A program made the translations under genes and the position numbers. From NCBI GenBank assembly GCA_019745775.1, contig JAIESR010000003.1, positions 62,001 to 126,000 of the forward strand: 64,000 bases of DNA, in the 5' to 3' direction. Positions 1 through 64,000 of this stretch are shown piece by piece. Source of the DNA: Xanthobacteraceae bacterium (lineage in GTDB: Bacteria > Pseudomonadota > Alphaproteobacteria > Rhizobiales > Xanthobacteraceae). The notes beneath the pieces are model-generated. The model did not search any database. It was given only the letters and a program-made list of their open reading frames with translations, and was not told the DNA's origin. How positions within the stretch are numbered: position 1 is the stretch's first letter; every line of letters starts with the position of its first letter.

Positions 1-983
<983 letters not shown>

Positions 984-1019
984 ATCCGGCGGGTTCCGCG
1001 GGGGGAACGCCCTTGCTAG

Positions 1020-1304
<285 letters not shown>

Positions 1305-1326
1305 GGCGCTGCCGGTGCTCGGATGG

Positions 1327-1358
1327 ACGCACCGCCAACCGTGGGCGGTGCGTTTTTT
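1327..1358 (+). terminator. Rho-independent terminator after the 76-aa gene
   Basis: A perfect 10-bp stem (ACGCACCGCC paired with GGCGGTGCGT), a 7-base loop, and a run of six T immediately after the stem. It lies 23 bases beyond the stop codon of the small gene and separates it from glmM. Confidence 0.85.
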
Positions 1359-1417
1359 CTTGCGCGACAAGGCCTTAACGACACTCACGTTTTTTAAGCA
1401 CAATGGCGTTGAAATGG

Positions 1418-1453
1418 GGGGCTATGCCCGCTTAAAGCTTCGGGCATAGCCCC
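1418..1453 (+). promoter_or_regulatory. 13-bp perfect hairpin in the glmM leader
   Basis: GGGGCTATGCCCG (1418-1430) and CGGGCATAGCCCC (1441-1453) are perfectly complementary around a 10-base loop. The downstream arm ends 8 bases before the GGAAGGGG ribosome site of glmM. No T-tract follows, so it is not a standard terminator. It could be an mRNA-stabilising 5' hairpin, a protein operator, or part of a switch that affects translation. It does not overlap the Shine-Dalgarno. Confidence 0.6.
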
Positions 1454-1477
1454 GCGCAGGGGAAGGGGTTGAGTTCC

Positions 1478-2821
<1,344 letters not shown>

Positions 2822-2852
2822 GGGCGCGGCACCGGCTTCTTCTTGCTCCGCT

Positions 2853-2946
2853 GGTGTAAGGTGTAAGAATGGGGTGTAAGATATATTCTTGAAAGCAATC
2901 ATCAGCTTAAGTTCGAATCTTACATACTTACGGCTCTTACCACTAT
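2853..2946 (-). repeat. Dispersed ~90-bp intergenic repeat, copy A
   Basis: Read on the minus strand this matches 56842-56932. It opens with the shared block ATAGTGGTAAGAGCCGTAAG, then AGATTCGAAC and GCTTTCAAGAA, and ends with spaced repeats of TCTTACACC. Both copies contain a short frame reading MIAFKxxSYTPxLH that I take as non-coding. The copies are in opposite orientation 54 kb apart. Confidence 0.75.
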
Positions 2947-3304
2947 CACTGCTTTCGCAGGTCGCGCCCGTCGTAACGGAGGGCGGTGTCGCTCAACGCC
3001 GCACAGGCGTCCGTGTGCACGACTCGCGGGACGCCGCATCCAACCCTGCTCAAGCACAACCTCGCGAAAGCACCTCGGCGGACGGAACGTGACAAAGGTA
3101 GGTGAGCGCGAGGCGGTGTCAAACGCGCTATCAACAGAAAGCGAATGATAACCTGTCCGCGAATTGTGGCGCTCTTCGTCAAAGCGCGGCGGCACCGATT
3201 GTTTTTGCCACGGCGCTATCACAAGGGTTTTTTATTGGCCAAAGCGCGTAGCGGGCAGGCCATAGGCCGTCATCGGCTGAAGAAGTTCTCGAAGCGCGGC
3301 CCGC

Positions 3305-3395
3305 TCACTTGAACGTCTCCGATACCAGGATGCCGGCCGGTCCGAGGATGACGATGAACAAGCGCCGGCAGGAAGAGCCCGCTCGTATCGTCGTC
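3305..3395 (-). pseudogene. Possible C-terminal relic of a TadC/GspF-like membrane protein
   Basis: Minus-strand translation gives FIVILGPAGILVSETFK then a stop, preceded one frame away by GLFLPAL. Joining them across a single-base shift gives a hydrophobic tail resembling the end of type II/Tad secretion F-domain proteins. The match is very short and nothing upstream continues it, so this is a weak call. Confidence 0.25.
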
Positions 3396-3501
3396 CCCGG
3401 CCATCCGCGTTGTCGCAGGCCTTGACCGCGGTGCCGCCTCAGCTGCTCGCCAACCTATTGAATCAGCTCAAGTTTGCCCATGCCCGCGTTCGCGGGCGCA
3501 C

Positions 3502-3518
3502 TTTGGAATACGTGTAAA
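3502..3518 (+). promoter_or_regulatory. Candidate Irr iron-control element (ICE-like)
   Basis: TTTGGAA-TAC-GTGTAAA resembles the rhizobial ICE dyad (TTTAGAA-N3-TTCTAAA) at 11 of 14 arm positions and lies about 90 bases upstream of bfd. Irr control of bacterioferritin genes is known in rhizobia. The second half-site is imperfect, so this is only a candidate. Confidence 0.25.
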
Positions 3519-3605
3519 ACGGCGCTTTTTCTTTGCGCAGGCGGTTCCGCCGCGGTATCGATAGTTTCAGAAAGAACCAATGACCGGGCCGGAAGCGCTG
3601 CGTCC

Positions 3606-3812
3606 ATGATCGTCTGCTCCTGCAACGTGCTCAGTGACCGCGATGTGCGCACGGCGGTCAGTGGCTCAAGGCCGCCGCGGACGGCCGGCCAGGTCTACGG
3701 TTGCCTGGGTTGCAGCCCGCAATGCGGCCGGTGCGCTCGCACTATCCGCAAGATCATGGATGAGGCCGTGGCCGCCGCGTCCGGCTGTTCCTGCCGCGCC
3801 GACGGCGAATAA
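3606..3812 (+). CDS. bfd: Bacterioferritin-associated ferredoxin-like [2Fe-2S] protein
   Basis: A 68-residue protein beginning MIVCSCNVLSD and containing CLGCSPQCGRCART. The four cysteines in the C-x-C ... C-x2-C-like arrangement match the Bfd-type BFD [2Fe-2S] domain. In other bacteria Bfd donates electrons to bacterioferritin to release stored iron as Fe(II). The gene sits 148 bp before bfr on the same strand, which supports that role. The tail is alanine-rich and carries an extra Cys-x-Cys near the C-terminus. The ATG at 3606 is chosen because the family starts M-[IV]-[VI]-C-x-C; an earlier in-frame start would add unrelated sequence. Confidence 0.9.
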   Translation: MIVCSCNVLSDRDVRTAVSGSRPPRTAGQVYGCLGCSPQCGRCARTIRKIMDEAVAAASGCSCRADGE

Positions 3813-3960
3813 CCGGCCGATTTCAATTTGTTCGCGGCATTTGGCCCGTCAGGGGTCTTCGCGCTTGTGCGGCCAGGGAACTGCGCCCAGATATAGAGCA
3901 TTCCAAACCAGCCCGACCCGCCGGCAGGGCGAAAATCCAATCAAGCACGGGACGTAGAGC

Positions 3961-4449
3961 ATGAAGGGCGACGCACGGGTCATCGAGTATCTCAACCGCG
4001 GACTACGGCACGAATTGACGGCGATCAACCAGTACTGGCTGCACTACCGGCTGCTCGCCAACTGGGGCTACAACGACCTTGCCAAGTACTGGCGCAAGGA
4101 ATCCATCGAGGAGATGGAGCACGCCGACAAGATCATCGACCGCATCATCTTCCTCGACGGCTTCCCCAACATGCAGGTGCTTGATCCGCTTCACATCGGA
4201 CAGAACGTGAAAGAGGTGCTCGATTGCGATCTCGCCGCCGAATATTCGGCGCGCGCGCTGTACGAAGAAGCCGCGACCCACTGTCATTCGGTGAAGGACT
4301 ACGTGACGCGCGACATGTTCGAGAAGCTGATGAAGGACGAGGAAGACCATATCGACTTCCTGGAAACGCAGCTCGATCTCGTGAGCAAGCTCGGCGTCGA
4401 GCTCTACTCGCAGCATCACATCGGCAAGCTCGGCGACAAGGAAGATTAG
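3961..4449 (+). CDS. bfr: Bacterioferritin
   Basis: Iron-storage protein that forms a 24-subunit shell and oxidises Fe(II) at a di-iron centre in each subunit. The 162-aa length is standard. Ferroxidase ligands are visible: Glu18 in [11 protein letters not shown], Glu51 and His54 in [13 protein letters not shown], and the later Glu/His pair in [11 protein letters not shown]. Met52, which coordinates the inter-subunit haem, is present. It follows the ferredoxin-like bfd gene, likely as a two-gene iron store-and-release unit. A dispersed repeat starts directly after the stop codon. Confidence 0.97.
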
Positions 4450-4450
4450 G

Positions 4451-4580
4451 GCGGTTCCCACCTGAAACGAGTCTTTCCCCGCTCATTCCCGCGCAAGCGG
4501 GAATCCAGTCTTGAGCTAGCCTGGGTCCCCGCTTTCGCGGGGACGAGCGGGAGAGAGCGAGCCAACCTAACCGGGGATGC
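4451..4580 (+). repeat. Dispersed ~130-bp palindromic repeat, copy 1 (second copy at 29782-29917)
   Basis: It contains two nested hairpins, ATTCCCGCGCAAGCGGGAAT and GTCCCCGCTTTCGCGGGGAC, flanked by GCGGTTCCCACCTGA on the left and TAACCGGGGATGCG on the right. The whole block recurs inverted at 29782-29917. It resembles the palindromic elements that litter Bradyrhizobium-like genomes. Confidence 0.75.
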
Positions 4581-4815
4581 GCTGGTCGTGGCAGCGCTGA
4601 TCTGAGGTACCGTCCAACATTCGATAGCGCGTCTCGCGTGGCGCGCCATTCCACGAACCAATCCGCACGCGTGCATCGCGCGCGACGTCCACCGGCAACC
4701 GTTTGTTAACGAAGGTTACTCGCACGTGCTGCCCGCACGCGCGAACTCGCGGGATTGCGCGCTCCAAAGGTTAAGGGCAGTAACGATCGTGAATATTCGC
4801 GGTTAAGAGTTAAGG

Positions 4816-4831
4816 TTAAGTCCCGTTTAAC
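4816..4831 (+). promoter_or_regulatory. CtrA binding site (exact TTAA-N7-TTAAC)
   Basis: TTAA-GTCCCGT-TTAAC matches the alphaproteobacterial CtrA consensus exactly and ends 74 bases before the ATG of the outer-membrane gene at 4906. Additional TTAA half-sites crowd the same stretch (4803, 4810). This suggests cell-cycle control of the porin-like gene, as CtrA does for several surface proteins in Caulobacter and rhizobia. Confidence 0.6.
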
Positions 4832-4905
4832 CGTTCTCTGCGATCTTCGGCTTCGTTGGTTCATTGCCGTGGGGCGTGGCTCCACCGGACGAAAGGGACG
4901 AAGTC

Positions 4906-5733
4906 ATGGGTCCGACTAAGATGTTGGCGTTCGCCGGAGCTGCGACCGCACTGATCACGACGACGGCGGCGACCGCCGCCGATTTCCCCGCCATGCCCCC
5001 GCGCGTGCAACCGGTCGTCGTCGAGACCGGCGGCTGGTATCTGCGCGGCGACATCGGCATGACCAATCAGCAGGTCAAGAAGCTCGACAACGTGCTGTTC
5101 GCGACGACGGCGAACCTCGTCATCCATGACAAGAATTTCGAGTCCGGCATGCTGTACGGGCTGGGCTTCGGCTACAAATGGAACAACTGGCTGCGCTTCG
5201 ACGTCACCGGCGAGTACCGGGGCGAGACCGGGTTCCACGGCTTCGACACCTGGACGGACGGCAGCGCCAATGCTCGTTTCAACAATTACACCGCCAAGAA
5301 GTCGGAATGGCTGGTGCTGGTCAACGCCTACCTCGATCTCGGCACCTGGTGGTGCATCACGCCCTTCATCGGCGCCGGCGTCGGCTGGAGCCAGGTGACG
5401 ATCCACAGCTTCCGCGATGCAGGAACGACCGGCGGCGGAGCGGCAATACCCACGATGGCCTATGCAGACGCTGCGTCGAAATCGAACTTCGCCTGGGCGC
5501 TGCATGCCGGGTTGTCATACGAGGTAACGAAGTCCTTCAACGTCGAACTGGCCTATCGGTACACCAACCTGGGCAACGGCGTGACCGGCGACATCATCGG
5601 GTTCGACGGCTCGAACACCGTCGTGAACCCGATGCACTTCAAGGACATCACATCGCACGACGTGAAGCTCGGCGTCCGCTGGATGTTGCAGCCGGAGCCG
5701 GTCTATCAGCCGCCGCTGATGCGCCGCGGCTGA
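4906..5733 (+). CDS. Omp25-like outer-membrane beta-barrel protein
   Basis: A 275-residue protein with a signal peptide (MGPTKMLAFAGAATALITT...ATAADF), then alternating beta strands rich in aromatic residues typical of the Omp25/RopB-like barrel. Visible strands include GGWYLRGDIGMTNQQ, YGLGFGYKWNNWLRFDV, FIGAGVGWSQV and VELAYRYTNLG, and the final strand DVKLGVRWML precedes a proline-rich tail ending PPLMRRG. These proteins are abundant structural components of the rhizobial outer membrane. The ATG at 4906 is preferred because the signal peptide begins there. An exact CtrA box lies upstream. It is not identical to its neighbour at 6020 but belongs to the same broad fold. Confidence 0.88.
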   Translation: MGPTKMLAFAGAATALITTTAATAADFPAMPPRVQPVVVETGGWYLRGDIGMTNQQVKKLDNVLFATTANLVIHDKNFESGMLYGLGFGYKWNNWLRFDVTGEYRGETGFHGFDTWTDGSANARFNNYTAKKSEWLVLVNAYLDLGTWWCITPFIGAGVGWSQVTIHSFRDAGTTGGGAAIPTMAYADAASKSNFAWALHAGLSYEVTKSFNVELAYRYTNLGNGVTGDIIGFDGSNTVVNPMHFKDITSHDVKLGVRWMLQPEPVYQPPLMRRG

Positions 5734-5811
5734 TCGTAAGAAATTATCGGGGGTGCGGCGGCGCGGGGCGTTTCCCGCGCCGTCGGCTTTTCCAGGAAAT
5801 TACATCCGCCC

Positions 5812-5897
5812 TCGTCATTGCGAGGAGCGAAGCGACGAAGCAATCCAGTTTGCGTACCACGACTCTGGATTGCTTCGCTTCGCTCGCAATGACGGGG
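5812..5897 (+). repeat. Palindromic repeat element
   Basis: Long imperfect palindrome: CGTCATTGCGAGGAGCGAAG near 5813 and GCTTCGCTCGCAATGACGGG near the other end, with AAGCAATCCAG mirrored by CTGGATTGCTTCG inside. This is a well-known repeat type in Bradyrhizobium/Rhodopseudomonas-like genomes. It sits between the two outer-membrane genes. Confidence 0.75.
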
Positions 5898-5943
5898 CTG
5901 CATCAATTCAGTCATCCCGACCTGGTCTCCAACAGGGGCGGAG

Positions 5944-5958
5944 CTAACCGCTCATTAA
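5944..5958 (-). promoter_or_regulatory. Near-consensus CtrA box upstream of the second barrel gene
   Basis: Minus strand reads TTAA-TGAGCGG-TTAGC, one mismatch from TTAA-N7-TTAAC. It lies about 60 bases before the ATG at 6020 and adjoins a further TTAA half-site. Weaker than the site at 4816, but placed comparably. Confidence 0.35.
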
Positions 5959-6019
5959 GGTTAATCAATCATGATGACGGTTGCGCAGGGAGTTGTCTGC
6001 GCGAATCAAAGGGTCCGTC

Positions 6020-6838
6020 ATGCGCCGCTGTCTTGTTGTTCTCTGCCTGCTTGCATCCATGACGCAGACAAGCGCCCAGGAGTTCGACGTGCCGACATTG
6101 CGAGGCACGTCGCCGTTCATCCCGGCGGCACCCCAGTACACGCGCTGGGCCGGCTTCTATTTCGGCGGACAGGTGGGGCGCAGCAGCGCCGAGATGAATT
6201 TCGCAGGCGCGACAAAAGACCTGGTCGCCTTCCTCCTGCGCAACACGGCGCTCGAGAACCAGCAGCGCCCGTCCGAGTGGGCGACACTTGGCAAGGAAAA
6301 TCCTTCCGGGGTCAGCTATGGTGCGTTCGCCGGCTACAACGTCCAGTTCAGCGATGTCATCATCGGCTTCGACTTTCACTACAACCGTAGCGGCTTCGCC
6401 GCCACTGCGCCGGTGACTCCGATCCGTCGCGTCGTCAGCGCCGGCAGCAACACTTATGATGTGACAGTCGAAGGCAGCGCGTCGATGCGCATCACGGACT
6501 ACGGTGCGGCGCGCCTGCGTGCAGGCTGCATTATCAACAACTTCCTGCCGTACGGAACGGTCGGCTTCGCCGTCGGCCGGGCCGATGTCACGCGTTCCGC
6601 GCACGTTTTTGGTATCGAGAACCCGTCGAGTCCTACCCCGACGCCGTTTGACTTCGCGACCAGCGACGCCAAGAACGGCGCCTTCCTCTACGGCTGGTCG
6701 GCGGGCGGCGGCATGGACGTGTTGCTGATGCCGAATTTCTTCGTCCGTGGTGAAATCGAATACATCTGGTTCACAAAGCTTGAAGGCATCCAGGCCCAGA
6801 TCGGGACCGCCCGGGTCGGCGCGGGCTGGAAATTCTGA
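6020..6838 (+). CDS. Omp25-like outer-membrane beta-barrel protein
   Basis: 272 residues with a clear signal peptide (MRRCLVVLCLLASMTQTSAQ) followed by an outer-membrane barrel domain. The start of the barrel, WAGFYFGGQVGRSS, and the last strands, GGGMDVLLMPNFFVRGEIEYIWF and ARVGAGWKF with a C-terminal Phe, are typical of this family. There is a pair of cysteines at most, and no enzymatic motif. The ATG at 6020 has an AAAGGG ribosome site and starts the signal peptide directly; an in-frame TTG 39 bases upstream is less likely. Together with the gene at 4906 it forms a surface-protein pair separated by a palindromic repeat. Confidence 0.85.
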   Translation: MRRCLVVLCLLASMTQTSAQEFDVPTLRGTSPFIPAAPQYTRWAGFYFGGQVGRSSAEMNFAGATKDLVAFLLRNTALENQQRPSEWATLGKENPSGVSYGAFAGYNVQFSDVIIGFDFHYNRSGFAATAPVTPIRRVVSAGSNTYDVTVEGSASMRITDYGAARLRAGCIINNFLPYGTVGFAVGRADVTRSAHVFGIENPSSPTPTPFDFATSDAKNGAFLYGWSAGGGMDVLLMPNFFVRGEIEYIWFTKLEGIQAQIGTARVGAGWKF

Positions 6839-6935
6839 CGCGCCACCCAAACTGCTTGGCAGGAATTGGGCTCGCGGTGCCGCGACGAAGCGCTTGACGC
6901 GGCGCGGCGGTTTCCTTATTTCCGGCGGCGGGACA

Positions 6936-6978
6936 CCCCTCCCCACCGAGGGGCATCTATCTGGAAGGATAGACGATG
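6936..6978 (+). ncRNA. serC-motif-like leader RNA
   Basis: Two small hairpins lie immediately before the serC start codon. The first has stem CCCCTC/GAGGGG (6936-6941 with 6948-6953), and the second has stem CTATC/GATAG (6957-6961 with 6968-6972), whose loop plus 3' arm hold the GGAAGGA ribosome site. This arrangement matches my recollection of the serC motif, a conserved alphaproteobacterial leader found by comparative genomics upstream of serC. Its ligand, if any, is not established to my knowledge. Sequestration of the ribosome site suggests control of translation. Confidence 0.6.
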
Positions 6979-8148
6979 GCCAATACGATGCCCGTCATGC
7001 GGCCGGCCGTGCCGCATTTCTCCTCCGGCCCCTGCGCCAAGCGCCCCGGATGGAGCCTGCAAGCCCTCACCGACGCGGTTCTGGGACGCTCGCACCGGTC
7101 GAAGATCGGCAAGGCGAAGCTCAAGCGCGCCATCGATCTCACCCGGGAGGTGCTCGAGGTCCCCGCCGACTACCGCATCGGCATCGTGCCGGCGTCCGAC
7201 ACCGGCGCGGTGGAGATGGCGCTGTGGTCGCTGCTCGGCGCGCGCCCGGTCACCATGATGGCGTGGGAATCCTTCGGCGAGGGCTGGGTGACCGACGTCG
7301 CCAAGCAGCTCAAGCTCAAGGACGTGACCGTGCTCAAGGCCGGCTACGGCGAGCTTCCCGATCTTTCCAAGGTCGATTTCTCGACCGATGTGGTGTTCAC
7401 CTGGAACGGCACCACCTCCGGCGTGCGGGTGCCGAACGCCGACTGGATCCCCGCGAACCGCGCGGGGCTCACGATCTGTGACGCCACGTCCGCCTGCTTT
7501 GCGCAGGCGCTCGATTTCGCCAAGCTCGATGTCGTGACCTTCTCCTGGCAGAAGGCACTGGGCGGCGAGGGCGCGCACGGTATGCTGATCCTGTCGCCGC
7601 GCGCCGCCGAGCGGCTCAAGACCTACGTGCCGCCCTGGCCGCTGCCGAAGATCTTCCGCCTCACCAACAACGGCAAGCTGATCGAAGGCATCTTCGAAGG
7701 CGAGACCATCAACACGCCGTCGATGCTGTGCGTGGAGGACTATCTCGACACGCTCGCCTGGGCGAAGTCGATCGGCGGGCTCAAGAGCCTGATCGCGCGC
7801 GCCGACGCCAACACCAAGGCGATCGCCGACTGGGTCGCGCGCACGCCCTGGATCGACTTCCTCGCCAAGGAGCCGTCGATCCGCTCGAACACCTCGGTGT
7901 GCCTGAAGGTCGTCGACCCGGCGGTGACCGCGCTCGCGGCCGACGCGCAGGCGGCGTTCGTGAAGTCGCTGGCCGCGGCGCTCGAGAAGGAGGGCGTCGC
8001 CTATGACATCGACGGCTACCGCGACGCGCCGCCCGGGCTGCGCATCTGGTGCGGCGCGACCGCCGAAGCGGGCGACGTCGAGGTGCTCACGCAATGGCTC
8101 GACTGGGCCTTCACCAAGACCAAGGATGCGCTGCCGAAGGCGGCGTAG
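6976..8148 (+). CDS. serC: Phosphoserine aminotransferase (alphaproteobacterial type)
   Basis: Transfers an amino group from glutamate to 3-phosphohydroxypyruvate in serine synthesis, using pyridoxal phosphate. The 390-aa protein begins [20 protein letters not shown], and the [15 protein letters not shown] start marks the alphaproteobacterial branch of the family. The PLP-binding lysine is Lys193 in [13 protein letters not shown]. Other signatures are [15 protein letters not shown] and [14 protein letters not shown]. It is followed 86 bp downstream by serA, so the two consecutive enzymes are likely cotranscribed, and is preceded by the serC-motif leader. Confidence 0.97.
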
Positions 8149-8234
8149 ATCGTTTCGCCCTTTTCCCATTCGACGCGCGATGGTGCCGAGCGGCGTAGCC
8201 GCGAGCCCCTTATTCCCGAGATCGGATCACAGCC

Positions 8235-9821
8235 ATGCCGCCCAAAGTCCTTATCTCCGACGCCCTTTCCGACGCCGCCGTCCAGATTTTCAAGGACCGC
8301 GGCATCGACACCGTGTTCCAGCCCAAGCTCGGTCCCGACAAGGAGAAGCTTGCCGAGGTGATCGGCGACTTCGACGGGCTCGCGATCCGCTCCGCCACCA
8401 AGGTCACCGCCAAGCTCCTGGAACGCGCCGGCAAGCTCAAGGTCGTCGGCCGCGCCGGCATCGGCGTGGACAATGTCGATATCCCCGCCGCCACCGCCAA
8501 GGGCGTGATCGTGATGAACACGCCGTTCGGCAATTCGATCACCACCGCCGAGCACGCCATCACCATGATGCTGGCGCTGGCGCGCGAAATCCCGCAGGCC
8601 GACGCCTCGACGCAAGCCGGCAAGTGGGAGAAGAACCGCTTCATGGGCGTCGAGATCACCAACAAGACGCTGGGCGTGATCGGCTGCGGCAATATCGGCT
8701 CGATCGTCGCCGACCGCGCGCAGGGCCTGCGCATGCGGGTGATCGCGTTCGATCCATTCCTGTCGCCCGAGCGGGCACGTGACCTCGGCGTCGAGAAGGT
8801 CGATCTTCCCGAGCTGTTCAAGCGCGCCGACTTCATCACGCTGCACACGCCGCTCACCGACAAGACCAGGAACATCGTCGACGCAGCCTCGATCGCGACC
8901 ATGAAGAAGGGCGTCCGCATCATCAATTGCGCGCGTGGCGGCCTGGTCGACGAGGCGGCGCTGCGTCGGGCGCTCGAATCCGGACAGGTGGCGGGCGCGG
9001 CCTTCGACGTGTTCGTCGAAGAGCCGGCGAAGGCAAACCCGCTGTTCGGCCATCCGAACGTGATCTGCACGCCGCATCTCGGCGCCTCGACCTCGGAGGC
9101 GCAGGAGAACGTCGCGCTCCAGGTCGCCGAGCAGATGTCCGACTACCTGCTCAACGGCGCGATCTCCAACGCCGTGAACTTCCCGTCGATCAGCGCGGAA
9201 GAAGCGCCACGACTGAAACCGTTCGTCGCGCTGGCGGAAAAGCTCGGCTCCTTCGCCGGTCAGCTCACCGAGAGCGGGCTCACCAAGGTGCAGATCGCCT
9301 ATGAAGGCCAGGTCGCCGGCATGAACACCAAGGCGCTGACCTCGGCCGCGATCGCCGGCCTGCTGCGGCCGATGCTGCAGGACGTCAACGTCGTCTCCGC
9401 GCCGGTGGTCGCCAAGGAACGCGGCATCGTGATCGAGGAGGTGACGCGCGAGGCGGCGGGCGACTATGACAGCCTGATCACCGTGACGGTGACCACCGAG
9501 CGCCAGTCGCGCCACGTCTCCGGCACGGTGTTCGCCGACGGGCGTCCGCGCATCGTCAACATCAAGGGCATCCGCATGGACGCGGAGTTCGGCCCCTCGA
9601 TGGTCTACATCACCAATCTCGACAAGCCGGGCTTCATCGGCAAGTTTTCGTCCACCATGGGCGACGCCGGCATCAACATCGCGACCTTCCATGTCGGCCG
9701 CGAGGCGCCCGGCGGCAACGCCGTCGCGCTGATCGAGATCGACGGCATCATGCCGCCGGACGTGCTCGCCAAGGTGCGCGCGCTGCCGCAGGTGCAGTCG
9801 GCGCGGGTGCTGCGGTTTTGA
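8235..9821 (+). CDS. serA: D-3-phosphoglycerate dehydrogenase
   Basis: Catalyses the first step of serine synthesis, oxidation of 3-phosphoglycerate with NAD. The 528-aa protein is the long form: substrate and nucleotide-binding domains (Rossmann GxGxxG seen as GCGNIG), an intervening domain, and a C-terminal ACT domain (about residues 455-528, from YITNLDKPGFIGKF). Catalytic residues are in CARGGLVDE (Arg), FVEEPA (Glu) and TPHLGASTSEAQ (His). The ACT domain normally senses serine for feedback control. Located directly behind serC. Confidence 0.97.
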   Translation: MPPKVLISDALSDAAVQIFKDRGIDTVFQPKLGPDKEKLAEVIGDFDGLAIRSATKVTAKLLERAGKLKVVGRAGIGVDNVDIPAATAKGVIVMNTPFGNSITTAEHAITMMLALAREIPQADASTQAGKWEKNRFMGVEITNKTLGVIGCGNIGSIVADRAQGLRMRVIAFDPFLSPERARDLGVEKVDLPELFKRADFITLHTPLTDKTRNIVDAASIATMKKGVRIINCARGGLVDEAALRRALESGQVAGAAFDVFVEEPAKANPLFGHPNVICTPHLGASTSEAQENVALQVAEQMSDYLLNGAISNAVNFPSISAEEAPRLKPFVALAEKLGSFAGQLTESGLTKVQIAYEGQVAGMNTKALTSAAIAGLLRPMLQDVNVVSAPVVAKERGIVIEEVTREAAGDYDSLITVTVTTERQSRHVSGTVFADGRPRIVNIKGIRMDAEFGPSMVYITNLDKPGFIGKFSSTMGDAGINIATFHVGREAPGGNAVALIEIDGIMPPDVLAKVRALPQVQSARVLRF

Positions 9822-9857
9822 GGCTGCCCGACCGCCGGCAATCGGGATGATGAGCGC

Positions 9858-9954
9858 GTAGGGTGGGCAAAGGCGCGGCTTCGCGCCGTGCCCACCAAGG
9901 GCAGCGCTGATGTGTCACCGGCACGGGTAGGCACGCTTCGCTTTGCCCACCCTA
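9858..9954 (+). repeat. Palindromic repeat with TAGGGTGGGCAAAG ends
   Basis: Bounded by GTAGGGTGGGCAAAGG on the left and CTTTGCCCACCCTA on the right, which are inverted copies. A second, larger member is at 50100-50269. It lies between serA and a TctC gene. Confidence 0.7.
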
Positions 9955-10024
9955 TGCAGCTTTCGGCTCCTCGCGCGGGCGGTTATCATCCTTCCAAACA
10001 CAAGCAATCATGGGGAGGATGAGG

Positions 10025-10987
10025 ATGCTCAGACTCGCACTTGCTACTGCGCTCGTCGCCACCGCCATCGCCGCGGGCGCGCAGGCGCAGACATTTCCCT
10101 CCCGCCAGGTCACGCTCGTGGTGCCGTTCCCGCCCGGCGGCTCGACCGATGCGATCGCGCGCATCATGGCGGATCGCATGCGCGCGCCGCTCGGCCAGCC
10201 GGTGGTGACCGAGAACGTCGGCGGCGCCGGCGGCTCGATCGCGGTCGGACGCGTCGCGCGCGCGGCGCCCGACGGCTACACCATCGACATCGGGCAATGG
10301 GACACCCATGTCGGCAGCATCATCTACAAATTGAATTACGATCTGCAGAAGGACTTCGACCCGATCGGGCTGCTTTCGGTCAATCCACAGCTGATGGTCG
10401 CCAGGAAGAACCTGCCGGCGAACAACCTGAAGGAGCTCGTCGCCTGGATGAAGGCGAACCCCGGCAAGATCACCTTCGTCAACCAGAACGCCGCGGGCCA
10501 AATCACCGGTATCCTGTTCGAGCAGGCGACCGGCCAGAAGGTGCAGTTCATTCCGTACCGCGGCGCCGGTCCGGCGATGACCGACCTGCTCGCCGGACAG
10601 GTCGACCTGATGGTGGTGCAGGCCGCCGTCACGCTGCCGCAGCTGCAGGCCGGCACGGTCAAGGTGCTGGCGAACCTTTCGCCCGAGCGTTCGAAGGCGA
10701 TCCCGGATATCCCGACCTCGGACGAGAGCGGCGTGCCGGGCCTCTATATGTCCGGCTGGTTCGGCCTGTTCGGTCCGCGTGGCCTGCCGAAGGACGTGCT
10801 CGCGCGGCTCAACGGCGCCATGGTGGACACGCTCGCCGATCCGGCGGTGCGCAAGCGCTTCAACGATCTCGGCCTCGACGTCGCCACCAAGGAGCAGCAG
10901 ACGCCGGAGGGACTTGCTGCGTTCCAGGCGGCCGAGATCAGGAAATGGTGGCCGATCATCAAGGCCGCCAACATCAAGGGCGAATGA
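10025..10987 (+). CDS. Tripartite tricarboxylate transporter substrate-binding protein (TctC/Bug family)
   Basis: A 320-residue periplasmic solute-binding protein with a signal peptide (MLRLALATALVATAIAAGAQAQ) then FPSRQVTLVVPFPPGGSTDAI, the classic start of the Bug fold. Family markers further on are VTENVGGAGGSIAVGRVARA, PIGLLSVNPQLMV, IPYRGAGPAMTDLLAGQVDLM and the ending KWWPIIKAANIKGE. Such proteins bind carboxylates and deliver them to TctAB permeases, but none is adjacent. The ATG at 10025 is preferred over those at 10010 and 10019 because GGGGAGG ends 6 bases before it. It belongs to the classical subgroup, with the pair at the right end of the window. Ligand unknown. Confidence 0.92.
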   Translation: MLRLALATALVATAIAAGAQAQTFPSRQVTLVVPFPPGGSTDAIARIMADRMRAPLGQPVVTENVGGAGGSIAVGRVARAAPDGYTIDIGQWDTHVGSIIYKLNYDLQKDFDPIGLLSVNPQLMVARKNLPANNLKELVAWMKANPGKITFVNQNAAGQITGILFEQATGQKVQFIPYRGAGPAMTDLLAGQVDLMVVQAAVTLPQLQAGTVKVLANLSPERSKAIPDIPTSDESGVPGLYMSGWFGLFGPRGLPKDVLARLNGAMVDTLADPAVRKRFNDLGLDVATKEQQTPEGLAAFQAAEIRKWWPIIKAANIKGE

Positions 10988-11036
10988 GGGCGGCGGCGGG
11001 CTTGTCCCGTCGAATCTGCGTGCTAAGGTTTGGAGC

Positions 11037-11264
11037 ATGACGAAACTCCTAGAGCAAGCCATTGCGACCGTGCGCCAGCTTCCGGAAGGCGAACAGGATA
11101 TCGCGGCCAGATTTCTGCTGGGTTTTGCCAATCCCGATGCGCGGCATTTCCAGCTTACAGATGAACAGATGGCCGAGGTTGAGCTGGCGAAGAAAGACGT
11201 GCGCGAAGGCAGGTTCGCGACCGACACGGAGATAGAAAGCGTGTGGCGGAAATTCGACCGCTAG
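11037..11264 (+). CDS. Type II antitoxin, partner of a ParE/RelE-like toxin
   Basis: A 75-residue acidic protein (MTKLLEQAIATVRQLPEGEQDIAARFLLGF...). The N-terminal helix with 'RQLPEGEQD' and the C-terminal LTDEQMAEVELAKKDVREGRFATDTEIESVWRKF pattern are typical of small antitoxins paired with RelE/ParE toxins. The last 22 bases overlap the toxin gene, giving translational coupling as in most such modules. It should neutralise the toxin by direct binding and repress the operon. No DNA-binding fold can be assigned with certainty from the sequence alone. Confidence 0.8.
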   Translation: MTKLLEQAIATVRQLPEGEQDIAARFLLGFANPDARHFQLTDEQMAEVELAKKDVREGRFATDTEIESVWRKFDR

Positions 11265-11542
11265 CGCTGCGCTATAGCGCGCGTGCGCATGCGCATCTCA
11301 TTGCGATCAGTGACTACATCCACGAACGAAATCCGAAAGCCGCCGCACGCGTTGGTAAAGCCATTCGAGAAGCGGCGGACTTGCTCCGACATTTCCCTTA
11401 TGCAGCACGGGTCGGCCGCTCGCCCGGAACGCGCGAGTGGGTTGTTCGAGGCTTGCCATACATCATCGTTTACGAGGTCGATGCAGAGGCGAATGCGATT
11501 GTCATCCTGGGCATATTTCACGGCGCGCAGAGAAGAGGGTAG
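11243..11542 (+). CDS. ParE/RelE-family toxin
   Basis: A 99-residue basic protein with the ParE toxin fold signatures: LRYSARAHAHLIAISDYIHERNPKAA in the N-terminal helices, FPYAARVGRSPGTREWVVRGLPYIIVYEV in the central sheet, and a final strand IVILGIFHGAQRR. ParE members poison DNA gyrase; RelE members cleave mRNA at ribosomes. The length, the GTREW strand and the H-GAQ-R ending favour ParE. The GTG start at 11243 overlaps the antitoxin stop by 22 bases. The module lies between two TctC genes and seems intact. Confidence 0.85.
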   Translation: MAEIRPLALRYSARAHAHLIAISDYIHERNPKAAARVGKAIREAADLLRHFPYAARVGRSPGTREWVVRGLPYIIVYEVDAEANAIVILGIFHGAQRRG

Positions 11543-11547
11543 GGCAC

Positions 11548-12570
11548 ATGGACCGGATAAAGCCGACGTTGCCGCTTGCTGCCATTCTCGTGTTCCTGAA
11601 TCTGTCTTCCGCTGCCGCCGCGCAAGACTTCTTCGCCGGCAAGACCGTGACGCTGGTGGTCGGCTATCAGGCCGGCAGCCTCTACGACACCAATGCCCGC
11701 TTCGTGGCACGCCATCTCGCCCGCTTCATTCCCGGCAACCCGACCGTGATCGTACGCAACATGCCGGGCGCCGGCACGCTCACGGCAGCGAACAACGTCG
11801 CCAACCTCGCACCCAAGGACGGCACCACCATCGCGCTGATTGCACGCGGCATGTCGATCGAGCCGCTGCTTGGCGGGCAGGGTGTGCGTTTTGATCCGTT
11901 GACGTTGAACTGGATCGGCTCGACCAGCCAGGAGGTCTCCGTCATCGCGGTGCGCAGCGACACCGGCGTGAAGACGCTCGACGACGTCAAGACGCGCGAG
12001 GTCGTGGTCGCGGGCCCTGCGCCCGGCACCGATGGCGTCACGTTCCCGACCACGCTCAACAACCTGCTGGGCACCCGATTCAAGGTCGTCACCGGCTACC
12101 GCAGCGGCGCCGAGATGACGCTCGCGGTCGAGCGCAAGGAGGTCGACGGCCGTGGCTCATGGTCATGGGCGAGCTTCCGCAACGACGGGATGGCGATGCT
12201 CAAGCGCGGCGACCTTACGCTGCTGGTGCAGATGGCGGCGGCGAAATCGCCGGACATTCCGCAGGTGCCGCTGGTGATGGACTACGCCAAGACCGCGGAG
12301 CAGCGGCAGGTGCTCGAGCTCCTGCTCGCCGGGCAGACGATGGCGTGGCCGGTGTTCGCGCCGGCCGAGGTCCCGCCGGAGCGCGTCGCGCTGCTGCGCA
12401 CATCCTATCTCGCGATGCTCCAGGATCCGGAGACGCTCGCCGATGCCAGGAAGCTCGGCGTCGACGTCGACCCGGTGGCCGGCGAAGCGATCGGCGCCAT
12501 GCTCAAGCGCATCTACGCGACGCCGCCGGCCGTGATCGAGAAGGTGCGCGAACTCGCCGGCCGCAAATAG
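11548..12570 (+). CDS. TctC-type substrate-binding protein, long 'FxxGKT' subgroup
   Basis: 340 residues with a signal peptide ending AAAAQDF, then FFAGKTVTLVVGYQAGSLYDTNARFVARHLARFIPGNP and VIVRNMPGAGTLTAANNVAN. This N-terminal pattern marks the long subgroup of TctC-like proteins that makes up most of the set in this window. The C-terminal half has FKVVTGYRSGAEMTLAVERKEVDG, a motif shared by the subgroup, and ends VIEKVRELAGRK. It should be secreted to the periplasm and bind an organic acid, but no permease gene is adjacent. It begins only 6 bp after the ParE toxin, so it may be read through from the toxin-antitoxin promoter. Confidence 0.88.
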   Translation: MDRIKPTLPLAAILVFLNLSSAAAAQDFFAGKTVTLVVGYQAGSLYDTNARFVARHLARFIPGNPTVIVRNMPGAGTLTAANNVANLAPKDGTTIALIARGMSIEPLLGGQGVRFDPLTLNWIGSTSQEVSVIAVRSDTGVKTLDDVKTREVVVAGPAPGTDGVTFPTTLNNLLGTRFKVVTGYRSGAEMTLAVERKEVDGRGSWSWASFRNDGMAMLKRGDLTLLVQMAAAKSPDIPQVPLVMDYAKTAEQRQVLELLLAGQTMAWPVFAPAEVPPERVALLRTSYLAMLQDPETLADARKLGVDVDPVAGEAIGAMLKRIYATPPAVIEKVRELAGRK

Positions 12571-12592
12571 CGGCCGGCCGGCGCTTGCGGCG

Positions 12593-13957
12593 TCAATTGC
12601 AGCGGATCTGCGCGGTGAACGTGCGCGCCCGCTCGGCGATCTGGGTGGTCTCGAGCTTGGTGGTGCTGGCATTGGTCAATGCGTTGACGCTGCCGGTTTC
12701 CAGGAAGCCCATCGCGATCAGCGACTTGATCGCGAAGTTGACGTTCTGCGGGATGTCGCTCGTCACCTTTGCGATCCGCAGCGCGTTCAGCTTCGAGACG
12801 ACGACCGCCACCACGTTGCCGTTCTGGTCGAACACCGGGCCGCCGCTGTTGCCGGGCTGCAGCGGCGCCGAGATTTGGATCATCGTGGTGTCGTCGGCCA
12901 GGCCCGCGACGGCCGTTACGTTGCCGATGGTGAAATTGCCCGAGCTCGCCAGCAGGCCGGAGAGCGGGAAGCCGTAGACGAAGATGCTCTCGCCAAGCCG
13001 CACGCCCGTGCGCAGGTTCGGCACGGTGTCGGGTTTCAATCCCGTCGTCGCCAGCAGCGCCAGGTCGTTCTTCGAATCGCGGCCGACCACGCGCGCGCCG
13101 GTCGATATCGAGTCGTTGAGCGCCACGGTGATCGAATTGCAGTTCTCGACGACGTGATTGTTGGTCAGGACGTGACCTTGCGACGACACGAAAAACCCGG
13201 TGCCGGTGCTGCCGCCTCTTTCACGCGGCGCCGCCTGCGTCGGCGGGGCCTGAGGCGGCAGCGCTGCGGCCGGCGGCGGCGTCCGGGCAACCTGTTGCCC
13301 GCGGTCGAACGGATCCGGCCGCGCGCCCCCGCCTTCGCCACGGCCGGCCAAGGCCGGGGCGTTGGCGCCGACGCCGAGCGTCTTCAGCCCGGCCAATGCG
13401 AGCGCGTTTCTGCCGTCGAGGCGGAGCGCGTGCTGGTAGTCGGTGATCGCATTGTCCCGCTGGTTCATCTTGCGCCAGATGTCGCCGCGGTTGGCATAGG
13501 CCCGTGCATAGCGCGGATTGAGCTCGATGGCCCGGTTGTACGCTCCCATTGCGTCTTCGAGCTGGTTCATGTTCTCGTGGGCTTCACCGCGATTGTTGTG
13601 GGCGATCGCGTAGCTCGGATTGATCCTCACCGCGCGATCGAACTCCTGGAGCGCGCGCTTGTTGTCGCCGCGCGCCATGAAGAGATTGCCGCGGTTGTTG
13701 TAGGCCTCGTAGTAGTTCGGATTGATCTCGATGGCGCGCGTGTAGTCGGCGAGCGCCAGATCGAGCTTGCCCATCTGGCGATAGCTGATGCCGCGATTGT
13801 AATATGCGGTCGCGTTGCGCGGATTTTCCTTGATCATGCGCGTGCAGGCGCGAATCGCGAGTTCATGATTGTCCGATGCGCAATCGCGGCTGGCTTCCGC
13901 GTTGGCCGGCGGGGCGCTGACAACAAGAGCAGCCAGGAGCACGCCAATCCGCAACAT
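12593..13957 (-). CDS. TPR-repeat trypsin-like serine protease (secreted)
   Basis: 454 residues: signal peptide (MLRIGVLLAALVVSAPPANA), about four to five TPR repeats (residues ~25-190, with AYYNRGISYRQMGKLDLALA and AYNNRGNLFMARGDNKRAL), a proline/alanine-rich linker, and a C-terminal trypsin-fold domain. The catalytic triad is visible: His268 in LTNNHVVENC, Asp298 in SKNDLALL, and Ser371 in QPGNSGGPV. The domain is HtrA-like but I see no PDZ domain. A periplasmic protease with protein-binding repeats is likely. The start at 13957 has AAAGGAG upstream. The TPR part is nearly duplicated in the next gene. Confidence 0.9.
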   Translation of the reverse strand: MLRIGVLLAALVVSAPPANAEASRDCASDNHELAIRACTRMIKENPRNATAYYNRGISYRQMGKLDLALADYTRAIEINPNYYEAYNNRGNLFMARGDNKRALQEFDRAVRINPSYAIAHNNRGEAHENMNQLEDAMGAYNRAIELNPRYARAYANRGDIWRKMNQRDNAITDYQHALRLDGRNALALAGLKTLGVGANAPALAGRGEGGGARPDPFDRGQQVARTPPPAAALPPQAPPTQAAPRERGGSTGTGFFVSSQGHVLTNNHVVENCNSITVALNDSISTGARVVGRDSKNDLALLATTGLKPDTVPNLRTGVRLGESIFVYGFPLSGLLASSGNFTIGNVTAVAGLADDTTMIQISAPLQPGNSGGPVFDQNGNVVAVVVSKLNALRIAKVTSDIPQNVNFAIKSLIAMGFLETGSVNALTNASTTKLETTQIAERARTFTAQIRCN

Positions 13958-13982
13958 GGAGGATCTCCTTTGCTCGATCAGC

Positions 13983-14579
13983 CTAGGGGTTGACACCCAG
14001 AGTCTTCAAACCTTCCCGGGCGAGGCCGTTGTTCGGGTCGTAGGTGAGCGCCAGCTTGTAGTCGGCGATGGCATTTTCGCGATTGCCCTTCTTGCGCCAG
14101 ATGTCGCCACGGTTGGCGATGGCGCGCGAATATTTCGGGTTGAGCTGGATAGCCATGTTGTAGGCCGTCATGGCCTCGTCGAGCATGTTCATGTTCTCGA
14201 ACGCCTCGCCGCGGTTGTTGTGGGCGATCGCATATTTCGGATTGATCTTGATGGCCGCGTCGAATTCCTGCAGTGCGCGCTTGTTGTCGCCGCGCGCCAT
14301 GAAGAGATTGCCGCGGTTGTTGTAGGCCTCGTAGTAGTTCGGATCGAGCTCGATCGCGCGCGTATAATCGGCCATCGCCAGGTCGAGCTTGCCGGTCTGC
14401 CGATAGCTGATGCCGCGGTTGTAGTAGGCGGTCGCGTCCTTCGGGTTCTCTTTGATCAGCTGCGTGCACGCGGCTATCGCGACCTCGTGGTTGTCCGAGG
14501 CGCAGTCACGCTGGGTTTCGGCGAATGCCGCAGGTGCGGTAAGCGCGAGCGCCGCCAGGAGCGTAATGGTGCGCAACAT
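13983..14579 (-). CDS. Secreted TPR-repeat protein, paralogue of the N-terminal half of the neighbouring protease
   Basis: 198 residues: signal peptide (MLRTITLLAALALTAPAAFA) and about four TPR repeats. It matches the N-terminal half of the downstream protease almost residue for residue (both carry DCASDNHE, TAYYNRGISYRQ, YYEAYNNRGNLFMARGDNKRALQEF and IANRGDIWRK-like blocks). The two genes lie 25 bp apart in the same direction, consistent with tandem duplication followed by loss or gain of the protease domain. It may bind the same partners as the protease. The ATG at 14579 has GGAAGGGG 6 bases upstream. Confidence 0.88.
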   Translation of the reverse strand: MLRTITLLAALALTAPAAFAETQRDCASDNHEVAIAACTQLIKENPKDATAYYNRGISYRQTGKLDLAMADYTRAIELDPNYYEAYNNRGNLFMARGDNKRALQEFDAAIKINPKYAIAHNNRGEAFENMNMLDEAMTAYNMAIQLNPKYSRAIANRGDIWRKKGNRENAIADYKLALTYDPNNGLAREGLKTLGVNP

Positions 14580-14922
14580 CAAGAACCCCTTCCCAGTTCA
14601 CGAATAGTCGTCCCGCTGGCCACTATAACACGCTGGCGGACGGGTGCAGCCGCCGCGAAGTTGTCGCCAGTTTGCCTTGTGGAGAGCGGAATTGCTGCCC
14701 ACTCGTGGAAAGTCGACAGGGCCTGACGGCGGTCCGCGAGGGGGCGACCGCGCAAGTGCGGCGGCTTAGCAAGTGCGGCGGTTGAGAAGTCTGCATCGAC
14801 TCCAAGCGGATCACGCCATCTTGCCTGGCGGGGCGGCATCCATTATCCCGGGATCGCCTGATGGTCAGGCTAACCTCTATTGATAAGCGCTTTTTTCGCG
14901 CCGTGACGGGAAAGGGCGACTC
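14580..14922. other. 340-bp divergent promoter region between the TPR gene and purA
   Basis: No gene seen. It carries a direct repeat GCAAGTGCGGCGG at 14752-14764 and 14769-14781 (17-bp period). It must contain the promoters of purA and of the TPR-protease pair, but I could not fix their -35/-10 elements. Confidence 0.5.
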
Positions 14923-16221
14923 GTGGCCAACGTCGTCGTGGTCGGCTCCCAGTGGGGGGACGAAGGCAAGGGGAAAATCGTCGACTGGTTGTCCGAGCAG
15001 GCGGATATCGTGGTCCGCTTCCAGGGCGGCCACAATGCCGGCCATACCCTGGTCATCGACGGCAGCACCTACAAGCTGTCTCTGCTGCCCTCCGGCGTCG
15101 TGCGCCAGGGCAAGTTGTCGGTCATCGGCAACGGCGTGGTGCTCGATCCGAAGGCGTTGCTGGAGGAGATCGACCGCCTCAAATCGCAGGGGGTCGCCGT
15201 CTCGCCGGACTCGTTGCGGATCGCGGAGAACGTCACATTGATCCTCCCGCTGCACCAGGAACTCGATGTCATGCGCGAGCGCGCCTCCGGCAAGGGCGCC
15301 ATCGGCACCACCGGCCGGGGCATCGGCCCGGCCTACGAGGACAAGGTCGGCCGCCGCGCGATTCGCCTGATGGACCTCGCCGACCTGCAGATGCTCAACG
15401 GCAAGATCGAGCGGATGCTGGCGCACCACAACGCCTTGCGGCGCGGACTTCGCATGGACGAGATCGCGCCGAGAGCGGTCTACGACCACCTGACCGCGAT
15501 CGCACCCAAGGTGCTGCCTTATATGGACTCGGTGTGGTCGCTGCTCGATCACAAGCGCCGCGAAGGCAAGCGCATCCTGTTCGAAGGTGCGCAGGGCGCG
15601 CTGCTCGACATCGACCATGGAACCTATCCGTTCGTGACGTCGTCCAACACCGTGGCTTCCCAGGCCGCGACCGGTTCCGGGATGGGCCCGTCGGCGATCG
15701 GCTACGTGCTCGGGATCTGCAAGGCCTACACCACGCGGGTCGGCGCCGGCCCGTTCCCCAGCGAGCTGATGGAAGGCGACCCGATCGGTGATGGTATCGG
15801 GGCGCGGGGTCGGGAGTTCGGAACGGTCACCGGCCGCCGCCGGCGCTGCGGCTGGTTCGATGCCGTGCTGGTGCGACAGACCGTCCGGACCAGCGGTATC
15901 GACGGCCTGGCGTTAACCAAGCTCGACATCCTGGATGGGATCGACGAGATAAAGGTGTGTGTCGCGTACCGCCTGGACGGGCGGGAGATCGACTATCTGC
16001 CCGCCGGGGAGCATGCTCAGGCCCGGGTGGAACCGGTCTATGAGACCATCGAGGGCTGGCAGGCGCCGACCGCCCGGGCTCGGTCCTGGGCCGATCTGCC
16101 GGCTGCCGCGATCAAATATGTACGCCGTGTCGAAGAGTTGGTAGGTTGCCCGGTGGCGCTTCTGTCGACCAGCCCGGAGCGGGAGGACACGATCCTGGTA
16201 ACTAACCCATTTGAGAATTAA
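14923..16221 (+). CDS. purA: Adenylosuccinate synthetase
   Basis: Joins IMP and aspartate using GTP to give adenylosuccinate, the first committed step to AMP. The 432-aa protein starts [20 protein letters not shown]; Asp13 is the catalytic base and GDEGKGK the GTP-binding loop. Other family blocks are [50 protein letters not shown] and the C-terminal [13 protein letters not shown] and TKLDIL. The start is a GTG at 14923 with GGAAAGGG 6 bases upstream, giving the standard N-terminus. Confidence 0.98.
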
Positions 16222-16260
16222 GCGGAAATCGGGGGGCGAAGTAAGGTATGCTGGATACCG

Positions 16261-17970
16261 ATGGCCGACTACTACCCACTGATAGCCCGGGCGGTTGCCG
16301 GGCTCGATAAGAATACCGGTGACGGACGGCGGGCCTTGTATGAGCGCGCGCGCACCGCGCTGGTCGCGCAGTTGCGCAGCGTCAACCCGCCGCTGAGCGA
16401 GAACGACGTCACGCGCGAGCGCCTGGCGCTCGAGGAATCGATCCGCAAGGTCGAGGCCGAAGCCGCGCGCAAGGGCTGGGTCGACCCGGGCAATGGCGCG
16501 GCGCCAACCCGCGTGCGCGCCCCCGAGTTCCCGCGCTGGGATCCGCCGCCGCCGAGTGCCCCGGATGACGACGAGCCGCCGCGTCACGCGGCGGAGACGA
16601 ACACGCGTCATGCGCCGCCATCGCGCGGCGAGGGCGTCAACGGCCGCCCGGCGTCGGCGCGCTCGCTGCGCGCGTCGAATGTGTCCGCGGCGCCGGCGCC
16701 GAACGGCATGCGGGGCGAGCATGAGCGCTACGCCGATCCGGTGTTCGACCAGCCGCTGCCGTCGGAACAGGCGCCCAACATGCCGCCGCGCCCGGCGACG
16801 GCGCGCACCGCCAAGCCGTCGGATCGCCGCTCCCTGCAGGACGCCGGCCTGAAGAATTTCCGCGACGGCGTGTCCGACAACGGCGAAGACAACGATCCGC
16901 TGCCGCGCGTCGTGAAGAACGGCCCGCGCGAAAACGGCCCGATGCCGCCGACCTCGCACGATTTCGACCGCATCGACGCCCGCTCTTACGATCCGCACGG
17001 CGCGCCGATGTCGGACTATCCGGCGCAGCCGATGCTGGAGCAGGGCCCCGACTATGAGGATGAACCGCGTCCGCTGCCGGCGAAGGCGCGCGCGGGCGGC
17101 GCCACGGGCGGTCCGGCCGTCGCGCGCGCATCGCGGCGATCGTTCGGCGAATATGTCAGGATTGCGCTGACGCTCTTGATCCTCGCCGGCCTCGGCGGTG
17201 TGATCGTCTGGCAGTGGCCGAACATGGCCTCGCTGTATCGCTCGGCGCGGGCGCCGGCAACGGCGCCGCAGGTCGCCGGCGATTCCCAGCCGACGACCAC
17301 GCGCCCCGCCAAGGTCACGGAGCGTTTCGGCCAGAGCGGCGACACGCCCACCGCCGCGCCGGCCGCGCCCGCTCCGAACCGGGTCGCGGTCGCGCCACCG
17401 ACCGGTCCGGCCGCCAGCGGCGCCACCGTCGCTCAGAAGGTCGTGCTCTACGAAGAAGATCCGACCGATCCGAACGGCAAGCAGTTCGTCGGTTCGGCGA
17501 TCTGGCGCGTCGAGCGCGTGCCGCCGTCCGGTCCCGGCCAGCCGGAAGAGGTGGCGATCCGCGCCGACGTCGAGATTCCCGATCGCAAGCTGACGATGAC
17601 CTGGTCGCTGCGCCGGAATACCGACCAGTCGCTGCCGGCGAGTCACACCGTCGAGATTCTGTTCAAGCTGCCGCAGGACTTCCCGCCGGGATCGGTGACC
17701 AACGTGCCGGGCATCCTGATGAAGCAGACCGAGCAGACCCGCGGCGCGCCGCTCGCCGGCCATGCGGTCAAGGTCACCGACAGCTATTACCTGATCGGGC
17801 TCTCGTCGTTCGACGCCGACCGCGAGAACAATCTGCGCATGCTCAAGGAGCGCGGCTGGTTCGACATCCCGGTGGTCTACAGCAACAAGCGCCGCGCCAT
17901 CCTCGCGGTCGAGAAGGGTACGCCCGGCGATCGCGCCTTCGCCGAGGCCTTCGCCGCCTGGCGGCAGTAG
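16261..17970 (+). CDS. Conserved one-span membrane protein of unknown function (569 aa)
   Basis: Begins MADYYPLIARAVAGLDKNTG with a conserved helical N-terminal block to about residue 75 (ALVAQLRSV...LEESIRKVEAEAARKGW). A long low-complexity region rich in Pro, Arg and Ala follows (about 80-295). A single membrane segment YVRIALTLLILAGLGGVIVW lies near 297-317, and a second linker leads to a C-terminal globular domain (about 385-569) with EDPTDPNGKQFVGSAIWRVE and WFDIPVVYSNKRRAILAVEKG. It lies 39 bp behind purA on the same strand, likely cotranscribed. I recognise similar proteins behind purA in Bradyrhizobium-like genomes but know no function. Inner-membrane anchoring with a periplasmic C-terminal domain is inferred. 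Confidence 0.8.
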   Translation: MADYYPLIARAVAGLDKNTGDGRRALYERARTALVAQLRSVNPPLSENDVTRERLALEESIRKVEAEAARKGWVDPGNGAAPTRVRAPEFPRWDPPPPSAPDDDEPPRHAAETNTRHAPPSRGEGVNGRPASARSLRASNVSAAPAPNGMRGEHERYADPVFDQPLPSEQAPNMPPRPATARTAKPSDRRSLQDAGLKNFRDGVSDNGEDNDPLPRVVKNGPRENGPMPPTSHDFDRIDARSYDPHGAPMSDYPAQPMLEQGPDYEDEPRPLPAKARAGGATGGPAVARASRRSFGEYVRIALTLLILAGLGGVIVWQWPNMASLYRSARAPATAPQVAGDSQPTTTRPAKVTERFGQSGDTPTAAPAAPAPNRVAVAPPTGPAASGATVAQKVVLYEEDPTDPNGKQFVGSAIWRVERVPPSGPGQPEEVAIRADVEIPDRKLTMTWSLRRNTDQSLPASHTVEILFKLPQDFPPGSVTNVPGILMKQTEQTRGAPLAGHAVKVTDSYYLIGLSSFDADRENNLRMLKERGWFDIPVVYSNKRRAILAVEKGTPGDRAFAEAFAAWRQ

Positions 17971-18116
17971 CACACGCTCCGTCGTCGTTCGGAACGCCGC
18001 GAAAGCAGCGAGATAAGGCTCCGTGCGGCAAGTGGAGAGTGGGCCAGGCGATCGTGCCGAGTGTTGATCGAAACCAATGATCTTTTCACCCCGCCGGCGA
18101 TCTTGGGCTGCCGCGC

Positions 18117-18437
18117 CTACTTTTCGTCGTCGTCCGACGGCTCGCTTGCCGACGCGGGCGTGCGCTTGAGGAATTTCGGAATATCCTGTTCGGGGACCAA
18201 GGACGGGGCTGTGCCGACGGACCGCGTGCGGGTGCCGAACTTCCTCACTTCGGCGGGCACGACGTCTTCAGGAGGGAGGAATCGATTCGGCCGCTGCTCG
18301 ATCGAGTCGGCAAACGCCTCGTAGTCTTCCGCGATCCTCAGCAGAAGCTCCTTGGAGATCCGTCCTTCTGCCGCGTCCACGAGCTGGCGCATCGCTTCGG
18401 CACGCGCGCGCCAAACCGCTGCGTCATCAAGCGACAT
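18117..18437 (-). CDS. Small conserved protein of unknown function (106 aa)
   Basis: 106 residues beginning MSLDDAAVWRARAEAMRQLVDAAEGRIS. The pattern W-R-x-R-A-E-x-M-R ... I-A-x-D-Y-E-x-F-A recalls a common small helical protein of Hyphomicrobiales with no assigned role. The C-terminus is acidic (SEPSDDDEK). It is the last of three minus-strand genes, 81 bp after the coiled-coil gene and behind the MipZ-like ATPase. No membrane segment or signal peptide. Confidence 0.7.
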   Translation of the reverse strand: MSLDDAAVWRARAEAMRQLVDAAEGRISKELLLRIAEDYEAFADSIEQRPNRFLPPEDVVPAEVRKFGTRTRSVGTAPSLVPEQDIPKFLKRTPASASEPSDDDEK

Positions 18438-18518
18438 GTTGCAAGCTCACCTTTCCGAAACGGGCCGCGCCCTGCCGGCGGCCAGCCTGCCCAGGCCTTC
18501 GGCCCGGCAGATCGTTTG

Positions 18519-19058
18519 CTATGCCCGACCGGCGGCCTTGCGAGGCCTGCCGGAAGCGCCCCGTTCGGCCGAGGGGGCGCGGACCTTCAGGATGCCTTGG
18601 AGGGTATCCTGCACGCGCGCCAATGCATGCTCCGCCTTTTCGGCCCGATCTTCGGCGCGCTCGGCGCGCACCCGAAGGCCGCCGAGCTCGTCATTCAGGG
18701 ACGCGATACGCTCCTCATAGGCTCGTTCGGTCTGCTCGACGCTGGCCTTGAGCTCGGAGGTCAGGGAATCGATGCGCTCCTGCCAGGTCCTTTCGGTTTC
18801 TTCCAGTTTCGCTGTCAGCTGTTTGACTTCCGCCTCGGATACGCGCCTGCGCGTCTCCGCGGCTTCCAGCACCCGCTCGGCAAGCCGCATCTCCTCTTGC
18901 AGATGCGCCACCGCGGCCGCCGACCGCTCGGCCATCTCTGCTGCATGATCCTCGGTCGCCCGGATCAGCTCTTCGGTACGCTCGACGAGGTCGAGCGTCT
19001 TGCTGCCCTGCTCGTGTTCAAGGGGTTGGTCGAGTTCGTCAACCTGATTCGCGTCCAT
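18519..19058 (-). CDS. Coiled-coil protein next to a MipZ-like ATPase (179 aa)
   Basis: 179 residues, almost entirely a predicted long coiled coil by eye: continuous charged heptads from about residue 20 to 150 (ERTEELIRATEDHAAEMAER, LEETERTWQERIDSL, RAERAEDRAEKAEHALARV), then a basic tail (SGRPRKAAGRA). There is no membrane segment. It starts 19 bp after the MipZ-like gene and is probably translated from the same message. The context suggests an adaptor or polymer-forming partner of the ATPase, but this is inference. The basic tail could contact DNA or membranes. Confidence 0.78.
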   Translation of the reverse strand: MDANQVDELDQPLEHEQGSKTLDLVERTEELIRATEDHAAEMAERSAAAVAHLQEEMRLAERVLEAAETRRRVSEAEVKQLTAKLEETERTWQERIDSLTSELKASVEQTERAYEERIASLNDELGGLRVRAERAEDRAEKAEHALARVQDTLQGILKVRAPSAERGASGRPRKAAGRA

Positions 19059-19077
19059 GGTTCTTCTTGCCTTTCGA

Positions 19078-19995
19078 TTATTGCTGTTCGGGAATGACGA
19101 GCTGCCGGAGATCGCCGGCGACCGGCGTGTCGCCGGCTTCGGCGATCGACGGGGCGGCGACCGCTTCGTCCGTCTCGCTCAAGGGCAGTCCGAGCGTCGC
19201 GATCAGCTGCCGCACCTCGAGCCGCGCCAGGACATGGGAGACGTTGGGCTTTACCCCGACGTGCGAGGTGGCAAACGAATCGAAGGTGGTCAGTCCCAGC
19301 GGGAAGAACTCACGATACACCACGCGCTCCACGAGGCCGCTGGTCGCACGGAAGCTTCCGCGCTTTGCCAGCGTTTCAAGGGCCTGGACGACGCCCCGTT
19401 CATTGCGGGAGGACAGCGGCGATATGCGGTTTCGAACGACGATCCAGTCGGGATCGCGCTTGCTGACGGCGCGGCGCGCTTCGAACGCTTTTTGAATCGT
19501 TTCCGCGTAACGGGACGGCTTCAGGGTCTTGTCCGGCGTCGGCCCCATGCTGAAGATCACGTCGAGATCGACGAAGCTGTCGTTGACGGGCGTGATCACG
19601 GTGTCCGCCAGGCCATGGGCGAAAACGGTCAGGGGACCGCCGTTGCCGGGCGTATCGATCAGGATGAAGTCGGAAACCGGCTGGTAGGAGCGCAAGACCT
19701 CCGACAAGGCGTTGATGCGGTCGTTGTCGCTCCACTTGGTTCCGCGATGGCTGAGATCGTCGATGCAGATATGGTCCGGGAGCTTGAGCATGGATCGCTC
19801 GTCGCTCGCGGTGATGCGTCGATTCTCGATGTAGCGGGTCAGCGTGCGTTGCTCGTAGTCCAGGTCGATCGTCGTGACCCGTTGCCCGCTTTGCAGGAGC
19901 GCGACGGCGATATGCATCGCAAGCGTCGACTTCCCGCTGCCGCCCTTTTGGTTCCCAAGCAGAACGACGTGCGCCCCGTTCTCAAACGAATACAT
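19078..19995 (-). CDS. MipZ-like ParA-family ATPase
   Basis: 305 residues with a deviant Walker A loop KGGSGKST (17-24), IDLDYEQRT (switch region, residues 43-51) and FILIDTPG (near 105-112). The sequence follows Caulobacter MipZ beyond the ATPase core: LADTVITPVNDSFVDLDV, WIVVRNRIS, and the GLVERVVYREFFPLGLT segment. MipZ forms a ParB-anchored gradient that positions the FtsZ ring. This gene is not near parAB or fts genes but leads an operon with a coiled-coil protein, so it may be a second, specialised MipZ-like positioning ATPase rather than the cell-division regulator. Whether another mipZ exists elsewhere cannot be seen here. Confidence 0.85.
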   Translation of the reverse strand: MYSFENGAHVVLLGNQKGGSGKSTLAMHIAVALLQSGQRVTTIDLDYEQRTLTRYIENRRITASDERSMLKLPDHICIDDLSHRGTKWSDNDRINALSEVLRSYQPVSDFILIDTPGNGGPLTVFAHGLADTVITPVNDSFVDLDVIFSMGPTPDKTLKPSRYAETIQKAFEARRAVSKRDPDWIVVRNRISPLSSRNERGVVQALETLAKRGSFRATSGLVERVVYREFFPLGLTTFDSFATSHVGVKPNVSHVLARLEVRQLIATLGLPLSETDEAVAAPSIAEAGDTPVAGDLRQLVIPEQQ

Positions 19996-20468
19996 GAGTT
20001 ACCTCGACTACTGCCGCTTATTGTTGGTATTCGAGTGCAACTACGTGCATAGAACGTCAGGAAATGCATTGCCCGATCCATCTTAAGGTCGACATTTAAC
20101 GTTACGGCTGGAGGTTAATGCGCCGCTTTGCGCGCCCATGGCTGTGCGTACCGCGACGGTTCGCGCCGTTAGGCATGTCCTTTAACGATACCGCGCTGCT
20201 CGGCTTGTTGGAGGCCAGCGTAACCCGCTACAGCGGCCTGGTCCGGCCGTCCCAAGCCCCAATCGGTTGGCCGGGTGTCACCGGGCGCGCCGAGGATTCC
20301 GCCAATAAAGTCGTCTGCGGCCGGCCCACCCAAACTCGTTGGTCCGTGATGGCGCGCAGCAGCTACCTGGAAATGGCCGCCTGGCTGGGACTGTGCGCGG
20401 TGATCGTCGCCGTGTTCCTGGGGCCACTGATCGCGTGGTATCTGGGTTGAAAGGTCGGAGACCGAACC
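19996..20468. other. 470-bp intergenic region upstream of the MipZ-like operon
   Basis: It holds several TTAA half-sites near 20075-20125 (CTTAAGG, TTTAACG, GGTTAATG), but none spaced as a full CtrA box. Only one short candidate gene (20349-20450) is seen. The promoter of the MipZ-like operon should lie in its left part. Confidence 0.45.
20349..20450 (+). CDS. Possible 33-aa single-span membrane peptide
   Basis: The ATG at 20349 opens a 33-codon frame, MARSSYLEMAAWLGLCAVIV..., which is one hydrophobic helix ending in AWYLG. No strong ribosome site precedes it, and the frame is open further upstream (to 20118) without domain content. It could be a real small membrane protein or chance hydrophobicity. 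Confidence 0.25.
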   Translation: MARSSYLEMAAWLGLCAVIVAVFLGPLIAWYLG

Positions 20469-21500
20469 TCAGCCGCGCGCGGGCGCCGGCGAGCCGGCTT
20501 CACGCGCGATCATCGCTGCCAACAGCTTGCGGCCCTGGATCGGCGCAGCATCGACCCGGATCGACACCGGAAACACCGCGCGGTCGGGATCGCTGCCGAT
20601 GATGCGCTGCTGCGCCTCCAGCACCGCCTTGTCCTGATCGAAGGTCTTGGTGATGCCGTCGCGGATGTAGTCGGTGAGCTCCCGGTCATCGATGCGGAAC
20701 TGGCGCACGATCGCCCAGAAGTAGTGCGTCGTGGTCGGCGTCTCCGGCGTGATGAAATTAAGCACCTTGCGCTCGAGCGCGGCGCTCCTGTCGGTGGTGC
20801 CGGCCGGCATCGATCCGTTCTCGATGATGTGCAGGCCCGGCGGCGAGAAGGTGTTGGTGTGCCAGCGGTCGATGCGGCCGGTGAAGCCGGTGGTGCGCTT
20901 GTAGAACGGCGGCGCTTCCATGTCGTACATATCGCGGTGCATGCGCACGCGATCGCCGTCGAGATTGACGGTGAACGGCGCCTCCGCCACGGCCTCGTTG
21001 CCGATCGTGTCCTCGTGCACGAAGCTCTCATGCGAGAGATCGAGCAGGTTGTCGTTGACGAGCTGGTAGTTGGCGCCGAAGTGGTGATAGCCGTCCGACA
21101 CCGCCCAGGCCGGATGATCGCACCAATGCACGTCCGGAATTTTTGCGGGATCGGCAAGCGCCGCATCGCCGAGCCAGATCCAGGCGAAGGAATGCCGTTC
21201 AACAAGCGGATAGCTCTGCACCTTGGCCTGGCGCGGGACGGTGTCCTGGCCGGGCACGCGCAGGCATTGGCCTTCGGCGTCGAAGCACATCCCATGATAG
21301 CCGCACTGGATCTGCTCGCCGTTGACGCGGCCGAGCGACAGCGGCGCGAAGCGGTGCGGGCAGCGGTCGGCGAGCGCCGCCGCCTTGCCCGATTGCGTGC
21401 GGAACAGCACGATCGCTTCGCCGCAGACCGTGCGCGCCAGCGGCGTTTGGCCGATCTCACGGGCAAACGCGATCACCTGCCAGCAGTTGCGAAGCCACAT
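20469..21500 (-). CDS. Rieske non-haem iron oxygenase, vanillate O-demethylase-like large subunit
   Basis: 343 residues. The N-terminal Rieske domain binds [2Fe-2S] through Cys47-x-His49 and Cys66-x2-His69 (CPHRFAPLSLG...IQCGYHG). The C-terminal catalytic domain has NDNLLDLSHESFVHEDTIG, holding the mononuclear iron ligands (two His and an Asp further on). The pattern matches VanA/PobA-type aromatic demethylases and dioxygenases that strip methoxy groups or hydroxylate aromatic acids. No reductase gene lies next to it. ATG at 21500 (MWLRNCWQVIAF) has AGGAGAAG upstream; a longer start at 21554 lacks one. A TctC gene diverges from it, possibly feeding the same substrate. Confidence 0.9.
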   Translation of the reverse strand: MWLRNCWQVIAFAREIGQTPLARTVCGEAIVLFRTQSGKAAALADRCPHRFAPLSLGRVNGEQIQCGYHGMCFDAEGQCLRVPGQDTVPRQAKVQSYPLVERHSFAWIWLGDAALADPAKIPDVHWCDHPAWAVSDGYHHFGANYQLVNDNLLDLSHESFVHEDTIGNEAVAEAPFTVNLDGDRVRMHRDMYDMEAPPFYKRTTGFTGRIDRWHTNTFSPPGLHIIENGSMPAGTTDRSAALERKVLNFITPETPTTTHYFWAIVRQFRIDDRELTDYIRDGITKTFDQDKAVLEAQQRIIGSDPDRAVFPVSIRVDAAPIQGRKLLAAMIAREAGSPAPARG

Positions 21501-21666
21501 GGGCGCTTCTCCTATTTTCGGCGATACTAACGCAGGAAGCCAGGATCCTGCCAAGTCGCGGTGGGCCGCTGCGTCTCTCGACCGCGGTGTGGCACCTTGT
21601 GCCGCCGCCTTTGATTGCGCATCGTAGCCGTCCTGGCCGACGATATGGCGTGAAATGGAGGCGATG

Positions 21667-22734
21667 ATGGCATCCGAGTCCCATGTCTTGTTGTCCCGCG
21701 TTTTCGGTCTGTCCTGCGCTCTGGCAATCGTTGCGCCCCTTGCGGCAATGGCGCCGGCGGCGGCCGAGACGACGGATGACGCCGCGAAGTTCTACAGGGG
21801 CAAGACGGTGCAGGCGATCGTCGGCTACGGTCCGGGGTCGACCTTCGAGCTCTACCTGCGCGTCCTGACCCGTCACATCGGCCGGCATATCCCGGGCAAT
21901 CCCAATATCGTCCTCCAGCACATGCCGGGCGCGGGCTCGCTCAAGGCCACCAACTATCTCGCGGCGGTGGCGCCCAAGGACGGCTCGGTATTCGGCATGC
22001 CGAACCCGGTGAACACCATCGAGCCGCTGATCGATCCGAAGAACTCGCGTTTTGATCCACGGACTTTCCTATGGCTCGGCAGCCTCAACACCGAAATCTC
22101 GACCTGCGGCTTCTGGGCCAAGGACCTGCGCCGCTACGACGATCTCAAGAAGCGCGAGGTGGTGGTGGGTTCGACCGGACCGGCGTCGGGCTCGACCATC
22201 GACGCGCGCGTGCTCGGAACGCTCACCGGCATCAAGTTCAAGGTCGTGACCGGCTACGGCGCGCTGGGCGACATCCGCCTGGCCTCGGAGCGCGGCGAGA
22301 CCGACGGCTTCTGCGGGCTGCTCGTCTCGGCGCTCAAGACCGACTACTGGGAGCAGTACAAGTCCGGCCGCATGGCGGTGCCGGTGCAGATGGCGCTCAC
22401 CAAGCATCCGGAGTTTCCCGACATCCCGAATGCCTTCGAGCACGTGAAGAGCGAGGAGGACCGCCAGCTTTTCCGCCTGATCTTCGGGCCGTGGTCTTAC
22501 GGCCGTCCGCTGTTCGTGCCGCCGGGCACCGATCCGGCGCGCGTCGCGGTGCTGCGCAACGCGCTCGCCGCGACACTGAAGGACCCGGCCTATCTCGCCG
22601 AGGCCAAGAAGCTCAACATGGAGATCCAGCCGGCCGCGCCGGAGACCGTCACCAAGCTGGTCGACCAGATCCTGCAAACGCCGCCGCCGGTGATCGAGCG
22701 CGCGCGGCAGGTGCTCGGGGTCGCCAATCGGTGA
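21667..22734 (+). CDS. TctC-type substrate-binding protein, long 'FYRGKT' subgroup
   Basis: 355 residues with a signal peptide (ASESHVLLSRVFGLSCALAI...AAAETTDD) followed by AAKFYRGKTVQAIVGYGPGS and TRHIGRHIPGNPNIVLQHMPGAGSLKATNYLA, the hallmark of the long subgroup. It continues with FKVVTGYGALGDIRLASERGETDG and ends VIERARQVLGVANR. Start chosen at 21667 because GGAGG lies 5 bases before it. It is divergent from the Rieske oxygenase and upstream of a cupin gene, so it may bring in an aromatic or other organic acid, but no permease is nearby. Confidence 0.88.
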   Translation: MASESHVLLSRVFGLSCALAIVAPLAAMAPAAAETTDDAAKFYRGKTVQAIVGYGPGSTFELYLRVLTRHIGRHIPGNPNIVLQHMPGAGSLKATNYLAAVAPKDGSVFGMPNPVNTIEPLIDPKNSRFDPRTFLWLGSLNTEISTCGFWAKDLRRYDDLKKREVVVGSTGPASGSTIDARVLGTLTGIKFKVVTGYGALGDIRLASERGETDGFCGLLVSALKTDYWEQYKSGRMAVPVQMALTKHPEFPDIPNAFEHVKSEEDRQLFRLIFGPWSYGRPLFVPPGTDPARVAVLRNALAATLKDPAYLAEAKKLNMEIQPAAPETVTKLVDQILQTPPPVIERARQVLGVANR

Positions 22735-22746
22735 CGGTGTCGTGGG

Positions 22747-22784
22747 CGGTCCCGGATTTCGCTGGCGCTCAATCCGGGCTACAC
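22747..22784 (+). repeat. Short palindromic repeat (TCCCGGATTTCGC ... AATCCGGGCTAC)
   Basis: GGTCCCGGATTTCGCTGG followed by CGCTCAATCCGGGCTAC forms a hairpin. Related copies are at 59284-59354 and 56958-57027. It lies between the TctC gene and the cupin gene. Confidence 0.6.
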
Positions 22785-22831
22785 TCGTTGTACGATCAAC
22801 AGAACACCAAGAACAGAACAAGGAGTTTTCC

Positions 22832-23362
22832 ATGAGCGTCGCGAGACACCCCCGTCCGCCGGAACTCGTCGGCATGCCGGTCGAGGAAATCATGAAGAAG
22901 TTCGTCGGGCGCTACAGCGAGAAGCGCGCCGACTGGGCGGCGTTCGAGGACGCCAAGATCGAGGGCTACAAGCGCGCGCAGCACCGTTTCATCGGCGCCG
23001 GCGGCTCCGGCAAGCACGACGACCCGACCGTGATCCCGGCCAAGAACTTCACGCTCTCGATCATGTTCGTGCCGCCGGGGCAGGGCAACGCCGCGCATAC
23101 GCACGAGGTCGAGGAATGCTTCTTCGTGCTGCAGGGTCATCTCGACGTCTTCGTCGAGGACGAGACCGGCAAGCGCATCACCGCGCGGCTCGGCCCATGG
23201 GAATGCATCTCGTGCCCGGCCGGCGTGATCCACGGCTACCAGAACGACTCGCTCGAGCCGGTCTATTTCCAGGTGATGCTCGGCCGCGCGCGGCCGGAGA
23301 CCATGGGCTACGCCGACGACGAGCTCTACAAGCGCCGCGACGCGCATCTCAAGGCGGTGTGA
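22832..23362 (+). CDS. Cupin-domain protein
   Basis: 176 residues with one cupin barrel. Metal-binding residues are seen in the first cupin motif GQGNAAHTHEVEECFFVLQG (two His and a Glu) and the second motif near PAGVIHGYQN (His). Cupins of this kind include dioxygenases and simple ligand-binding proteins. AAGGAG lies 8 bases before the ATG at 22832. It follows the TctC gene at 21667 and may act on its ligand. The precise function cannot be named. The N-terminal ~55 residues before the cupin (PPELVGMPVEEIMKKFVGRY) look like a helical cap. Confidence 0.8.
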   Translation: MSVARHPRPPELVGMPVEEIMKKFVGRYSEKRADWAAFEDAKIEGYKRAQHRFIGAGGSGKHDDPTVIPAKNFTLSIMFVPPGQGNAAHTHEVEECFFVLQGHLDVFVEDETGKRITARLGPWECISCPAGVIHGYQNDSLEPVYFQVMLGRARPETMGYADDELYKRRDAHLKAV

Positions 23363-23363
23363 T

Positions 23364-23698
23364 TCATCGCTCGTCCTCGGGCAACTCCTCGTCTGTCGCG
23401 AAATTTCGGCCAGCATAGTAGACGCCGAGAATGACGACCTTGCGGGCTTGCCGGTCCAGTTGAAACAGGATTGTCGCGCGACGTCTGAACCCCCACGGTG
23501 CGCAAGCCGGGCCGCAAATCGTCCCGGCGCATGCCGCGCTCGGGCGTGTGTGCCATGCCAAGGCCAATAGGCTTCGATACGGCTCACAAAACGATGAGCG
23601 ATGTGCGCTCCGCCGCGTTCGGCTATGTGGTCATAGATCGCGATAAGATCAGCCTCGGCCGATCTCGTAATGACGACAGACCAAGCCGTCGGAATCAT
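23364..23698 (-). pseudogene. ParE-type toxin, broken by two single-base insertions
   Basis: The frame from ATG 23698 gives VVITRSAEADLIAIYDHIAERG...SRIEAY, a typical ParE start, then shifts. Restoring one extra G at a GG (near 23557) and one in a GGGGG run (near 23491) rebuilds GMAHTPERGMRRDDLRPGLR, then FRRRATILFQLDRQARKVVILGVYYAGRNF, a complete ParE toxin ending just before the stop. Its ATG overlaps the antitoxin stop as ATGA. As written no full toxin can be made. Both insertions are in G runs, so sequencing error is possible. Confidence 0.8.
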
Positions 23699-23973
23699 CT
23701 GCCTTTGGTTCGTTTGGCGCGACGCCCCCGTAGCCGGGAGAATACTTCGGCGGCGGGCCGTGCACTGCTCGGATCGCTACGATATGCGTCATACCGGGCG
23801 ACACCCTCGGCGCGTAGCCACTCTTCTTCAGCGCCGTCACGCGCTTTCAGCGCACGAAGTCCTTCACGGATGACTTCGCTTTCGGTTGCGTAGTCACCGG
23901 ATGCTACCTTGTCCTTCACCATCTTCGCCATATCGTGGGGCAAAGTGATGCTGAGGGGTTTCGTTGCGCGCAT
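23695..23973 (-). CDS. ParD-like antitoxin
   Basis: 92 residues beginning MRATKPLSITLPHDMAKMVKD, then SGDYATESEVIREGLRALKARD, the ribbon-helix-helix ParD/CopG signature. It neutralises a ParE toxin and represses its operon. The linked toxin (23364-23698) is frameshifted, so the antitoxin may now be an orphan that could still cross-protect or regulate. The C-terminal tail is basic (GRRAKRTKGR). The start at 23973 is the usual one for the family; a longer frame to 24057 adds non-homologous sequence. Confidence 0.88.
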   Translation of the reverse strand: MRATKPLSITLPHDMAKMVKDKVASGDYATESEVIREGLRALKARDGAEEEWLRAEGVARYDAYRSDPSSARPAAEVFSRLRGRRAKRTKGR

Positions 23974-24035
23974 TAAGAGAAAGCTCCGCGGTCGAGCACG
24001 ACTTAATCCTACTCCGAAAACGAACCTGCGGCCAT

Positions 24036-24068
24036 AAAAAAGCGGCTCCGTTTGCACGGAGCCGCTTT
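24036..24068 (-). terminator. Rho-independent terminator of rpoH
   Basis: A 12-bp stem (AAGCGGCTCCGT/ACGGAGCCGCTT) with a 4-base loop and, on the minus strand, a T run after it. It sits 36 bases beyond the rpoH stop codon and between rpoH and the antitoxin gene. Confidence 0.85.
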
Positions 24069-24103
24069 CATTTCATCGCAGCGGGAGTGAGAAAACGCAG
24101 CGC

Positions 24104-25021
24104 CTAGTGCGCCGACATCGGCGCCGCCGCCGGCGCGACCGGCGGCGCTTCCATCATGGCGACGCGGTTCTTCACCGCCTTCTGCACCTTCTCGAAGGCG
24201 CGCACCTCGATCTGGCGCACGCGCTCGCGCGACACGCCGAACTCGGCGGCGAGGTCCTCGAGCGTCATCGGCTCGTCGGCCAGGCGCCGCGCTTCGAAGA
24301 TGCGGCGCTCGCGGTCGTTGAGCACGGTGAGCGCGTCGGACAGCGCCTGCCGGCGGTTGTCGGATTCCTCGCTCTCGGCCAGGCGGGTCTCCTGGTCGGT
24401 CTGATCGTCCGCCAGCCAGTCCTGCCATTCGCCGGCGTCGCCGTCGTCACGGATCGGCGCGTTGAGCGACATGTCGCCGCCGAGGCGGCGGTTCATGTCG
24501 ATCACGTCCTGCTCGGTGACGCCGAGCCGCTTGGCGATCAGCTTGACCTGGTCGGGACGCAGATCGCCGTCCTCCAAGGCCGAGATCTTGCTCTTGGCCT
24601 TGCGCAGGTTGAAGAACAGCTTCTTCTGGTTCGCGGTGGTGCCCATCTTCACGAGCGACCACGAACGCAGGATGTACTCCTGGATCGCGGCCTTGATCCA
24701 CCACATCGCATAGGTGGCGAGGCGGAAGCCCTTGTCGGGCTCGAACCGCTTCACGGCCTGCATCAGGCCGACATTGCCCTCGGAGACCACCTCGGAGATC
24801 GGCAGGCCGTAGCCGCGATACCCCATGGCGATCTTGGCGACCAGGCGCAGATGGCTCGTGACGAGCCTATGGGCCGCCTCGCGGTCGCCATGCTCGCGCC
24901 AGCGCTTGGCCAGCATGAATTCTTCCTGCGGTTCCAACATCGGAAACCGCCGGATCTCTTCGAGATAACGTGAAAGTCCTGATTCGGCCGTCAGGATCGG
25001 CACAGCAGCAGCATGGGCCAT
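24104..25021 (-). CDS. rpoH: RNA polymerase heat-shock sigma factor (sigma-32)
   Basis: 305-residue sigma-70-type factor. Region 2 has GNVGLMQAVKRFEPDKGFRLATYAMWWIKAAIQEYILRSW, and the RpoH box is QKKLFFNLRKAKSK, which marks sigma-32. Region 4 has VLNDRERRIFEARRL and the helix-turn-helix TLEDLAAEFGVSRERVRQIEVRAFEKVQ. Directs transcription of chaperone and protease genes on heat stress. A strong terminator follows. Rhizobia often have two or three rpoH copies; only this one is in the window. Confidence 0.97.
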   Translation of the reverse strand: MAHAAAVPILTAESGLSRYLEEIRRFPMLEPQEEFMLAKRWREHGDREAAHRLVTSHLRLVAKIAMGYRGYGLPISEVVSEGNVGLMQAVKRFEPDKGFRLATYAMWWIKAAIQEYILRSWSLVKMGTTANQKKLFFNLRKAKSKISALEDGDLRPDQVKLIAKRLGVTEQDVIDMNRRLGGDMSLNAPIRDDGDAGEWQDWLADDQTDQETRLAESEESDNRRQALSDALTVLNDRERRIFEARRLADEPMTLEDLAAEFGVSRERVRQIEVRAFEKVQKAVKNRVAMMEAPPVAPAAAPMSAH

Positions 25022-25161
25022 GATAGCGCCCTCCTTACAAATGCCCCCGATGATCGGCGGGCGAATTCGATGCCGACGCTTTCAGCCACCGGCACCTTGT
25101 GCGCCGCGATTGCGATCGCACATGCAGCATACAGGACCGCAAGTGCGAACGGTAGACAATC

Positions 25162-25185
25162 TGGGGTCACGTCGGCGTGACCCCA
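25162..25185 (-). terminator. Hairpin between rluD and rpoH
   Basis: A 10-bp perfect inverted repeat TGGGGTCACG/CGTGACCCCA with a TCGG loop starts 12 bases beyond the rluD stop codon. The T-tract on the minus strand is weak (ATTGTCT), so termination there may be partial. Confidence 0.45.
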
Positions 25186-25197
25186 CCCGGATTGACG

Positions 25198-26259
25198 TCA
25201 AGTCTTTGATTTGACGTGGCGTTTATGCTCGGACCGCGGCCCTTGAGCCTGGGTGCTGAGGCTTGCATGTAAACGAGCGAGGTCGCCCGGTAGTTCCGAA
25301 CGGAACTCCAAGGGGCGGCCTGTTACCGGGTGTTCGATGGCCAGGAAATAAGCATGCAAGGCCTGTCTTCCAAGGGCTTCCACCGCCTCGGCGGCTTGGG
25401 GGGAGAGCCGGGTAACCTTGGTCCGGAAGCCGGGGCCGTAGACCGAATCGCCGATCAGGGGGTGGCCAAGATGGGCCAGGTGGACCCGGATCTGGTGGGT
25501 GCGGCCGGTCTCCAGCCGGCAGGCCAGCAGGCTCGCCACCGGCTTGCCGGGCTCCTTGTCACCCGCTTGTCCCGGGAAGCGCTCCAGTACCTCCCAATGG
25601 GTGATGGCCTCCCGGCCGCCGGGGCGGACCGCCATCTTGTCGCGGGCATGGGGGTGGCGGTCGATCGGCTGCTCGATGGTGCCGCGGGGCCGGTCGGGCG
25701 CGCCCCAGACGAAGGCGAGGTAGCCACGCCGGAGCGGGCCGGTGCGGCCATGGTCGGCGAACTGCGCCGCCAGGCTGGCATGGGCGCGGTCGTTCTTCGC
25801 GATCACCATCAGCCCGGTGGTGTCCTTGTCGAGCCGGTGCACGATGCCCGGCCGCCGCACCCCGCCGATGCCGGAGAGGCTCGCGCCGCAATGGGCGATC
25901 AGCGCGTTCACCAGGGTGCCGGTGGCGTTGCCGGCGGCGGGGTGGACGACCATGCCGCGCGGCTTGTCGATCACGACGATCGCGTCGTCCTCGAACACGA
26001 TATCGAGCGGGATGTTCTCCGCCGCCGGCGCGGCCGGCTCCGGCGGCGGCAGCGCCACGGTGACGGCATCGCCGGCGTTGACGCGGTGGCCGGGATCGCG
26101 GACTGTGCGGCCGCCGACCGTCACCTCGCCGGCCAGGATCAAGGCCTTGAGCCGCGAGCGCGACAGGTCGGCGATCGTCGAGGCCAGCGCGCGGTCGAGC
26201 CGCTCGCCGGCATTGGCTTCGGCGACCGTGATTGTTTCGGTGCGATGATCAGCGGCCAT
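25198..26259 (-). CDS. rluD: 23S rRNA pseudouridine synthase (RluD/RluC family)
   Basis: 353 residues with an N-terminal S4 RNA-binding domain (about residues 10-75, ERLDRALASTIADLSRSRLKALI) and a catalytic domain. The catalytic Asp is in GIVHRLDKDTTGLMV, and the substrate loop has ETGRTHQIRVHLAHLGHPLIGD. Isomerises uridines in helix 69 of 23S rRNA if it is RluD. The family is hard to subdivide by eye, so RluC is possible. The start at 26259 (MAADHRTETITV) is preferred over one 63 bases upstream because it matches the domain start. Divergent from the small DUF6476-like gene. Confidence 0.88.
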   Translation of the reverse strand: MAADHRTETITVAEANAGERLDRALASTIADLSRSRLKALILAGEVTVGGRTVRDPGHRVNAGDAVTVALPPPEPAAPAAENIPLDIVFEDDAIVVIDKPRGMVVHPAAGNATGTLVNALIAHCGASLSGIGGVRRPGIVHRLDKDTTGLMVIAKNDRAHASLAAQFADHGRTGPLRRGYLAFVWGAPDRPRGTIEQPIDRHPHARDKMAVRPGGREAITHWEVLERFPGQAGDKEPGKPVASLLACRLETGRTHQIRVHLAHLGHPLIGDSVYGPGFRTKVTRLSPQAAEAVEALGRQALHAYFLAIEHPVTGRPLEFRSELPGDLARLHASLSTQAQGPRSEHKRHVKSKT

Positions 26260-26273
26260 CGGTGCTTCGCAGT

Positions 26274-26612
26274 ATGAGCGATCCGAACGCGGACGAAAAA
26301 CCTCTCGATCCGGCGGCGGCACGCATCGTCTCGCGCATCCGGCTGATGATGGTGATCTCGGCGCTCACCACGCTGTTCGCCATCGTCGCCGTTCTCGGGG
26401 TGGTCAGCTACCGCCTTTTGCGCTCCGAGGGAAGCGCGGTGGTTTCCGACATGACCGCCATGCTGCCGAAGGGCGCGCGCATCGTGGCGACCGCGGTGGC
26501 GGAGGACCGCATCGCGGTGACGGTCGAGGTCAATGGTACGCTGGAAATCCGCACCTTCGACCTGCGTACCCTCAAACAGACCGGGCGGCTGCGCTTCGCG
26601 ACCGAGCCCTGA
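26274..26612 (+). CDS. Small one-span membrane protein, DUF6476-like (112 aa)
   Basis: 112 residues: cytoplasmic N-terminus (SDPNADEKPLDPAAARIVSR), one membrane helix (LMMVISALTTLFAIVAVLGVVSY), then a periplasmic domain with MLPKGARIVATAVAEDRIAV and GTLEIRTFDLRTLKQTGRLRF. I associate this pattern with DUF6476, of unknown function, often beside rluD in alphaproteobacteria. It lies divergently, only 14 bp from the rluD start. The C-terminal sheet-like part may be a single beta-propeller-like blade. Confidence 0.72.
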   Translation: MSDPNADEKPLDPAAARIVSRIRLMMVISALTTLFAIVAVLGVVSYRLLRSEGSAVVSDMTAMLPKGARIVATAVAEDRIAVTVEVNGTLEIRTFDLRTLKQTGRLRFATEP

Positions 26613-26711
26613 GCTTGCCTTGAACCGCGGATAGGTTCATGGCGTCAAAGCCAATATATCGGTCGGCCCGGCTCCGGGCCTGCCGTGCCTTTGCCCTGTT
26701 GGTTTCCAGCC

Positions 26712-27944
26712 ATGAACGACGCCGTCGCGCCGCCGCCGTCCGTCCCGACCGTGCCACCGCCGCCGCCGCCGGCCCCAGCCGACGTCGGCCAGCCCGTCGC
26801 TTTCACCGGGGTCCGTGGTGATTTCCGGTGGCTGGTCATCCGTGGCGCGATGCTCGAGCTGGTCACGCTCGGCTTCTACCGCTTCTGGCTCGCGACCGAC
26901 ATGCGCCGGCATTTGTGGTCGCACACCACCGCCGGCAGCGATGCGCCCGAGTACACCGGCACGGCCAAAGAATTGCTGATCGGATTTCTGTTCGCGCTGG
27001 CGATCCTGGCGCCGGTCTATCTCGCCTACTTTCTGATCGGTCTTGAAGCGGAACTCTATCAGGCGTTTGCCAGCATTCCGCTGGTGCTGTTCTTCTACCT
27101 GTTCTACCAGTTCGCACGCTATCGTGCGCGCCGCTATCGGCTGACTCGCACGGTCTGGCGCGGCGTGCGATTCTGGATGAAGGGCTCCGGCTGGCTCTAC
27201 GCTTTCCTGGCCGGCTTGTGGATGGTGCTCATCATCGTCACGGCCGGACTGGCGCTGCCGTGGTCCCGGGCCGCGCTCGAGCGCTACAAGATGCGCAACA
27301 GCTTCTACGGCGACCTCGCCGGAGATTTCGATGGCACCGGCGGCGGATTGTTCAAGCAGGCCTGGACGCTGTGGCTTGCGGTGGTTCTCATCATCGGATT
27401 CGTCGTTGTGCTGGGGACAGCCGCACCCGCGGCGGCGGTGCTGGTGGGCGCGCTGGCCCTGGTGTTCGCTCCCTTTATCTATGCGGTCTACAAGGCCATC
27501 GAGTGGAGATGGTGGGTCTCAGGCATCCGCTTCGGTGCGGTGCGCTTCGAGTCCAATCTGGCGACCTCTGCGCTGCTGGCTCCTTACTGGGCCGTGATCG
27601 GCTGGAGCCTGCTGATCCTGGTTGCGCTCTTTGCCTGGATGTTCGGGGTCGGCGGCATCATCTATGCGATGTTTGCCAAGTCGGGAGCCACGGGGCTGGA
27701 AGTCGGTGCCATGGTCGCGCAGAGCCCGCTCGTCATCGGGCTTGTCGTGCTCGGCTATCTCGTGTGCGCGCTCGCCTTCGGCGTGGTCGTTCGCATCTAT
27801 CTGCGCCGCGACGTGTGGGCCCGGGTTGTCGCCTCGACGATGGTCTATAATCTGGCGGCGACCGACAACGTGGTCGCGCGCGGCGAGGCGGCCAATGCGC
27901 TTGGCGAGGGTTTTGCCGATGGCCTTGATATCGGCGGTTTCTAG
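26712..27944 (+). CDS. YjgN family (DUF898) membrane protein
   Basis: 410 residues with a proline-rich N-terminus (PPPSVPTVPPPPPPAPAD), then about eight membrane helices. DUF898 markers are FTGVRGDFRWLVIRGAMLELVTLGFYRFW, repeated later as GSGWLYAFLAGLWMVLIIVTAGLALPW, and SFYGDLAGDFDGTG. Function is unknown. It is followed 9 bp downstream by an M48 metalloprotease, a pairing I have seen repeatedly and take as a functional unit, perhaps membrane-protein quality control. The start at 26712 is the only good ATG before the conserved region. Confidence 0.85.
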   Translation: MNDAVAPPPSVPTVPPPPPPAPADVGQPVAFTGVRGDFRWLVIRGAMLELVTLGFYRFWLATDMRRHLWSHTTAGSDAPEYTGTAKELLIGFLFALAILAPVYLAYFLIGLEAELYQAFASIPLVLFFYLFYQFARYRARRYRLTRTVWRGVRFWMKGSGWLYAFLAGLWMVLIIVTAGLALPWSRAALERYKMRNSFYGDLAGDFDGTGGGLFKQAWTLWLAVVLIIGFVVVLGTAAPAAAVLVGALALVFAPFIYAVYKAIEWRWWVSGIRFGAVRFESNLATSALLAPYWAVIGWSLLILVALFAWMFGVGGIIYAMFAKSGATGLEVGAMVAQSPLVIGLVVLGYLVCALAFGVVVRIYLRRDVWARVVASTMVYNLAATDNVVARGEAANALGEGFADGLDIGGF

Positions 27945-27953
27945 GAACGGCGC

Positions 27954-29045
27954 ATGACGATCGAGGCGGTGCAGGACGGTCCCGCCGTCTATTTCGACGG
28001 CACCTCCAGTCGCAAGCGTCAGGTCATGCTGCGGCTTGGCCCATCGCTCGAGATCGTCGAGGACGGCACCTTGGTCGCGACCTGGCCGTTCGACGACGTG
28101 CGTCGCGCCGACGGCGCCGCCGGCCGGCTGCGGTTGAGCTGCACGTCCGCCTCGGCGCTGGCCCGGCTCGAGGTCGACGATCCGGCCACGGCGGCGGCGC
28201 TGGTCGGGCGCTGCAAGGCGCTCGACGTCGATCGCGGCGGGCCGAGGCAGACCGTCCGCATCGTGTTCTGGTCCGCGGCCGCGATCGCCTCGATCGTAGC
28301 GATCGTGATCTACGGCATTCCGATTCTGGCGGACCGCCTGGCTCCGCTGGTGCCGCGATCGGTCGAGCAACGGATGGGGCAGGCGGTCGACATGCAGGTC
28401 CGCGCCTTGTTCGGCGACAAGGTCTGCGAGGAGCCGGAAGGCAAGGCGGCGTTCGCCAAGATGATCGAGAAACTTCGGACCGCCGGCGGGATCGACTATC
28501 CGCTCGACGCGCATGTGCTGCCCAGTAAGGTCCCGAACGCCATCGCGCTGCCCGGCGGCAAGGTCTATCTGTTCAGCGCGCTCCTGGACAAGGCCACGAG
28601 CCCGGACGAGATCGCCGGCGTGCTCGCGCATGAGCTCGGCCATGGCTACCACCGCCACCACATGCGCTCGCTCATTCACAACGGCGGCACGTCATTCGTG
28701 ATCGGCCTTCTGCTCGGCGACATCACCGGCGGCAGCGCCGTGATCTTCGCGTCGCGCCAATTGTTGTCGGCGTCGCACTCGCGCGAGGCGGAGCTGGAGG
28801 CCGACGACTATGCCAACACGGTGATGCGCAAGCTCGGCCGCTCGCCGGTGCCGCTCGCCGAGCTGCTGCTGCGCATCACCGGCGAGCAGCGCAAGCAGCT
28901 CGGCGGCTTCAACATCCTCAACAGCCATCCGTTGACGGAGGACCGCCTCGCGCTCGCCAGGAAGCACGATGGCCCGAACACCGGGCCGGAAATCCTGTCG
29001 CCGGCCGAGTGGGAAGCGCTCAAGGCGATCTGCGGGACGAAGTGA
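27954..29045 (+). CDS. M48-family zinc metalloprotease
   Basis: 363 residues. An N-terminal ~100-residue domain is followed by one membrane helix (IVFWSAAAIASIVAIVIYGI, about 102-121) and a peptidase domain with the zinc site His226-Glu-Leu-Gly-His230 (LAHELGHGYHRHHM) and a downstream glutamate in SREAELEADDYA. M48 peptidases (HtpX, BepA, LoiP types) degrade misfolded membrane or periplasmic proteins. It is linked to the YjgN protein 9 bp upstream. It differs from HtpX in having only one obvious membrane span and a preceding soluble domain. Confidence 0.9.
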   Translation: MTIEAVQDGPAVYFDGTSSRKRQVMLRLGPSLEIVEDGTLVATWPFDDVRRADGAAGRLRLSCTSASALARLEVDDPATAAALVGRCKALDVDRGGPRQTVRIVFWSAAAIASIVAIVIYGIPILADRLAPLVPRSVEQRMGQAVDMQVRALFGDKVCEEPEGKAAFAKMIEKLRTAGGIDYPLDAHVLPSKVPNAIALPGGKVYLFSALLDKATSPDEIAGVLAHELGHGYHRHHMRSLIHNGGTSFVIGLLLGDITGGSAVIFASRQLLSASHSREAELEADDYANTVMRKLGRSPVPLAELLLRITGEQRKQLGGFNILNSHPLTEDRLALARKHDGPNTGPEILSPAEWEALKAICGTK

Positions 29046-29066
29046 ACGGCTCGGCGCGCCACAGGT

Positions 29067-29748
29067 TCAACGTTTCGCCGTGATCTCGATCTCGATCAGC
29101 TTGCCCGGCCGCGAATAGCCGTCGACCTGCTCGACCTCGCAGTTGTCGAGCGGCACGGTCCCGGTCGCGGCGACCCCGTCGAGGAGCGCCTTCGGGTTCT
29201 CGTTCCGGTGCAGGAAGAACGCGACATGCACGACGTTCGCCCACGCGCAGCCGGTCTCGGCGAGCAGCGCCGGCGCGCGTGAGCACGTCGGTGTATTGCT
29301 CGGAGAGCGTCGGCAGCGTCTCGCAGGTCATGCCGGCGAGGAACACCATCGGGCCCCAGGTGAGGTGGCGGATGAACGGCTGCACCGGCGTGTGCTCGGA
29401 CACCTGGCGCGCCCCGCCCGCCGGCGCCGCCATGGCGAAGAGATCGACGCCGACGTCGGCGGCGGACGAGAAATAGCCCGGCGCGATGTAGCTCGAGGTG
29501 GCGGCGCGGGCCTGCCCTTCGAATACCCTGCCGCGCACGCCGCTCACCACGTCGCGCGCCTCGCGGGTACGCCCGAACACCCGCGAGCGCACGACGTTGC
29601 GGTCGAGCGCGAGGCCCTGCGACGCGAGCGCGGCGGCTGCTTGCTCGAACAGCGCCTGCGATTGCCGTTCCAGCGAGCCGCCGCCTTCGGCCTCGAGGCC
29701 GAGGTAAACGAAGCGCTGGCCGGCGAAATTGATCGTCTTCTGGCGCAT
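29067..29748 (-). pseudogene. RidA (YjgF) family protein with a frameshift
   Basis: The frame from ATG 29748 encodes MRQKTINFAGQRFVYLGLEA through TCETLPTLSEQYTDVLTRA, a RidA-like protein. Near 29275 the frame is lost. Shifting by one base restores LLAETGCAWANVVHVAFFLHRNENPKALL and YSRPGKLIEIEITAKR, ending at 29067. RidA proteins hydrolyse reactive enamines/imines. An indel in a GCGCGCC run is the cause, so either decay or a sequencing error. Part of its 3' end recurs at 30879-30988. Confidence 0.8.
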
Positions 29749-29781
29749 GGTGTCTCCCCGAACGGTGCCGCGCGAGAGGCT

Positions 29782-29917
29782 AACGCATTCCCCGGTTAAG
29801 TTGACCCGCTCTCTCCCGCTCGTCCCCGCGAAAGCGGGGGACCCAGGTTACCTTCAGACTGGATTGCCGCTTGCGCGGCAATGAGCGGGGAAGACCCCGA
29901 TCAGGTGGGAACCGCTC
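29782..29917 (-). repeat. Dispersed palindromic repeat, copy 2 (inverted copy of 4451-4580)
   Basis: Reverse complement matches 4451-4580 over its whole length, including GCGGTTCCCACCTGA, the two nested hairpins and TTAACCGGGGAATGCG. The copies differ at scattered positions, so they are old. Confidence 0.75.
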
Positions 29918-30034
29918 TGGCGCCAATGCGCGCCGCCTGCCATCGGACCAGTCACCCATGTCCATGGGCACTGCGCGCTTGCGCCGCCGCCAGTTCGGGC
30001 GATCTCAGAGTCTTGGCCACTGCGCGCGCTCCCC

Positions 30035-30078
30035 TATCTTGGAACGGGCTGTTAATTATCTTGGAACGGGCTGTCAAT
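30035..30078 (+). repeat. Two adjacent 22-bp direct repeats
   Basis: Units 30035-30056 and 30057-30078 both read TATCTTGGAACGGGCTGT followed by TAAT or CAAT, with one mismatch. They lie in a stretch without intact genes. Confidence 0.7.
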
Positions 30079-30225
30079 CGATCCAATCGCCGGTCTTGAA
30101 CACGGTGGTTCACAGAACTTCGGACGTGTTCACCGTCGTCAACCACGAGAGTGTGCGGCACTCGTCAAACGGTTCTTGCCGTGCCTGACCTCCGGCAGCT
30201 TCCTCCCTCCATGAGGGCACCCGAG

Positions 30226-30488
30226 TCAAAACCCGAGTCTGTAGAACTGCACGCCGATCTTGTTGGCTCGTCGCCAACGAACCCGGCATTTGGGTTGCAC
30301 TTCCTGCGAACCAAAGTGAGGCGAAAATAATCAGGCACGACGTCGGGCACTGAAACCAGGATGCATGCGCCTGTTGGCGAGATATCAGTGACGATACAGT
30401 TGGTAATGCGCTTCCCGACCAACGAGGAAATTGCTCCCGGGCGTTTCCAGTCAACGCGTGGTTGAGAACGACGCTTGTCTCCAGACAT
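30226..30488 (-). pseudogene. PilZ-domain protein with a frameshift
   Basis: ATG 30488 starts MSGDKRRSQPRVDWKRPGAI, then CIVTDISPTGACILV, a PilZ-type beta-barrel start. After YFRLTLVRR the frame is lost near 30308. One base away it resumes as EVQPKCRVRWRRANKIGVQF and stops at 30226, which is the usual PilZ ending. PilZ proteins bind cyclic di-GMP, though the RxxxR motif here is not certain. A one-base deletion explains both halves. Confidence 0.7.
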
Positions 30489-30878
30489 TTAATAACAGCT
30501 TCTTCGCGCGTTTCGTTGCCTTCCTCTAAAAACTTACGCATCCTGCCATTCGATGACCAGATGCAGTCTTTCAGGGTGATTACGGACGGATTAACGATTA
30601 CGTTACATATTGAATAACCCGAGCGAGGCACTGCATAGCTTGAATGAGCTTCTATCAGATTCTCAAACAGGCGACCTACGAACCCGAGGGCGTGAAGCGT
30701 GCGGGCGCGGGGTATGAACCAGCGCTTCTCCTTCTCGGTATCAAGGGTCGCGATGGTCCTCCGGCGAGATGCGTCATCATCCCGCGATGGGAAGAAATTT
30801 TGCTCGCGTGGGATAAATGGGGTTGATTGATTCAAGCTTTGTCCCCGGCATGGGAAGATAGGGTCTCGCAAAGCGCGT
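30489..30878. other. 390-bp stretch with no recognisable gene
   Basis: Short open frames exist on both strands (for example 30644-30826 plus) but lack ribosome sites and familiar domains. Base composition is less GC-rich than in neighbouring coding DNA. Probably degenerate sequence. Confidence 0.5.
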
Positions 30879-31030
30879 CACCCGGCCGCGAATAGCCGTC
30901 GGCCTATCGGCCTCGCAGGTGGCGAGCAGCGCCGTGCCGGTCGCGGTGATGCCGTCGAGGAGCGCCTTCGGGTTCTCGCGCCGGTGCACTACGTCCGTGG
31001 GCACTGCCCGCTTGCGCCGCCGCCCATTCG
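30879..31030 (-). repeat. Displaced duplicate of RidA-gene 3' sequence and adjoining DNA
   Basis: 30879-30988 matches about 29105-29216 (CCGGCCGCGAATAGCCGTCG and GTCGAGGAGCGCCTTCGGGT shared) with deletions. Immediately after, 30991-31030 matches 29957-29996 (GTGGGCACTGCCCGCTTGCG-like). Two blocks that are 740 bp apart in the original lie side by side here, so this is a duplicated segment with an internal deletion. Confidence 0.65.
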
Positions 31031-31055
31031 AGGCTATTTCGATGGCTTCGCACCC

Positions 31056-31131
31056 GCTCCCTTCGTCTAGCGGTCTAGGACGCGGCCCTCTCAAGGCTGA
31101 AACACGGGTTCGATTCCCGTAGGGAGCGCCA
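31056..31131 (+). tRNA. tRNA-Glu (anticodon CTC), CCA encoded
   Basis: A full cloverleaf can be folded: acceptor stem GCTCCCT/AGGGAGC, D-arm with TAGCGGTCTAG loop, anticodon stem CGGCC/GGCTG around loop CTCTCAA (anticodon CTC, reading GAG), and T-arm ACGGG/CCCGT with TTCGATT. Discriminator G and CCA follow (31128-31131). Its 3' 44 bases are duplicated at 37041-37084, as expected of an integration target. Confidence 0.95.
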
Positions 31132-31311
31132 GCGCTTTCCGCATAAAGCAGCCTCGGCACGACGTCGGGCGCTTGAGTTCTCCCCGGACTGTATCGGATA
31201 GTCTGCCCATGAGGTTCTGGCGCCCGTGGGTTCGTAGGCGCGGGCCGATGGATCCTCCAAGACAGTGCCGGCCACGTTGCGCAGGCACACAGAACAAGAA
31301 GGGAGGGTGCG

Positions 31312-32328
31312 ATGATCGCATTGCGGTCGATCGCGTTGTGCGGACTCTTTGTGATTGCGCCCGCGCTCGCGCCTTCATACGCCAACGAGCCGTTCTATGG
31401 CGGCCGGACGATCGCCATCGTTGTTCCGTCGGGCGCAAGCGGCGGCTACGACACCTATGCCCGGCTGCTGGCGCGTCACATGGGCAAGCACATCCCGGGC
31501 AAGCCGCACTTCGTCGTGCAGAACATGCCGGGCGGCGCCGGGGTTCGCGCGGCCGACTATCTGACCGGGGTCGCAGCGCAGGACGGCACCGCGATCGGCA
31601 TGCTCGAGCAGGCCTTGTACCTGCGGCAGGTGCTGGACCTGCCCGGGCTGCGCGGCGACGTCCGGAAGTACAACTGGATCGGCCGGCTGGTGAGCAACAG
31701 CGCCGTGCTCTACGCATGGCATACGGCCAAGGTTCGCCGCATCGAGGACGCTTTCGACAGCGAGTTGATCGTGTCCGCGTCCGGCACGGCGCCGCGCCTG
31801 AACTGGACGGCGCTCAACATGCTCGCCGGCACGAAGCTGCGGATGATCACCGGCTACGAGGGACCGTCCGCGGCCAAGATCGCCATGGAGCGCGGCGAGG
31901 TCGAGGCGACGGCGCAGCCGTGGCCGGTCATCCGCCGCGAGAACGCCGAGTGGCTGCGCGACAAGAAGATCAATCTCCTGGTTCAGACCGGCGACCACAA
32001 CCCGGGTCTCGAGCACCTGCCGCGCATGACGGACCTGGCCAAGACCGAAGAGAACCGCAAGGTCTTAGAGATTTTCGCGGCGCCCGCCCATATCGGGCGC
32101 TCCCTATTCACGTCGCCCAACGTGCCCGCCGATCGGGTCGACGTGTTGCGCAGGGCGTTCGACTTGACGGTCAAGGACGACGAGTTCGTCGCGGAGACAA
32201 GCAAGATCGGTCTCGACATCGAAGCGCTGACCGGCCGCGAATTGCAGAATTATTTCGCGACCGTTTCGTTCGCGCCGTCATTGGTTGCGCGCGCCAGGGA
32301 AGTCGCCGAGCGCGCCGGTCTCAAATGA
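31312..32328 (+). CDS. TctC-type substrate-binding protein, long subgroup
   Basis: 338 residues: signal peptide (IALRSIALCGLFVIAPALAPSYA), then EPFYGGRTIAIVVPSGASGGYDTYARLLARHMGKHIPGKP and VVQNMPGGAGVRAADYL, the long-subgroup N-terminus. Later LRMITGYEGPSAAKIAMERGEVEA and the ending ARAREVAERAGLK fit the same group. GAAGGGAGGG precedes the ATG. It is the first gene to the right of the tRNA-Glu, inside the candidate island, and converges with a CoA-transferase gene. No permease is adjacent. Ligand unknown, perhaps the acid activated by the neighbouring CoA-transferase. Confidence 0.88.
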   Translation: MIALRSIALCGLFVIAPALAPSYANEPFYGGRTIAIVVPSGASGGYDTYARLLARHMGKHIPGKPHFVVQNMPGGAGVRAADYLTGVAAQDGTAIGMLEQALYLRQVLDLPGLRGDVRKYNWIGRLVSNSAVLYAWHTAKVRRIEDAFDSELIVSASGTAPRLNWTALNMLAGTKLRMITGYEGPSAAKIAMERGEVEATAQPWPVIRRENAEWLRDKKINLLVQTGDHNPGLEHLPRMTDLAKTEENRKVLEIFAAPAHIGRSLFTSPNVPADRVDVLRRAFDLTVKDDEFVAETSKIGLDIEALTGRELQNYFATVSFAPSLVARAREVAERAGLK

Positions 32329-32337
32329 CGTCTGCCG

Positions 32338-33519
32338 CTACTCGACCGCGCCGGCTTCGCGCAGTGCCTTGATCTCGGCGTGGTCGAAGCCGAACTCCGC
32401 CAGCACTTCCTCCGTATGCTCCGCGAACTCGGGCGTGCGAACGGTCAGCTTGCTCGGCGTGCGGCTCAGGCGGAACGGCTGGCGCGGGAGCGGAAGGTCG
32501 TTGCCATCGGTGCCGGCAACTTTCTGGACGAGCCCCAGGTGTTGCACCTGCGGATCGTTGAAGGCCTGGTCGATCGAGTTGATCGGCCCGCAGGGCACTT
32601 CGGCTTCAAGCATCTTCCTGGTCAACGTGGCGGTGTCCATCTCGCCGACGATTGCCTGGATGAGGCTGTTCACCTCTTTCCTTCGGCTTCGCCTGATCTC
32701 GCGGGTCGCGTAGTCCGGATGGTCGATCAGGTCCTCGCGGCCGAGCGCCTTGCACAGCCGGGGCCACATGTACGGGATCGGCGCGATGTTCACATAGCCG
32801 TCCTTGGTCTTGTAGGCGTTGGTCGGCACGCCCGACGGATGCTCGTTGCCGACCTGCTTGGGAACGACGCCCTCCACGAGGTAGCGCGCTGCTTGCAGGT
32901 CGAGCGTGAACATCTGCGACTCGATCAGCGACGTTTGCACCCACTGGCCCTGGTTCGATTTCTGCCGCTCCATCAGCGCGGTGAGAATGCCGAGTGCGGC
33001 ATAGAGACCTGTCAGGATATCGGCGATGGGAATGCCGACCCGCATCGGGCCGCGGCCGGGCTCGCCCGTCACCGACATCAGGCCGCTCATGCCCTGCACG
33101 ATCTGGTCGACGCCGGGAATGTCCTTGTAGGGGCCGTCCTGCCCGAAGGCGGAGATGCTGGCCAGGATGATGCGCGGATTCTTCGCCTTGAGCGTTTCGT
33201 AGTCGAAGCCGAGGCGCCGCTTGACGCCGGGACGGAAATTCTCGACCAGCACGTCGGCCTTCTCTGCAAGCCGATGCAGCACGGCGCGTCCTTCCTCGCT
33301 CTTCAGATCGAGGGCGATCCCGCGCTTGTTGCGGTGCTTGTTCTGGAAGTCGGCCTCGTGACGTCCGGAGAAATCCTCGGGATTGCCGGTGCGGTCGACG
33401 CGGATGACGTTCGCGCCCCAGTCCGCAAGCTGACGCACGCAGACCGGTCCGGCCCGGGCATGCGTCAGATCGAGGACGACCAGGTCCTCTAGAGCGGTCG
33501 ATGCTGGCTTGTATGACAT
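32338..33519 (-). CDS. CaiB/BaiF (class III) CoA-transferase
   Basis: 393 residues, the standard length. Begins MSYKPASTALEDLVVLDLTHARAGPVC; family blocks are LADWGANVIRVDRTGNP, NKRGIALDLKSEEGRAVLHRL, ENFRPGVKRRLGFDYE, FGQDGPYKDIPGVD and MRVGIPIADILTG, where the Asp is the likely catalytic nucleophile. Moves CoA between organic acids. It lies 15 bp upstream of a TctC gene on the same strand, so uptake and activation of an acid are likely coupled. The acyl-CoA dehydrogenase and SDR nearby could carry out later steps. Confidence 0.93.
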   Translation of the reverse strand: MSYKPASTALEDLVVLDLTHARAGPVCVRQLADWGANVIRVDRTGNPEDFSGRHEADFQNKHRNKRGIALDLKSEEGRAVLHRLAEKADVLVENFRPGVKRRLGFDYETLKAKNPRIILASISAFGQDGPYKDIPGVDQIVQGMSGLMSVTGEPGRGPMRVGIPIADILTGLYAALGILTALMERQKSNQGQWVQTSLIESQMFTLDLQAARYLVEGVVPKQVGNEHPSGVPTNAYKTKDGYVNIAPIPYMWPRLCKALGREDLIDHPDYATREIRRSRRKEVNSLIQAIVGEMDTATLTRKMLEAEVPCGPINSIDQAFNDPQVQHLGLVQKVAGTDGNDLPLPRQPFRLSRTPSKLTVRTPEFAEHTEEVLAEFGFDHAEIKALREAGAVE

Positions 33520-33534
33520 CGTCTTTCTGCGCCG

Positions 33535-34578
33535 TTATTCTGCGATGATCTTGCGCGCCCGGACCTTGAGATCGGCCGGTGTCGACAGCACGCGCGCGAC
33601 GATGTCCTGCAGCGTGCCGCCCGAGACGGCGTTGATCTCGGTCCGGGCCGTGATCGCTGCCTTGATGAAATCCGGATCGCGCAAGGTCGCCTCGTATGCG
33701 ACGCGCAATGCCTGCACGCGCTCTGGCGGTGCGTTGGGTGCGATCGCCATTGGCTTGCCCATCGCGTCGCCGGCAATGACGAGATCGATGACCCTACGGT
33801 CGTCCGCGTTGCGCGCCAGCTCCTGGATCGACGGCACGCCCGTCAGCTCCGGGTCGTCGGACTTCGGCTCGCTCTGAACCAGAAGGTTGACCTTCCTGTC
33901 GCGGATCCAATGCAGATGGGTCGCGCGCCAGCTGTCCCATGAATTCGTGACCGCCTGCGCCTCGCCCCGCTCCATCGCCAGCGTCATGGTGGAATTGCCT
34001 TGATAGCCGGATACCACCCGGATTTTCGTTCCCAGCATCTCGTTGAGCAGTCGCGGGAAGGTGTAGGTGATCGCGCCAGGGTTGGAGGCGGCGGCAATCA
34101 CCTCCTTGGTGCGAGCATCCGCCAGGCTACGCACGCCCGCCGTATGCCAGACGCCGAATGTGAGGGGGCTTGTGCTCATCGAGCCCAGCCACGACAGGCG
34201 GTTGGCGTCGTATTGCACGCCGGCGATTCCCACCGCCTGCGCGGCGATGAGCGTATTCGGGAACATGCCGATCGCGGTGCCGCCCTGCGGCGCGACGGCA
34301 TACAGGTAGTTCGCCATCTTGATGCCGCCCGCGCCGATCATGTTCTGCGCGACGACGGTTGGATTGCCCGGAATATGTTTGCCGATGAAGCGGGCGATCA
34401 GCCGGGCTTCCATGTCGTAGCCGCCGCCGACGTTCACCCCGATCAGGATCTGGACGGTCTTGCCGCGGTAGAAGTCGGCCACGGGATCGGCTTGAGCCCG
34501 CGACGTGCTCGGGCTGGCGGCCAACAGGCACACGGCTGCGAAATAGAAGCGACACCGCATCGCAGTGCTGCAATTCAA
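33535..34578 (-). CDS. TctC-type substrate-binding protein, long subgroup
   Basis: 347 residues from TTG 34578, which has GGAGGA 7 bases upstream; an ATG at 34560 lacks a ribosome site but gives a similar signal peptide (RCRFYFAAVCLLAASPSTSRAQA). The mature part starts DPVADFYRGKTVQILIGVNVGGGYDMEARLIARFIGKHIPGNP and VVAQNMIGAGGIKMANYL, the best example of the long subgroup here. It ends STPADLKVRARKIIAE. Cotranscribed with the CoA-transferase 15 bp downstream; the acyl-CoA dehydrogenase gene diverges from it. Confidence 0.88.
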   Translation of the reverse strand: MNCSTAMRCRFYFAAVCLLAASPSTSRAQADPVADFYRGKTVQILIGVNVGGGYDMEARLIARFIGKHIPGNPTVVAQNMIGAGGIKMANYLYAVAPQGGTAIGMFPNTLIAAQAVGIAGVQYDANRLSWLGSMSTSPLTFGVWHTAGVRSLADARTKEVIAAASNPGAITYTFPRLLNEMLGTKIRVVSGYQGNSTMTLAMERGEAQAVTNSWDSWRATHLHWIRDRKVNLLVQSEPKSDDPELTGVPSIQELARNADDRRVIDLVIAGDAMGKPMAIAPNAPPERVQALRVAYEATLRDPDFIKAAITARTEINAVSGGTLQDIVARVLSTPADLKVRARKIIAE

Positions 34579-34743
34579 TGACGTGTCCTCCGTCGCGCGC
34601 GCCTTGACGGCTGTTGCTGCGCTGCCTTTCACTCGCACGCAGATCGTGGCATGGCAATGTTGCTTGTTCAATACACATAGACATCGCCGGACGCGAGTTT
34701 GTAGATTTGTCCGTCGCTTGACCTGCCTGGGAATGGGGCCCGC

Positions 34744-35897
34744 ATGGATTTCGAGTTGCCGGAAGATATCCGCCTGTTGCGGGAGACCGTCCGCAAGTTT
34801 GTCGATCGCGAGCTGATCCCCATCGAGATGCACAGCATGGACGGGCCGGACCTCAAGCCGGAATACAAGAAGTCGCTGGAGGCCAAGGCGCGGGAGCTGG
34901 GGCTGTGGCAACTGGACACACCGGCGGAGTTCGGCGGCCAGGGCCTCTCGCTGCTTGCGCTCGCGGTCGTGTGGGAAGAGGTCAGTCGCTCGATTGCGCT
35001 GCCGAACCGCGGCGACGGCGTGTTCGGCCCGTCGCCGCGGCCGATCCTGCTGCGGCTGCCCGAGAAGATGAAGGAGAAGTACCTTTATCCGATCCTGCGC
35101 GGCGAAAAATCCGCCGCCTTTGCCCAGACCGAGCCTGAGGCGGGCAGCGACCCTGGCCGGATGAAGACGCGCGCCGTGCGTCAGGGCGACCACTACGTCA
35201 TCAATGGCTACAAGCGCTTCATCTCGCATGCCAAGGGCGCGGACTTCCTCCAGCTCGTGGCCGCAACCGATCCCGAAAAAGGGTCGCGCGGCGGCCTCTC
35301 GGTATTCATCGTGGACATGGATTCGAAAGGTCTTTCGATCGTCCGCGAGAACCGGCACATGATGGGCGACGTCACCTACGAGATCGCGCTCGATGATGTG
35401 AGAGTGCCCGCCGAGAATCTGGTCGGCGAGGAAGGGCAGGCATGCGCGAGGCGCAGTCGTGGATTTCCCGCAACCGCGTGCACCAGGCGACGCACGGCCT
35501 CGGCGTGACGCAACGTTGTCTCGAGATGATCGGGAAGTACGCGCAAGAGCGCGTCACCTTCGGCGAGCCGTTGGCGAAGCGACAAGCCGTGCAGTTCACG
35601 GTCGCCGATCTCTACACCAAGTACCAGGTCGGCCAGCTCTTGACGCACCGCACGGCGTGGAAGGTCGACAAGGGTATCGCCAGCCGCCACGACGCCTATA
35701 TGTGCAAGATTTTTTGCACCGAACTCGGCTACGAAGCGGCCGACCGCTGTATCCAGTTCCACGGCGCCATGGGGCTGACCACCGAGATGCCGATCGAGGC
35801 GATGTGGCGCCGATCGCGCAGCTATCTCATCACCGGTGGCCCGGCCGAGATCATGCGCGCCACGCTCGCCCGCGAAGTCTTCAAGATTTACCATTGA
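34744..35897 (+). pseudogene. Acyl-CoA dehydrogenase, split by a one-base deletion
   Basis: Two frames read one protein. The first starts MDFELPEDIRLLRETVRKF and has AFAQTEPEAGSDPGRMKTRA, the FAD- and substrate-binding middle, ending at VGEEGQ near 35438. The second continues MREAQSWISRNRVHQATHGLGVTQRCLEMIGKYAQERVTFG to the usual C-terminus with QFHGAMGLTTEMPIEAM. Adding one G after 'GGGCAG' rejoins them into a ~384-aa enzyme. As written the C-terminal helical domain, with the catalytic base, is lost. It may be a sequencing error or a real inactivation within the candidate island. Confidence 0.82.
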
Positions 35898-35900
35898 CCC

Positions 35901-36680
35901 ATGGACCTCGATCTCAAGGGCAAGTCGGTCCTGATCACCGGCGCCTCACGCGGCATCGGCCGTGCCATTGCCGAGGCGTTGGCCGCCGAGGGCTGCAATC
36001 TGCATCTGGCCGCGCGCGACGAGGCGCGCCTCAAAGAGCTGGCAGGGCGGCTAAGGAAACAGCACGGCGTTGCGATCGAGATCTATCGTCGCGACCTGTC
36101 ATTGACATCGGAAGTCGAGTCGCTGGGCAAAGCCTGCCAGGACGTCGACGTCCTGGTGAACAACGCTGGCGACATTCCAACCGGCACGCTGGCGACGATC
36201 GATTCTGCAACCTGGCGCAAGGCGTGGGACCTCAAGGTCTTCGGCTATGTCGACCTGACGCGGATCATCTACCCGCGCATGTGCGCGCGCCGCAGCGGCG
36301 TCATCATCAATATCGTCGGTGCGGCCTTCAAGCGTCCGAACCCGCACTATATCGCCGGCTGCATGGCCAATATCGCGCTCGACATGTTCACCCAGTGCCT
36401 GGGCGGCGAGAGCATGCGCTCCGGCGTGCGCGTGGTGGCGGTCCATCCGGGGCCGACGACGTCCGACCGGCATCTCGCTCACGTCAAGGAACGGGCGCAG
36501 CGCGAGCTCGGGGACGCGGGCCGGTGGCAGGAGCTGCACGCCAGGATGCCCGGCGGTCGCGCCGCCACGGTCGAGGAAGTCGCCCACACGGTCGCGTTTC
36601 TGGCGTCAGACCGCTCCTCTTTCACCAGCGGCGGTTCGGTGATCATCGACGGCGGTCTGATGGCGGGGACCTTGAGGTAG
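35901..36680 (+). CDS. Short-chain dehydrogenase-like protein with an altered active site
   Basis: 259 residues with a normal NAD(P)-binding start, LKGKSVLITGASRGIGRAIA (TGxxxGIG), then DVLVNNAG and the family ending FLASDRSSFTSGGSVIIDGG. The active site is unusual: Tyr150 is present but the Lys of YxxxK is Cys154 (HYIAGCMAN), and the usual catalytic Ser is replaced within INIVGAAF. Such divergent SDRs occur near CoA-ester pathways in related bacteria. It starts 4 bp after the acyl-CoA dehydrogenase, so likely the same operon. It may bind cofactor without ordinary SDR catalysis. Confidence 0.85.
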   Translation: MDLDLKGKSVLITGASRGIGRAIAEALAAEGCNLHLAARDEARLKELAGRLRKQHGVAIEIYRRDLSLTSEVESLGKACQDVDVLVNNAGDIPTGTLATIDSATWRKAWDLKVFGYVDLTRIIYPRMCARRSGVIINIVGAAFKRPNPHYIAGCMANIALDMFTQCLGGESMRSGVRVVAVHPGPTTSDRHLAHVKERAQRELGDAGRWQELHARMPGGRAATVEEVAHTVAFLASDRSSFTSGGSVIIDGGLMAGTLR

Positions 36681-37040
36681 GAGCACGGCGACCTTGGTCG
36701 CCGGATCCCTCAATACCAGCCAGTCCAATAGAGCGCGCATGGGTCAGTGCCGAGCGCTTGGACGGTCAGGTTTGCTGACGGAGAGAAATTGGAGTTTGAA
36801 CTTGATGTCAGATGCGAGGCGGGCGGCTCATCAAAGGAGATCGGCAAAGAATTGAAGCGCTATCTTTGCACATACGGCGAGCAGTTTCTCGTACTCAACA
36901 CGCGAATGCGTTGCTCAGATATGACATATGCGGTGAAGATTGAGATATTGATCGGAAGATTAAGTCACGCTTGTCCTCAACCGCAGACCCATGTCGCTTG
37001 CCAGCGGTAGCTTTGTAGCCATACGTCTACAACCGAACTA
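36681..37040 (+). other. AT-richer 360-bp stretch with a possible 87-aa frame
   Basis: This segment at the right end of the candidate island has clearly more A and T than its surroundings. A GTG-started frame at 36747-37010 reads PSAWTVRFADGEKLEFELDV and KEIGKELKRYLCTYGEQFLV, protein-like but without a ribosome site or known domain. It may be a fragment of a transferred gene. Confidence 0.35.
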
Positions 37041-37084
37041 CTCTCAAGGCTGAAACACGGGTTCGATTCCCCTAGGGAGTGCCA
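37041..37084 (+). repeat. Partial tRNA-Glu copy (candidate attR)
   Basis: Forty-four bases matching the tRNA-Glu 3' part (31088-31131), from the anticodon loop (CTCTCAAGG) through the T-arm and CCA, with two mismatches (in the T-stem and acceptor stem). It has no 5' half. With the intact tRNA on the left it forms the direct repeats expected around an element integrated at the tRNA 3' end. Confidence 0.85.
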
Positions 37085-37085
37085 C

Positions 37086-39416
37086 CTGCCAGACCTCCGT
37101 TACATCGGCAAACCGGTCAAGCGGATCGAGGACCTGCCGTTGCTGCAGGGCCGCGGCCGTTTTGTCGACGATCTTCAGTTTCCGGCAACGCTCCAGGCGG
37201 CGTTCGTGCGCAGCCCCCATGCCCACGCCGCGATCCGCGGCATCGACGCAAGCGCGGCGCGGAAGCTCCCCGGCATTCGCGCCGTGCTCACGCTCGCCGA
37301 TCTCGCGCCGCTCCTGTCGCAGGAGCGCATCCCGCTGCAGTTCCGCACCGCGGCGCTGCCGGCCGACATCACGCAGTTCGTGCTCGCCAAGGACGAGGTC
37401 GCGTTCGTTGGCGAGGCGGTGGCGGTGGTGGTCGCCGACACGCGCTATCTCGCCGAGGACGCCGCCGCACTCGTGGACGTCGACTATGCGCCGCTGCCGG
37501 CTGTATCGGACTGCCGCGCGGCGCTCAAGCCAGGCGCAGCACTGGCGCACCGGCGCAAGTCCTCGAACCTGATGCATCAGTTCAAGCAGTCCTACGGCGA
37601 CGTCGCATCTGCCTTTGCGCGCGCGCCGCACCGCGCGAGCGTCAACCTGAAGCAGCACCGCGGCGGCGCGCATTCGATCGAAGGCCGCGGCGCGCTTGCG
37701 GTCTATGACGAGAACGAAGACCGTCTGACGCTATGGTCCTCGACCCAGCTTGCGCACGAGGTGCGCGCGTTCCTGATGACGTTGCTCCGCCTCGACGAGA
37801 ACCAGGTGCGCGTGGTGGCGCCCGAGGTCGGCGGCGGTTTTGGTGCCAAGTTCGTGATGTATCCGGAAGAGGTCGTCGTCTCCGCCGCCGCGCTGATGCT
37901 GCGCCGTCCGGTCAAATGGATCGAGGATCGGCGCGAGCATTTCCTGTCCGCCATCCAGGAGCGCGACCAGTATTGGGACCTCGACGTCGCGTTCGATGAT
38001 GACGGCCGCTTGCTCGGCGTGCGCGGCACGATGATCCACGACGAGGGCGCCTACACGCCGCAGGGCGTGAATCTCCCTTTCAACGCCTCGACCGCGCTGC
38101 CGGGGCCTTACATGCTGCCGGCTTACGAGCTCGACGTGCAGGTGGTCGAGACCAACAAGGTCGCGACCATGCCGGTGCGCGGCGCCGGCTATCCGGAAGG
38201 CGCGTTCGCGATGGAGCGCGTGCTCGACGCCATCGCCGATGCGCTGGCGATCGATCGCGCGGAGGTGCGGCGGCGCAATCTGGTGCCGGCCGACAAGATC
38301 CCCTACGCGACGCCGCTGAAGACGCGCGCGGGCTCCGGCATCACGCTCGACAGCGGCGACTTCCCCGCCTGCCAGCAGCGCGCGCTGGATTTGATCGACT
38401 ACGCGCACTTCGGCGAGCGGCAGGCGCAGGCGCGCGCAGAAGGCCGCTACATCGGCGTCGGTCTCGGCAACGGCATGAAGGGCACCGGCCGCGGCCCGTT
38501 TGAATCCGGCATCGTGCGCATCGGGCGGTCGGGCCGCATCTCGGTCTACACCGGCGCGATGCCGATGGGGCAGGGCATCCGCACCGCATTGGCGCAAATC
38601 TGCGCCGAGCAGTTCGGCGTGCCGCCCGATCAAGTGACGGTGGTGGCGGGCGACACCGCCGTCATCCCGCACGGCCAGGGCGGCTTCGCCAGCCGCCAGA
38701 CCATCACCGCCGGCTCCGCCGTGCATCTCGCCGCCGTGGCGGTGCGCGAGAAAGCGCTGGCGGTTGCGGCGCACATCCTAGAAGCCAGCCCCGACGATCT
38801 CGACATGCACGACGGCGTGATCGAGGTCGCGGGCGTGCCGGGTTCCGGCGTGACGCTGCGGATGGTGGCGGAAGCGGTGTCGGGCGTGCCCGGCTATTCG
38901 CTGCCGGGGACGTTCGAGCCCGGCCTCGAAAGCATGCAGAATTTCATTCCGCCGACGCTCACCTATGGCCTCGGCTGCCACGCGGTCGAGCTCGAGGTCG
39001 ACATCGACACCTGCGGCGTGCGCATCCTGCGCTACGTCGTGGTCAACGACAGCGGCCGCGTGGTCAACCCGACCATCGTCGAGGGGCAGATCGCCGGCGG
39101 CGTGGCGCACGGCATCGGCAACGCGTTGTTCGAGCTGATGGCCTACGACGACCAGGCGCAGCCGATGACAACCAATTTCGCGGACTATCTCCTGCCGGGG
39201 TCGGTCGAGGTGCCGAAGATCGAGCTGAAATTTGCGGAGTATCCGTCGCCGCTCAATCCGCTCGGCGTGAAGGGCGTCGGCGAAGCCGGCTGCGTGCCGG
39301 CGGCGGGCGCCATCGTCTCGGCGATCGAGAGCGCGCTCGCGCCGTTCGCCGTGCGAATCACGGAATATCCGGTGACGCCGGCGCGGCTGTTCGGCCTGCT
39401 GGCCGGCAAGCGCTAG
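37086..39416 (+). CDS. Molybdenum hydroxylase large subunit (xanthine dehydrogenase/CoxL family), 5' end altered
   Basis: About 776 residues. The N-terminal part reads PDLRYIGKPVKRIEDLPLLQGRGRFVDDL, the usual start of this family, but the codon where Met is expected is CTG (37086). The next plausible start is TTG at 37140, which drops 18 residues. The molybdopterin-binding core is intact: GGGFGAKFVMYPEE, MPVRGAGYPEGAFAMERV, GQGGFASRQT and the active-site Glu in GVKGVGEAGCVPAAG. The enzyme would hydroxylate an aromatic heterocycle, aldehyde or CO-like substrate, but the FAD and Fe-S subunits are not adjacent. The tRNA copy ends 1 base before the CTG. Confidence 0.85.
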   Translation: MPDLRYIGKPVKRIEDLPLLQGRGRFVDDLQFPATLQAAFVRSPHAHAAIRGIDASAARKLPGIRAVLTLADLAPLLSQERIPLQFRTAALPADITQFVLAKDEVAFVGEAVAVVVADTRYLAEDAAALVDVDYAPLPAVSDCRAALKPGAALAHRRKSSNLMHQFKQSYGDVASAFARAPHRASVNLKQHRGGAHSIEGRGALAVYDENEDRLTLWSSTQLAHEVRAFLMTLLRLDENQVRVVAPEVGGGFGAKFVMYPEEVVVSAAALMLRRPVKWIEDRREHFLSAIQERDQYWDLDVAFDDDGRLLGVRGTMIHDEGAYTPQGVNLPFNASTALPGPYMLPAYELDVQVVETNKVATMPVRGAGYPEGAFAMERVLDAIADALAIDRAEVRRRNLVPADKIPYATPLKTRAGSGITLDSGDFPACQQRALDLIDYAHFGERQAQARAEGRYIGVGLGNGMKGTGRGPFESGIVRIGRSGRISVYTGAMPMGQGIRTALAQICAEQFGVPPDQVTVVAGDTAVIPHGQGGFASRQTITAGSAVHLAAVAVREKALAVAAHILEASPDDLDMHDGVIEVAGVPGSGVTLRMVAEAVSGVPGYSLPGTFEPGLESMQNFIPPTLTYGLGCHAVELEVDIDTCGVRILRYVVVNDSGRVVNPTIVEGQIAGGVAHGIGNALFELMAYDDQAQPMTTNFADYLLPGSVEVPKIELKFAEYPSPLNPLGVKGVGEAGCVPAAGAIVSAIESALAPFAVRITEYPVTPARLFGLLAGKR

Positions 39417-39418
39417 CT

Positions 39419-41152
39419 TCACCGCGCCGGCGGCGCATGGTCCGGCACCGGCGCCCCGGCCAGGAAGTTGTGAATGGCAGCGACCACCTGGGCGCCTTCG
39501 CCGATGGCGGCGCCGACGCGCTTGATCGAGCCGGCGCGCACGTCGCCGACCGCGAACACGCCGGGCACGGTCGATTCCAAGACGTTGACTGCTGCTTCGG
39601 CCGCCAGCTCGCAGCGCCGCGCGCCGGTGATGACAAAGCCGGCGGGATCGAGATCGATGCCGCAATCGGCGAGCCAACCGGTCGCCGGATCGGCGCCGAC
39701 GAACATGAACACGTTGCGGACGGCGCTCACGGTCTCGTCACCCTCGCGCCGGTTGCGCCAGCGCACCGCTTCAAGCCCGCGCTCGGTGCTGCCGCTCAAC
39801 GCGACGATTTCGCTGTGGGTCACGAGCTCGATATTGGCGGTGGCGGCGATGCGGTCGACCAGATAGCGCGACATGGTGCGCGCGAGGCCGTCGCTGCGCA
39901 CCAGGATCGTCACTTTGGCGGCGTGGCCGGACAGGAACACCGCGGCCTGCCCGGCGGAATTGCCGCCGCCTACCAGGATGACCTCTTCGCCCTTGCATAG
40001 CCGCGCCTCGATCGGCGATGCCCAATACCAGACGCCGCGGCCTTCATAGGCGGCGAGGTTCTCGATCGCGGGCCGGCGGTAGCGCGCGCCTGACGCGATC
40101 ACCAGCGAACGCGCCCGGACGCGGCCGCCGTCGGTAAGCTCGAGCGCCAGCGCGCCGGCGGCCCTGCTGCAGTCCATGGATTTCACCTCGGTCGGGATCA
40201 TGATCTCGGCGCCGAATTTTTGCGCCTGCACGAACGCGCGCCCGGCGAGCGCCTGGCCGGAAATCCCGGTGGGGAAGCCGAGATAGTTCTCGATCCGGGC
40301 GCTGGCGCCGGCCTGGCCGCCGAAGGAGCGGGAGTCCAGAACCACGACCGACAATCCCTCGGACGCGGCATACACCGCGGTTGCGAGACCGGCGGGACCG
40401 CTGCCGACGATCGCGACGTCGTAGACGCGCTTGCCGTCCGCCGGCGCGATCATGCCGAGCGCGCGGGCGAGCTCGGTGATCGGCGGATTCCTCAAGACCG
40501 TACCGTCCGGTGTGATCACCAGCGGCAGTTCAGCGTCCGCCGGCCCATATCTGAGGATCAACTCGCACGCCTCCGGATCGACCTCGGGCTCGATGACGTG
40601 ATGCGGCTGTCCGTTGCGGCGGAGAAATGTCTGTAGCCGGACAACGTCATGCGATTCCGGCGAGCCGACCAGGATCGGACCGCTGGCGCCGGTCTCGATC
40701 AGGCCGACGCGGCGCAGGATCAGCGCGCGTACGATCCGCTCGCCCAGCTCCGCTTCCGCGACCAGCAGACGGCGCAGCTCCTCGGGCGCGATCTCGAGCG
40801 CCTCGACGTCGCCTTCGGCGTGGCCGTCGACCAGCACCGGTCGCCCCGAGAGCGTCCCCACCTCGGCCAGGAACTGGCCGGGGCCCTGATCCACGATCGG
40901 CGTGACGTGCCCGAGCCCGTCGCGCTGGGTGATCGCGACCTGTCCGCTGATGATGACGAACATGCCGCGGCCGACATCGCCGGTTTTGAACAGAAGCTCG
41001 CCGTCGCGGTAGCCGCGGATTGTCCCGAACCGCCGGATGCGCTCGGTCTCCTGCGGCGTCAGCTCGGGGAACATCTGGTCGTAACGCGCCCGCAACGTTG
41101 GTGACAGGGTTGCGGCTTCCGCATCTTCGAACACGCGCGGTTCGTCGGTCAT
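39419..41152 (-). CDS. Fusion of a cNMP-binding domain with a thioredoxin-reductase-like FAD oxidoreductase
   Basis: 577 residues in three parts: a cyclic-nucleotide-binding-like domain (about 35-145; MFVIISGQVAITQRDG, AEVGTLSGRPVLVDG), a thioredoxin/glutaredoxin-like middle (about 165-230; VVRLQTFLRRNGQPHHVIE), and a thioredoxin reductase-like flavoprotein (about 240-565; DVAIVGSGPAGLATAVYAASEG for FAD, VILVGGGNSAGQAAVFLSG for NADPH). The usual redox CATC of TrxR is missing; the aligned place reads WASP in VWYWASPIEARLC. It may be a sensor or a reductase with a different electron acceptor. Stops 2 bp from the molybdenum hydroxylase, convergent. Confidence 0.9.
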   Translation of the reverse strand: MTDEPRVFEDAEAATLSPTLRARYDQMFPELTPQETERIRRFGTIRGYRDGELLFKTGDVGRGMFVIISGQVAITQRDGLGHVTPIVDQGPGQFLAEVGTLSGRPVLVDGHAEGDVEALEIAPEELRRLLVAEAELGERIVRALILRRVGLIETGASGPILVGSPESHDVVRLQTFLRRNGQPHHVIEPEVDPEACELILRYGPADAELPLVITPDGTVLRNPPITELARALGMIAPADGKRVYDVAIVGSGPAGLATAVYAASEGLSVVVLDSRSFGGQAGASARIENYLGFPTGISGQALAGRAFVQAQKFGAEIMIPTEVKSMDCSRAAGALALELTDGGRVRARSLVIASGARYRRPAIENLAAYEGRGVWYWASPIEARLCKGEEVILVGGGNSAGQAAVFLSGHAAKVTILVRSDGLARTMSRYLVDRIAATANIELVTHSEIVALSGSTERGLEAVRWRNRREGDETVSAVRNVFMFVGADPATGWLADCGIDLDPAGFVITGARRCELAAEAAVNVLESTVPGVFAVGDVRAGSIKRVGAAIGEGAQVVAAIHNFLAGAPVPDHAPPAR

Positions 41153-41315
41153 CTTTGGATTACGCTCTACTGTGCCTGTTGCTCATACCACGACCAATGA
41201 CACACTTGTGGTTAGGTAGGCGGCAGGTCGTAGCCTAGAATACGACACATCCTTGGGCTTCGGTCCGACGCATGATCGCCGGACGGCGCCCCTTGTAGGC
41301 GTGCTGGAGGGGTCG

Positions 41316-42461
41316 ATGACGCGCACCGGTTCGTTGTGTTCGCTGTTCCTTTTCACACATTTGTTGTGTAGTTGCGATTCCCAACCTGTTGCCAAAGCGG
41401 TGCAAGCGCCTCCGTCCGTTACGGTATCGCGGCCGCTCCAGAAAAATATTACGGAATGGGATGAATACACCGGTCGGTTCGTGGCGGTGGAGACCGTGGA
41501 GGTTCGTGCCCGGGTCTCGGGTTTCATCGATTCGATTCATTTCAAGGATGGTCAGATCGTCAAACAAGGGGATCTGCTGTTCGTCATCGACCCGCGCCCT
41601 TACAGGATTGCGGTCGAGCAGGCCAAGGCCGAGGTGGAACGCGCCCAGGCCCGGCTGCAGATTGCGACTGCCGACGTCGAAAGGGCGCTGCCGCTGGCCA
41701 AGAGCCAGACGCTGACCCAGCGCGAGTTTGAAACGCGGCTATCGAGCCAGCGCGAGGCCGCAGGTGCGGTGTCGTCGCTCGAGGCGGCCTTGAAGCAGGC
41801 CGAACTCAACCTCGAATGGACGAACGTCCGCGCGCCGATTTCCGGGCGGATCTCCGATCGCCGGGTCGACGCCGGCAACCTGGTAACCGGCGGCCAGACC
41901 GGCGCCACGCTACTGACGGTGATCGTATCGATCGCGCCGATCCACTTCATCATCGACGGCAGCGAAGCCGATTTCCTGCGCTACCAGCGACTCGCCAAGG
42001 CCGGCGCGCGGCAATCGTCGCGAGACGTTCAAAATCCGGTCTCGGTGCGGCTCGCGGACGAGAACGAATTCAAGCATCACGGCCGGATGGACTTTGTCGA
42101 CAACGTCCTCAATCCGCGCACCGGCACGATTCGCGGTCGCGCGATCTTCGAAAACGAGGATGGTCTGCTGACGCCGGGATACTTCGGCAGGATGCGGCTG
42201 TTCGGAGGTCAGCACGACGCGCTGCTGGTGCCCGACAGCGCGATTTCGTCCGATCAGGCCAGCAAGATCGTGTTTACGGTCGCTGACGACGGCACCGTCG
42301 GCGTCAAGCGCGTCGAGCTCGGCCCCATGGTGGACGGGTTGCGGGTCGTTCGGTCCGGTCTCGCGGCCACCGACCGCATTGTCATCGACGGCCTGCAGCG
42401 CGCCCGCCCGGGGCAAAAGGTGACGCCGGAGGACGGCAAGATCGAAGCCATTGCTCGATGA
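41316..42461 (+). CDS. RND efflux periplasmic adaptor (membrane fusion lipoprotein)
   Basis: 381 residues. A lipoprotein-type signal (LFLFTHLLCSCDS, with a Cys after a short hydrophobic stretch) is followed by the HlyD-type barrel-sandwich: RPLQKNITEWDEYTGRFVAVETVEVRARVSGFI, a coiled-coil hairpin (QAKAEVERAQARLQIATADVERALPLAKSQTL), NLEWTNVRAPISGRISDR, and the C-terminal beta domain. Links the inner-membrane pump to an outer-membrane channel. The RND pump follows 66 bp downstream. The ATG at 41316 has GGAGGGG upstream. No outer-membrane TolC gene lies in the set. Confidence 0.93.
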   Translation: MTRTGSLCSLFLFTHLLCSCDSQPVAKAVQAPPSVTVSRPLQKNITEWDEYTGRFVAVETVEVRARVSGFIDSIHFKDGQIVKQGDLLFVIDPRPYRIAVEQAKAEVERAQARLQIATADVERALPLAKSQTLTQREFETRLSSQREAAGAVSSLEAALKQAELNLEWTNVRAPISGRISDRRVDAGNLVTGGQTGATLLTVIVSIAPIHFIIDGSEADFLRYQRLAKAGARQSSRDVQNPVSVRLADENEFKHHGRMDFVDNVLNPRTGTIRGRAIFENEDGLLTPGYFGRMRLFGGQHDALLVPDSAISSDQASKIVFTVADDGTVGVKRVELGPMVDGLRVVRSGLAATDRIVIDGLQRARPGQKVTPEDGKIEAIAR

Positions 42462-42527
42462 TCGCCTGCCGGAAATCGGCGACCGAAATCCAGAAAACCG
42501 AAATCCAAGAGATGAAGGAATGGGGTC

Positions 42528-45500
42528 ATGCGTTTCTCGCACTTCTTCATCGATAGACCGATATTTGCCGCTGTCATCTCGATCCTGCTGACCATCGTCG
42601 GCGCGATCTCCTTTCGTGCGCTGCCGATCACCGAATATCCCGACATTGCTCCGCCCACGATTGTCGTGAACGCGACCTATTCCGGCGCTTCGGCCGAGGT
42701 GATCGCGCAAACCGTCGCGGCGCCGATCGAGCAGGAGATCAACGGCGTCGACAACATGATCTACGTGGTGTCGCAGTCGACCGGCAACGGCGCGGTCGCA
42801 ATCAACGTGGTGTTCAGGCCTGGGACAAACATCGACCAGGCCCAGGTGCTGGTTCAGAATCGGGTCTCCATCGCGCTGCCGCGGTTGCCCGAGGAGGTGC
42901 AGCGCATCGGCGTCACCGTGCGCAAGAGCTCTCCCGACCTGATGCTGGTCATCCATCTCATCTCGCCCGATGGGAGCCTGGATCAGCAGTACATCTCGAA
43001 CTATGCAAGCATCAACATCAGGGATGTCATCACGCGCATCGATGGTGTCGGCGACACGATCGTCTTCGGCGCGCGCGACTATTCGATGCGGGTGTGGCTC
43101 GACCCCGGCAAGATACAATCCCGCGGCCTCACCGCCAGCGACGTGGTGGCGGCACTGCGCGCCGCCAATATCCAGGTGGCGGCCGGCGCCATCAATCAGC
43201 CTCCCGCGACGTCGCCGGGGGGGTTCGAAATCGCAGTGCAAACGCTTGGGCGGTTGTCGAGCCCCGACCAGTTCAGCGACATCGTTGTCGCGACCGACCA
43301 GGACGGCCGGGTCACGCGCGTGCGCGATATCGCGCGTGTCGAGCTCGGCTCGCAGGACTACACGACCAACGCCTATCTGAATAACCAGGTCGCGACCGCG
43401 ATCGGCATTTTCCAGCGGCCTGGCTCGAACGCGCTCGCCACCGCGGCGACCGTGCTCAGCACCATGCGGGACCTCTCGGCCAGCTTCCCGCCGGGAATGA
43501 GCTACCGCGTCGCCTACAACACCACGGAGTTCATCCAGCAATCGGTCAACGAGGTGATCACGACCATCTTTGAAGCCGTCATCCTGGTCGTGATCGTCAT
43601 CATCCTGTTCCTCCAGTCCTGGCGCGCCGCCATCATCCCGATCGTGGCCATACCCGTTTCGCTGGTCGGCACGTTCTTCGTCATGGCGGCGTTCGGCTTT
43701 TCGCTGAACAACCTCACGCTGTTCGGCCTGGTGCTCGCCATCGGCATCGTCGTCGACGACGCCATCGTGGTGGTGGAGAACGTGGAGCGCTATTTGCGCC
43801 AGGGCTTGAGCCCCCGCGATGCCGCCTACAAGACCATGGATGAGGTCGGCGGAGCGCTGGTCGCGATCGCGCTCGTTCTCTGCGCCGTCTTCATCCCGAC
43901 GGCGTTTATCACCGGCATCTCCGGCGCCTTCTATCAGCAGTTCGCGCTGACCATCGCGGCCTCGACGGCCATCTCGTTGATCGTCTCGCTGACGCTGTCG
44001 CCGGCGCTGGCTGCGCTGCTGTTGCGCCCGCACGACCATGAGCCGCGGCGCGGGTTCTGGCACACCGTCGGCCGGCCGTTCAACCTGTTCTTCGCCTGGT
44101 TCAACCGGATGTTCGACAGGCTCTCGCTCGGATACGCCGCGCTGACGCGGCGGGTTCTGCGCGTGTCGGCCGTCATGCTGGTGCTTTACCTCGGCCTGAT
44201 CGGGCTCACCGCATTCGGGTTCAGCCGCACACCGGCAGGCTTCATCCCGCCGCTCGATCGCGCCTACTTCATTGCGGCGATCTCGCTGCCGCCCGGTTCG
44301 AGCCTGGAGCGTACCGATCGCGTGGTGCGAAGGGCTTCGGAGGTCCTGCTGTCGCGTCCGGGCGTCGCCAACGCGGTCGCCTTCGCCGGCTTCGATGGCG
44401 CCACCTTCACCAATGCTCCCAATTCGGGTGTTGTCTTCGTGACGCTGAAGCCGTTCGAGGAGCGCGTGCGGGAACGGCTCGTCACCGCGAACATCCTCGA
44501 CGATCTGCGCGGTCAGATGCAGGCGCTGCGCGAAGCCTTCGTCCTGGTGATTCCGCCGCCCTCGGTTCCCGGCATCGGTACCGGCGGCGGCTTCAAGCTC
44601 TACGTCCAGGATCGCGCCGGCCGTGGCCCGCGTGCGCTCGAGCAGGCGGTCGGCGGCATTCTCGGGCCGGCCAACCAGACACCCGGGCTGGTGCAGGTGT
44701 TCACGCTGTTCAACACCGCGACGCCGCAGATCTATGCCGACATCGATCGCACCAAGGCCGAAATGCTGGGCGTGCCGATCACGCGCTTCTTCGACACGTT
44801 GTCGACCTATATGGGCTCGACTTTCGTGAACGACTTCAACATCCTGGGGCGAACCTATCGCGTCACCGCGCAAGCCGACAATCCGTTCCGGCTGTCGGTG
44901 CGCGATGTCGAAAACCTGCGCACCCGCTCGGTGACCGGCGACATGGTGCCGCTCGGAGCGGTGGCGCGCTTTCAGGAAATCACCGGCCCGTATCGGGTGC
45001 CGCGCTACAATCTGTTTCCCGCCGCCGAAGTGCAGGGGGCGACCACGCCCGGGTTCTCGACCGGCCAGGCGATCGCCGCGATGGAAAGGATTCTCGCTGC
45101 GAACCTTCCGTCGGGCTTCGGCTTCGAGTGGACCGAGATCGCGCTGCAGGAGAAGATCGCCGGCAATACGGCGATCATCGCGTTCACCCTGGCCGTGGTG
45201 TTCGTGTTCCTGCTGCTTGCGGCGCAGTACGAAAGCATATTGCTGCCGCTCGCCGTGATCCTGATCGTGCCAATGTGCCTGCTCGCCGCGGTCAGCGGCC
45301 TGCTGCTGCGCGGCATGGACAACAACATCCTGTCGCAAATCGGCTTTGTCGTACTGATCGGCCTGGCGGCCAAGAACGCGATCCTGATCGTCGAGTTTGC
45401 CAAGCAAGCCGAAGAGCAGGGAGCCAGCCGCTGGGACGCGGCCGTGCAGGCGGCGCAGACGCGGCTGCGGCCGATCCTGATGACATCCTTTGCCTTCATC

Positions 45501-45731
45501 CTCGGTGTCGTCCCGCTGGTCATCGCGACCGGCGCGGGTGCCGAAATGCGCCAGGCGCTCGGCACGGCGGTGTTCTTCGGCATGCTCGGCGTGACATTCT
45601 TCGGCCTGATCTTCACACCCGTGTTCTATGTGTTCGTGCGCTGGATCGGCTCGGTCCTGGCTTCTCGCGGCGGCCCTCGAACCGAGCAGCCCGCGACCGC
45701 CCCGCAAGTGAAAACCGAGGGGTCACCATGA
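42528..45731 (+). CDS. RND multidrug efflux pump (AcrB/MexB type)
   Basis: 1067 residues, normal for a hydrophobe/amphiphile efflux RND pump. Twelve membrane helices are expected; the first is RPIFAAVISILLTIVGAISF. The proton-relay Asp pair is in GIVVDDAIVVVENVERY, and later VIPPPSVPGIGTGGGF, TGQAIAAMERI and VVLIGLAAKNAILIVEFA are typical. Uses proton flow to export drugs, solvents or detergents. It works with the adaptor lipoprotein just upstream. Direct repeats ACCGAAATCCA occur twice in the gap between the two genes. Confidence 0.95.
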   Translation: MRFSHFFIDRPIFAAVISILLTIVGAISFRALPITEYPDIAPPTIVVNATYSGASAEVIAQTVAAPIEQEINGVDNMIYVVSQSTGNGAVAINVVFRPGTNIDQAQVLVQNRVSIALPRLPEEVQRIGVTVRKSSPDLMLVIHLISPDGSLDQQYISNYASINIRDVITRIDGVGDTIVFGARDYSMRVWLDPGKIQSRGLTASDVVAALRAANIQVAAGAINQPPATSPGGFEIAVQTLGRLSSPDQFSDIVVATDQDGRVTRVRDIARVELGSQDYTTNAYLNNQVATAIGIFQRPGSNALATAATVLSTMRDLSASFPPGMSYRVAYNTTEFIQQSVNEVITTIFEAVILVVIVIILFLQSWRAAIIPIVAIPVSLVGTFFVMAAFGFSLNNLTLFGLVLAIGIVVDDAIVVVENVERYLRQGLSPRDAAYKTMDEVGGALVAIALVLCAVFIPTAFITGISGAFYQQFALTIAASTAISLIVSLTLSPALAALLLRPHDHEPRRGFWHTVGRPFNLFFAWFNRMFDRLSLGYAALTRRVLRVSAVMLVLYLGLIGLTAFGFSRTPAGFIPPLDRAYFIAAISLPPGSSLERTDRVVRRASEVLLSRPGVANAVAFAGFDGATFTNAPNSGVVFVTLKPFEERVRERLVTANILDDLRGQMQALREAFVLVIPPPSVPGIGTGGGFKLYVQDRAGRGPRALEQAVGGILGPANQTPGLVQVFTLFNTATPQIYADIDRTKAEMLGVPITRFFDTLSTYMGSTFVNDFNILGRTYRVTAQADNPFRLSVRDVENLRTRSVTGDMVPLGAVARFQEITGPYRVPRYNLFPAAEVQGATTPGFSTGQAIAAMERILAANLPSGFGFEWTEIALQEKIAGNTAIIAFTLAVVFVFLLLAAQYESILLPLAVILIVPMCLLAAVSGLLLRGMDNNILSQIGFVVLIGLAAKNAILIVEFAKQAEEQGASRWDAAVQAAQTRLRPILMTSFAFILGVVPLVIATGAGAEMRQALGTAVFFGMLGVTFFGLIFTPVFYVFVRWIGSVLASRGGPRTEQPATAPQVKTEGSP

Positions 45732-45845
45732 AGCGCAAAGCATCGGCGCGATGCCGGGTTGAAACCTAAGCACGGGCTTGCCTCCCACGCCGTAATGTCC
45801 GTAAAACTCAATGGACAGGGGTCGCACGCGGTGAGGGCTTGGGCG

Positions 45846-46676
45846 ATGATACGTGGCGTCGTTGGCGCGATGGCACTTGGCCTCCTGGTATGGGTTTCGC
45901 CCGCGGCGGCACAGGCGTCGGTCGAGGGCACCGGAGACCAGGTCAGGATCAGCTACGTCGAACCGAAAAATCCGGCGCACCGTCCGATCTACGAGCGATT
46001 GCAGAAGCGGCGCGTGCTCGAAGACCTGCGCGACTTCCTGTCCCCGCTGAAGCTGCCGCAGCCGCTCACGATCAAGATCGAAGGCTGCGGCGTGGTGAAC
46101 GCCTATTACAGCAGCGGCGCGGTGACGATCTGCTACGAATATGTCGCCTGGCTGCACCAGATCGCGGCAAAGATCACGCTGTCTAACGAAATCTCGCTCG
46201 AAGATGCGGTGGTCGGGCCGTTCGTCGACGTGCTGCTGCATGAAGTGGCGCATGCGATCTTCGATCTCCTGAAGATTCCGCTGTTCGGCCGCGAGGAGGA
46301 CGCCGCCGATCAGCTCGCCGCCTTCATCCTGTTGCAGTTCGGCAATGATGTCGCGCGTCGCACCATCGTCGGCACCGCGTTGCTGTTCCGCCAGATGGCG
46401 GAAGACCAGCAGCCGGGAAGCGCCGACTACGCCGCGGCGCACGGCCTGCCGGCGCAGCGCTTCTACAACGTGCTGTGCATCGCCTACGGTGCGCAGCCCA
46501 AGCTGTTCGCGGATTACGTCAAGCAGGGCTTCCTGCCGGTGTTCCGCATCGGCTCCTGCCGCTGGGAGTACCAGCAGATCCTGCACGCCTTCAAGACGCT
46601 GATCGCGCCGCATGTCGATCCGGCGCTGCAGGCGAAGGTGCAGGGGCGCGAGTGGCTGCCGGCGGGCGGCAAGTGA
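45846..46676 (+). CDS. DUF4344 putative secreted metallopeptidase
   Basis: 276 residues from ATG 45846, which begins a clean signal peptide (MIRGVVGAMALGLLVWVSPAAAQA); GAGGG lies 8 bases upstream. Longer starts are possible at 45795 and 45831. The mature protein has VLLHEVAHAIFDLLKIPLFGREEDAAD: a zinc-type HExxH motif with a downstream Glu/Asp, the mark of DUF4344 peptidase-like proteins. EGCGVVNAYYSSGAVTICYEYV also matches. Function unproven; a periplasmic zinc peptidase is likely. It follows the RND pump, without clear link. Confidence 0.8.
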   Translation: MIRGVVGAMALGLLVWVSPAAAQASVEGTGDQVRISYVEPKNPAHRPIYERLQKRRVLEDLRDFLSPLKLPQPLTIKIEGCGVVNAYYSSGAVTICYEYVAWLHQIAAKITLSNEISLEDAVVGPFVDVLLHEVAHAIFDLLKIPLFGREEDAADQLAAFILLQFGNDVARRTIVGTALLFRQMAEDQQPGSADYAAAHGLPAQRFYNVLCIAYGAQPKLFADYVKQGFLPVFRIGSCRWEYQQILHAFKTLIAPHVDPALQAKVQGREWLPAGGK

Positions 46677-46692
46677 AGGACGACCAGCAACG

Positions 46693-47592
46693 ATGCCAAT
46701 CCGGATCGGTACCTCGGAGCTCGACGGCACGTTTCACAGCCAGGGCCGCGCGCTGAAAGTGGTGCTCGAGCGTCAGCCGTCGCTCGCGCCGGTCGAGGTG
46801 TTGACGTCGGACACCGCCAGCGTCGAGAACGCCAACCGCCTGCACGCCGACGAGATCGCGTTCGGCTTCATGGCGTCGAACTGGATCGGTCGCGCCATGA
46901 AGGGCGAGGCGCCGTTCGCGAACCCGATCGACATCCGCATGGCGGCGCCGATGAACGCCGGGCCGCTGTTCTTCATCGCACGCAAGGATTCGCCGATCCG
47001 CTCGGTCGCCGATCTCGGCGGCCGCAAGGTCGTGCTCGGGCCGGAGAAGAGCGGCATGGTGCAGCACGCGCATACGATCTTCGGGGTGCTCGGCCTGGCG
47101 TTCACGGACTTCACGCCGGTCTATCTCGATTTCGAAACCGGCGCCGATGCGCTGGCGAGTGGCGAGGTCGATGCGCAATTGCAGTGCCCGATACCCAACA
47201 AGGTGATGACGGCGCTGAGCGAGCAGCAGGACATCCGCGTGCTGCCCTATGCGCCGGGGCAATTGGAGAAGCTCCTCGGCGCGGTTTCGTTCTACCGTCG
47301 CGTGGTGATGCGCAAGGATGCGCTGCGCGGCCTCGATGCCGACGTGGCGCAGCCCGGCGTCGTCAACATCCTCGCGACCCACGCGCGCACGCCCGAGGCG
47401 ACGGTGCGCGCCGCGGTCGCGGCGATCGTCGCCGGCGCGCCCGAACTGGCCAGCATCAACGCGCTGTTCGACGGGCTCGGCGCGCTGTTTGAGCCGCTGA
47501 AATCGGACGGCGCCAAGGCTTTGGAATTCGGCGGGGTCACGCTGCATGCGGGCGCGGCGCAAGCCTATCGCGATGCCGGGCTGTTGGCCTAG
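46693..47592 (+). CDS. TAXI-type TRAP substrate-binding-like protein without a signal peptide
   Basis: 299 residues starting MPIRIGTSELDGTFHSQGRAL, which resembles the mature start of TAXI-family solute-binding proteins (IxIGT...G). Internal blocks VADLGGRKVVLGPEKSGM and FETGADALASGEVDAQLQ fit the family. There is no signal peptide before it, so it may be cytosolic, or the true start may be missing. No TRAP permease is nearby. It starts 16 bp after the DUF4344 gene and precedes a cupin gene. The ligand is unknown. Confidence 0.72.
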   Translation: MPIRIGTSELDGTFHSQGRALKVVLERQPSLAPVEVLTSDTASVENANRLHADEIAFGFMASNWIGRAMKGEAPFANPIDIRMAAPMNAGPLFFIARKDSPIRSVADLGGRKVVLGPEKSGMVQHAHTIFGVLGLAFTDFTPVYLDFETGADALASGEVDAQLQCPIPNKVMTALSEQQDIRVLPYAPGQLEKLLGAVSFYRRVVMRKDALRGLDADVAQPGVVNILATHARTPEATVRAAVAAIVAGAPELASINALFDGLGALFEPLKSDGAKALEFGGVTLHAGAAQAYRDAGLLA

Positions 47593-47631
47593 AATACATC
47601 TAACGACAACAAAGCGGCGACGGAGACGCTC

Positions 47632-48153
47632 ATGGCCTATACGCTCAGCCAGTTCTGCAAGGACGCCAACGCGATCCTGAAGTCCCATCCGCAGGCCCAG
47701 GCGCTGCCGAAGGTGGCCGAACGGCTGGGCGAACTCCTGGTCAATCCGCAGTTCGTCGCCGAGACCTTCAACGACGACACGCCGGCCGGCCGCCGCGAGC
47801 TGTTCCACGATCCCGAGCTCGACTTCTACGTGCTCGCGCACGTGCAGGAAGGTGGCAAGACCGGCAAGCCGCACAGCCACGGCACCTCCTGGGCGATCTA
47901 CGGCAACGCCAAGAACCTCACCGAGATGACCGAGTACCGCCGCGTCAATCCGGAAACGGAGGAGAACGTGGTGCTGGAGCCGTCGAGCAAATACGCCCTG
48001 CGTCCCGGCGAGACCCGCTCATACGGGCCGAACGTGATCCACTCGACCGCGCATCCGCAGAAGGCGTGGGTGATCCGCGTCACCGGCACCGATCTCGACA
48101 AGCTGCCGCGCTTCCACCTGCGCAAGCAGGACCGCGTGCTGGAGAAGGCTTAA
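47632..48153 (+). CDS. Cupin-fold metal-dependent protein of unknown function
   Basis: 173 residues. The centre reads GGKTGKPHSHGTSWAIYGN, a cupin-type metal site with two His, and later VIHSTAHPQKAWVIRVTG, the second motif with another His. This pattern occurs in small double-stranded beta-helix proteins, some related to cysteine dioxygenase. It follows the TAXI-like gene by 39 bp and might act on the same small molecule. The N-terminal ~65 residues are helical (LSQFCKDANAILKSHPQAQ). No product can be named. Confidence 0.75.
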   Translation: MAYTLSQFCKDANAILKSHPQAQALPKVAERLGELLVNPQFVAETFNDDTPAGRRELFHDPELDFYVLAHVQEGGKTGKPHSHGTSWAIYGNAKNLTEMTEYRRVNPETEENVVLEPSSKYALRPGETRSYGPNVIHSTAHPQKAWVIRVTGTDLDKLPRFHLRKQDRVLEKA

Positions 48154-48242
48154 GGCGCCGATTGGGTAACAGCTCTCACTGCAGTGACGGTGCGTTCCCT
48201 CTCCCCATGGGAGGAGGGAGCAGACCGAGCAAGCCGCCAGGC

Positions 48243-49316
48243 TTATTTCCCCTTCTCGGCGCCGAGCGAGCTGTAGCGCGCGATCACCTCTTTCGGGGTC
48301 GCCGCCATGCGGCCGACCAGCCGCAGGATCTCGTCGGCGTCGATCGGGCTCATCTCGATGCCGAGCTGGGTGCCTTCCTCGAGCACCGCGGGATCGCGGC
48401 ACATCGCCATGAACGCGTGCTGGAGCGCCTTCACGCGGTCGGCCGGCACGCCGGGCGGCGCGACGAACGGCAGCGACATGAAGAACGGGATCTCGGCGAA
48501 GTCGATCAGCGCGAGCATGGCCTTGTCTTTGGTCAGCTCGCGCCCAGTCGGCACATCCGGGAAATCCGGATGGCGGCTGGTGCGGCCGAACAGCACCGGC
48601 ACCTTGAACGCGCGCTTCTCCCACATCGCGCGCTGGCCGGTCTTCACCGACGAGATGCCGACGAACTGGCCGTCGATCTCCTTGCGCTGCATGGCGAGGA
48701 ACATCGGCGCCGCGCCGGTGTAGCCGCGCACGACGTTGACGTTGAGGTTCAGCGCTTCCTTGGCGATGACGCCGAAGATCAGGTTCGACGATGCCGCATT
48801 GTTGGCGCCAAGCGTGATCTTGCCGGGCGCGCCGGCGCGGATGTCGTCGACCGATTTGATTGGCGTGTCGGGATTAAGCAGCATCAGGTAGGCGTCGCCG
48901 CCATAGGACGACATGCTGCCGAGCCAGTTGAGCTTCAGCGGGTCGAACTGCGCCTGCGGATAGCCCTGGATCGCGAGCTGCGGGGTCGCGCGCTCGAGCT
49001 TGGCGAGCGTCAGGCCGTCCTTCTCGGAGGCGTTGAAGATGCGGTTGGCGGTGACGAGCCCGCCGCCGCCGGGCGTGAACTGCACGTTGATCGTCGGATT
49101 GCCCGGGATGTAGCGGCTGAAATGCTTGGCCGCAAAGCGCGCGGTGATGTCGTTGATGCCGCCGGGCGAGGTGCCGACCAGCACCGTGATGGTCTTGCCC
49201 TTGTAGAACTGCTCGACCGTCTGCGCCGACGCCTGCGTCATGGCAGCCCATCCCGTGCTGAAACTCAAGCCCGCGATCACGGCTGCGATCGAAGTCCGGA
49301 TATAGCCGCGTCTCAT
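48243..49316 (-). CDS. TctC-type substrate-binding protein, long subgroup, in the hyuAB cluster
   Basis: 357 residues: signal peptide (RRGYIRTSIAAVIAGLSFSTGWAAMTQASAQ), then EQFYKGKTITVLVGTSPGGINDITARFAAKHFSRYIPGNP and VQFTPGGGGLVTANRIF. It ends ATPKEVIARYSSLGAEKGK. It is the last gene of a minus-strand run hyuA-hyuB-racemase-like-TctC and lies 36 bp after the racemase-like gene, so it probably brings in the ring compound or acid that the cluster degrades. No permease genes are present. Confidence 0.88.
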   Translation of the reverse strand: MRRGYIRTSIAAVIAGLSFSTGWAAMTQASAQTVEQFYKGKTITVLVGTSPGGINDITARFAAKHFSRYIPGNPTINVQFTPGGGGLVTANRIFNASEKDGLTLAKLERATPQLAIQGYPQAQFDPLKLNWLGSMSSYGGDAYLMLLNPDTPIKSVDDIRAGAPGKITLGANNAASSNLIFGVIAKEALNLNVNVVRGYTGAAPMFLAMQRKEIDGQFVGISSVKTGQRAMWEKRAFKVPVLFGRTSRHPDFPDVPTGRELTKDKAMLALIDFAEIPFFMSLPFVAPPGVPADRVKALQHAFMAMCRDPAVLEEGTQLGIEMSPIDADEILRLVGRMAATPKEVIARYSSLGAEKGK

Positions 49317-49352
49317 TTCGTGTCACTCCCTGTTGTTTTTTCTTCTTCTTGT

Positions 49353-50078
49353 TTACGGCAAGTCCCGCAGCATACAGCCGTAGCCGCTCCGCGGCTCCCG
49401 GACATTTAGCCACTTCTGGAATTCCCACACCCGCGCCGTGACCGGATGCACCACCGGTACCTGCAGGTCCTGCTCCAGCAACTCGATGATGTCGAGCGTG
49501 CGCCAGCCGGAGCCGAGCATGTAGATCGCGTCGGCGCCCTTCGACTTGAGGAAGCTCTTCTTGATGTGGGCGTAGATCTGCTCGCCCGAGAGCTCCTGCG
49601 CCTTGTTGAACGGCACGTCGACGCCGGCCATGGCACGCACCTTGAAGCCGGCATCCTCGAAATATTTGGCGAAGATCCTGTTGAGCTTTTCCGGGAAATA
49701 GGTCGCGCCGACGAAGCTCTTGGCCTTTACCGCCTTGAGCGCGCGGACATGGTTCTGCGCCACGCTCGAGATGCGGGTCTTGTACTTCTTCTCCCAGCCC
49801 GCGACGATCTTCGCCTCGCCCTTGAAGCCATGCACCATGAACGGCGGCGCGCCGTTCGGATGGATGATGTCGCAGTTCTGCTCGGCGAGCAGCGCGATCA
49901 GCTTCTCGTAGTGCGGCATCATCTTGTGGAATTCGTCCTCGGTGCCGCGGCTTATGTTCAGGAACAGCGGGATCAGCCCGATGCCTTCCGGCAGCAGGCG
50001 GCAGACCTCCTCGGTCATGCCGGGACGCATGGTCGGGTTCACCATGCCCACGACGCCGCGCCAGCTTGAGAATGACAT
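49353..50078 (-). CDS. Asp/Glu/hydantoin racemase-superfamily protein lacking the catalytic cysteines
   Basis: 241 residues, similar to maleate isomerase and arylmalonate decarboxylase: GVVGMVNPTMRPGMTEEVCRLLPEGIGLIPLFLNI at the start and LLEQDLQVPVVHPVTARVWEFQKWL near the end. The two active-site Cys of the family are not at their places; the loops read HPNGAPPF and LGSGWRTLD. Either a different chemistry or a binding role is likely. In hydantoin clusters this fold often is the racemase, which fits its place between hyuB and TctC. The start at 50078 (MSFSSWRG) is chosen; an upstream extension adds unrelated sequence. Confidence 0.82.
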   Translation of the reverse strand: MSFSSWRGVVGMVNPTMRPGMTEEVCRLLPEGIGLIPLFLNISRGTEDEFHKMMPHYEKLIALLAEQNCDIIHPNGAPPFMVHGFKGEAKIVAGWEKKYKTRISSVAQNHVRALKAVKAKSFVGATYFPEKLNRIFAKYFEDAGFKVRAMAGVDVPFNKAQELSGEQIYAHIKKSFLKSKGADAIYMLGSGWRTLDIIELLEQDLQVPVVHPVTARVWEFQKWLNVREPRSGYGCMLRDLP

Positions 50079-50099
50079 GAGCTCAATCCTCTTGGTTTT

Positions 50100-50269
50100 G
50101 TAGGGTGGGCAAAGGCACGGTCCGCACATTCCAGCCGTGCCACGCAAACCGAAGCAGCGCCGTGCCCACCATTACCATCGCGATGTCGCCCATGCCCATG
50201 GTGGGCACCGCGCTGCATCGCCCGAATGGCGAGTCTTGTGCACGTTGTTCGCGCCTTTGCCCACCCTAC
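50100..50269 (+). repeat. Large palindromic repeat with TAGGGTGGGCAAAG ends
   Basis: Left end GTAGGGTGGGCAAAGG, right end CCTTTGCCCACCCTA, inverted copies of each other, with further GTGGGCAC/GTGCCCAC pairing inside. Same family as 9858-9954. It fills the gap between hyuB and the racemase-like gene and overlaps the last codon and stop of hyuB. Confidence 0.75.
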
Positions 50270-51903
50270 GGCTCCTGCCGTCCCGTAACATATCCCTCGG
50301 CGGCATCCCGCGCGCGTGCCGTGGGATCGCGCTTGCCCGGATCGCCATAGCCGCCGCCGCCCGCGCTTTGCGCCAGGAATTTCTCGCCGGCCTTGAGCTC
50401 GAATCGCGCCGACGCCGGCGTCTCGAACTCGTCTTTCGTACCGAGCCGCACCACGAAGCGGGCAGGGGTGCCGGCCTTGCCGCCGGCGAGCCCCGCCGGC
50501 GGAAATTTGATCTTGTTGAAGCGGCGGATGACCGTCGCGTCTTCCAGCAACTCGTATTCGCGCCGCAGCGCCAGCCCGCCGCGCCACTGCCCGGCGCCGC
50601 CGGAGTCGGGCACCACGTCGAACGCCGTGATGCGGCAGGGATATTCGGATTCGAGGATTTCGATCGGCGTGGTGTGCAGGTTGCTGAGATGCGTCGCCGT
50701 CGCCGTCGTGCCGTCATGGCCGGCGCCGCCGCCATAGGCCGAGCCCATGATCTCGTATTGCATGGTCGACTGCCCCGGCCGACCGCGCGACCAGGCGATG
50801 CTGAGCGCGCTCGACGCGCCGGAATGCGCGATCGCCCGCGTCGGAATGAACTTCGCCAGCGCTTCGAGAATCACGTCGACCAGCAGCAGGTTGACCATCT
50901 GGTAGTTCGAGACCGGCGCCGGCGGCTCGGCATTGACCACGGTGCGCGGCGCGAATTTCAGCCGCACCACGTCGCGCATGCCGTCGTTGAAATGCAGGTT
51001 CGGCCCGAGGCTGCCGATCAGCGCATAGAACACGCAGGCCTCGACCATCGACGGCCGCAAGTTCACCGGCCCGCGCGCCTGCGGGTCGCTGGTGGAGAAA
51101 TCGAAGCTCGCGATGCCGTCCTTGATCGCGATGGTGACGGCAAGCTTCACCGGCTTGTCGAGCACGACGCCGTCGTTGTCGAGCAGCCCTTCGGCCGATG
51201 ATTCTCCGTCCGGGAGCTTCGCAATCGCCGCGCGCAGCTCGTCGGCGGAGCCTTTCAGGATCGCGGCGAAGGCTTCCGTCACCGTGCCGGCGCCGAAGCG
51301 TCCGCACAATTCCTTGACGCGCGCCGCGCCCATCTGGGTGACCGCGACCTGCGCATGGATGTCGCCACGCATCAGCTCGGGCTGCCGGCTGTTGGTCAGG
51401 ATGATACGCTCAATGTCGGGGACGCGCTGGCCGCCTTCCCAGATCTTGATCGGCGGCAACAGCAGGCCCTCGTGGAACATCTCGGTGGCGTTGGCCGAGG
51501 TCGAGCCCGGCACCGCGCCGCCGACATCGGCCTTGTGCGCGATCGAGCCGGAGAAGGCGACGATCCTGCCGTCGGCGAACACCGGCGCCACGAACGCCAT
51601 GTCGGAGACGTGCGGCAGGCCGCCTTCGTAGGGGTGGTTGGAGACGAACACGTCGCCTTCGTTGATCGCGCCGGCCTTGCCGTAGGTTTCGAGGATGCGG
51701 CCGACGAGATGCCGGTAGACCGGCGCGTGGAAGAACATCGGCGGCGCCACGATCAGTCGACCGTCGCGGTCGACGATCACGCAGGAGAAATCGCGCGACT
51801 CGCGGATGATGGTCGAATAGCCGGAGCGATAGAAATGATAGTGCATCTCATCGACCAGGCTCGCGATCTTGTTCCGCAGTATCTGGATGGTGATGGCGTC
51901 CAT
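50266..51903 (-). CDS. hyuB: Hydantoinase B / oxoprolinase family subunit
   Basis: 545 residues, the usual length. Family blocks are MDAITIQILRNKIASLVDEM, YSTIIRESRDFSCVIVDRDGR, the metal- and substrate-site region FVSNHPYEGGLPHVSDM, and later SYGGGAGHDGTT-like sequence near the C-terminus and GGGGYGDPGKRDP. Works with HyuA to open cyclic imides such as hydantoins, N-methylhydantoin or 5-oxoproline using ATP. The start at 51903 has GGAGGG 7 bases upstream. Its C-terminus ends inside a palindromic repeat, so the last residues may not be ancestral. hyuA lies 240 bp upstream. Confidence 0.9.
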   Translation of the reverse strand: MDAITIQILRNKIASLVDEMHYHFYRSGYSTIIRESRDFSCVIVDRDGRLIVAPPMFFHAPVYRHLVGRILETYGKAGAINEGDVFVSNHPYEGGLPHVSDMAFVAPVFADGRIVAFSGSIAHKADVGGAVPGSTSANATEMFHEGLLLPPIKIWEGGQRVPDIERIILTNSRQPELMRGDIHAQVAVTQMGAARVKELCGRFGAGTVTEAFAAILKGSADELRAAIAKLPDGESSAEGLLDNDGVVLDKPVKLAVTIAIKDGIASFDFSTSDPQARGPVNLRPSMVEACVFYALIGSLGPNLHFNDGMRDVVRLKFAPRTVVNAEPPAPVSNYQMVNLLLVDVILEALAKFIPTRAIAHSGASSALSIAWSRGRPGQSTMQYEIMGSAYGGGAGHDGTTATATHLSNLHTTPIEILESEYPCRITAFDVVPDSGGAGQWRGGLALRREYELLEDATVIRRFNKIKFPPAGLAGGKAGTPARFVVRLGTKDEFETPASARFELKAGEKFLAQSAGGGGYGDPGKRDPTARARDAAEGYVTGRQEP

Positions 51904-51954
51904 GCTCACGCCCTCCATCTGATTTGTTGAGCGTGCCGGTGCGGCGCGCTCGGT

Positions 51955-52110
51955 GTGCCCCCTCCCCCCTTAGCCCGTCGAAGACGGGCGTGAACGCCCT
52001 TTCGCTGGGGGAGGGTTGGGGAGGGGGGTGGTTGTGGCGGTTCACACCTCTGCAAATAACTCTCACCCCCACCCCTAACCCCTCCCCACAAGGGGGAGGG
52101 GAACCTGCGG
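51955..52110. repeat. Palindromic intergenic repeat between hyuA and hyuB
   Basis: GGGGGAGGGTTGGGGAGGGG and, 60 bases on, CCCCACCCCTAACCCCTCCC with CACAAGGGGGAGGGG form an imperfect palindrome. It is the commonly seen 'ACCCCTAACCCCTCCCC' element. A fragment is visible near 62150. Confidence 0.65.
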
Positions 52111-52144
52111 CACGAGCCTTCGACAAGGAGAGAGCGAGCCCGCG

Positions 52145-54229
52145 TCATCGGCTTCTTTCCAGTATCAAATTGCGGTAGCCGTCGACGCGGCCGGACCAGC
52201 CGGCGGGGATCACGGTGGTGGCGTCGAACTGCTCGACGATGGCGGGGCCGGTGACGACAGCGCCGACGCCGAGCTTGTCGCGCTCATAGAGCGTCGCCTC
52301 GACCGCGGCCTTGCCGCCGAAATGGACCTTGCGGGTGCCCTTGGCGGCGGCGTCAGGCCGCGCCTTCGGCAGCGCTTCCTGCGTCGGCTGGTATTTCGGC
52401 ACGTCGACGCGCACGCGCAGGCGATAGCTCACCACCTCGACCGGCCGCTCCTTGGCGGCGTGGCCGTGGATGTGCGCGTGGCGTTCGTCGAATCTTTCAC
52501 GCGCGGCCGCCAACGATGCTGCCGTCAGGCGATCCGTGAACAGCCCGTCAAGCGAGGTTCGCAGCTCATAGCCCTGGCCGGTGTAACGCAGATCGAGCTC
52601 GCGCAGGAACGCCGCGGAAGCCGGGTCCATGCCTTCGGCCTTCAGCTCCTCACGCGCCTTGGCTTCGAGTTGTCGGAAGACGTCTTCGGCATGCTCGGGC
52701 GTCACCTCATTGAGTGGCTTGAGTTCCGAACGAATGTAGTCGTGCACCACGTCGGTGCACAGGAGCCCCAACGCCGAGAACGCGCCGGGACGCGGCGGCA
52801 CGAGAATGCGCCGCATCCCAAGCTCCTCGGCGACCGCGGCGGCATGCACGGCGCCGGCGCCGCCGAACGGCAGCAGCGTGAAGGACGAAAGATCGACGCC
52901 GCGCTTGGCCGCGAACACCCGCACCTCGTCGGCCATGCGCATGTCGACAATGCGCTGGATGCCGACGGCGGCATCTAGTACGTCCATCTCGAGCGGGGCC
53001 GCGACATGCTCCTGCAACGCCTGGCGCGCCGCGGCGACGTCGAGCGTCTGCGCGCCGCCCAGGAAATAGTCGGGATTGAGGTAACCGCACACGATGTCGG
53101 CGTCGGTCACGGTCGGGTGTGTGCCGCCGCGGCCGTAGCAGGCGGGGCCGGGATCGGCGCCGGCGCTCTGCGGGCCGACATTGAGGAAGCCGCCGCCGTC
53201 GATCCAGGCGATCGAGCCGCCGCCGGCCGAGATCGAGCTCATGTCGAGCGCCGGCACGTCGATCTGGCGGCGCGCGATCACGCTCTCGGTCGATTCCAGC
53301 GGCACACCGCCTTCGATGAAGGCAATGTCGGCGGAGGTGCCGCCCATATCGAGGGTGACGAGCCCGCGCTGCGCTTCGTCGCGGGCGAGATAGGCACTCG
53401 CCTGCGCGCCGGCGGCCGGGCCGGAGAACAGCGTATGCACGGTGCGGCCGCCGCCGATCGCCGCCGTGAACGGCATGACGCCGCCGTTCGACTGCATCAG
53501 GAAGCGCTGCTGGGTGCCGACCTTGGCGTCGTCGAGCCCGTTGTTGAGGTGGTCGATGTAGCGCACCAGCACCGGCTCGAGATAGGCGTTGAGCAGCGTC
53601 GTCGACATCCGCGCCCATTCGCGGATGCGCGGCAAGACCTCGCTCGACAAGGACACCGAGACGCCGGGATATTCCTCGCGGATGATCTGCCGCGTGATCG
53701 CCTCATGCGCCGGGTTCATGAAGGCGAACAGATAGCAGACCGCGATCGAGTCGACCTTGGCTGCCTTCAGTTCACGCGCCGCCTGGCGTACCGCCGCGCG
53801 GTCGAGCGGCACAAGCACATTGCCGGCGTAGTCGGAGCGCTCGGGGATCTCGCGGGTGAGGCTCTGCGGGGCAATAGGCTGCGGCTTGGCATAGAAATAA
53901 TCGAACAGGTTGCCGTCGCGCGCCTGGTTCTGCACCTCCTGCACGGCGCGGTAGCCCTTGGTGATCAGGAGTCCGACCTTGGCGCCGCGCATCTCCAGCA
54001 GCGCGTTGGTGGTGATGGTCGTGCCGTGCGCGAAGAACGCGATGTCGCCGGGCGCGACGCCGCGGGCGATGAACTTGCCGAGGCCGTTGAGCACGCCGAG
54101 CGCCGGGTTCTTCGGCGTGCTCGACACCTTCTCGACCAGGAGATCGCCGCCCGCCTGGTCGAGCAGCACGAGGTCGGTGTGGGTTCCGCCGACGTCGACG
54201 CCGAGCCGGTAGCGCGCCGTGCCGCTCAT
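52145..54229 (-). CDS. hyuA: Hydantoinase A / oxoprolinase family subunit
   Basis: 694 residues, the standard length. Begins YRLGVDVGGTHTDLVLLDQAG, the ATP-binding start of the actin-like fold, with AFFAHGTTITTNALLEMRGAKVGLLITKGYRAV and TLDMGGTSADIAFIEGG following. The metal-binding middle has AAGAQASAYLARDEAQ. Acts with HyuB in ATP-driven opening of hydantoin or oxoproline-type rings. First gene of the minus-strand cluster; the TctC gene at 54350 diverges from it across 120 bp. Which ring is cleaved cannot be told. Confidence 0.92.
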   Translation of the reverse strand: MSGTARYRLGVDVGGTHTDLVLLDQAGGDLLVEKVSSTPKNPALGVLNGLGKFIARGVAPGDIAFFAHGTTITTNALLEMRGAKVGLLITKGYRAVQEVQNQARDGNLFDYFYAKPQPIAPQSLTREIPERSDYAGNVLVPLDRAAVRQAARELKAAKVDSIAVCYLFAFMNPAHEAITRQIIREEYPGVSVSLSSEVLPRIREWARMSTTLLNAYLEPVLVRYIDHLNNGLDDAKVGTQQRFLMQSNGGVMPFTAAIGGGRTVHTLFSGPAAGAQASAYLARDEAQRGLVTLDMGGTSADIAFIEGGVPLESTESVIARRQIDVPALDMSSISAGGGSIAWIDGGGFLNVGPQSAGADPGPACYGRGGTHPTVTDADIVCGYLNPDYFLGGAQTLDVAAARQALQEHVAAPLEMDVLDAAVGIQRIVDMRMADEVRVFAAKRGVDLSSFTLLPFGGAGAVHAAAVAEELGMRRILVPPRPGAFSALGLLCTDVVHDYIRSELKPLNEVTPEHAEDVFRQLEAKAREELKAEGMDPASAAFLRELDLRYTGQGYELRTSLDGLFTDRLTAASLAAARERFDERHAHIHGHAAKERPVEVVSYRLRVRVDVPKYQPTQEALPKARPDAAAKGTRKVHFGGKAAVEATLYERDKLGVGAVVTGPAIVEQFDATTVIPAGWSGRVDGYRNLILERSR

Positions 54230-54349
54230 GGCGTTACTGCCATGGCATGCGGCGACCGGTCACACGCCTGGAGGGTGCCGATGAGGTTTGCTAGGGATCG
54301 ATGTCCGCCATTGGCGGGCCAAGCAACAGACAGGGCAGGAGCACTCAGG

Positions 54350-55384
54350 ATGCGCGCGTTCACGGGCGGGTCATTCGTTGTTGCAGCCTTCCTTGCCTTG
54401 GGCGGACTGGCGCCGTCAACTGCCGCCGGCGATCCGGTCGCCGACTTCTATCGCGGCAAGTCGATCGGCATGATCATCGCGACCGCGCCGGGCGGCGACT
54501 ACGACCTGCGCGCGCGGCTGGTTGCCCGCCACATCGGCCGGCACATCCCCGGCAATCCCGCGATCGTGCCGCGCAATATGCCGGGCGGCGTCGGCATCCA
54601 GGCGGCGAATTACATGGCCAATGTCGCGGCCCAGGACGGCACCTCGCTGCACGCCATCATGCAGAACATGTCGACCCACCAGGCGCTCGGCGGCGGTGGC
54701 GTCGAGTTCGACACGCGCAAGTTCTTCTGGATCGGCAACACCACCGATACGCCCAACACGATCGCGTCCTGGCATACCACCGGCATCAAGACGATCCAGG
54801 ATGCCATGGCGCGCGAGCTGGTGATCGGTGCGCCGGGGACGGCGACGGCCTCGGTCTACTATCCGAAGTCGCTGAACGAGATGGCCGGCACCCGGTTCAA
54901 GATCGTCACCGGCTACCCCGGCGGCAACCAGGTCAACCTGGCGATGGAGCGCGGCGAGGTCGGCGGCCGGATCAACTCGTGGGCTTCGTGGAAGGCGACC
55001 AAGCCGGACTGGCTGGCGGAGAAGAAGATCTTCATGATCGTCCAGATCGCGCTGAAGCGCCACCCGGAACTGGCCGGCGTCCCGACCGCGATCGAGCTTG
55101 CCAGGACCGAGGAAGACAAGGCGGTGATGACGTTCCTTTCGGCGGACATCCCGATCAGCCGCGCCTATGTCACCACGCCGGGCGTGCCGAAGGACAGGGT
55201 GCAGGCGCTGCGCCGCGCCTTCGATGCCACCATGAAGGACACGGAATTCGTCGCGGAGGCGAAGAAGCTCAACATGGACATGAGCCCGTCGACCGGCGAG
55301 GAGGCGCAGCGCTATGCGGACCTGATCGCCAACACGCCGGCGCCCATCCTGGCGCGGGCGAAGGCGATTATCGAGGGGAAGTAG
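54350..55384 (+). CDS. TctC-type substrate-binding protein, long 'FYRGKS' subgroup
   Basis: 344 residues: signal peptide (RAFTGGSFVVAAFLALGGLAPSTAAG), then DPVADFYRGKSIGMIIATAPGGDYDLRARLVARHIGRHIPGNP and VPRNMPGGVGIQAANYMA. Later FKIVTGYPGGNQVNLAMERGEVGG; ends PILARAKAIIEGK. The ATG at 54350 has AGGAG upstream. It is divergent from hyuA and may bring the substrate for that cluster. Very similar N-terminus to the island gene at 33535. Confidence 0.88.
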   Translation: MRAFTGGSFVVAAFLALGGLAPSTAAGDPVADFYRGKSIGMIIATAPGGDYDLRARLVARHIGRHIPGNPAIVPRNMPGGVGIQAANYMANVAAQDGTSLHAIMQNMSTHQALGGGGVEFDTRKFFWIGNTTDTPNTIASWHTTGIKTIQDAMARELVIGAPGTATASVYYPKSLNEMAGTRFKIVTGYPGGNQVNLAMERGEVGGRINSWASWKATKPDWLAEKKIFMIVQIALKRHPELAGVPTAIELARTEEDKAVMTFLSADIPISRAYVTTPGVPKDRVQALRRAFDATMKDTEFVAEAKKLNMDMSPSTGEEAQRYADLIANTPAPILARAKAIIEGK

Positions 55385-55395
55385 CGGCGACGTCC

Positions 55396-55567
55396 GTGTC
55401 CCGGACGCCATAAGCGTGTTCACGCGCGTCTTCGACGCGCTATGGCAGCACGCAGTAATGCACTGCTGATCCGGGACCCCAGTTACCTTGATCGTTGAAG
55501 AAGAAACCGGGGTCACGGGTCTAGCGCATCATTCACTTCCGCTCATGCTGCGCCGCGCCCGGGACAC
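55396..55567. repeat. Palindromic repeat with GTGTCCCGG ... CCGGGACAC ends
   Basis: Ends GTGTCCCGG and CCGGGACAC are inverted; an inner arm GCCATAAGCG pairs partly with CGCGCTATGGC. A repeat of a kind common in Bradyrhizobium-like genomes. It fills most of the 310-bp gap before the Kazal gene. Confidence 0.6.
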
Positions 55568-55696
55568 AAGCTCGACGGGCTCAGCGCTTCTGCCTGCGCT
55601 GCCGCGAAACCGTATCTTAGGCATAGCCGGCTCGGCCTTGGGTCGGTATTGCACGCGGGAATTTACCGTGGATGATGATGGCCCTGGCAGGTCGTG

Positions 55697-56029
55697 ATGC
55701 GCAGCTATCGCGTCTATCGCTTGATCGCCGTTGCGGCGCTCGCGCTCGTCGTTGCGTCATTCGACGACGGCGGCGGCGCCTCGGCGGCTGGTCTCGGCAG
55801 GTTTTGCGGCGGGCGCTTGGGCATCGCCTGCGATCGCGGCCTGTTCTGTGATTTTCCAGCCGGCACTTGCGGCAGCGACAATGCGGAGGGCACCTGCGTC
55901 ACCATCCGCCGGTTCTGTGCGCGCAGGCTCACCTTCCGCCCGGTGTGCGGGTGCAACGGCAGGACCTACCCGAACGACTGCCAGCGCCGGCAGGCGATCG
56001 TGGCGAAGCGCCACGACGGGCGGTGCTGA
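55697..56029 (+). CDS. Secreted Kazal-type domain protein
   Basis: 110 residues with a signal peptide (RSYRVYRLIAVAALALVVASF). The mature part carries about nine to ten cysteines: FCGGRLGIACDRGLFCDFPAGTCG, then a Kazal-like core FCARRLTFRPVCGCNGRTYPNDCQRRQ ending in DGRC. Kazal domains inhibit serine proteases. In bacteria such proteins are probably periplasmic or exported. The ATG at 55697 starts the signal peptide; a GTG at 55694 would add one residue. No partner protease is next to it, though an HtrA-like protease lies elsewhere in the window. Confidence 0.8.
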   Translation: MRSYRVYRLIAVAALALVVASFDDGGGASAAGLGRFCGGRLGIACDRGLFCDFPAGTCGSDNAEGTCVTIRRFCARRLTFRPVCGCNGRTYPNDCQRRQAIVAKRHDGRC

Positions 56030-56062
56030 GGCGCCGGCGCGACGTGCGCATGAGGGAGCGCG

Positions 56063-56585
56063 TCAGTCCGGGAGCCTTGTCAGGCGCGGCCGCCAGAGGC
56101 CGAGCACGACGTTGACCGTCGCCACGGCAAGCAGCACCCAAAGCGAATTCCGCTCGGCGCGAAGCGATCCGGCGAGGGTCGCGAGCGTCGCGCTATCGAG
56201 CTCGCGGGCAACCGCGCGCGCTCAGCCCCGCTTCCTGTTGCATCGGGCCTTGGATCGCCACGAAGCCCCACTCGAACATGAGGACGCCGGTCGCGAGCTT
56301 CGCCCAGGCCCAGCCCGCGTTGTGAAGGCCGCGATTTACCGTGATCGCCAGGAGGCCGGCGATCAGCGTCACGCCGAGCGACGGCAGGAAGATCCAGGTG
56401 GCGATGCCGCCGATCGCGCCGCGCATGAGCGCATATTCCGGAAGCGCCGTCGTCGGCGGCGTCACGCCGATCAGCACAAGCGGAACTGCCGCGCCGGCGG
56501 CGATGGCCTGACGCTTCGGTCGCCGCGACGAAATCCTTGTCGGCGGCGAGCGCAGCTCGAAATGGCGCCAAAAATCGTATGACAT
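56063..56585 (-). pseudogene. Small membrane protein with a frameshift near the C-terminus
   Basis: From ATG 56585 (MSYDFWRHFEL) the frame encodes a hydrophobic protein: IFLPSLGVTLIAGLLAITVN and WAWAKLATGVLMFEWGFVAIQ. After EAGLSAR the frame ends early at about 56193. One base away it continues as VARELDSATLATLAGSLRAERNSLWVLLAVATVNVVLGLW and stops at 56063. One extra G in a GCGCGCGG run explains it. The two halves form a 3-to-4-span protein, perhaps DUF2269-like, but I cannot name it. The N-terminal 40 residues also look out of frame. Confidence 0.5.
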
Positions 56586-56594
56586 CCTGTGCAT

Positions 56595-56841
56595 GGCGCT
56601 TTGCGATGCCGTCGCGCGAACTCGCGCGTTTCGCCGCCGCCATCATCGGACTTATGCTCATTGCGCAAAAATAATTTGACGCGCACCTGCTCGCCCGTAT
56701 CGTCGTGACGTTCTATCCGCGGAGGTTCTTTTCGCGAGGCATTGCTTATGCACGGCGGGACGCGCCGGAGCGACACCTCCCTACCGCCACGGCGAGCGGA
56801 ACGTGCGAACGCGCCCACGTCACGTCGAAGAGCCGCCGCTT
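56595..56841. other. Intergenic region without a clear gene
   Basis: Nothing recognisable. Short frames here lack ribosome sites. The dispersed repeat copy B begins at its right end. Confidence 0.4.
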
Positions 56842-56932
56842 ATAGTGGTAAGAGCCGTAAGAATGAAAGATTCGAACCTAAGCCAATGATCGCTTTCAAG
56901 AAACTATCTTACACCCCGATCTTACACCCTGC
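56842..56932 (+). repeat. Dispersed ~90-bp intergenic repeat, copy B
   Basis: Starts ATAGTGGTAAGAGCCGTAAG, identical over 20 bases with copy A (2853-2946, opposite strand), and ends with spaced TCTTACACC units. The short frame MIAFKKLSYTPILH inside is also shared in altered form and is not thought to be a protein. Confidence 0.75.
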
Positions 56933-56957
56933 GCCGCCGGTGAAAGAAGCAGTATTC

Positions 56958-57027
56958 GTAGCCCGGTTCAAGCGCGGCGACACCCGGGGGCTGCTGCCCG
57001 GATTTTGCTGCGCTCAAGCCGGGCTAC
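56958..57027. repeat. Palindromic repeat (GTAGCCCGG ... CCGGGCTAC)
   Basis: GTAGCCCGG (56958-56966) and CCGGGCTAC (57019-57027) are inverted, with CCCGGATTTTGCTGCGCTCA inside. Same family as 22747-22784 and 59284-59354. It ends 6 bp before the TctC stop codon. Confidence 0.65.
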
Positions 57028-57032
57028 AGGCC

Positions 57033-58067
57033 CTACGGCATCGCCAGCAATTCGTTGTAGACCTTCGCCGCCGCTTCGACGCGCGCCGCCGGCGTCTTCA
57101 TGTATTTCTCGACATAGGCCTGCAGGTCCGGTCCCGACATCGGGTCGAACAGGATCTGCCGCTGCTTGACCTCGGCCAGGAATTCCGGATCGCGGATGGT
57201 CTTGTCGTAGGCCGCGCGCAACGCCGCGACACGATCGGCCGGCACGCCGGGCGGGAACACCAGCGCGCGGCCGATGGTGCCGCTCGAGGTGTAGATGCCG
57301 AGGAAGGTCTTCTCGGCGTCGTCGCGGCCGAACTCGGTCATCGACGGCACGTCGGGGAGCGCCTTCATGCGACCGTCCGCCACCGCGAACACCGGGATGA
57401 TGTCGCCGTTGGCGTATTTCTGGCCGTGCACGCTGGTCACCGACGCCCAGCTCAGCGCCACGCCGTCGACCTCGCCGCGCTCGAGCGCGATGTCGATGTC
57501 GGAGGTGCCCTTGTAGCCGGCGATCATCTTGAACTGCGTGCCGGCGGTGCGGTTGAACATCGCCGGGCCGAGATAGGTCACGCTGCGCCGGCCGGTAGAA
57601 CCAAAGGTGACGACCTTGTTCTTGGCATCGGCCAGCGTCTTGACGCCGGACCGCTTCGACACCATGCCGGCGAAGTCGGCGTCGGCGAAGCGGCCGATAT
57701 AGTGGTAGTCCTTGGCGTTGAACTTGACGCCGGTCGAAAGCAGCGTCTCGAACAGCACCTCGGCGTGGATGAGGTGCATCAGCGTGCCGTCTTTGGGCGC
57801 CACGTTGTAGGAATGGTTCATGGCGGTGATGCCGCCGGCGCCGGGCATCGGCAGCAGCGTCAGGGTCGGCTCGCCCGGGATATGCTTGCGCATGTGGCGC
57901 GCCGCGAGCATGGCGTAGAGGTGATAGGTGCCGCCGACGCCGGCGCCGATCAGGATCCGGATGTCCTTGCCCTTGTAGAACTCGGCCGGCGTCTGCGCCC
58001 GCGCCGCATCGGACGGCACCATGGCCGCCAGAATGCCTGCGACCAGGCCCGCTCGCGTGAATTTCAT
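57033..58067 (-). CDS. TctC-type substrate-binding protein, long 'FYKGKD' subgroup
   Basis: 344 residues: signal peptide (KFTRAGLVAGILAAMVPSDAARAQ), then TPAEFYKGKDIRILIGAGVGGTYHLYAMLAARHMRKHIPGEP and TLLPMPGAGGITAMNHSYN. It continues FKMIAGYKGTSDIDIALERGEVDG and ends VEAAAKVYNELLAMP. The ATG at 58067 has GGGAGAGA upstream; an earlier frame start adds no signal features. No permease is adjacent. Divergent from the Ku gene. Confidence 0.88.
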   Translation of the reverse strand: MKFTRAGLVAGILAAMVPSDAARAQTPAEFYKGKDIRILIGAGVGGTYHLYAMLAARHMRKHIPGEPTLTLLPMPGAGGITAMNHSYNVAPKDGTLMHLIHAEVLFETLLSTGVKFNAKDYHYIGRFADADFAGMVSKRSGVKTLADAKNKVVTFGSTGRRSVTYLGPAMFNRTAGTQFKMIAGYKGTSDIDIALERGEVDGVALSWASVTSVHGQKYANGDIIPVFAVADGRMKALPDVPSMTEFGRDDAEKTFLGIYTSSGTIGRALVFPPGVPADRVAALRAAYDKTIRDPEFLAEVKQRQILFDPMSGPDLQAYVEKYMKTPAARVEAAAKVYNELLAMP

Positions 58068-58314
58068 CGATGTCTCTCCCGTCGAGGCGGCCCGTTTATC
58101 GAATGGCGGCCGCCGTCGCAAATGTTCCTTGGAAGCCGCCGTGCGCCAATGCGACGCGTTGGTGCAGCATGGGCCTGCTTTGCTGATGCGCGGAATTCAT
58201 TCACCATTGCGGCCGATTGCACGCGGTTGTGAGCGTGAACAAGAAGTGAACTTCATGGTCGAAAGTGGTTAAACGCGTTAAGATATTAGCTCCTCAGTCG
58301 TGTTGGAGTTTGTG

Positions 58315-59268
58315 ATGGCAGCCCGTGCCTATTGGAAGGGTTATCTCAAACTGTCGCTGGTCTCGTGCTCGATCAGCGTCAACCCCGCCACCTCCTCGTC
58401 GGAGCGGGTGTCGTTCCGCCAGATCAACAAGGAAACCGGCAACCGCCTGCGCCAGCAGATGGTCGACGAGGTGACGCGCGAGCCGGTCGAGTCCGAGAAC
58501 AAGGGCCGCGGCTACGAGGTCGACAAGGGCGTGTTCATCCAGGTCGAGGACGACGAGATCGAGGCGTTGCAGGTCGAGAGCACGCACACGGTCGAGATCG
58601 ACAGCTTCGTGCCGGCGGCGCAGATCGACAAGCGCTTCTACGACAGCCCGTATTACGTGTTTCCGAACGACGACGTCGGGCAGGAGGCGTTCGCGGTCAT
58701 CCGCGAGGCGATGAAGGGCAGGGGCGTGGTCGCGCTCGGCCGCATCGTGCTCAACAAGCGCGAGCGCGTAGTGGCGCTCGAGCCGTTCGGCAAGGGCCTG
58801 CTCGGGACCACGCTGCATTACGCCTACGAGGTGCGCGACGCCGCCGACTATTTCGACGACATCAAGGACGTGAAGGTGTCGGGCGAGATGCTCAAGCTCG
58901 CGCAGCACATCATGGAGTCGAAATCCGGCGAGTTCGATCCGCAGGCGTTCAAGGATCATTACGAGATCGCGCTGGTCGAGATGCTCAAGCAGAAGCAGGC
59001 CGGCTTCAAGCCGCCGAAGACCAAGGAGAAGCCCAGTGCGCCGAACGTCGTCAACCTGATGGACGCGTTGCGCCAGTCGATCGCCGCCGGCCGTCGCACG
59101 CCGGCCGCCGAGAAGGTTTCCGCCAAGGCCGAGAAGCCCGCGAAGAAGAGCAAGAAGCAGGTCGCGGGACAACGCGAGATGCTGCTGCCAATCGAAGGCA
59201 AGAAGACCAAAGAGGTCAAGAAGCCTGCCGCCAAGCCTGCGACAGGCAGGCAGCGCAAGGCGGGATGA
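58315..59268 (+). CDS. ku: Bacterial Ku DNA-end-binding protein
   Basis: 317 residues. Begins ARAYWKGYLKLSLVSCSISV, the usual bacterial Ku start, with RVSFRQINKETGNRLRQQMV, GRGYEVDKGVFIQVEDDEIEAL and DKRFYDSPYYVFPNDDVGQEAFAVI following, then a lysine-rich tail (KAEKPAKKSKKQ, KKPAAKPATGRQRKAG). A homodimer rings broken DNA ends and recruits LigD for non-homologous end joining. No ligD gene is in the window. The start at 58315 gives the family N-terminus. Confidence 0.96.
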   Translation: MAARAYWKGYLKLSLVSCSISVNPATSSSERVSFRQINKETGNRLRQQMVDEVTREPVESENKGRGYEVDKGVFIQVEDDEIEALQVESTHTVEIDSFVPAAQIDKRFYDSPYYVFPNDDVGQEAFAVIREAMKGRGVVALGRIVLNKRERVVALEPFGKGLLGTTLHYAYEVRDAADYFDDIKDVKVSGEMLKLAQHIMESKSGEFDPQAFKDHYEIALVEMLKQKQAGFKPPKTKEKPSAPNVVNLMDALRQSIAAGRRTPAAEKVSAKAEKPAKKSKKQVAGQREMLLPIEGKKTKEVKKPAAKPATGRQRKAG

Positions 59269-59283
59269 ATTCGCTCTTGTCTT

Positions 59284-59354
59284 GTAGCCCGCATTGAGCG
59301 AAGCGAAATGCGGGTGGGTCGTCCCGGATTTCGCTGCGCTCAAATCCGGGCTAC
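59284..59354. repeat. Palindromic repeat (GTAGCCCG ... CCGGGCTAC)
   Basis: GTAGCCCGCATTGAGCGAAG, then CCCGGATTTCGCTGCGCTCA and AATCCGGGCTAC, making an imperfect palindrome. Same family as 22747-22784 and 56958-57027. Confidence 0.65.
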
Positions 59355-59405
59355 GGCGTCAGTCATCGCTTCGCCGCGCAGCGCGAATCCGGGGTCGCTT
59401 TTTGC

Positions 59406-60122
59406 ATGACCGTTGCCACCGAGATCAGCGTCATGACGTCCGGCACCTTCACGGCCGCGCTGTTCGCCTTGGCCCCGCAATTGGAGCGGCTGACGGGAAA
59501 AAAGATCGTCGCCAGGACGACCTCGGTGGGGACGGGCGAAACCTCGATCCCGAACCGGCTCAGGCGCGGCGAAGTCGCGGATATCGTGATTGTCGCCGAT
59601 GGCCTGCTGCGCCGGTTCATCGCGGACGGCCTGGTGCTGGCGGATGGGCACCGGCCCGTCGCCCGCTCGTCGATCGGCATGGCGGTGCGCGCCGGTGCGC
59701 CGAAGCCCGACATCAGCTCGGCCGACGCCTTGCGGCGGGTGCTCCTGCAGGCGAAATCCATCGGCTATTCCGCCAGCGTCAGCGGCGAATATCTCACCAC
59801 CGAGCTCTATCGACGCCTGGGGATCGCCGACCAGGTCATGACCAAGAGCCGCCTGATCGGCGAGGGCGAGCGCGTCGGCGCCGTGATTGCGCGCGGTGAG
59901 CTGGACGTCGGCTTCCAGCAGATGAGCGAACTGCTGCCGGTGCCCGGGATTGCACACATCACGCCGCTGCCGCCCGAGCTTCAGAAGGTTTCGGTGTTCT
60001 CGGCCGGCGTCGGCGCCAGCAGCCGGGATGCGGCAGTCGCGCGTGCGGCGATCGCGTTCCTCGCGTCCGCGGAGGCGGCGTCCGCCATCGCCGCAACCGG
60101 CATCGAGCCCATCAATCCGTGA
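59406..60122 (+). CDS. ModA-like periplasmic-binding-fold protein without a signal peptide
   Basis: 238 residues starting TVATEISVMTSGTFTAALFALAPQLERLTGKKI, which looks like the mature start of molybdate-type (ModA) extracellular binding proteins. GEVADIVIVADGLLRRFIADG and SELLPVPGIAHITPLPPELQ fit too. With no signal peptide or upstream in-frame start, it should stay in the cytosol. It might sense or buffer an oxyanion or organic acid, but the ligand-binding residues are not the canonical ones. It overlaps the tctA stop by 11 bp, convergently. Confidence 0.75.
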   Translation: MTVATEISVMTSGTFTAALFALAPQLERLTGKKIVARTTSVGTGETSIPNRLRRGEVADIVIVADGLLRRFIADGLVLADGHRPVARSSIGMAVRAGAPKPDISSADALRRVLLQAKSIGYSASVSGEYLTTELYRRLGIADQVMTKSRLIGEGERVGAVIARGELDVGFQQMSELLPVPGIAHITPLPPELQKVSVFSAGVGASSRDAAVARAAIAFLASAEAASAIAATGIEPINP

Positions 60123-61608
60123 ACGCTTCCCGGCGCTTGCGCACCGACGGCGCGACCATCACCACCAGGATCAGGACCGTGGCGATGATGAACGCCAGGC
60201 TGATCGGCCGGGTGACGAACACGGAGGGATCGCCGCCCGACATCAGCATGGCGCGGCGCAGGTATTCCTCCATCATCGGCCCGAGCACGAAGCCGAGCAG
60301 CATCGGCGCGAGCGGGAAGCCGAGCCGCATCCACATGAAGCCGAGCACGCCGAACAGCGCCGTGAGGTGGATCTCGAACGCCGAGTTGTTGACGCTGAAG
60401 ATGCCGATCGCCGAGAACGCCATGATCGCCGGGAACAGCAGCCGATAGGGCACCTGCAGGAGCCTCACCCACAATCCGATCAGCGGCAGGTTGAGCACGA
60501 CCAGCATCGCATTGCCGATCCACATCGAGGCAATCAGGCCCCAGAACAATTCCGGCCGCTGCGTCATGACCTGTGGGCCGGGCTGGATGCCCTGGATGGT
60601 GAGCGCGCCGAGCATCAGCGCCATCACGCCCGACGCCGGCAGGCCGAGCGTGAGCATCGGGATGAACTTGCACTGCGCGTCGGCGTTGTTGGCGGCCTCG
60701 GGGCCGGCGACGCCTTCGATCGCGCCCTTGCCGAAGCGGTCGGGGTCCTTGGCGAGCTTCTTCTCCAGCATGTAGGAGGAGAACGACGCGATCGCCGGAC
60801 CGGTGCCGGGCAGCACGCCAAAGAAGCAGCCGAGCCCGGTGCCGCGCACGATCGGCCCGGCCGACGCTTTCAGGTCCTGCCAGGTCGGGAACAGGTTCGA
60901 TACCTTGGCGGAGAGCACGCGGCGCTCCTGCCTCTCGCCGAGATTGTTGACGATCTCGCCGACCGCGAACACGCCGACCGCCACCACGATGAAGCCGATG
61001 CCGTCGGTCAATTCGAAGATGCCGAAGCTGAAGCGCTGGACTCCGCTGTTGACGTCGGTGCCTATGATGCCCAGGAGCAGGCCGAGCACGACCATCGCGA
61101 TCGACTTCACCATGTCGCCCTGCGCCAATACGGCGGCGGCGACGAGGCCCATCAGCATGAGCGAGAAATATTCCGGCGCTCCGAATTTCAGCGCGACGTC
61201 GGCGAGCGGCGGCCCGAACAGCGCGATCAGCAGCGTGCCGACGGTGCCGGCAAAGAACGAGCCGATGGCGGCGATCGCCAGCGCGGGGCCGGCGCGGCCC
61301 TGCTGCGCCATCTGGTAGCCGTCGATGCAGGTGACGACCGACGAGGTCTCGCCGGGCAGGTTGACCAGGATCGCCGTGGTCGAGCCGCCGTATTGCGCGC
61401 CGTAATAGATGCCGGCGAGCATGATCATCGCCGCGACCGGCGACACCGAGTAGGTGATCGGCAACAGGATCGCGATGGTGCCGAGCGGGCCGATCCCGGG
61501 CAGCACCCCGATCAGCGTGCCGACCAGGACGCCGACGAAGCAGTAGAACAGGTTCTGCAGCGAGAGCGCGACACCGAAGCCGAAAATCAGGTTGTTGAAC
61601 AAATCCAT
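60112..61608 (-). CDS. tctA: Tripartite tricarboxylate transporter large permease
   Basis: 498 residues with about twelve membrane helices. TctA signatures are GTLIGVLPGIGPLGTIAILLPITY, MLAGIYYGAQYGGSTTAILVNLPGETSSVVTCIDG and later FFGVLPGTGPAIASFSSYMLEKKL, a duplicated PGxGP motif. Ion-driven import of carboxylates bound by TctC. It is 6 bp after tctB, and two TctC genes precede them. It is the only TctA in the window. The convergent ModA-like gene overlaps its last 11 bp. Confidence 0.96.
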   Translation of the reverse strand: MDLFNNLIFGFGVALSLQNLFYCFVGVLVGTLIGVLPGIGPLGTIAILLPITYSVSPVAAMIMLAGIYYGAQYGGSTTAILVNLPGETSSVVTCIDGYQMAQQGRAGPALAIAAIGSFFAGTVGTLLIALFGPPLADVALKFGAPEYFSLMLMGLVAAAVLAQGDMVKSIAMVVLGLLLGIIGTDVNSGVQRFSFGIFELTDGIGFIVVAVGVFAVGEIVNNLGERQERRVLSAKVSNLFPTWQDLKASAGPIVRGTGLGCFFGVLPGTGPAIASFSSYMLEKKLAKDPDRFGKGAIEGVAGPEAANNADAQCKFIPMLTLGLPASGVMALMLGALTIQGIQPGPQVMTQRPELFWGLIASMWIGNAMLVVLNLPLIGLWVRLLQVPYRLLFPAIMAFSAIGIFSVNNSAFEIHLTALFGVLGFMWMRLGFPLAPMLLGFVLGPMMEEYLRRAMLMSGGDPSVFVTRPISLAFIIATVLILVVMVAPSVRKRREAFTD

Positions 61609-61614
61609 GGCGGC

Positions 61615-62073
61615 TCACCAGATGCCGGCGATCAATTCATAGGGCAGGCCAAGCGCCCATATGAACACGACCACGCACATCGCGGTCAGGAACACCGAGA
61701 ACAGGAGAACTTCGACGAGTCTGAAATCCTTGCTCGCCATGGCCGAGATGATGATCAAGCCGAGCATCGCCGGGATGAAGCCGGCACGGTCGATCAAGAG
61801 GCCGAACACCACCAGCGAAAGCGGGACGACGATGAGCGCGCGCAGCGACCACGAGCCCTCGAGCTTCTCGGCGCCGGCGCGCAGGCCCTGGAGGACGAAA
61901 TAGACGCCGAAGAGCACAAGCGCCGCGCTCAGCATGACCGGGAAATAGCCCGGGCCCATGCGCAGCGACGTGCCGAACTGGTAGTTGCGCGCGATGAACA
62001 GGGCGCCGCCGCCGACGACGATCAGCATCACCCCGGACCAGAAGTCCTTGCGTTCCAGGAATTCGCGATTCAT
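61615..62073 (-). CDS. tctB: Tripartite tricarboxylate transporter small permease
   Basis: 152 residues with four membrane helices (DFWSGVMLIVVGGGALFIA, YFPVMLSAALVLFGVYFVL, ALIVVPLSLVVFGLLI, LLFSVFLTAMCVVVFIWALGL), typical of TctB. The RMGPGYFP motif after the first helix is characteristic. Forms the small subunit of the TctABC importer with the adjacent tctA. The nearest TctC lies 131 bp upstream. Confidence 0.92.
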   Translation of the reverse strand: MNREFLERKDFWSGVMLIVVGGGALFIARNYQFGTSLRMGPGYFPVMLSAALVLFGVYFVLQGLRAGAEKLEGSWSLRALIVVPLSLVVFGLLIDRAGFIPAMLGLIIISAMASKDFRLVEVLLFSVFLTAMCVVVFIWALGLPYELIAGIW

Positions 62074-62204
62074 GTCCGCCCCTGTGTGCAGGTCACAACA
62101 TAACGGAAGGGGCGGCTCGATACACCGGCGCTTGTCGTCCGGTCTGCGGCTTGCCTCTCCAACCCCTCCCGACAGGCGAGGAAGCCGCCATGGCGCGCTT
62201 CACT

Positions 62205-63176
62205 CTATTCGGCCTTCATCCCGCTGTCTTTGACGACCTGCTGCCATTTCTTCAGCTCCGCCGCAATGAAGTCCGCGAACTCGCCCTGGCTCATCTGCAC
62301 GACTTCCGCGCCCTCGTTGGCGAACTGGTCGATGACCGGTTGCGCGGTCAGCACCACGGCGAGCTCCTTGCGGATCCGGTCGACGGCCGCCTGCGGCACG
62401 CCCGCCGGCGCGACGATACCCCACCAATTGCTCGCCTCGTAGCCTGGCACGCCGGCTTCATCGATGGTCGGGACGTCCGGCAGGATCGGCACGCGCTTCT
62501 TGCTGCCGACGCCGAGCGCCTTGAGCTTGCCGGACTGGATCTGCCCGGTTGTCTGCACCAGCGACGAGAATGCCACCTGGTTGTGGCCCGCCACCACGTC
62601 GATCATGGCGGGCCCGCCGCCCTTGAACCGCACGCCGAGGAACTTTACGCCGGCCTGCAACTCGAACAGCGAACCGCCGAGATGCTGGAAGCTGCCGACG
62701 CCGGCGGACGCCCAGCCGATCTTGCCGGGCTTCTCCTTTGCGAGTGCGATCAGCTCCTTGACGTTGTTGACCGGCAGCGACGGATTGACTGCCAGCACGT
62801 TCGGTCCCGCCGCCAGCATTGCGACCGGGGTGAACGACTTGATCGGGTCGTAGCGACCCCTGAGATCGTAGAGCCAGGGATTGACCGCGAACGCGATCGA
62901 GACGACCAGCAGCGTGTAGCCGTCGTTGGGAGCCTTGGACGCGAGCTCGGTGCCGATCATGGTGCCGGCGCCGGCACGGTTGTCGACGATGATCTGCCGC
63001 CCCAGCCGCTCGCCTAGGAAGGTTGCGATCGGGCGGCCCACGACGTCATTGCTGCCGCCGGGGGCCGACGGAATGATCAGCCGGATCGGCTTGGCCGGGT
63101 ATTGCTGGGCGGCAGCCGGGGTGAGCGACGCGGCGAGCAACAGGGTGGCGAGCGGCAGCGCGCGAATGGCCGGCAT
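62205..63176 (-). CDS. tctC: Tripartite tricarboxylate transporter substrate-binding protein
   Basis: 323 residues: signal peptide (PAIRALPLATLLLAASLTPAAAQ), then YPAKPIRLIIPSAPGGSNDVVGRPI and IVDNRAGAGTMIGTELASK, classical Bug-family. Ends ELKKWQQVVKDSGMKAE. It is likely the main binding protein of the tctBA pair on the same strand. The gene just upstream (63234 on) is a close paralogue; both have the FQHLGG, FKGGGPAMIDVVAGHN and WWGIVAPAGVPQA blocks. Confidence 0.93.
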   Translation of the reverse strand: MPAIRALPLATLLLAASLTPAAAQQYPAKPIRLIIPSAPGGSNDVVGRPIATFLGERLGRQIIVDNRAGAGTMIGTELASKAPNDGYTLLVVSIAFAVNPWLYDLRGRYDPIKSFTPVAMLAAGPNVLAVNPSLPVNNVKELIALAKEKPGKIGWASAGVGSFQHLGGSLFELQAGVKFLGVRFKGGGPAMIDVVAGHNQVAFSSLVQTTGQIQSGKLKALGVGSKKRVPILPDVPTIDEAGVPGYEASNWWGIVAPAGVPQAAVDRIRKELAVVLTAQPVIDQFANEGAEVVQMSQGEFADFIAAELKKWQQVVKDSGMKAE

Positions 63177-63233
63177 CTGTTGCCCTCCCCGAACCGGCAG
63201 CGGCGTCGGGACGCTCGCCGCCGTCGTCTTGCT

Positions 63234-64000
63234 TTACTCGGCCTTCATGCCGCTGGCCTTGACGACCTTCTCCCATTTGGCCATTTCCGACGCCATGAAG
63301 GCGGCGAACTCGGCCTGGCTCATCTGGAGCACGTCCGCGCCTTCCTTGGCGAACGCTTCCAGCACCGGCTTCGCGGTCTGCACCGCCGCGATTTCCTTGC
63401 GCAACCGGTCGACGACCGCCTGCGGCACGCCAGCCGGCGCTACGATGCCCCACCAATTGGTGGCCTCGTAGCCCGGGACGCCGGCTTCCGCGATGGTCGG
63501 AACGCCCGGCAGGATCGGGCTCGGCTTGGTGCCGCCGACGCCGAGCGGGCGGAGCTTGCCCGACTGGATCTGCGGCGTGGTCTGCACCAGCGAGGAGAAC
63601 ATCACGGGGTTATGGCCGGCGACCACGTCGATCATGGCCGGGCCGCCGCCCTTGAACGGCACGTGCAGGAACTTCACGCCGGTCTGAACTTCGAACAGCG
63701 CGCCGCCGAGATGCTGGAAGCTGCCGACGCCGGCGGAGGCCCAGCCGACCTTGCCCGGGGATTTCTTGGCAAGCTCGATCAGCTCTTTGACGTTCTTGGC
63801 CTGATAGCTCGGATTGACCACCAGCACATTCGGCCCGGAGGCGAGCGCCGCGATCGGCGTGAACGACTTGATCGGGTCATAGCGGCCCTTGAGGTCGTAG
63901 AGCCACGGGTTGACCGCATGCGCGATCGAAATGATCGCCAGGGTGTAGCCGTCCTTCGGTGCCTGCGAAGCAAGCTCGGTGCCGATGACACCGCCGGCGC
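63234..64000 (-). CDS. Second TctC paralogue, N-terminus off the right edge
   Basis: The stop is at 63234 and the frame stays open to the window edge, with about 255 residues visible. VNPWLYDLKGRYDPIKSFTP, ASAGVGSFQHLGGALFEVQT, FKGGGPAMIDVVAGHNPVMFSSLV, NWWGIVAPAGVPQAVVDRL and the end KWEKVVKASGMKAE parallel the downstream tctC closely. The signal peptide is beyond the window. A tandem duplication, with likely divergence in ligand, is inferred. Confidence 0.92.
   Translation of the reverse strand, partial: AGGVIGTELASQAPKDGYTLAIISIAHAVNPWLYDLKGRYDPIKSFTPIAALASGPNVLVVNPSYQAKNVKELIELAKKSPGKVGWASAGVGSFQHLGGALFEVQTGVKFLHVPFKGGGPAMIDVVAGHNPVMFSSLVQTTPQIQSGKLRPLGVGGTKPSPILPGVPTIAEAGVPGYEATNWWGIVAPAGVPQAVVDRLRKEIAAVQTAKPVLEAFAKEGADVLQMSQAEFAAFMASEMAKWEKVVKASGMKAE

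Follow-up and report, generated by a model that had tools for sequence, protein, structure and literature searches.

A probable eroded integration remnant at the 3' end of tRNA-Glu(CTC) in a Xanthobacteraceae genome

The region between the intact tRNA-Glu(CTC) and a partial copy of its 3' end in the window (the whole 64,000-nucleotide stretch of DNA that was analyzed) is probably the eroded remnant of a tyrosine-integrase element that inserted at the 3' end of this tRNA gene (Table 1). By composition, and approximately by divergence, the genes now located between the two repeats, here termed the insert, match native genes of the genus; either the element brought them from one congener to another, or they entered the site at a later time. 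Searches gave no element machinery, and the inner genes do not look foreign, so the region is best described as an unremarkable remnant at a frequently used insertion site; an att-bounded scar beside a tRNA is of an already known kind.

Table 1. Features of the repeat-bounded region and of the adjoining variable stretch (positions in the window).
Feature	Position	Strand	Basis or remark
Intact tRNA-Glu(CTC), CCA encoded; attL-like left site	31056..31131	+	ARAGORN
TctC-like solute-binding protein, divergent	31312..32328	+	Weak PDB matches; 40% to TctC of G007 cluster
Class III CoA-transferase	32338..33519	-	PF02515, E 1.4e-113; 76% aa to G007:C19 counterpart
TctC-like binding protein	33535..34629	-	PF03401, 21.3 bits (cut-off 27); 69% aa to G007:C19
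Acyl-CoA dehydrogenase, split by one-base frameshift near 35440	34744..35897	+	PF02771/PF02770 and PF00441 in two frames
SDR oxidoreductase	35901..36680	+	PF13561; NF004779 over cut-off; 67% aa to G007:C19
AT-richer end adjoining scar, with 87-aa ORF	36681..37040	+	GC (0.525)
tRNA-Glu copy, bases 33-76 (anticodon loop to CCA), two mismatches; attR-like right site	37041..37084	+	44 bp
coxL-like molybdenum hydroxylase large subunit	37092..39416	+	Open frame, without ATG/GTG/TTG before 37140
cNMP-binding / thioredoxin-reductase-like protein	39419..41152	-	NCBIfam under cut-off; beyond repeats, within variable stretch
RND efflux pair (membrane fusion protein and AcrB-like pump)	41253..45728	+	Within variable stretch
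DUF4344 gene	45732..46673	+	Colinearity with sister G007 resumes

The tRNA copy and the downstream side of tRNA-Glu(CTC)

A single tRNA, tRNA-Glu(CTC), was detected in the window by ARAGORN. The copy matches it on the same strand at 42 of 44 positions, differs at bases 64 and 72, and ends exactly at the CCA, so that the insert is bounded on both sides by the tRNA 3' end in direct orientation. This confirms the original prediction that the last 44 bases of the tRNA recur downstream with two mismatches; none of 100 shuffles contained such a 44-bp repeat. Only these two sites in the window matched the 44-bp block when scanned with up to three mismatches, and searching the whole genome with the tRNA at E ≤ 0.001 returned three matches, namely the tRNA itself, a tRNA-Glu (TTC), and the copy.

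Matches to tRNA-Glu were present in 53 of 61 genomes, and the fetched loci that ARAGORN typed as CTC (23 loci, with L235 left out) were compared over 9 kb on each side, or over less where a locus was shorter, namely 3.1 kb for G017 and 7.9 kb for G007 downstream and 7.0 kb upstream for G040. If a tblastn match reached at least 45% identity over at least 90 aa with E ≤ 1e-15, the gene was counted as shared. By this measure, 193 of 253 pairs share a gene on the 5' side, and 1 of 253 does so on the 3' side. The 5' side of the window's locus shares a gene with 19 of the 22 other CTC loci (the exceptions being G013, G019, and G024), and its 3' side shares a gene with 0 of 22 within 9 kb downstream, bearing out the expectation that gene order differs among relatives. 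The DUF4344 gene that G007 and the window have in common falls beyond the 9-kb count, as 14.6 kb separate it from the tRNA in the window. The original prediction had also proposed looking for the same tRNA with and without the insert: differing 3' contents were seen, including another 4.2 kb in G007, but an empty site, with coxL adjoining the tRNA, was not among the 22 other CTC loci. These loci likewise lacked a 3' tRNA copy in the 3 to 13 kb downstream that were searched. In the congener G003, a 48-bp 3' fragment is identical to that stretch of the CTC tRNA of G006 and is without the 5' half.

The control, tRNA-Glu(TTC), is also lopsided across its seven loci (L236 and L237 left out; 3.3 kb on the 3' side of G011), with sharing in 21 of 21 pairs on the 5' side and 6 of 21 on the 3' side, in pairs not matched for relatedness. 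Three of these six 3'-sharing pairs are the control's three same-genus pairs, and the CTC set has one same-genus pair; when recounted across genera, 3' sharing amounts to 1 of 252 pairs for CTC versus 3 of 18 for TTC. Some of the contrast between the two sides of the CTC loci may reflect the usual decay of gene order.

In G040 and G032, a tyrosine integrase gene ends close to the tRNA-Glu(CTC) 3' terminus, at distances of 18 and 27 bp, respectively; both the tRNA and the side are the same as for the insert. The candidate outer repeat for the G032 integrase spans only 15 bp at a distance of 47 kb (E 0.011), compared with the 44-bp block in the window, and the G040 integrase, used as a query over the 23 CTC loci, matched its own locus and one other. 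The window's genome has 13 matches to the tyrosine integrase family (PF00589), 12 of which pass the family cut-off, and none is on the 202-kb contig C146. The direct-orientation tRNA 3' fragment thus stands with no PF00589 integrase found between or beside the repeats, and the original prediction was right, for this family, that the insert holds none. No mobility, capsid, or relaxase gene was found in the insert when its gene products were searched against Pfam and NCBIfam and the 87-aa ORF against Pfam and PHROGs, and three unassigned ORFs had no phage-family match in PHROGs. The proposal of a satellite element therefore finds no support in the family searches of annotated ORFs.

The evidence for site-specific integration as the source of the repeat is good, and the predicted footprint at a tRNA 3' end finds support in the 44-bp repeat, the turnover on the 3' side, the integrases beside the same tRNA in two relatives, the 48-bp fragment in G003, and the G007 locus, where matching flanks surround other genes. 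The element would have brought its own version of the 3' half of the tRNA, from the anticodon loop to the CCA, and after recombination the left end would have had an intact tRNA and the right end the 44-bp copy. We infer that a tyrosine integrase made the copy and that the integrase gene was later lost. The scar is presumably old because the copy, which is free to drift, has acquired two mismatches and because a gene inside is frameshifted.

Genes and composition between the repeats

The predicted gene content (two TctC proteins, a CoA-transferase, a split acyl-CoA dehydrogenase, and an SDR) was recovered, with the CoA-transferase, the SDR, and both acyl-CoA dehydrogenase frames exceeding Pfam cut-offs. 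The TctC assignments are more tentative, as one protein falls under the PF03401 cut-off and the other, encoded at the divergent gene, had no match in Pfam or NCBIfam and matched TctC proteins in the PDB weakly (E about 0.002). The acyl-CoA dehydrogenase gene of G007, a sister species and the nearest relative found, is one stop-to-stop frame of 390 codons, and the split in the window amounts to a one-base difference from it. Scanning genome contigs for the SDR with short exact peptide patterns, a method whose result does not show close copies to be lacking, gave 114 relatives, and among the best 80 of these the top near-full-length identity is 54%. Although 277 plasmid records matched positions 31132-37040, no record covers 80% of the query; among the 10 listed, the best covers 16%, and all matches fall inside the CoA-transferase part.

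The GC content and tetranucleotide usage of the insert are normal save for its last 360 bp, and its tetranucleotide distance is 0.134 versus a mean of 0.137 (95 windows). These last 360 bp alone stand out, by GC, in line with the predicted AT-richer end: their value is reached by 0.3% of 2359 same-size windows. The 87-aa ORF of this end has no match in Pfam or PHROGs, its DNA is unmatched in 20 relatives, and it is possible that the segment is the leftover of a lost element. A check of GC across the insert had been asked for beforehand, and the composition is native over the insert as a whole, which does not support an island.

Comparison with the sister species and other origins of the region

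The flanks are the same in G007, corresponding to 14.9-29.75 kb of the window plus the tRNA and again to the DNA from 45.73 kb onward, and they enclose a different 4.2 kb in G007 versus 14.6 kb here; the three genes of these 4.2 kb are located elsewhere in the window's genome. Judged from this colinearity, the stretch that differs from the sister species extends from the tRNA to about 45.7 kb and is thus wider than the repeats. The predicted limits of the island accordingly hold for the repeats but not for the variable extent. For four of the five insert genes, a counterpart is located at G007:C19 with a divergence near that of core genes, and coxL also has a G007 relative elsewhere. The cargo therefore does not look foreign to close relatives, its presence in the other six genus members being doubtful, and together with the native composition this tells against the predicted foreign island for acid uptake and CoA-ester metabolism.

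An explanation that overlaps with the remnant reading, and that we consider to have close to an even chance, is that a genuine scar has no connection with the inner genes, which would be native blocks relocated into a variable site by ordinary rearrangement with one breakpoint at the scar. The CoA-transferase-to-SDR block and the coxL block are located at G007:C19 and C36, and the G007 neighbors on one side of these blocks are on C123 and C145 in the window's genome, where the blocks are absent. DNA homology between coxL and its counterpart in the sister species starts 8 bp past the scar, and the gene is without its normal start codon. At 4-fold sites, five insert pieces show an identity of 0.45-0.61 to G007 and 13 flanking genes, hand-picked from colinear matches, one of 0.49-0.77, as relocation would allow, but the insert mean is lower (0.54 versus 0.62), one piece is below the flank range, and a LysR and a dehydrogenase gene relocated in the opposite direction are below the insert pieces, at 0.38 and 0.41. 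Furthermore, a strong match to the SDR among seven other genus members, several with incomplete genomes, was found in G007 only (next best 49%), so the block may be accessory.

Accretion of at least two successive elements at the same tRNA 3' end is compatible with the remnant reading, and its probability falls somewhat short of even. The younger element would occupy 31132-37040 and the older one 37085 to about 45.73 kb (coxL, the reductase, and the RND pump), the outer repeat of the older one having been lost. Such a layout would account for the dissimilarity between the 4.2 kb of G007 and all of the DNA between the tRNA and 45.73 kb (14.6 kb) and for the RND pump being without a close counterpart there (the best G007 match of the AcrB-like pump has 61% identity and is at a different locus), and a tandem case is described at tRNA-Lys in Sinorhizobium meliloti (PMC11476347). 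Near 45.7 kb, however, no second tRNA fragment or outer repeat was found, the divergence of coxL from the sister's gene is flank-like (0.60 at 4-fold sites), and the tetranucleotide distances of the DNA from 37085 and from 39.8 kb onward (0.150 each) are within one SD of the mean.

A contig misjoined near the 44-bp repeat is very unlikely: the genome is in 147 contigs and coxL is joined to the repeat with its start missing, but the two copies differ at two bases and the coxL join falls outside the repeat. Least probable is that the tRNA region was duplicated in tandem and then decayed, a reading set aside as the origin of the copy because the copy spans the anticodon loop to the CCA and stops exactly there, with nothing common beyond; some of the DNA just upstream of the tRNA occurs twice (29104-29212 with 30881-30988 and 29960-30006 with 30993-31040, 85-86% identical), but on the opposite side and without a second tRNA piece.

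Known systems and meaning of the remnant

PYG1 of Pyrococcus yayanosii, an element of about 21.4 kb at tRNA-Gln that is described as a mobile genetic element, resembles the remnant in having 44-bp direct repeats formed by an intact tRNA and a partial copy, which differ by 1 bp in PYG1 and by 2 here (PMC9897764). In contrast to PYG1, the region in the window is 6 kb long, is native in composition, and has no mobility gene that was found. The hot spots described in S. meliloti are at tRNA-Lys, tRNA-Asn, and tRNA-Thr, with integrases present; the likeness lies in att blocks of 46-49 bp at the tRNA-Lys 3' end, reuse of one tRNA, and tandem insertion (PMC11476347). In the tRNA gene table and a sequence-variant remark of that paper, tRNA-Glu(CUC), number 037, appears without being named a hot spot (PMC11476347).

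It seems unlikely, on present evidence, that tRNA-Glu(CTC) is a long-standing hot spot in the order at which site-specific elements repeatedly capture metabolic genes native to the genus and reinsert them. If true, this tRNA would be a relocation site for the host's CoA-ester and solute-binding modules and not an entry port for foreign modules. The comparison of loci documents a one-sided hot spot at tRNA-Glu(CTC), with the 5' side kept and the 3' side replaced in nearly all compared pairs. Judged by the measures applied here, this att-bounded region is not foreign, and island callers relying on repeats alone would overcall such cases.

The tRNA-Glu(CTC) repeat and the insert it bounds

The last 44 bases of the single tRNA recognized in the window by ARAGORN, a tRNA-Glu(CTC), are repeated in the same direction at the far end of a roughly 6-kb insert, with two mismatches as in the original prediction. 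When up to three mismatches were allowed, this block was found at two places in the window and at none in 100 shuffles. A genome-wide search with the tRNA (E ≤ 0.001) returned three places, namely the tRNA-Glu(CTC), the copy, and another tRNA-Glu, identified as TTC by ARAGORN. The repeated block runs from within the anticodon loop through the encoded CCA, and no homology between gene and copy was found past its ends. Tyrosine integrases prefer anticodon-loop or T-loop positions.

The scar belongs to an already known kind. Partial tRNA copies left by integration are well described, for example for PYG1, where the repeats are likewise 44 bp but lie in a tRNA-Gln (PMC9897764). In S. meliloti, tRNA hot spots include blocks of 46–49 bp at tRNA-Lys, with one tandem insertion; the tRNA-Glu(CUC) gene of that species is not among the hot spots described in the available text of PMC11476347.

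Upstream of the tRNA, two ordered duplicates derive from the preceding gene and spacer and surround 0.9 kb of low GC content (0.54). In G007, the sister species and nearest relative found, fewer than 100 bp separate the tRNA-upstream gene from the tRNA-side homology. At the other end of the insert, DNA homology to the G007 coxL gene starts at 37092, eight bases past the scar.

Features in and around the insert (window coordinates unless a relative's locus is named)
Feature	Coordinates	Remarks
Presumed rpoH	24107–25081	sigma-70 domains
Presumed RidA gene	29020–29748	no Pfam match; C-terminal end apparently out of frame relative to the G007 protein (by eye)
Dispersed repeat	4448–4581; 29784–29918	135 bp, opposite orientations, 87.5% identical, palindromic parts; part also in another genus (L058 685–763)
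Ordered duplicates	29104–29212 with 30881–30988; 29960–30006 with 30993–31040	85–86% identical
Small ORF	30165–30488	within the low-GC stretch; sub-threshold PilZ match, E 0.005
tRNA-Glu(CTC)	31056–31131	
Divergent TctC-like protein		first in insert
Class III CoA-transferase		second; opposite strand to first TctC-like gene
Second TctC-like protein		third; opposite strand to first TctC-like gene
Acyl-CoA dehydrogenase		fourth; split by one base
SDR		fifth
End of insert after SDR		360 bp, GC 0.525; 87-aa ORF with no Pfam or PHROGs family match
tRNA copy	37041–37084	42/44 identical
Presumed coxL gene		directly past copy; frame open back to 37011, no ATG, GTG, or TTG before 37140; molybdopterin-binding domains, NCBIfam CO-dehydrogenase match under its cut-off
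G032 integrase gene	L214 (G032:C84) 8799–9890	
G032 copy of tRNA end	L226 (G032:C84) 2649–2663	15 bp, exact, E 0.011
G003 tRNA fragment	L063 (G003:C506) 78–125	48 bp

Turnover and integrases at tRNA-Glu(CTC) in relatives

Loci of tRNA-Glu(CTC) from 23 genomes, one per genome, were compared over 9 kb on each side. A homologous gene was common to the 5′ sides in 193 of the 253 pairs and to the 3′ sides in one pair; for the window, the 5′ side has a gene in common with 19 of the other 22 loci and the 3′ side with none. The tRNA-Glu(TTC) control (seven loci) was likewise lopsided, with a gene in common in 21/21 pairs on the 5′ side and 6/21 on the 3′ side. Three of these six are its three same-genus pairs, a type represented once in the CTC set; across genera only, 3′-side sharing was 1/252 for CTC versus 3/18 for TTC.

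Integrase genes face tRNA-Glu(CTC) in two relatives, G040 and G032, ending 18 and 27 bp, respectively, from the tRNA 3′ end. The G040 integrase matches PF00589, and that of G032 is 41% identical to it. The short copy of the tRNA end in G032 lies 47 kb downstream and is a candidate outer repeat; integrase and copy together possibly mark an intact element. In the congener G003, a lone 3′ fragment of tRNA-Glu(CTC), identical to the same stretch of the G006 tRNA, lies near a contig end and adds a second scar of this kind for the genus, and G030 has a 30-bp partial tRNA match (90%). None of the 13 PF00589 matches in the window's genome is on its 202-kb contig, consistent with the earlier remark that no integrase is seen.

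Extent and origin of the insert

G007 is colinear with the window from 14.9 to 29.75 kb and at the tRNA, after which it carries 4.2 kb that encode a LysR protein, a DUF533 protein, and a dehydrogenase; colinearity returns at a DUF4344 gene at 45.73 kb of the window. The predicted limits of 31056–37084 are too narrow, as the stretch differing from G007 spans 14.6 kb. Counterparts of the three G007 genes are on another contig (C131) of the window's genome. The CoA-transferase/TctC/dehydrogenase/SDR block is located at G007:C19, where no counterpart of the first TctC-like gene was seen, and coxL at G007:C36; contigs C123 and C145 of the window's genome carry their G007 neighbors on one side, without the blocks.

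The tetranucleotide distance of the insert is 0.134, compared with a mean of 0.137 for 95 native windows. At fourfold sites, identity to G007 averages 0.54 across five insert pieces (0.54, 0.45, 0.57, 0.61, and 0.51) and 0.62 across 13 flanking genes (0.49–0.77). It is 0.60 for coxL, and 0.38 and 0.41 for the LysR and dehydrogenase genes, which occupy the tRNA site in G007 and lie on C131 in the window's genome. By these identities, the insert is somewhat more diverged than its flanks, with one piece under the flank range. By these measures it bears no mark of an origin outside the genus. Among seven other genus members, several with incomplete genomes, a strong SDR match was found in G007 only, which counts against plain vertical descent.

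Probable integration at the tRNA

The best reading is integration at the tRNA by an element whose integrase was then lost. An element carrying a duplicate of the 3′ half of the tRNA would have recombined at tRNA-Glu(CTC), leaving an intact tRNA gene and the 3′ copy, and its integrase gene would have disappeared afterwards. Support comes from the repeat, the one-sided turnover, the integrase genes at tRNA-Glu(CTC) in relatives, and the second fragment in the congener; we infer which type of integrase acted, that it was later lost, and how old the scar is. The native genes of the insert may have arrived with the element or may have entered the site later, and the genes from coxL through the RND pump may represent an older insertion. 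The scar is real and lies at a recurrently used site, and the cargo of the tRNA-bounded insert is not foreign by the measures used.
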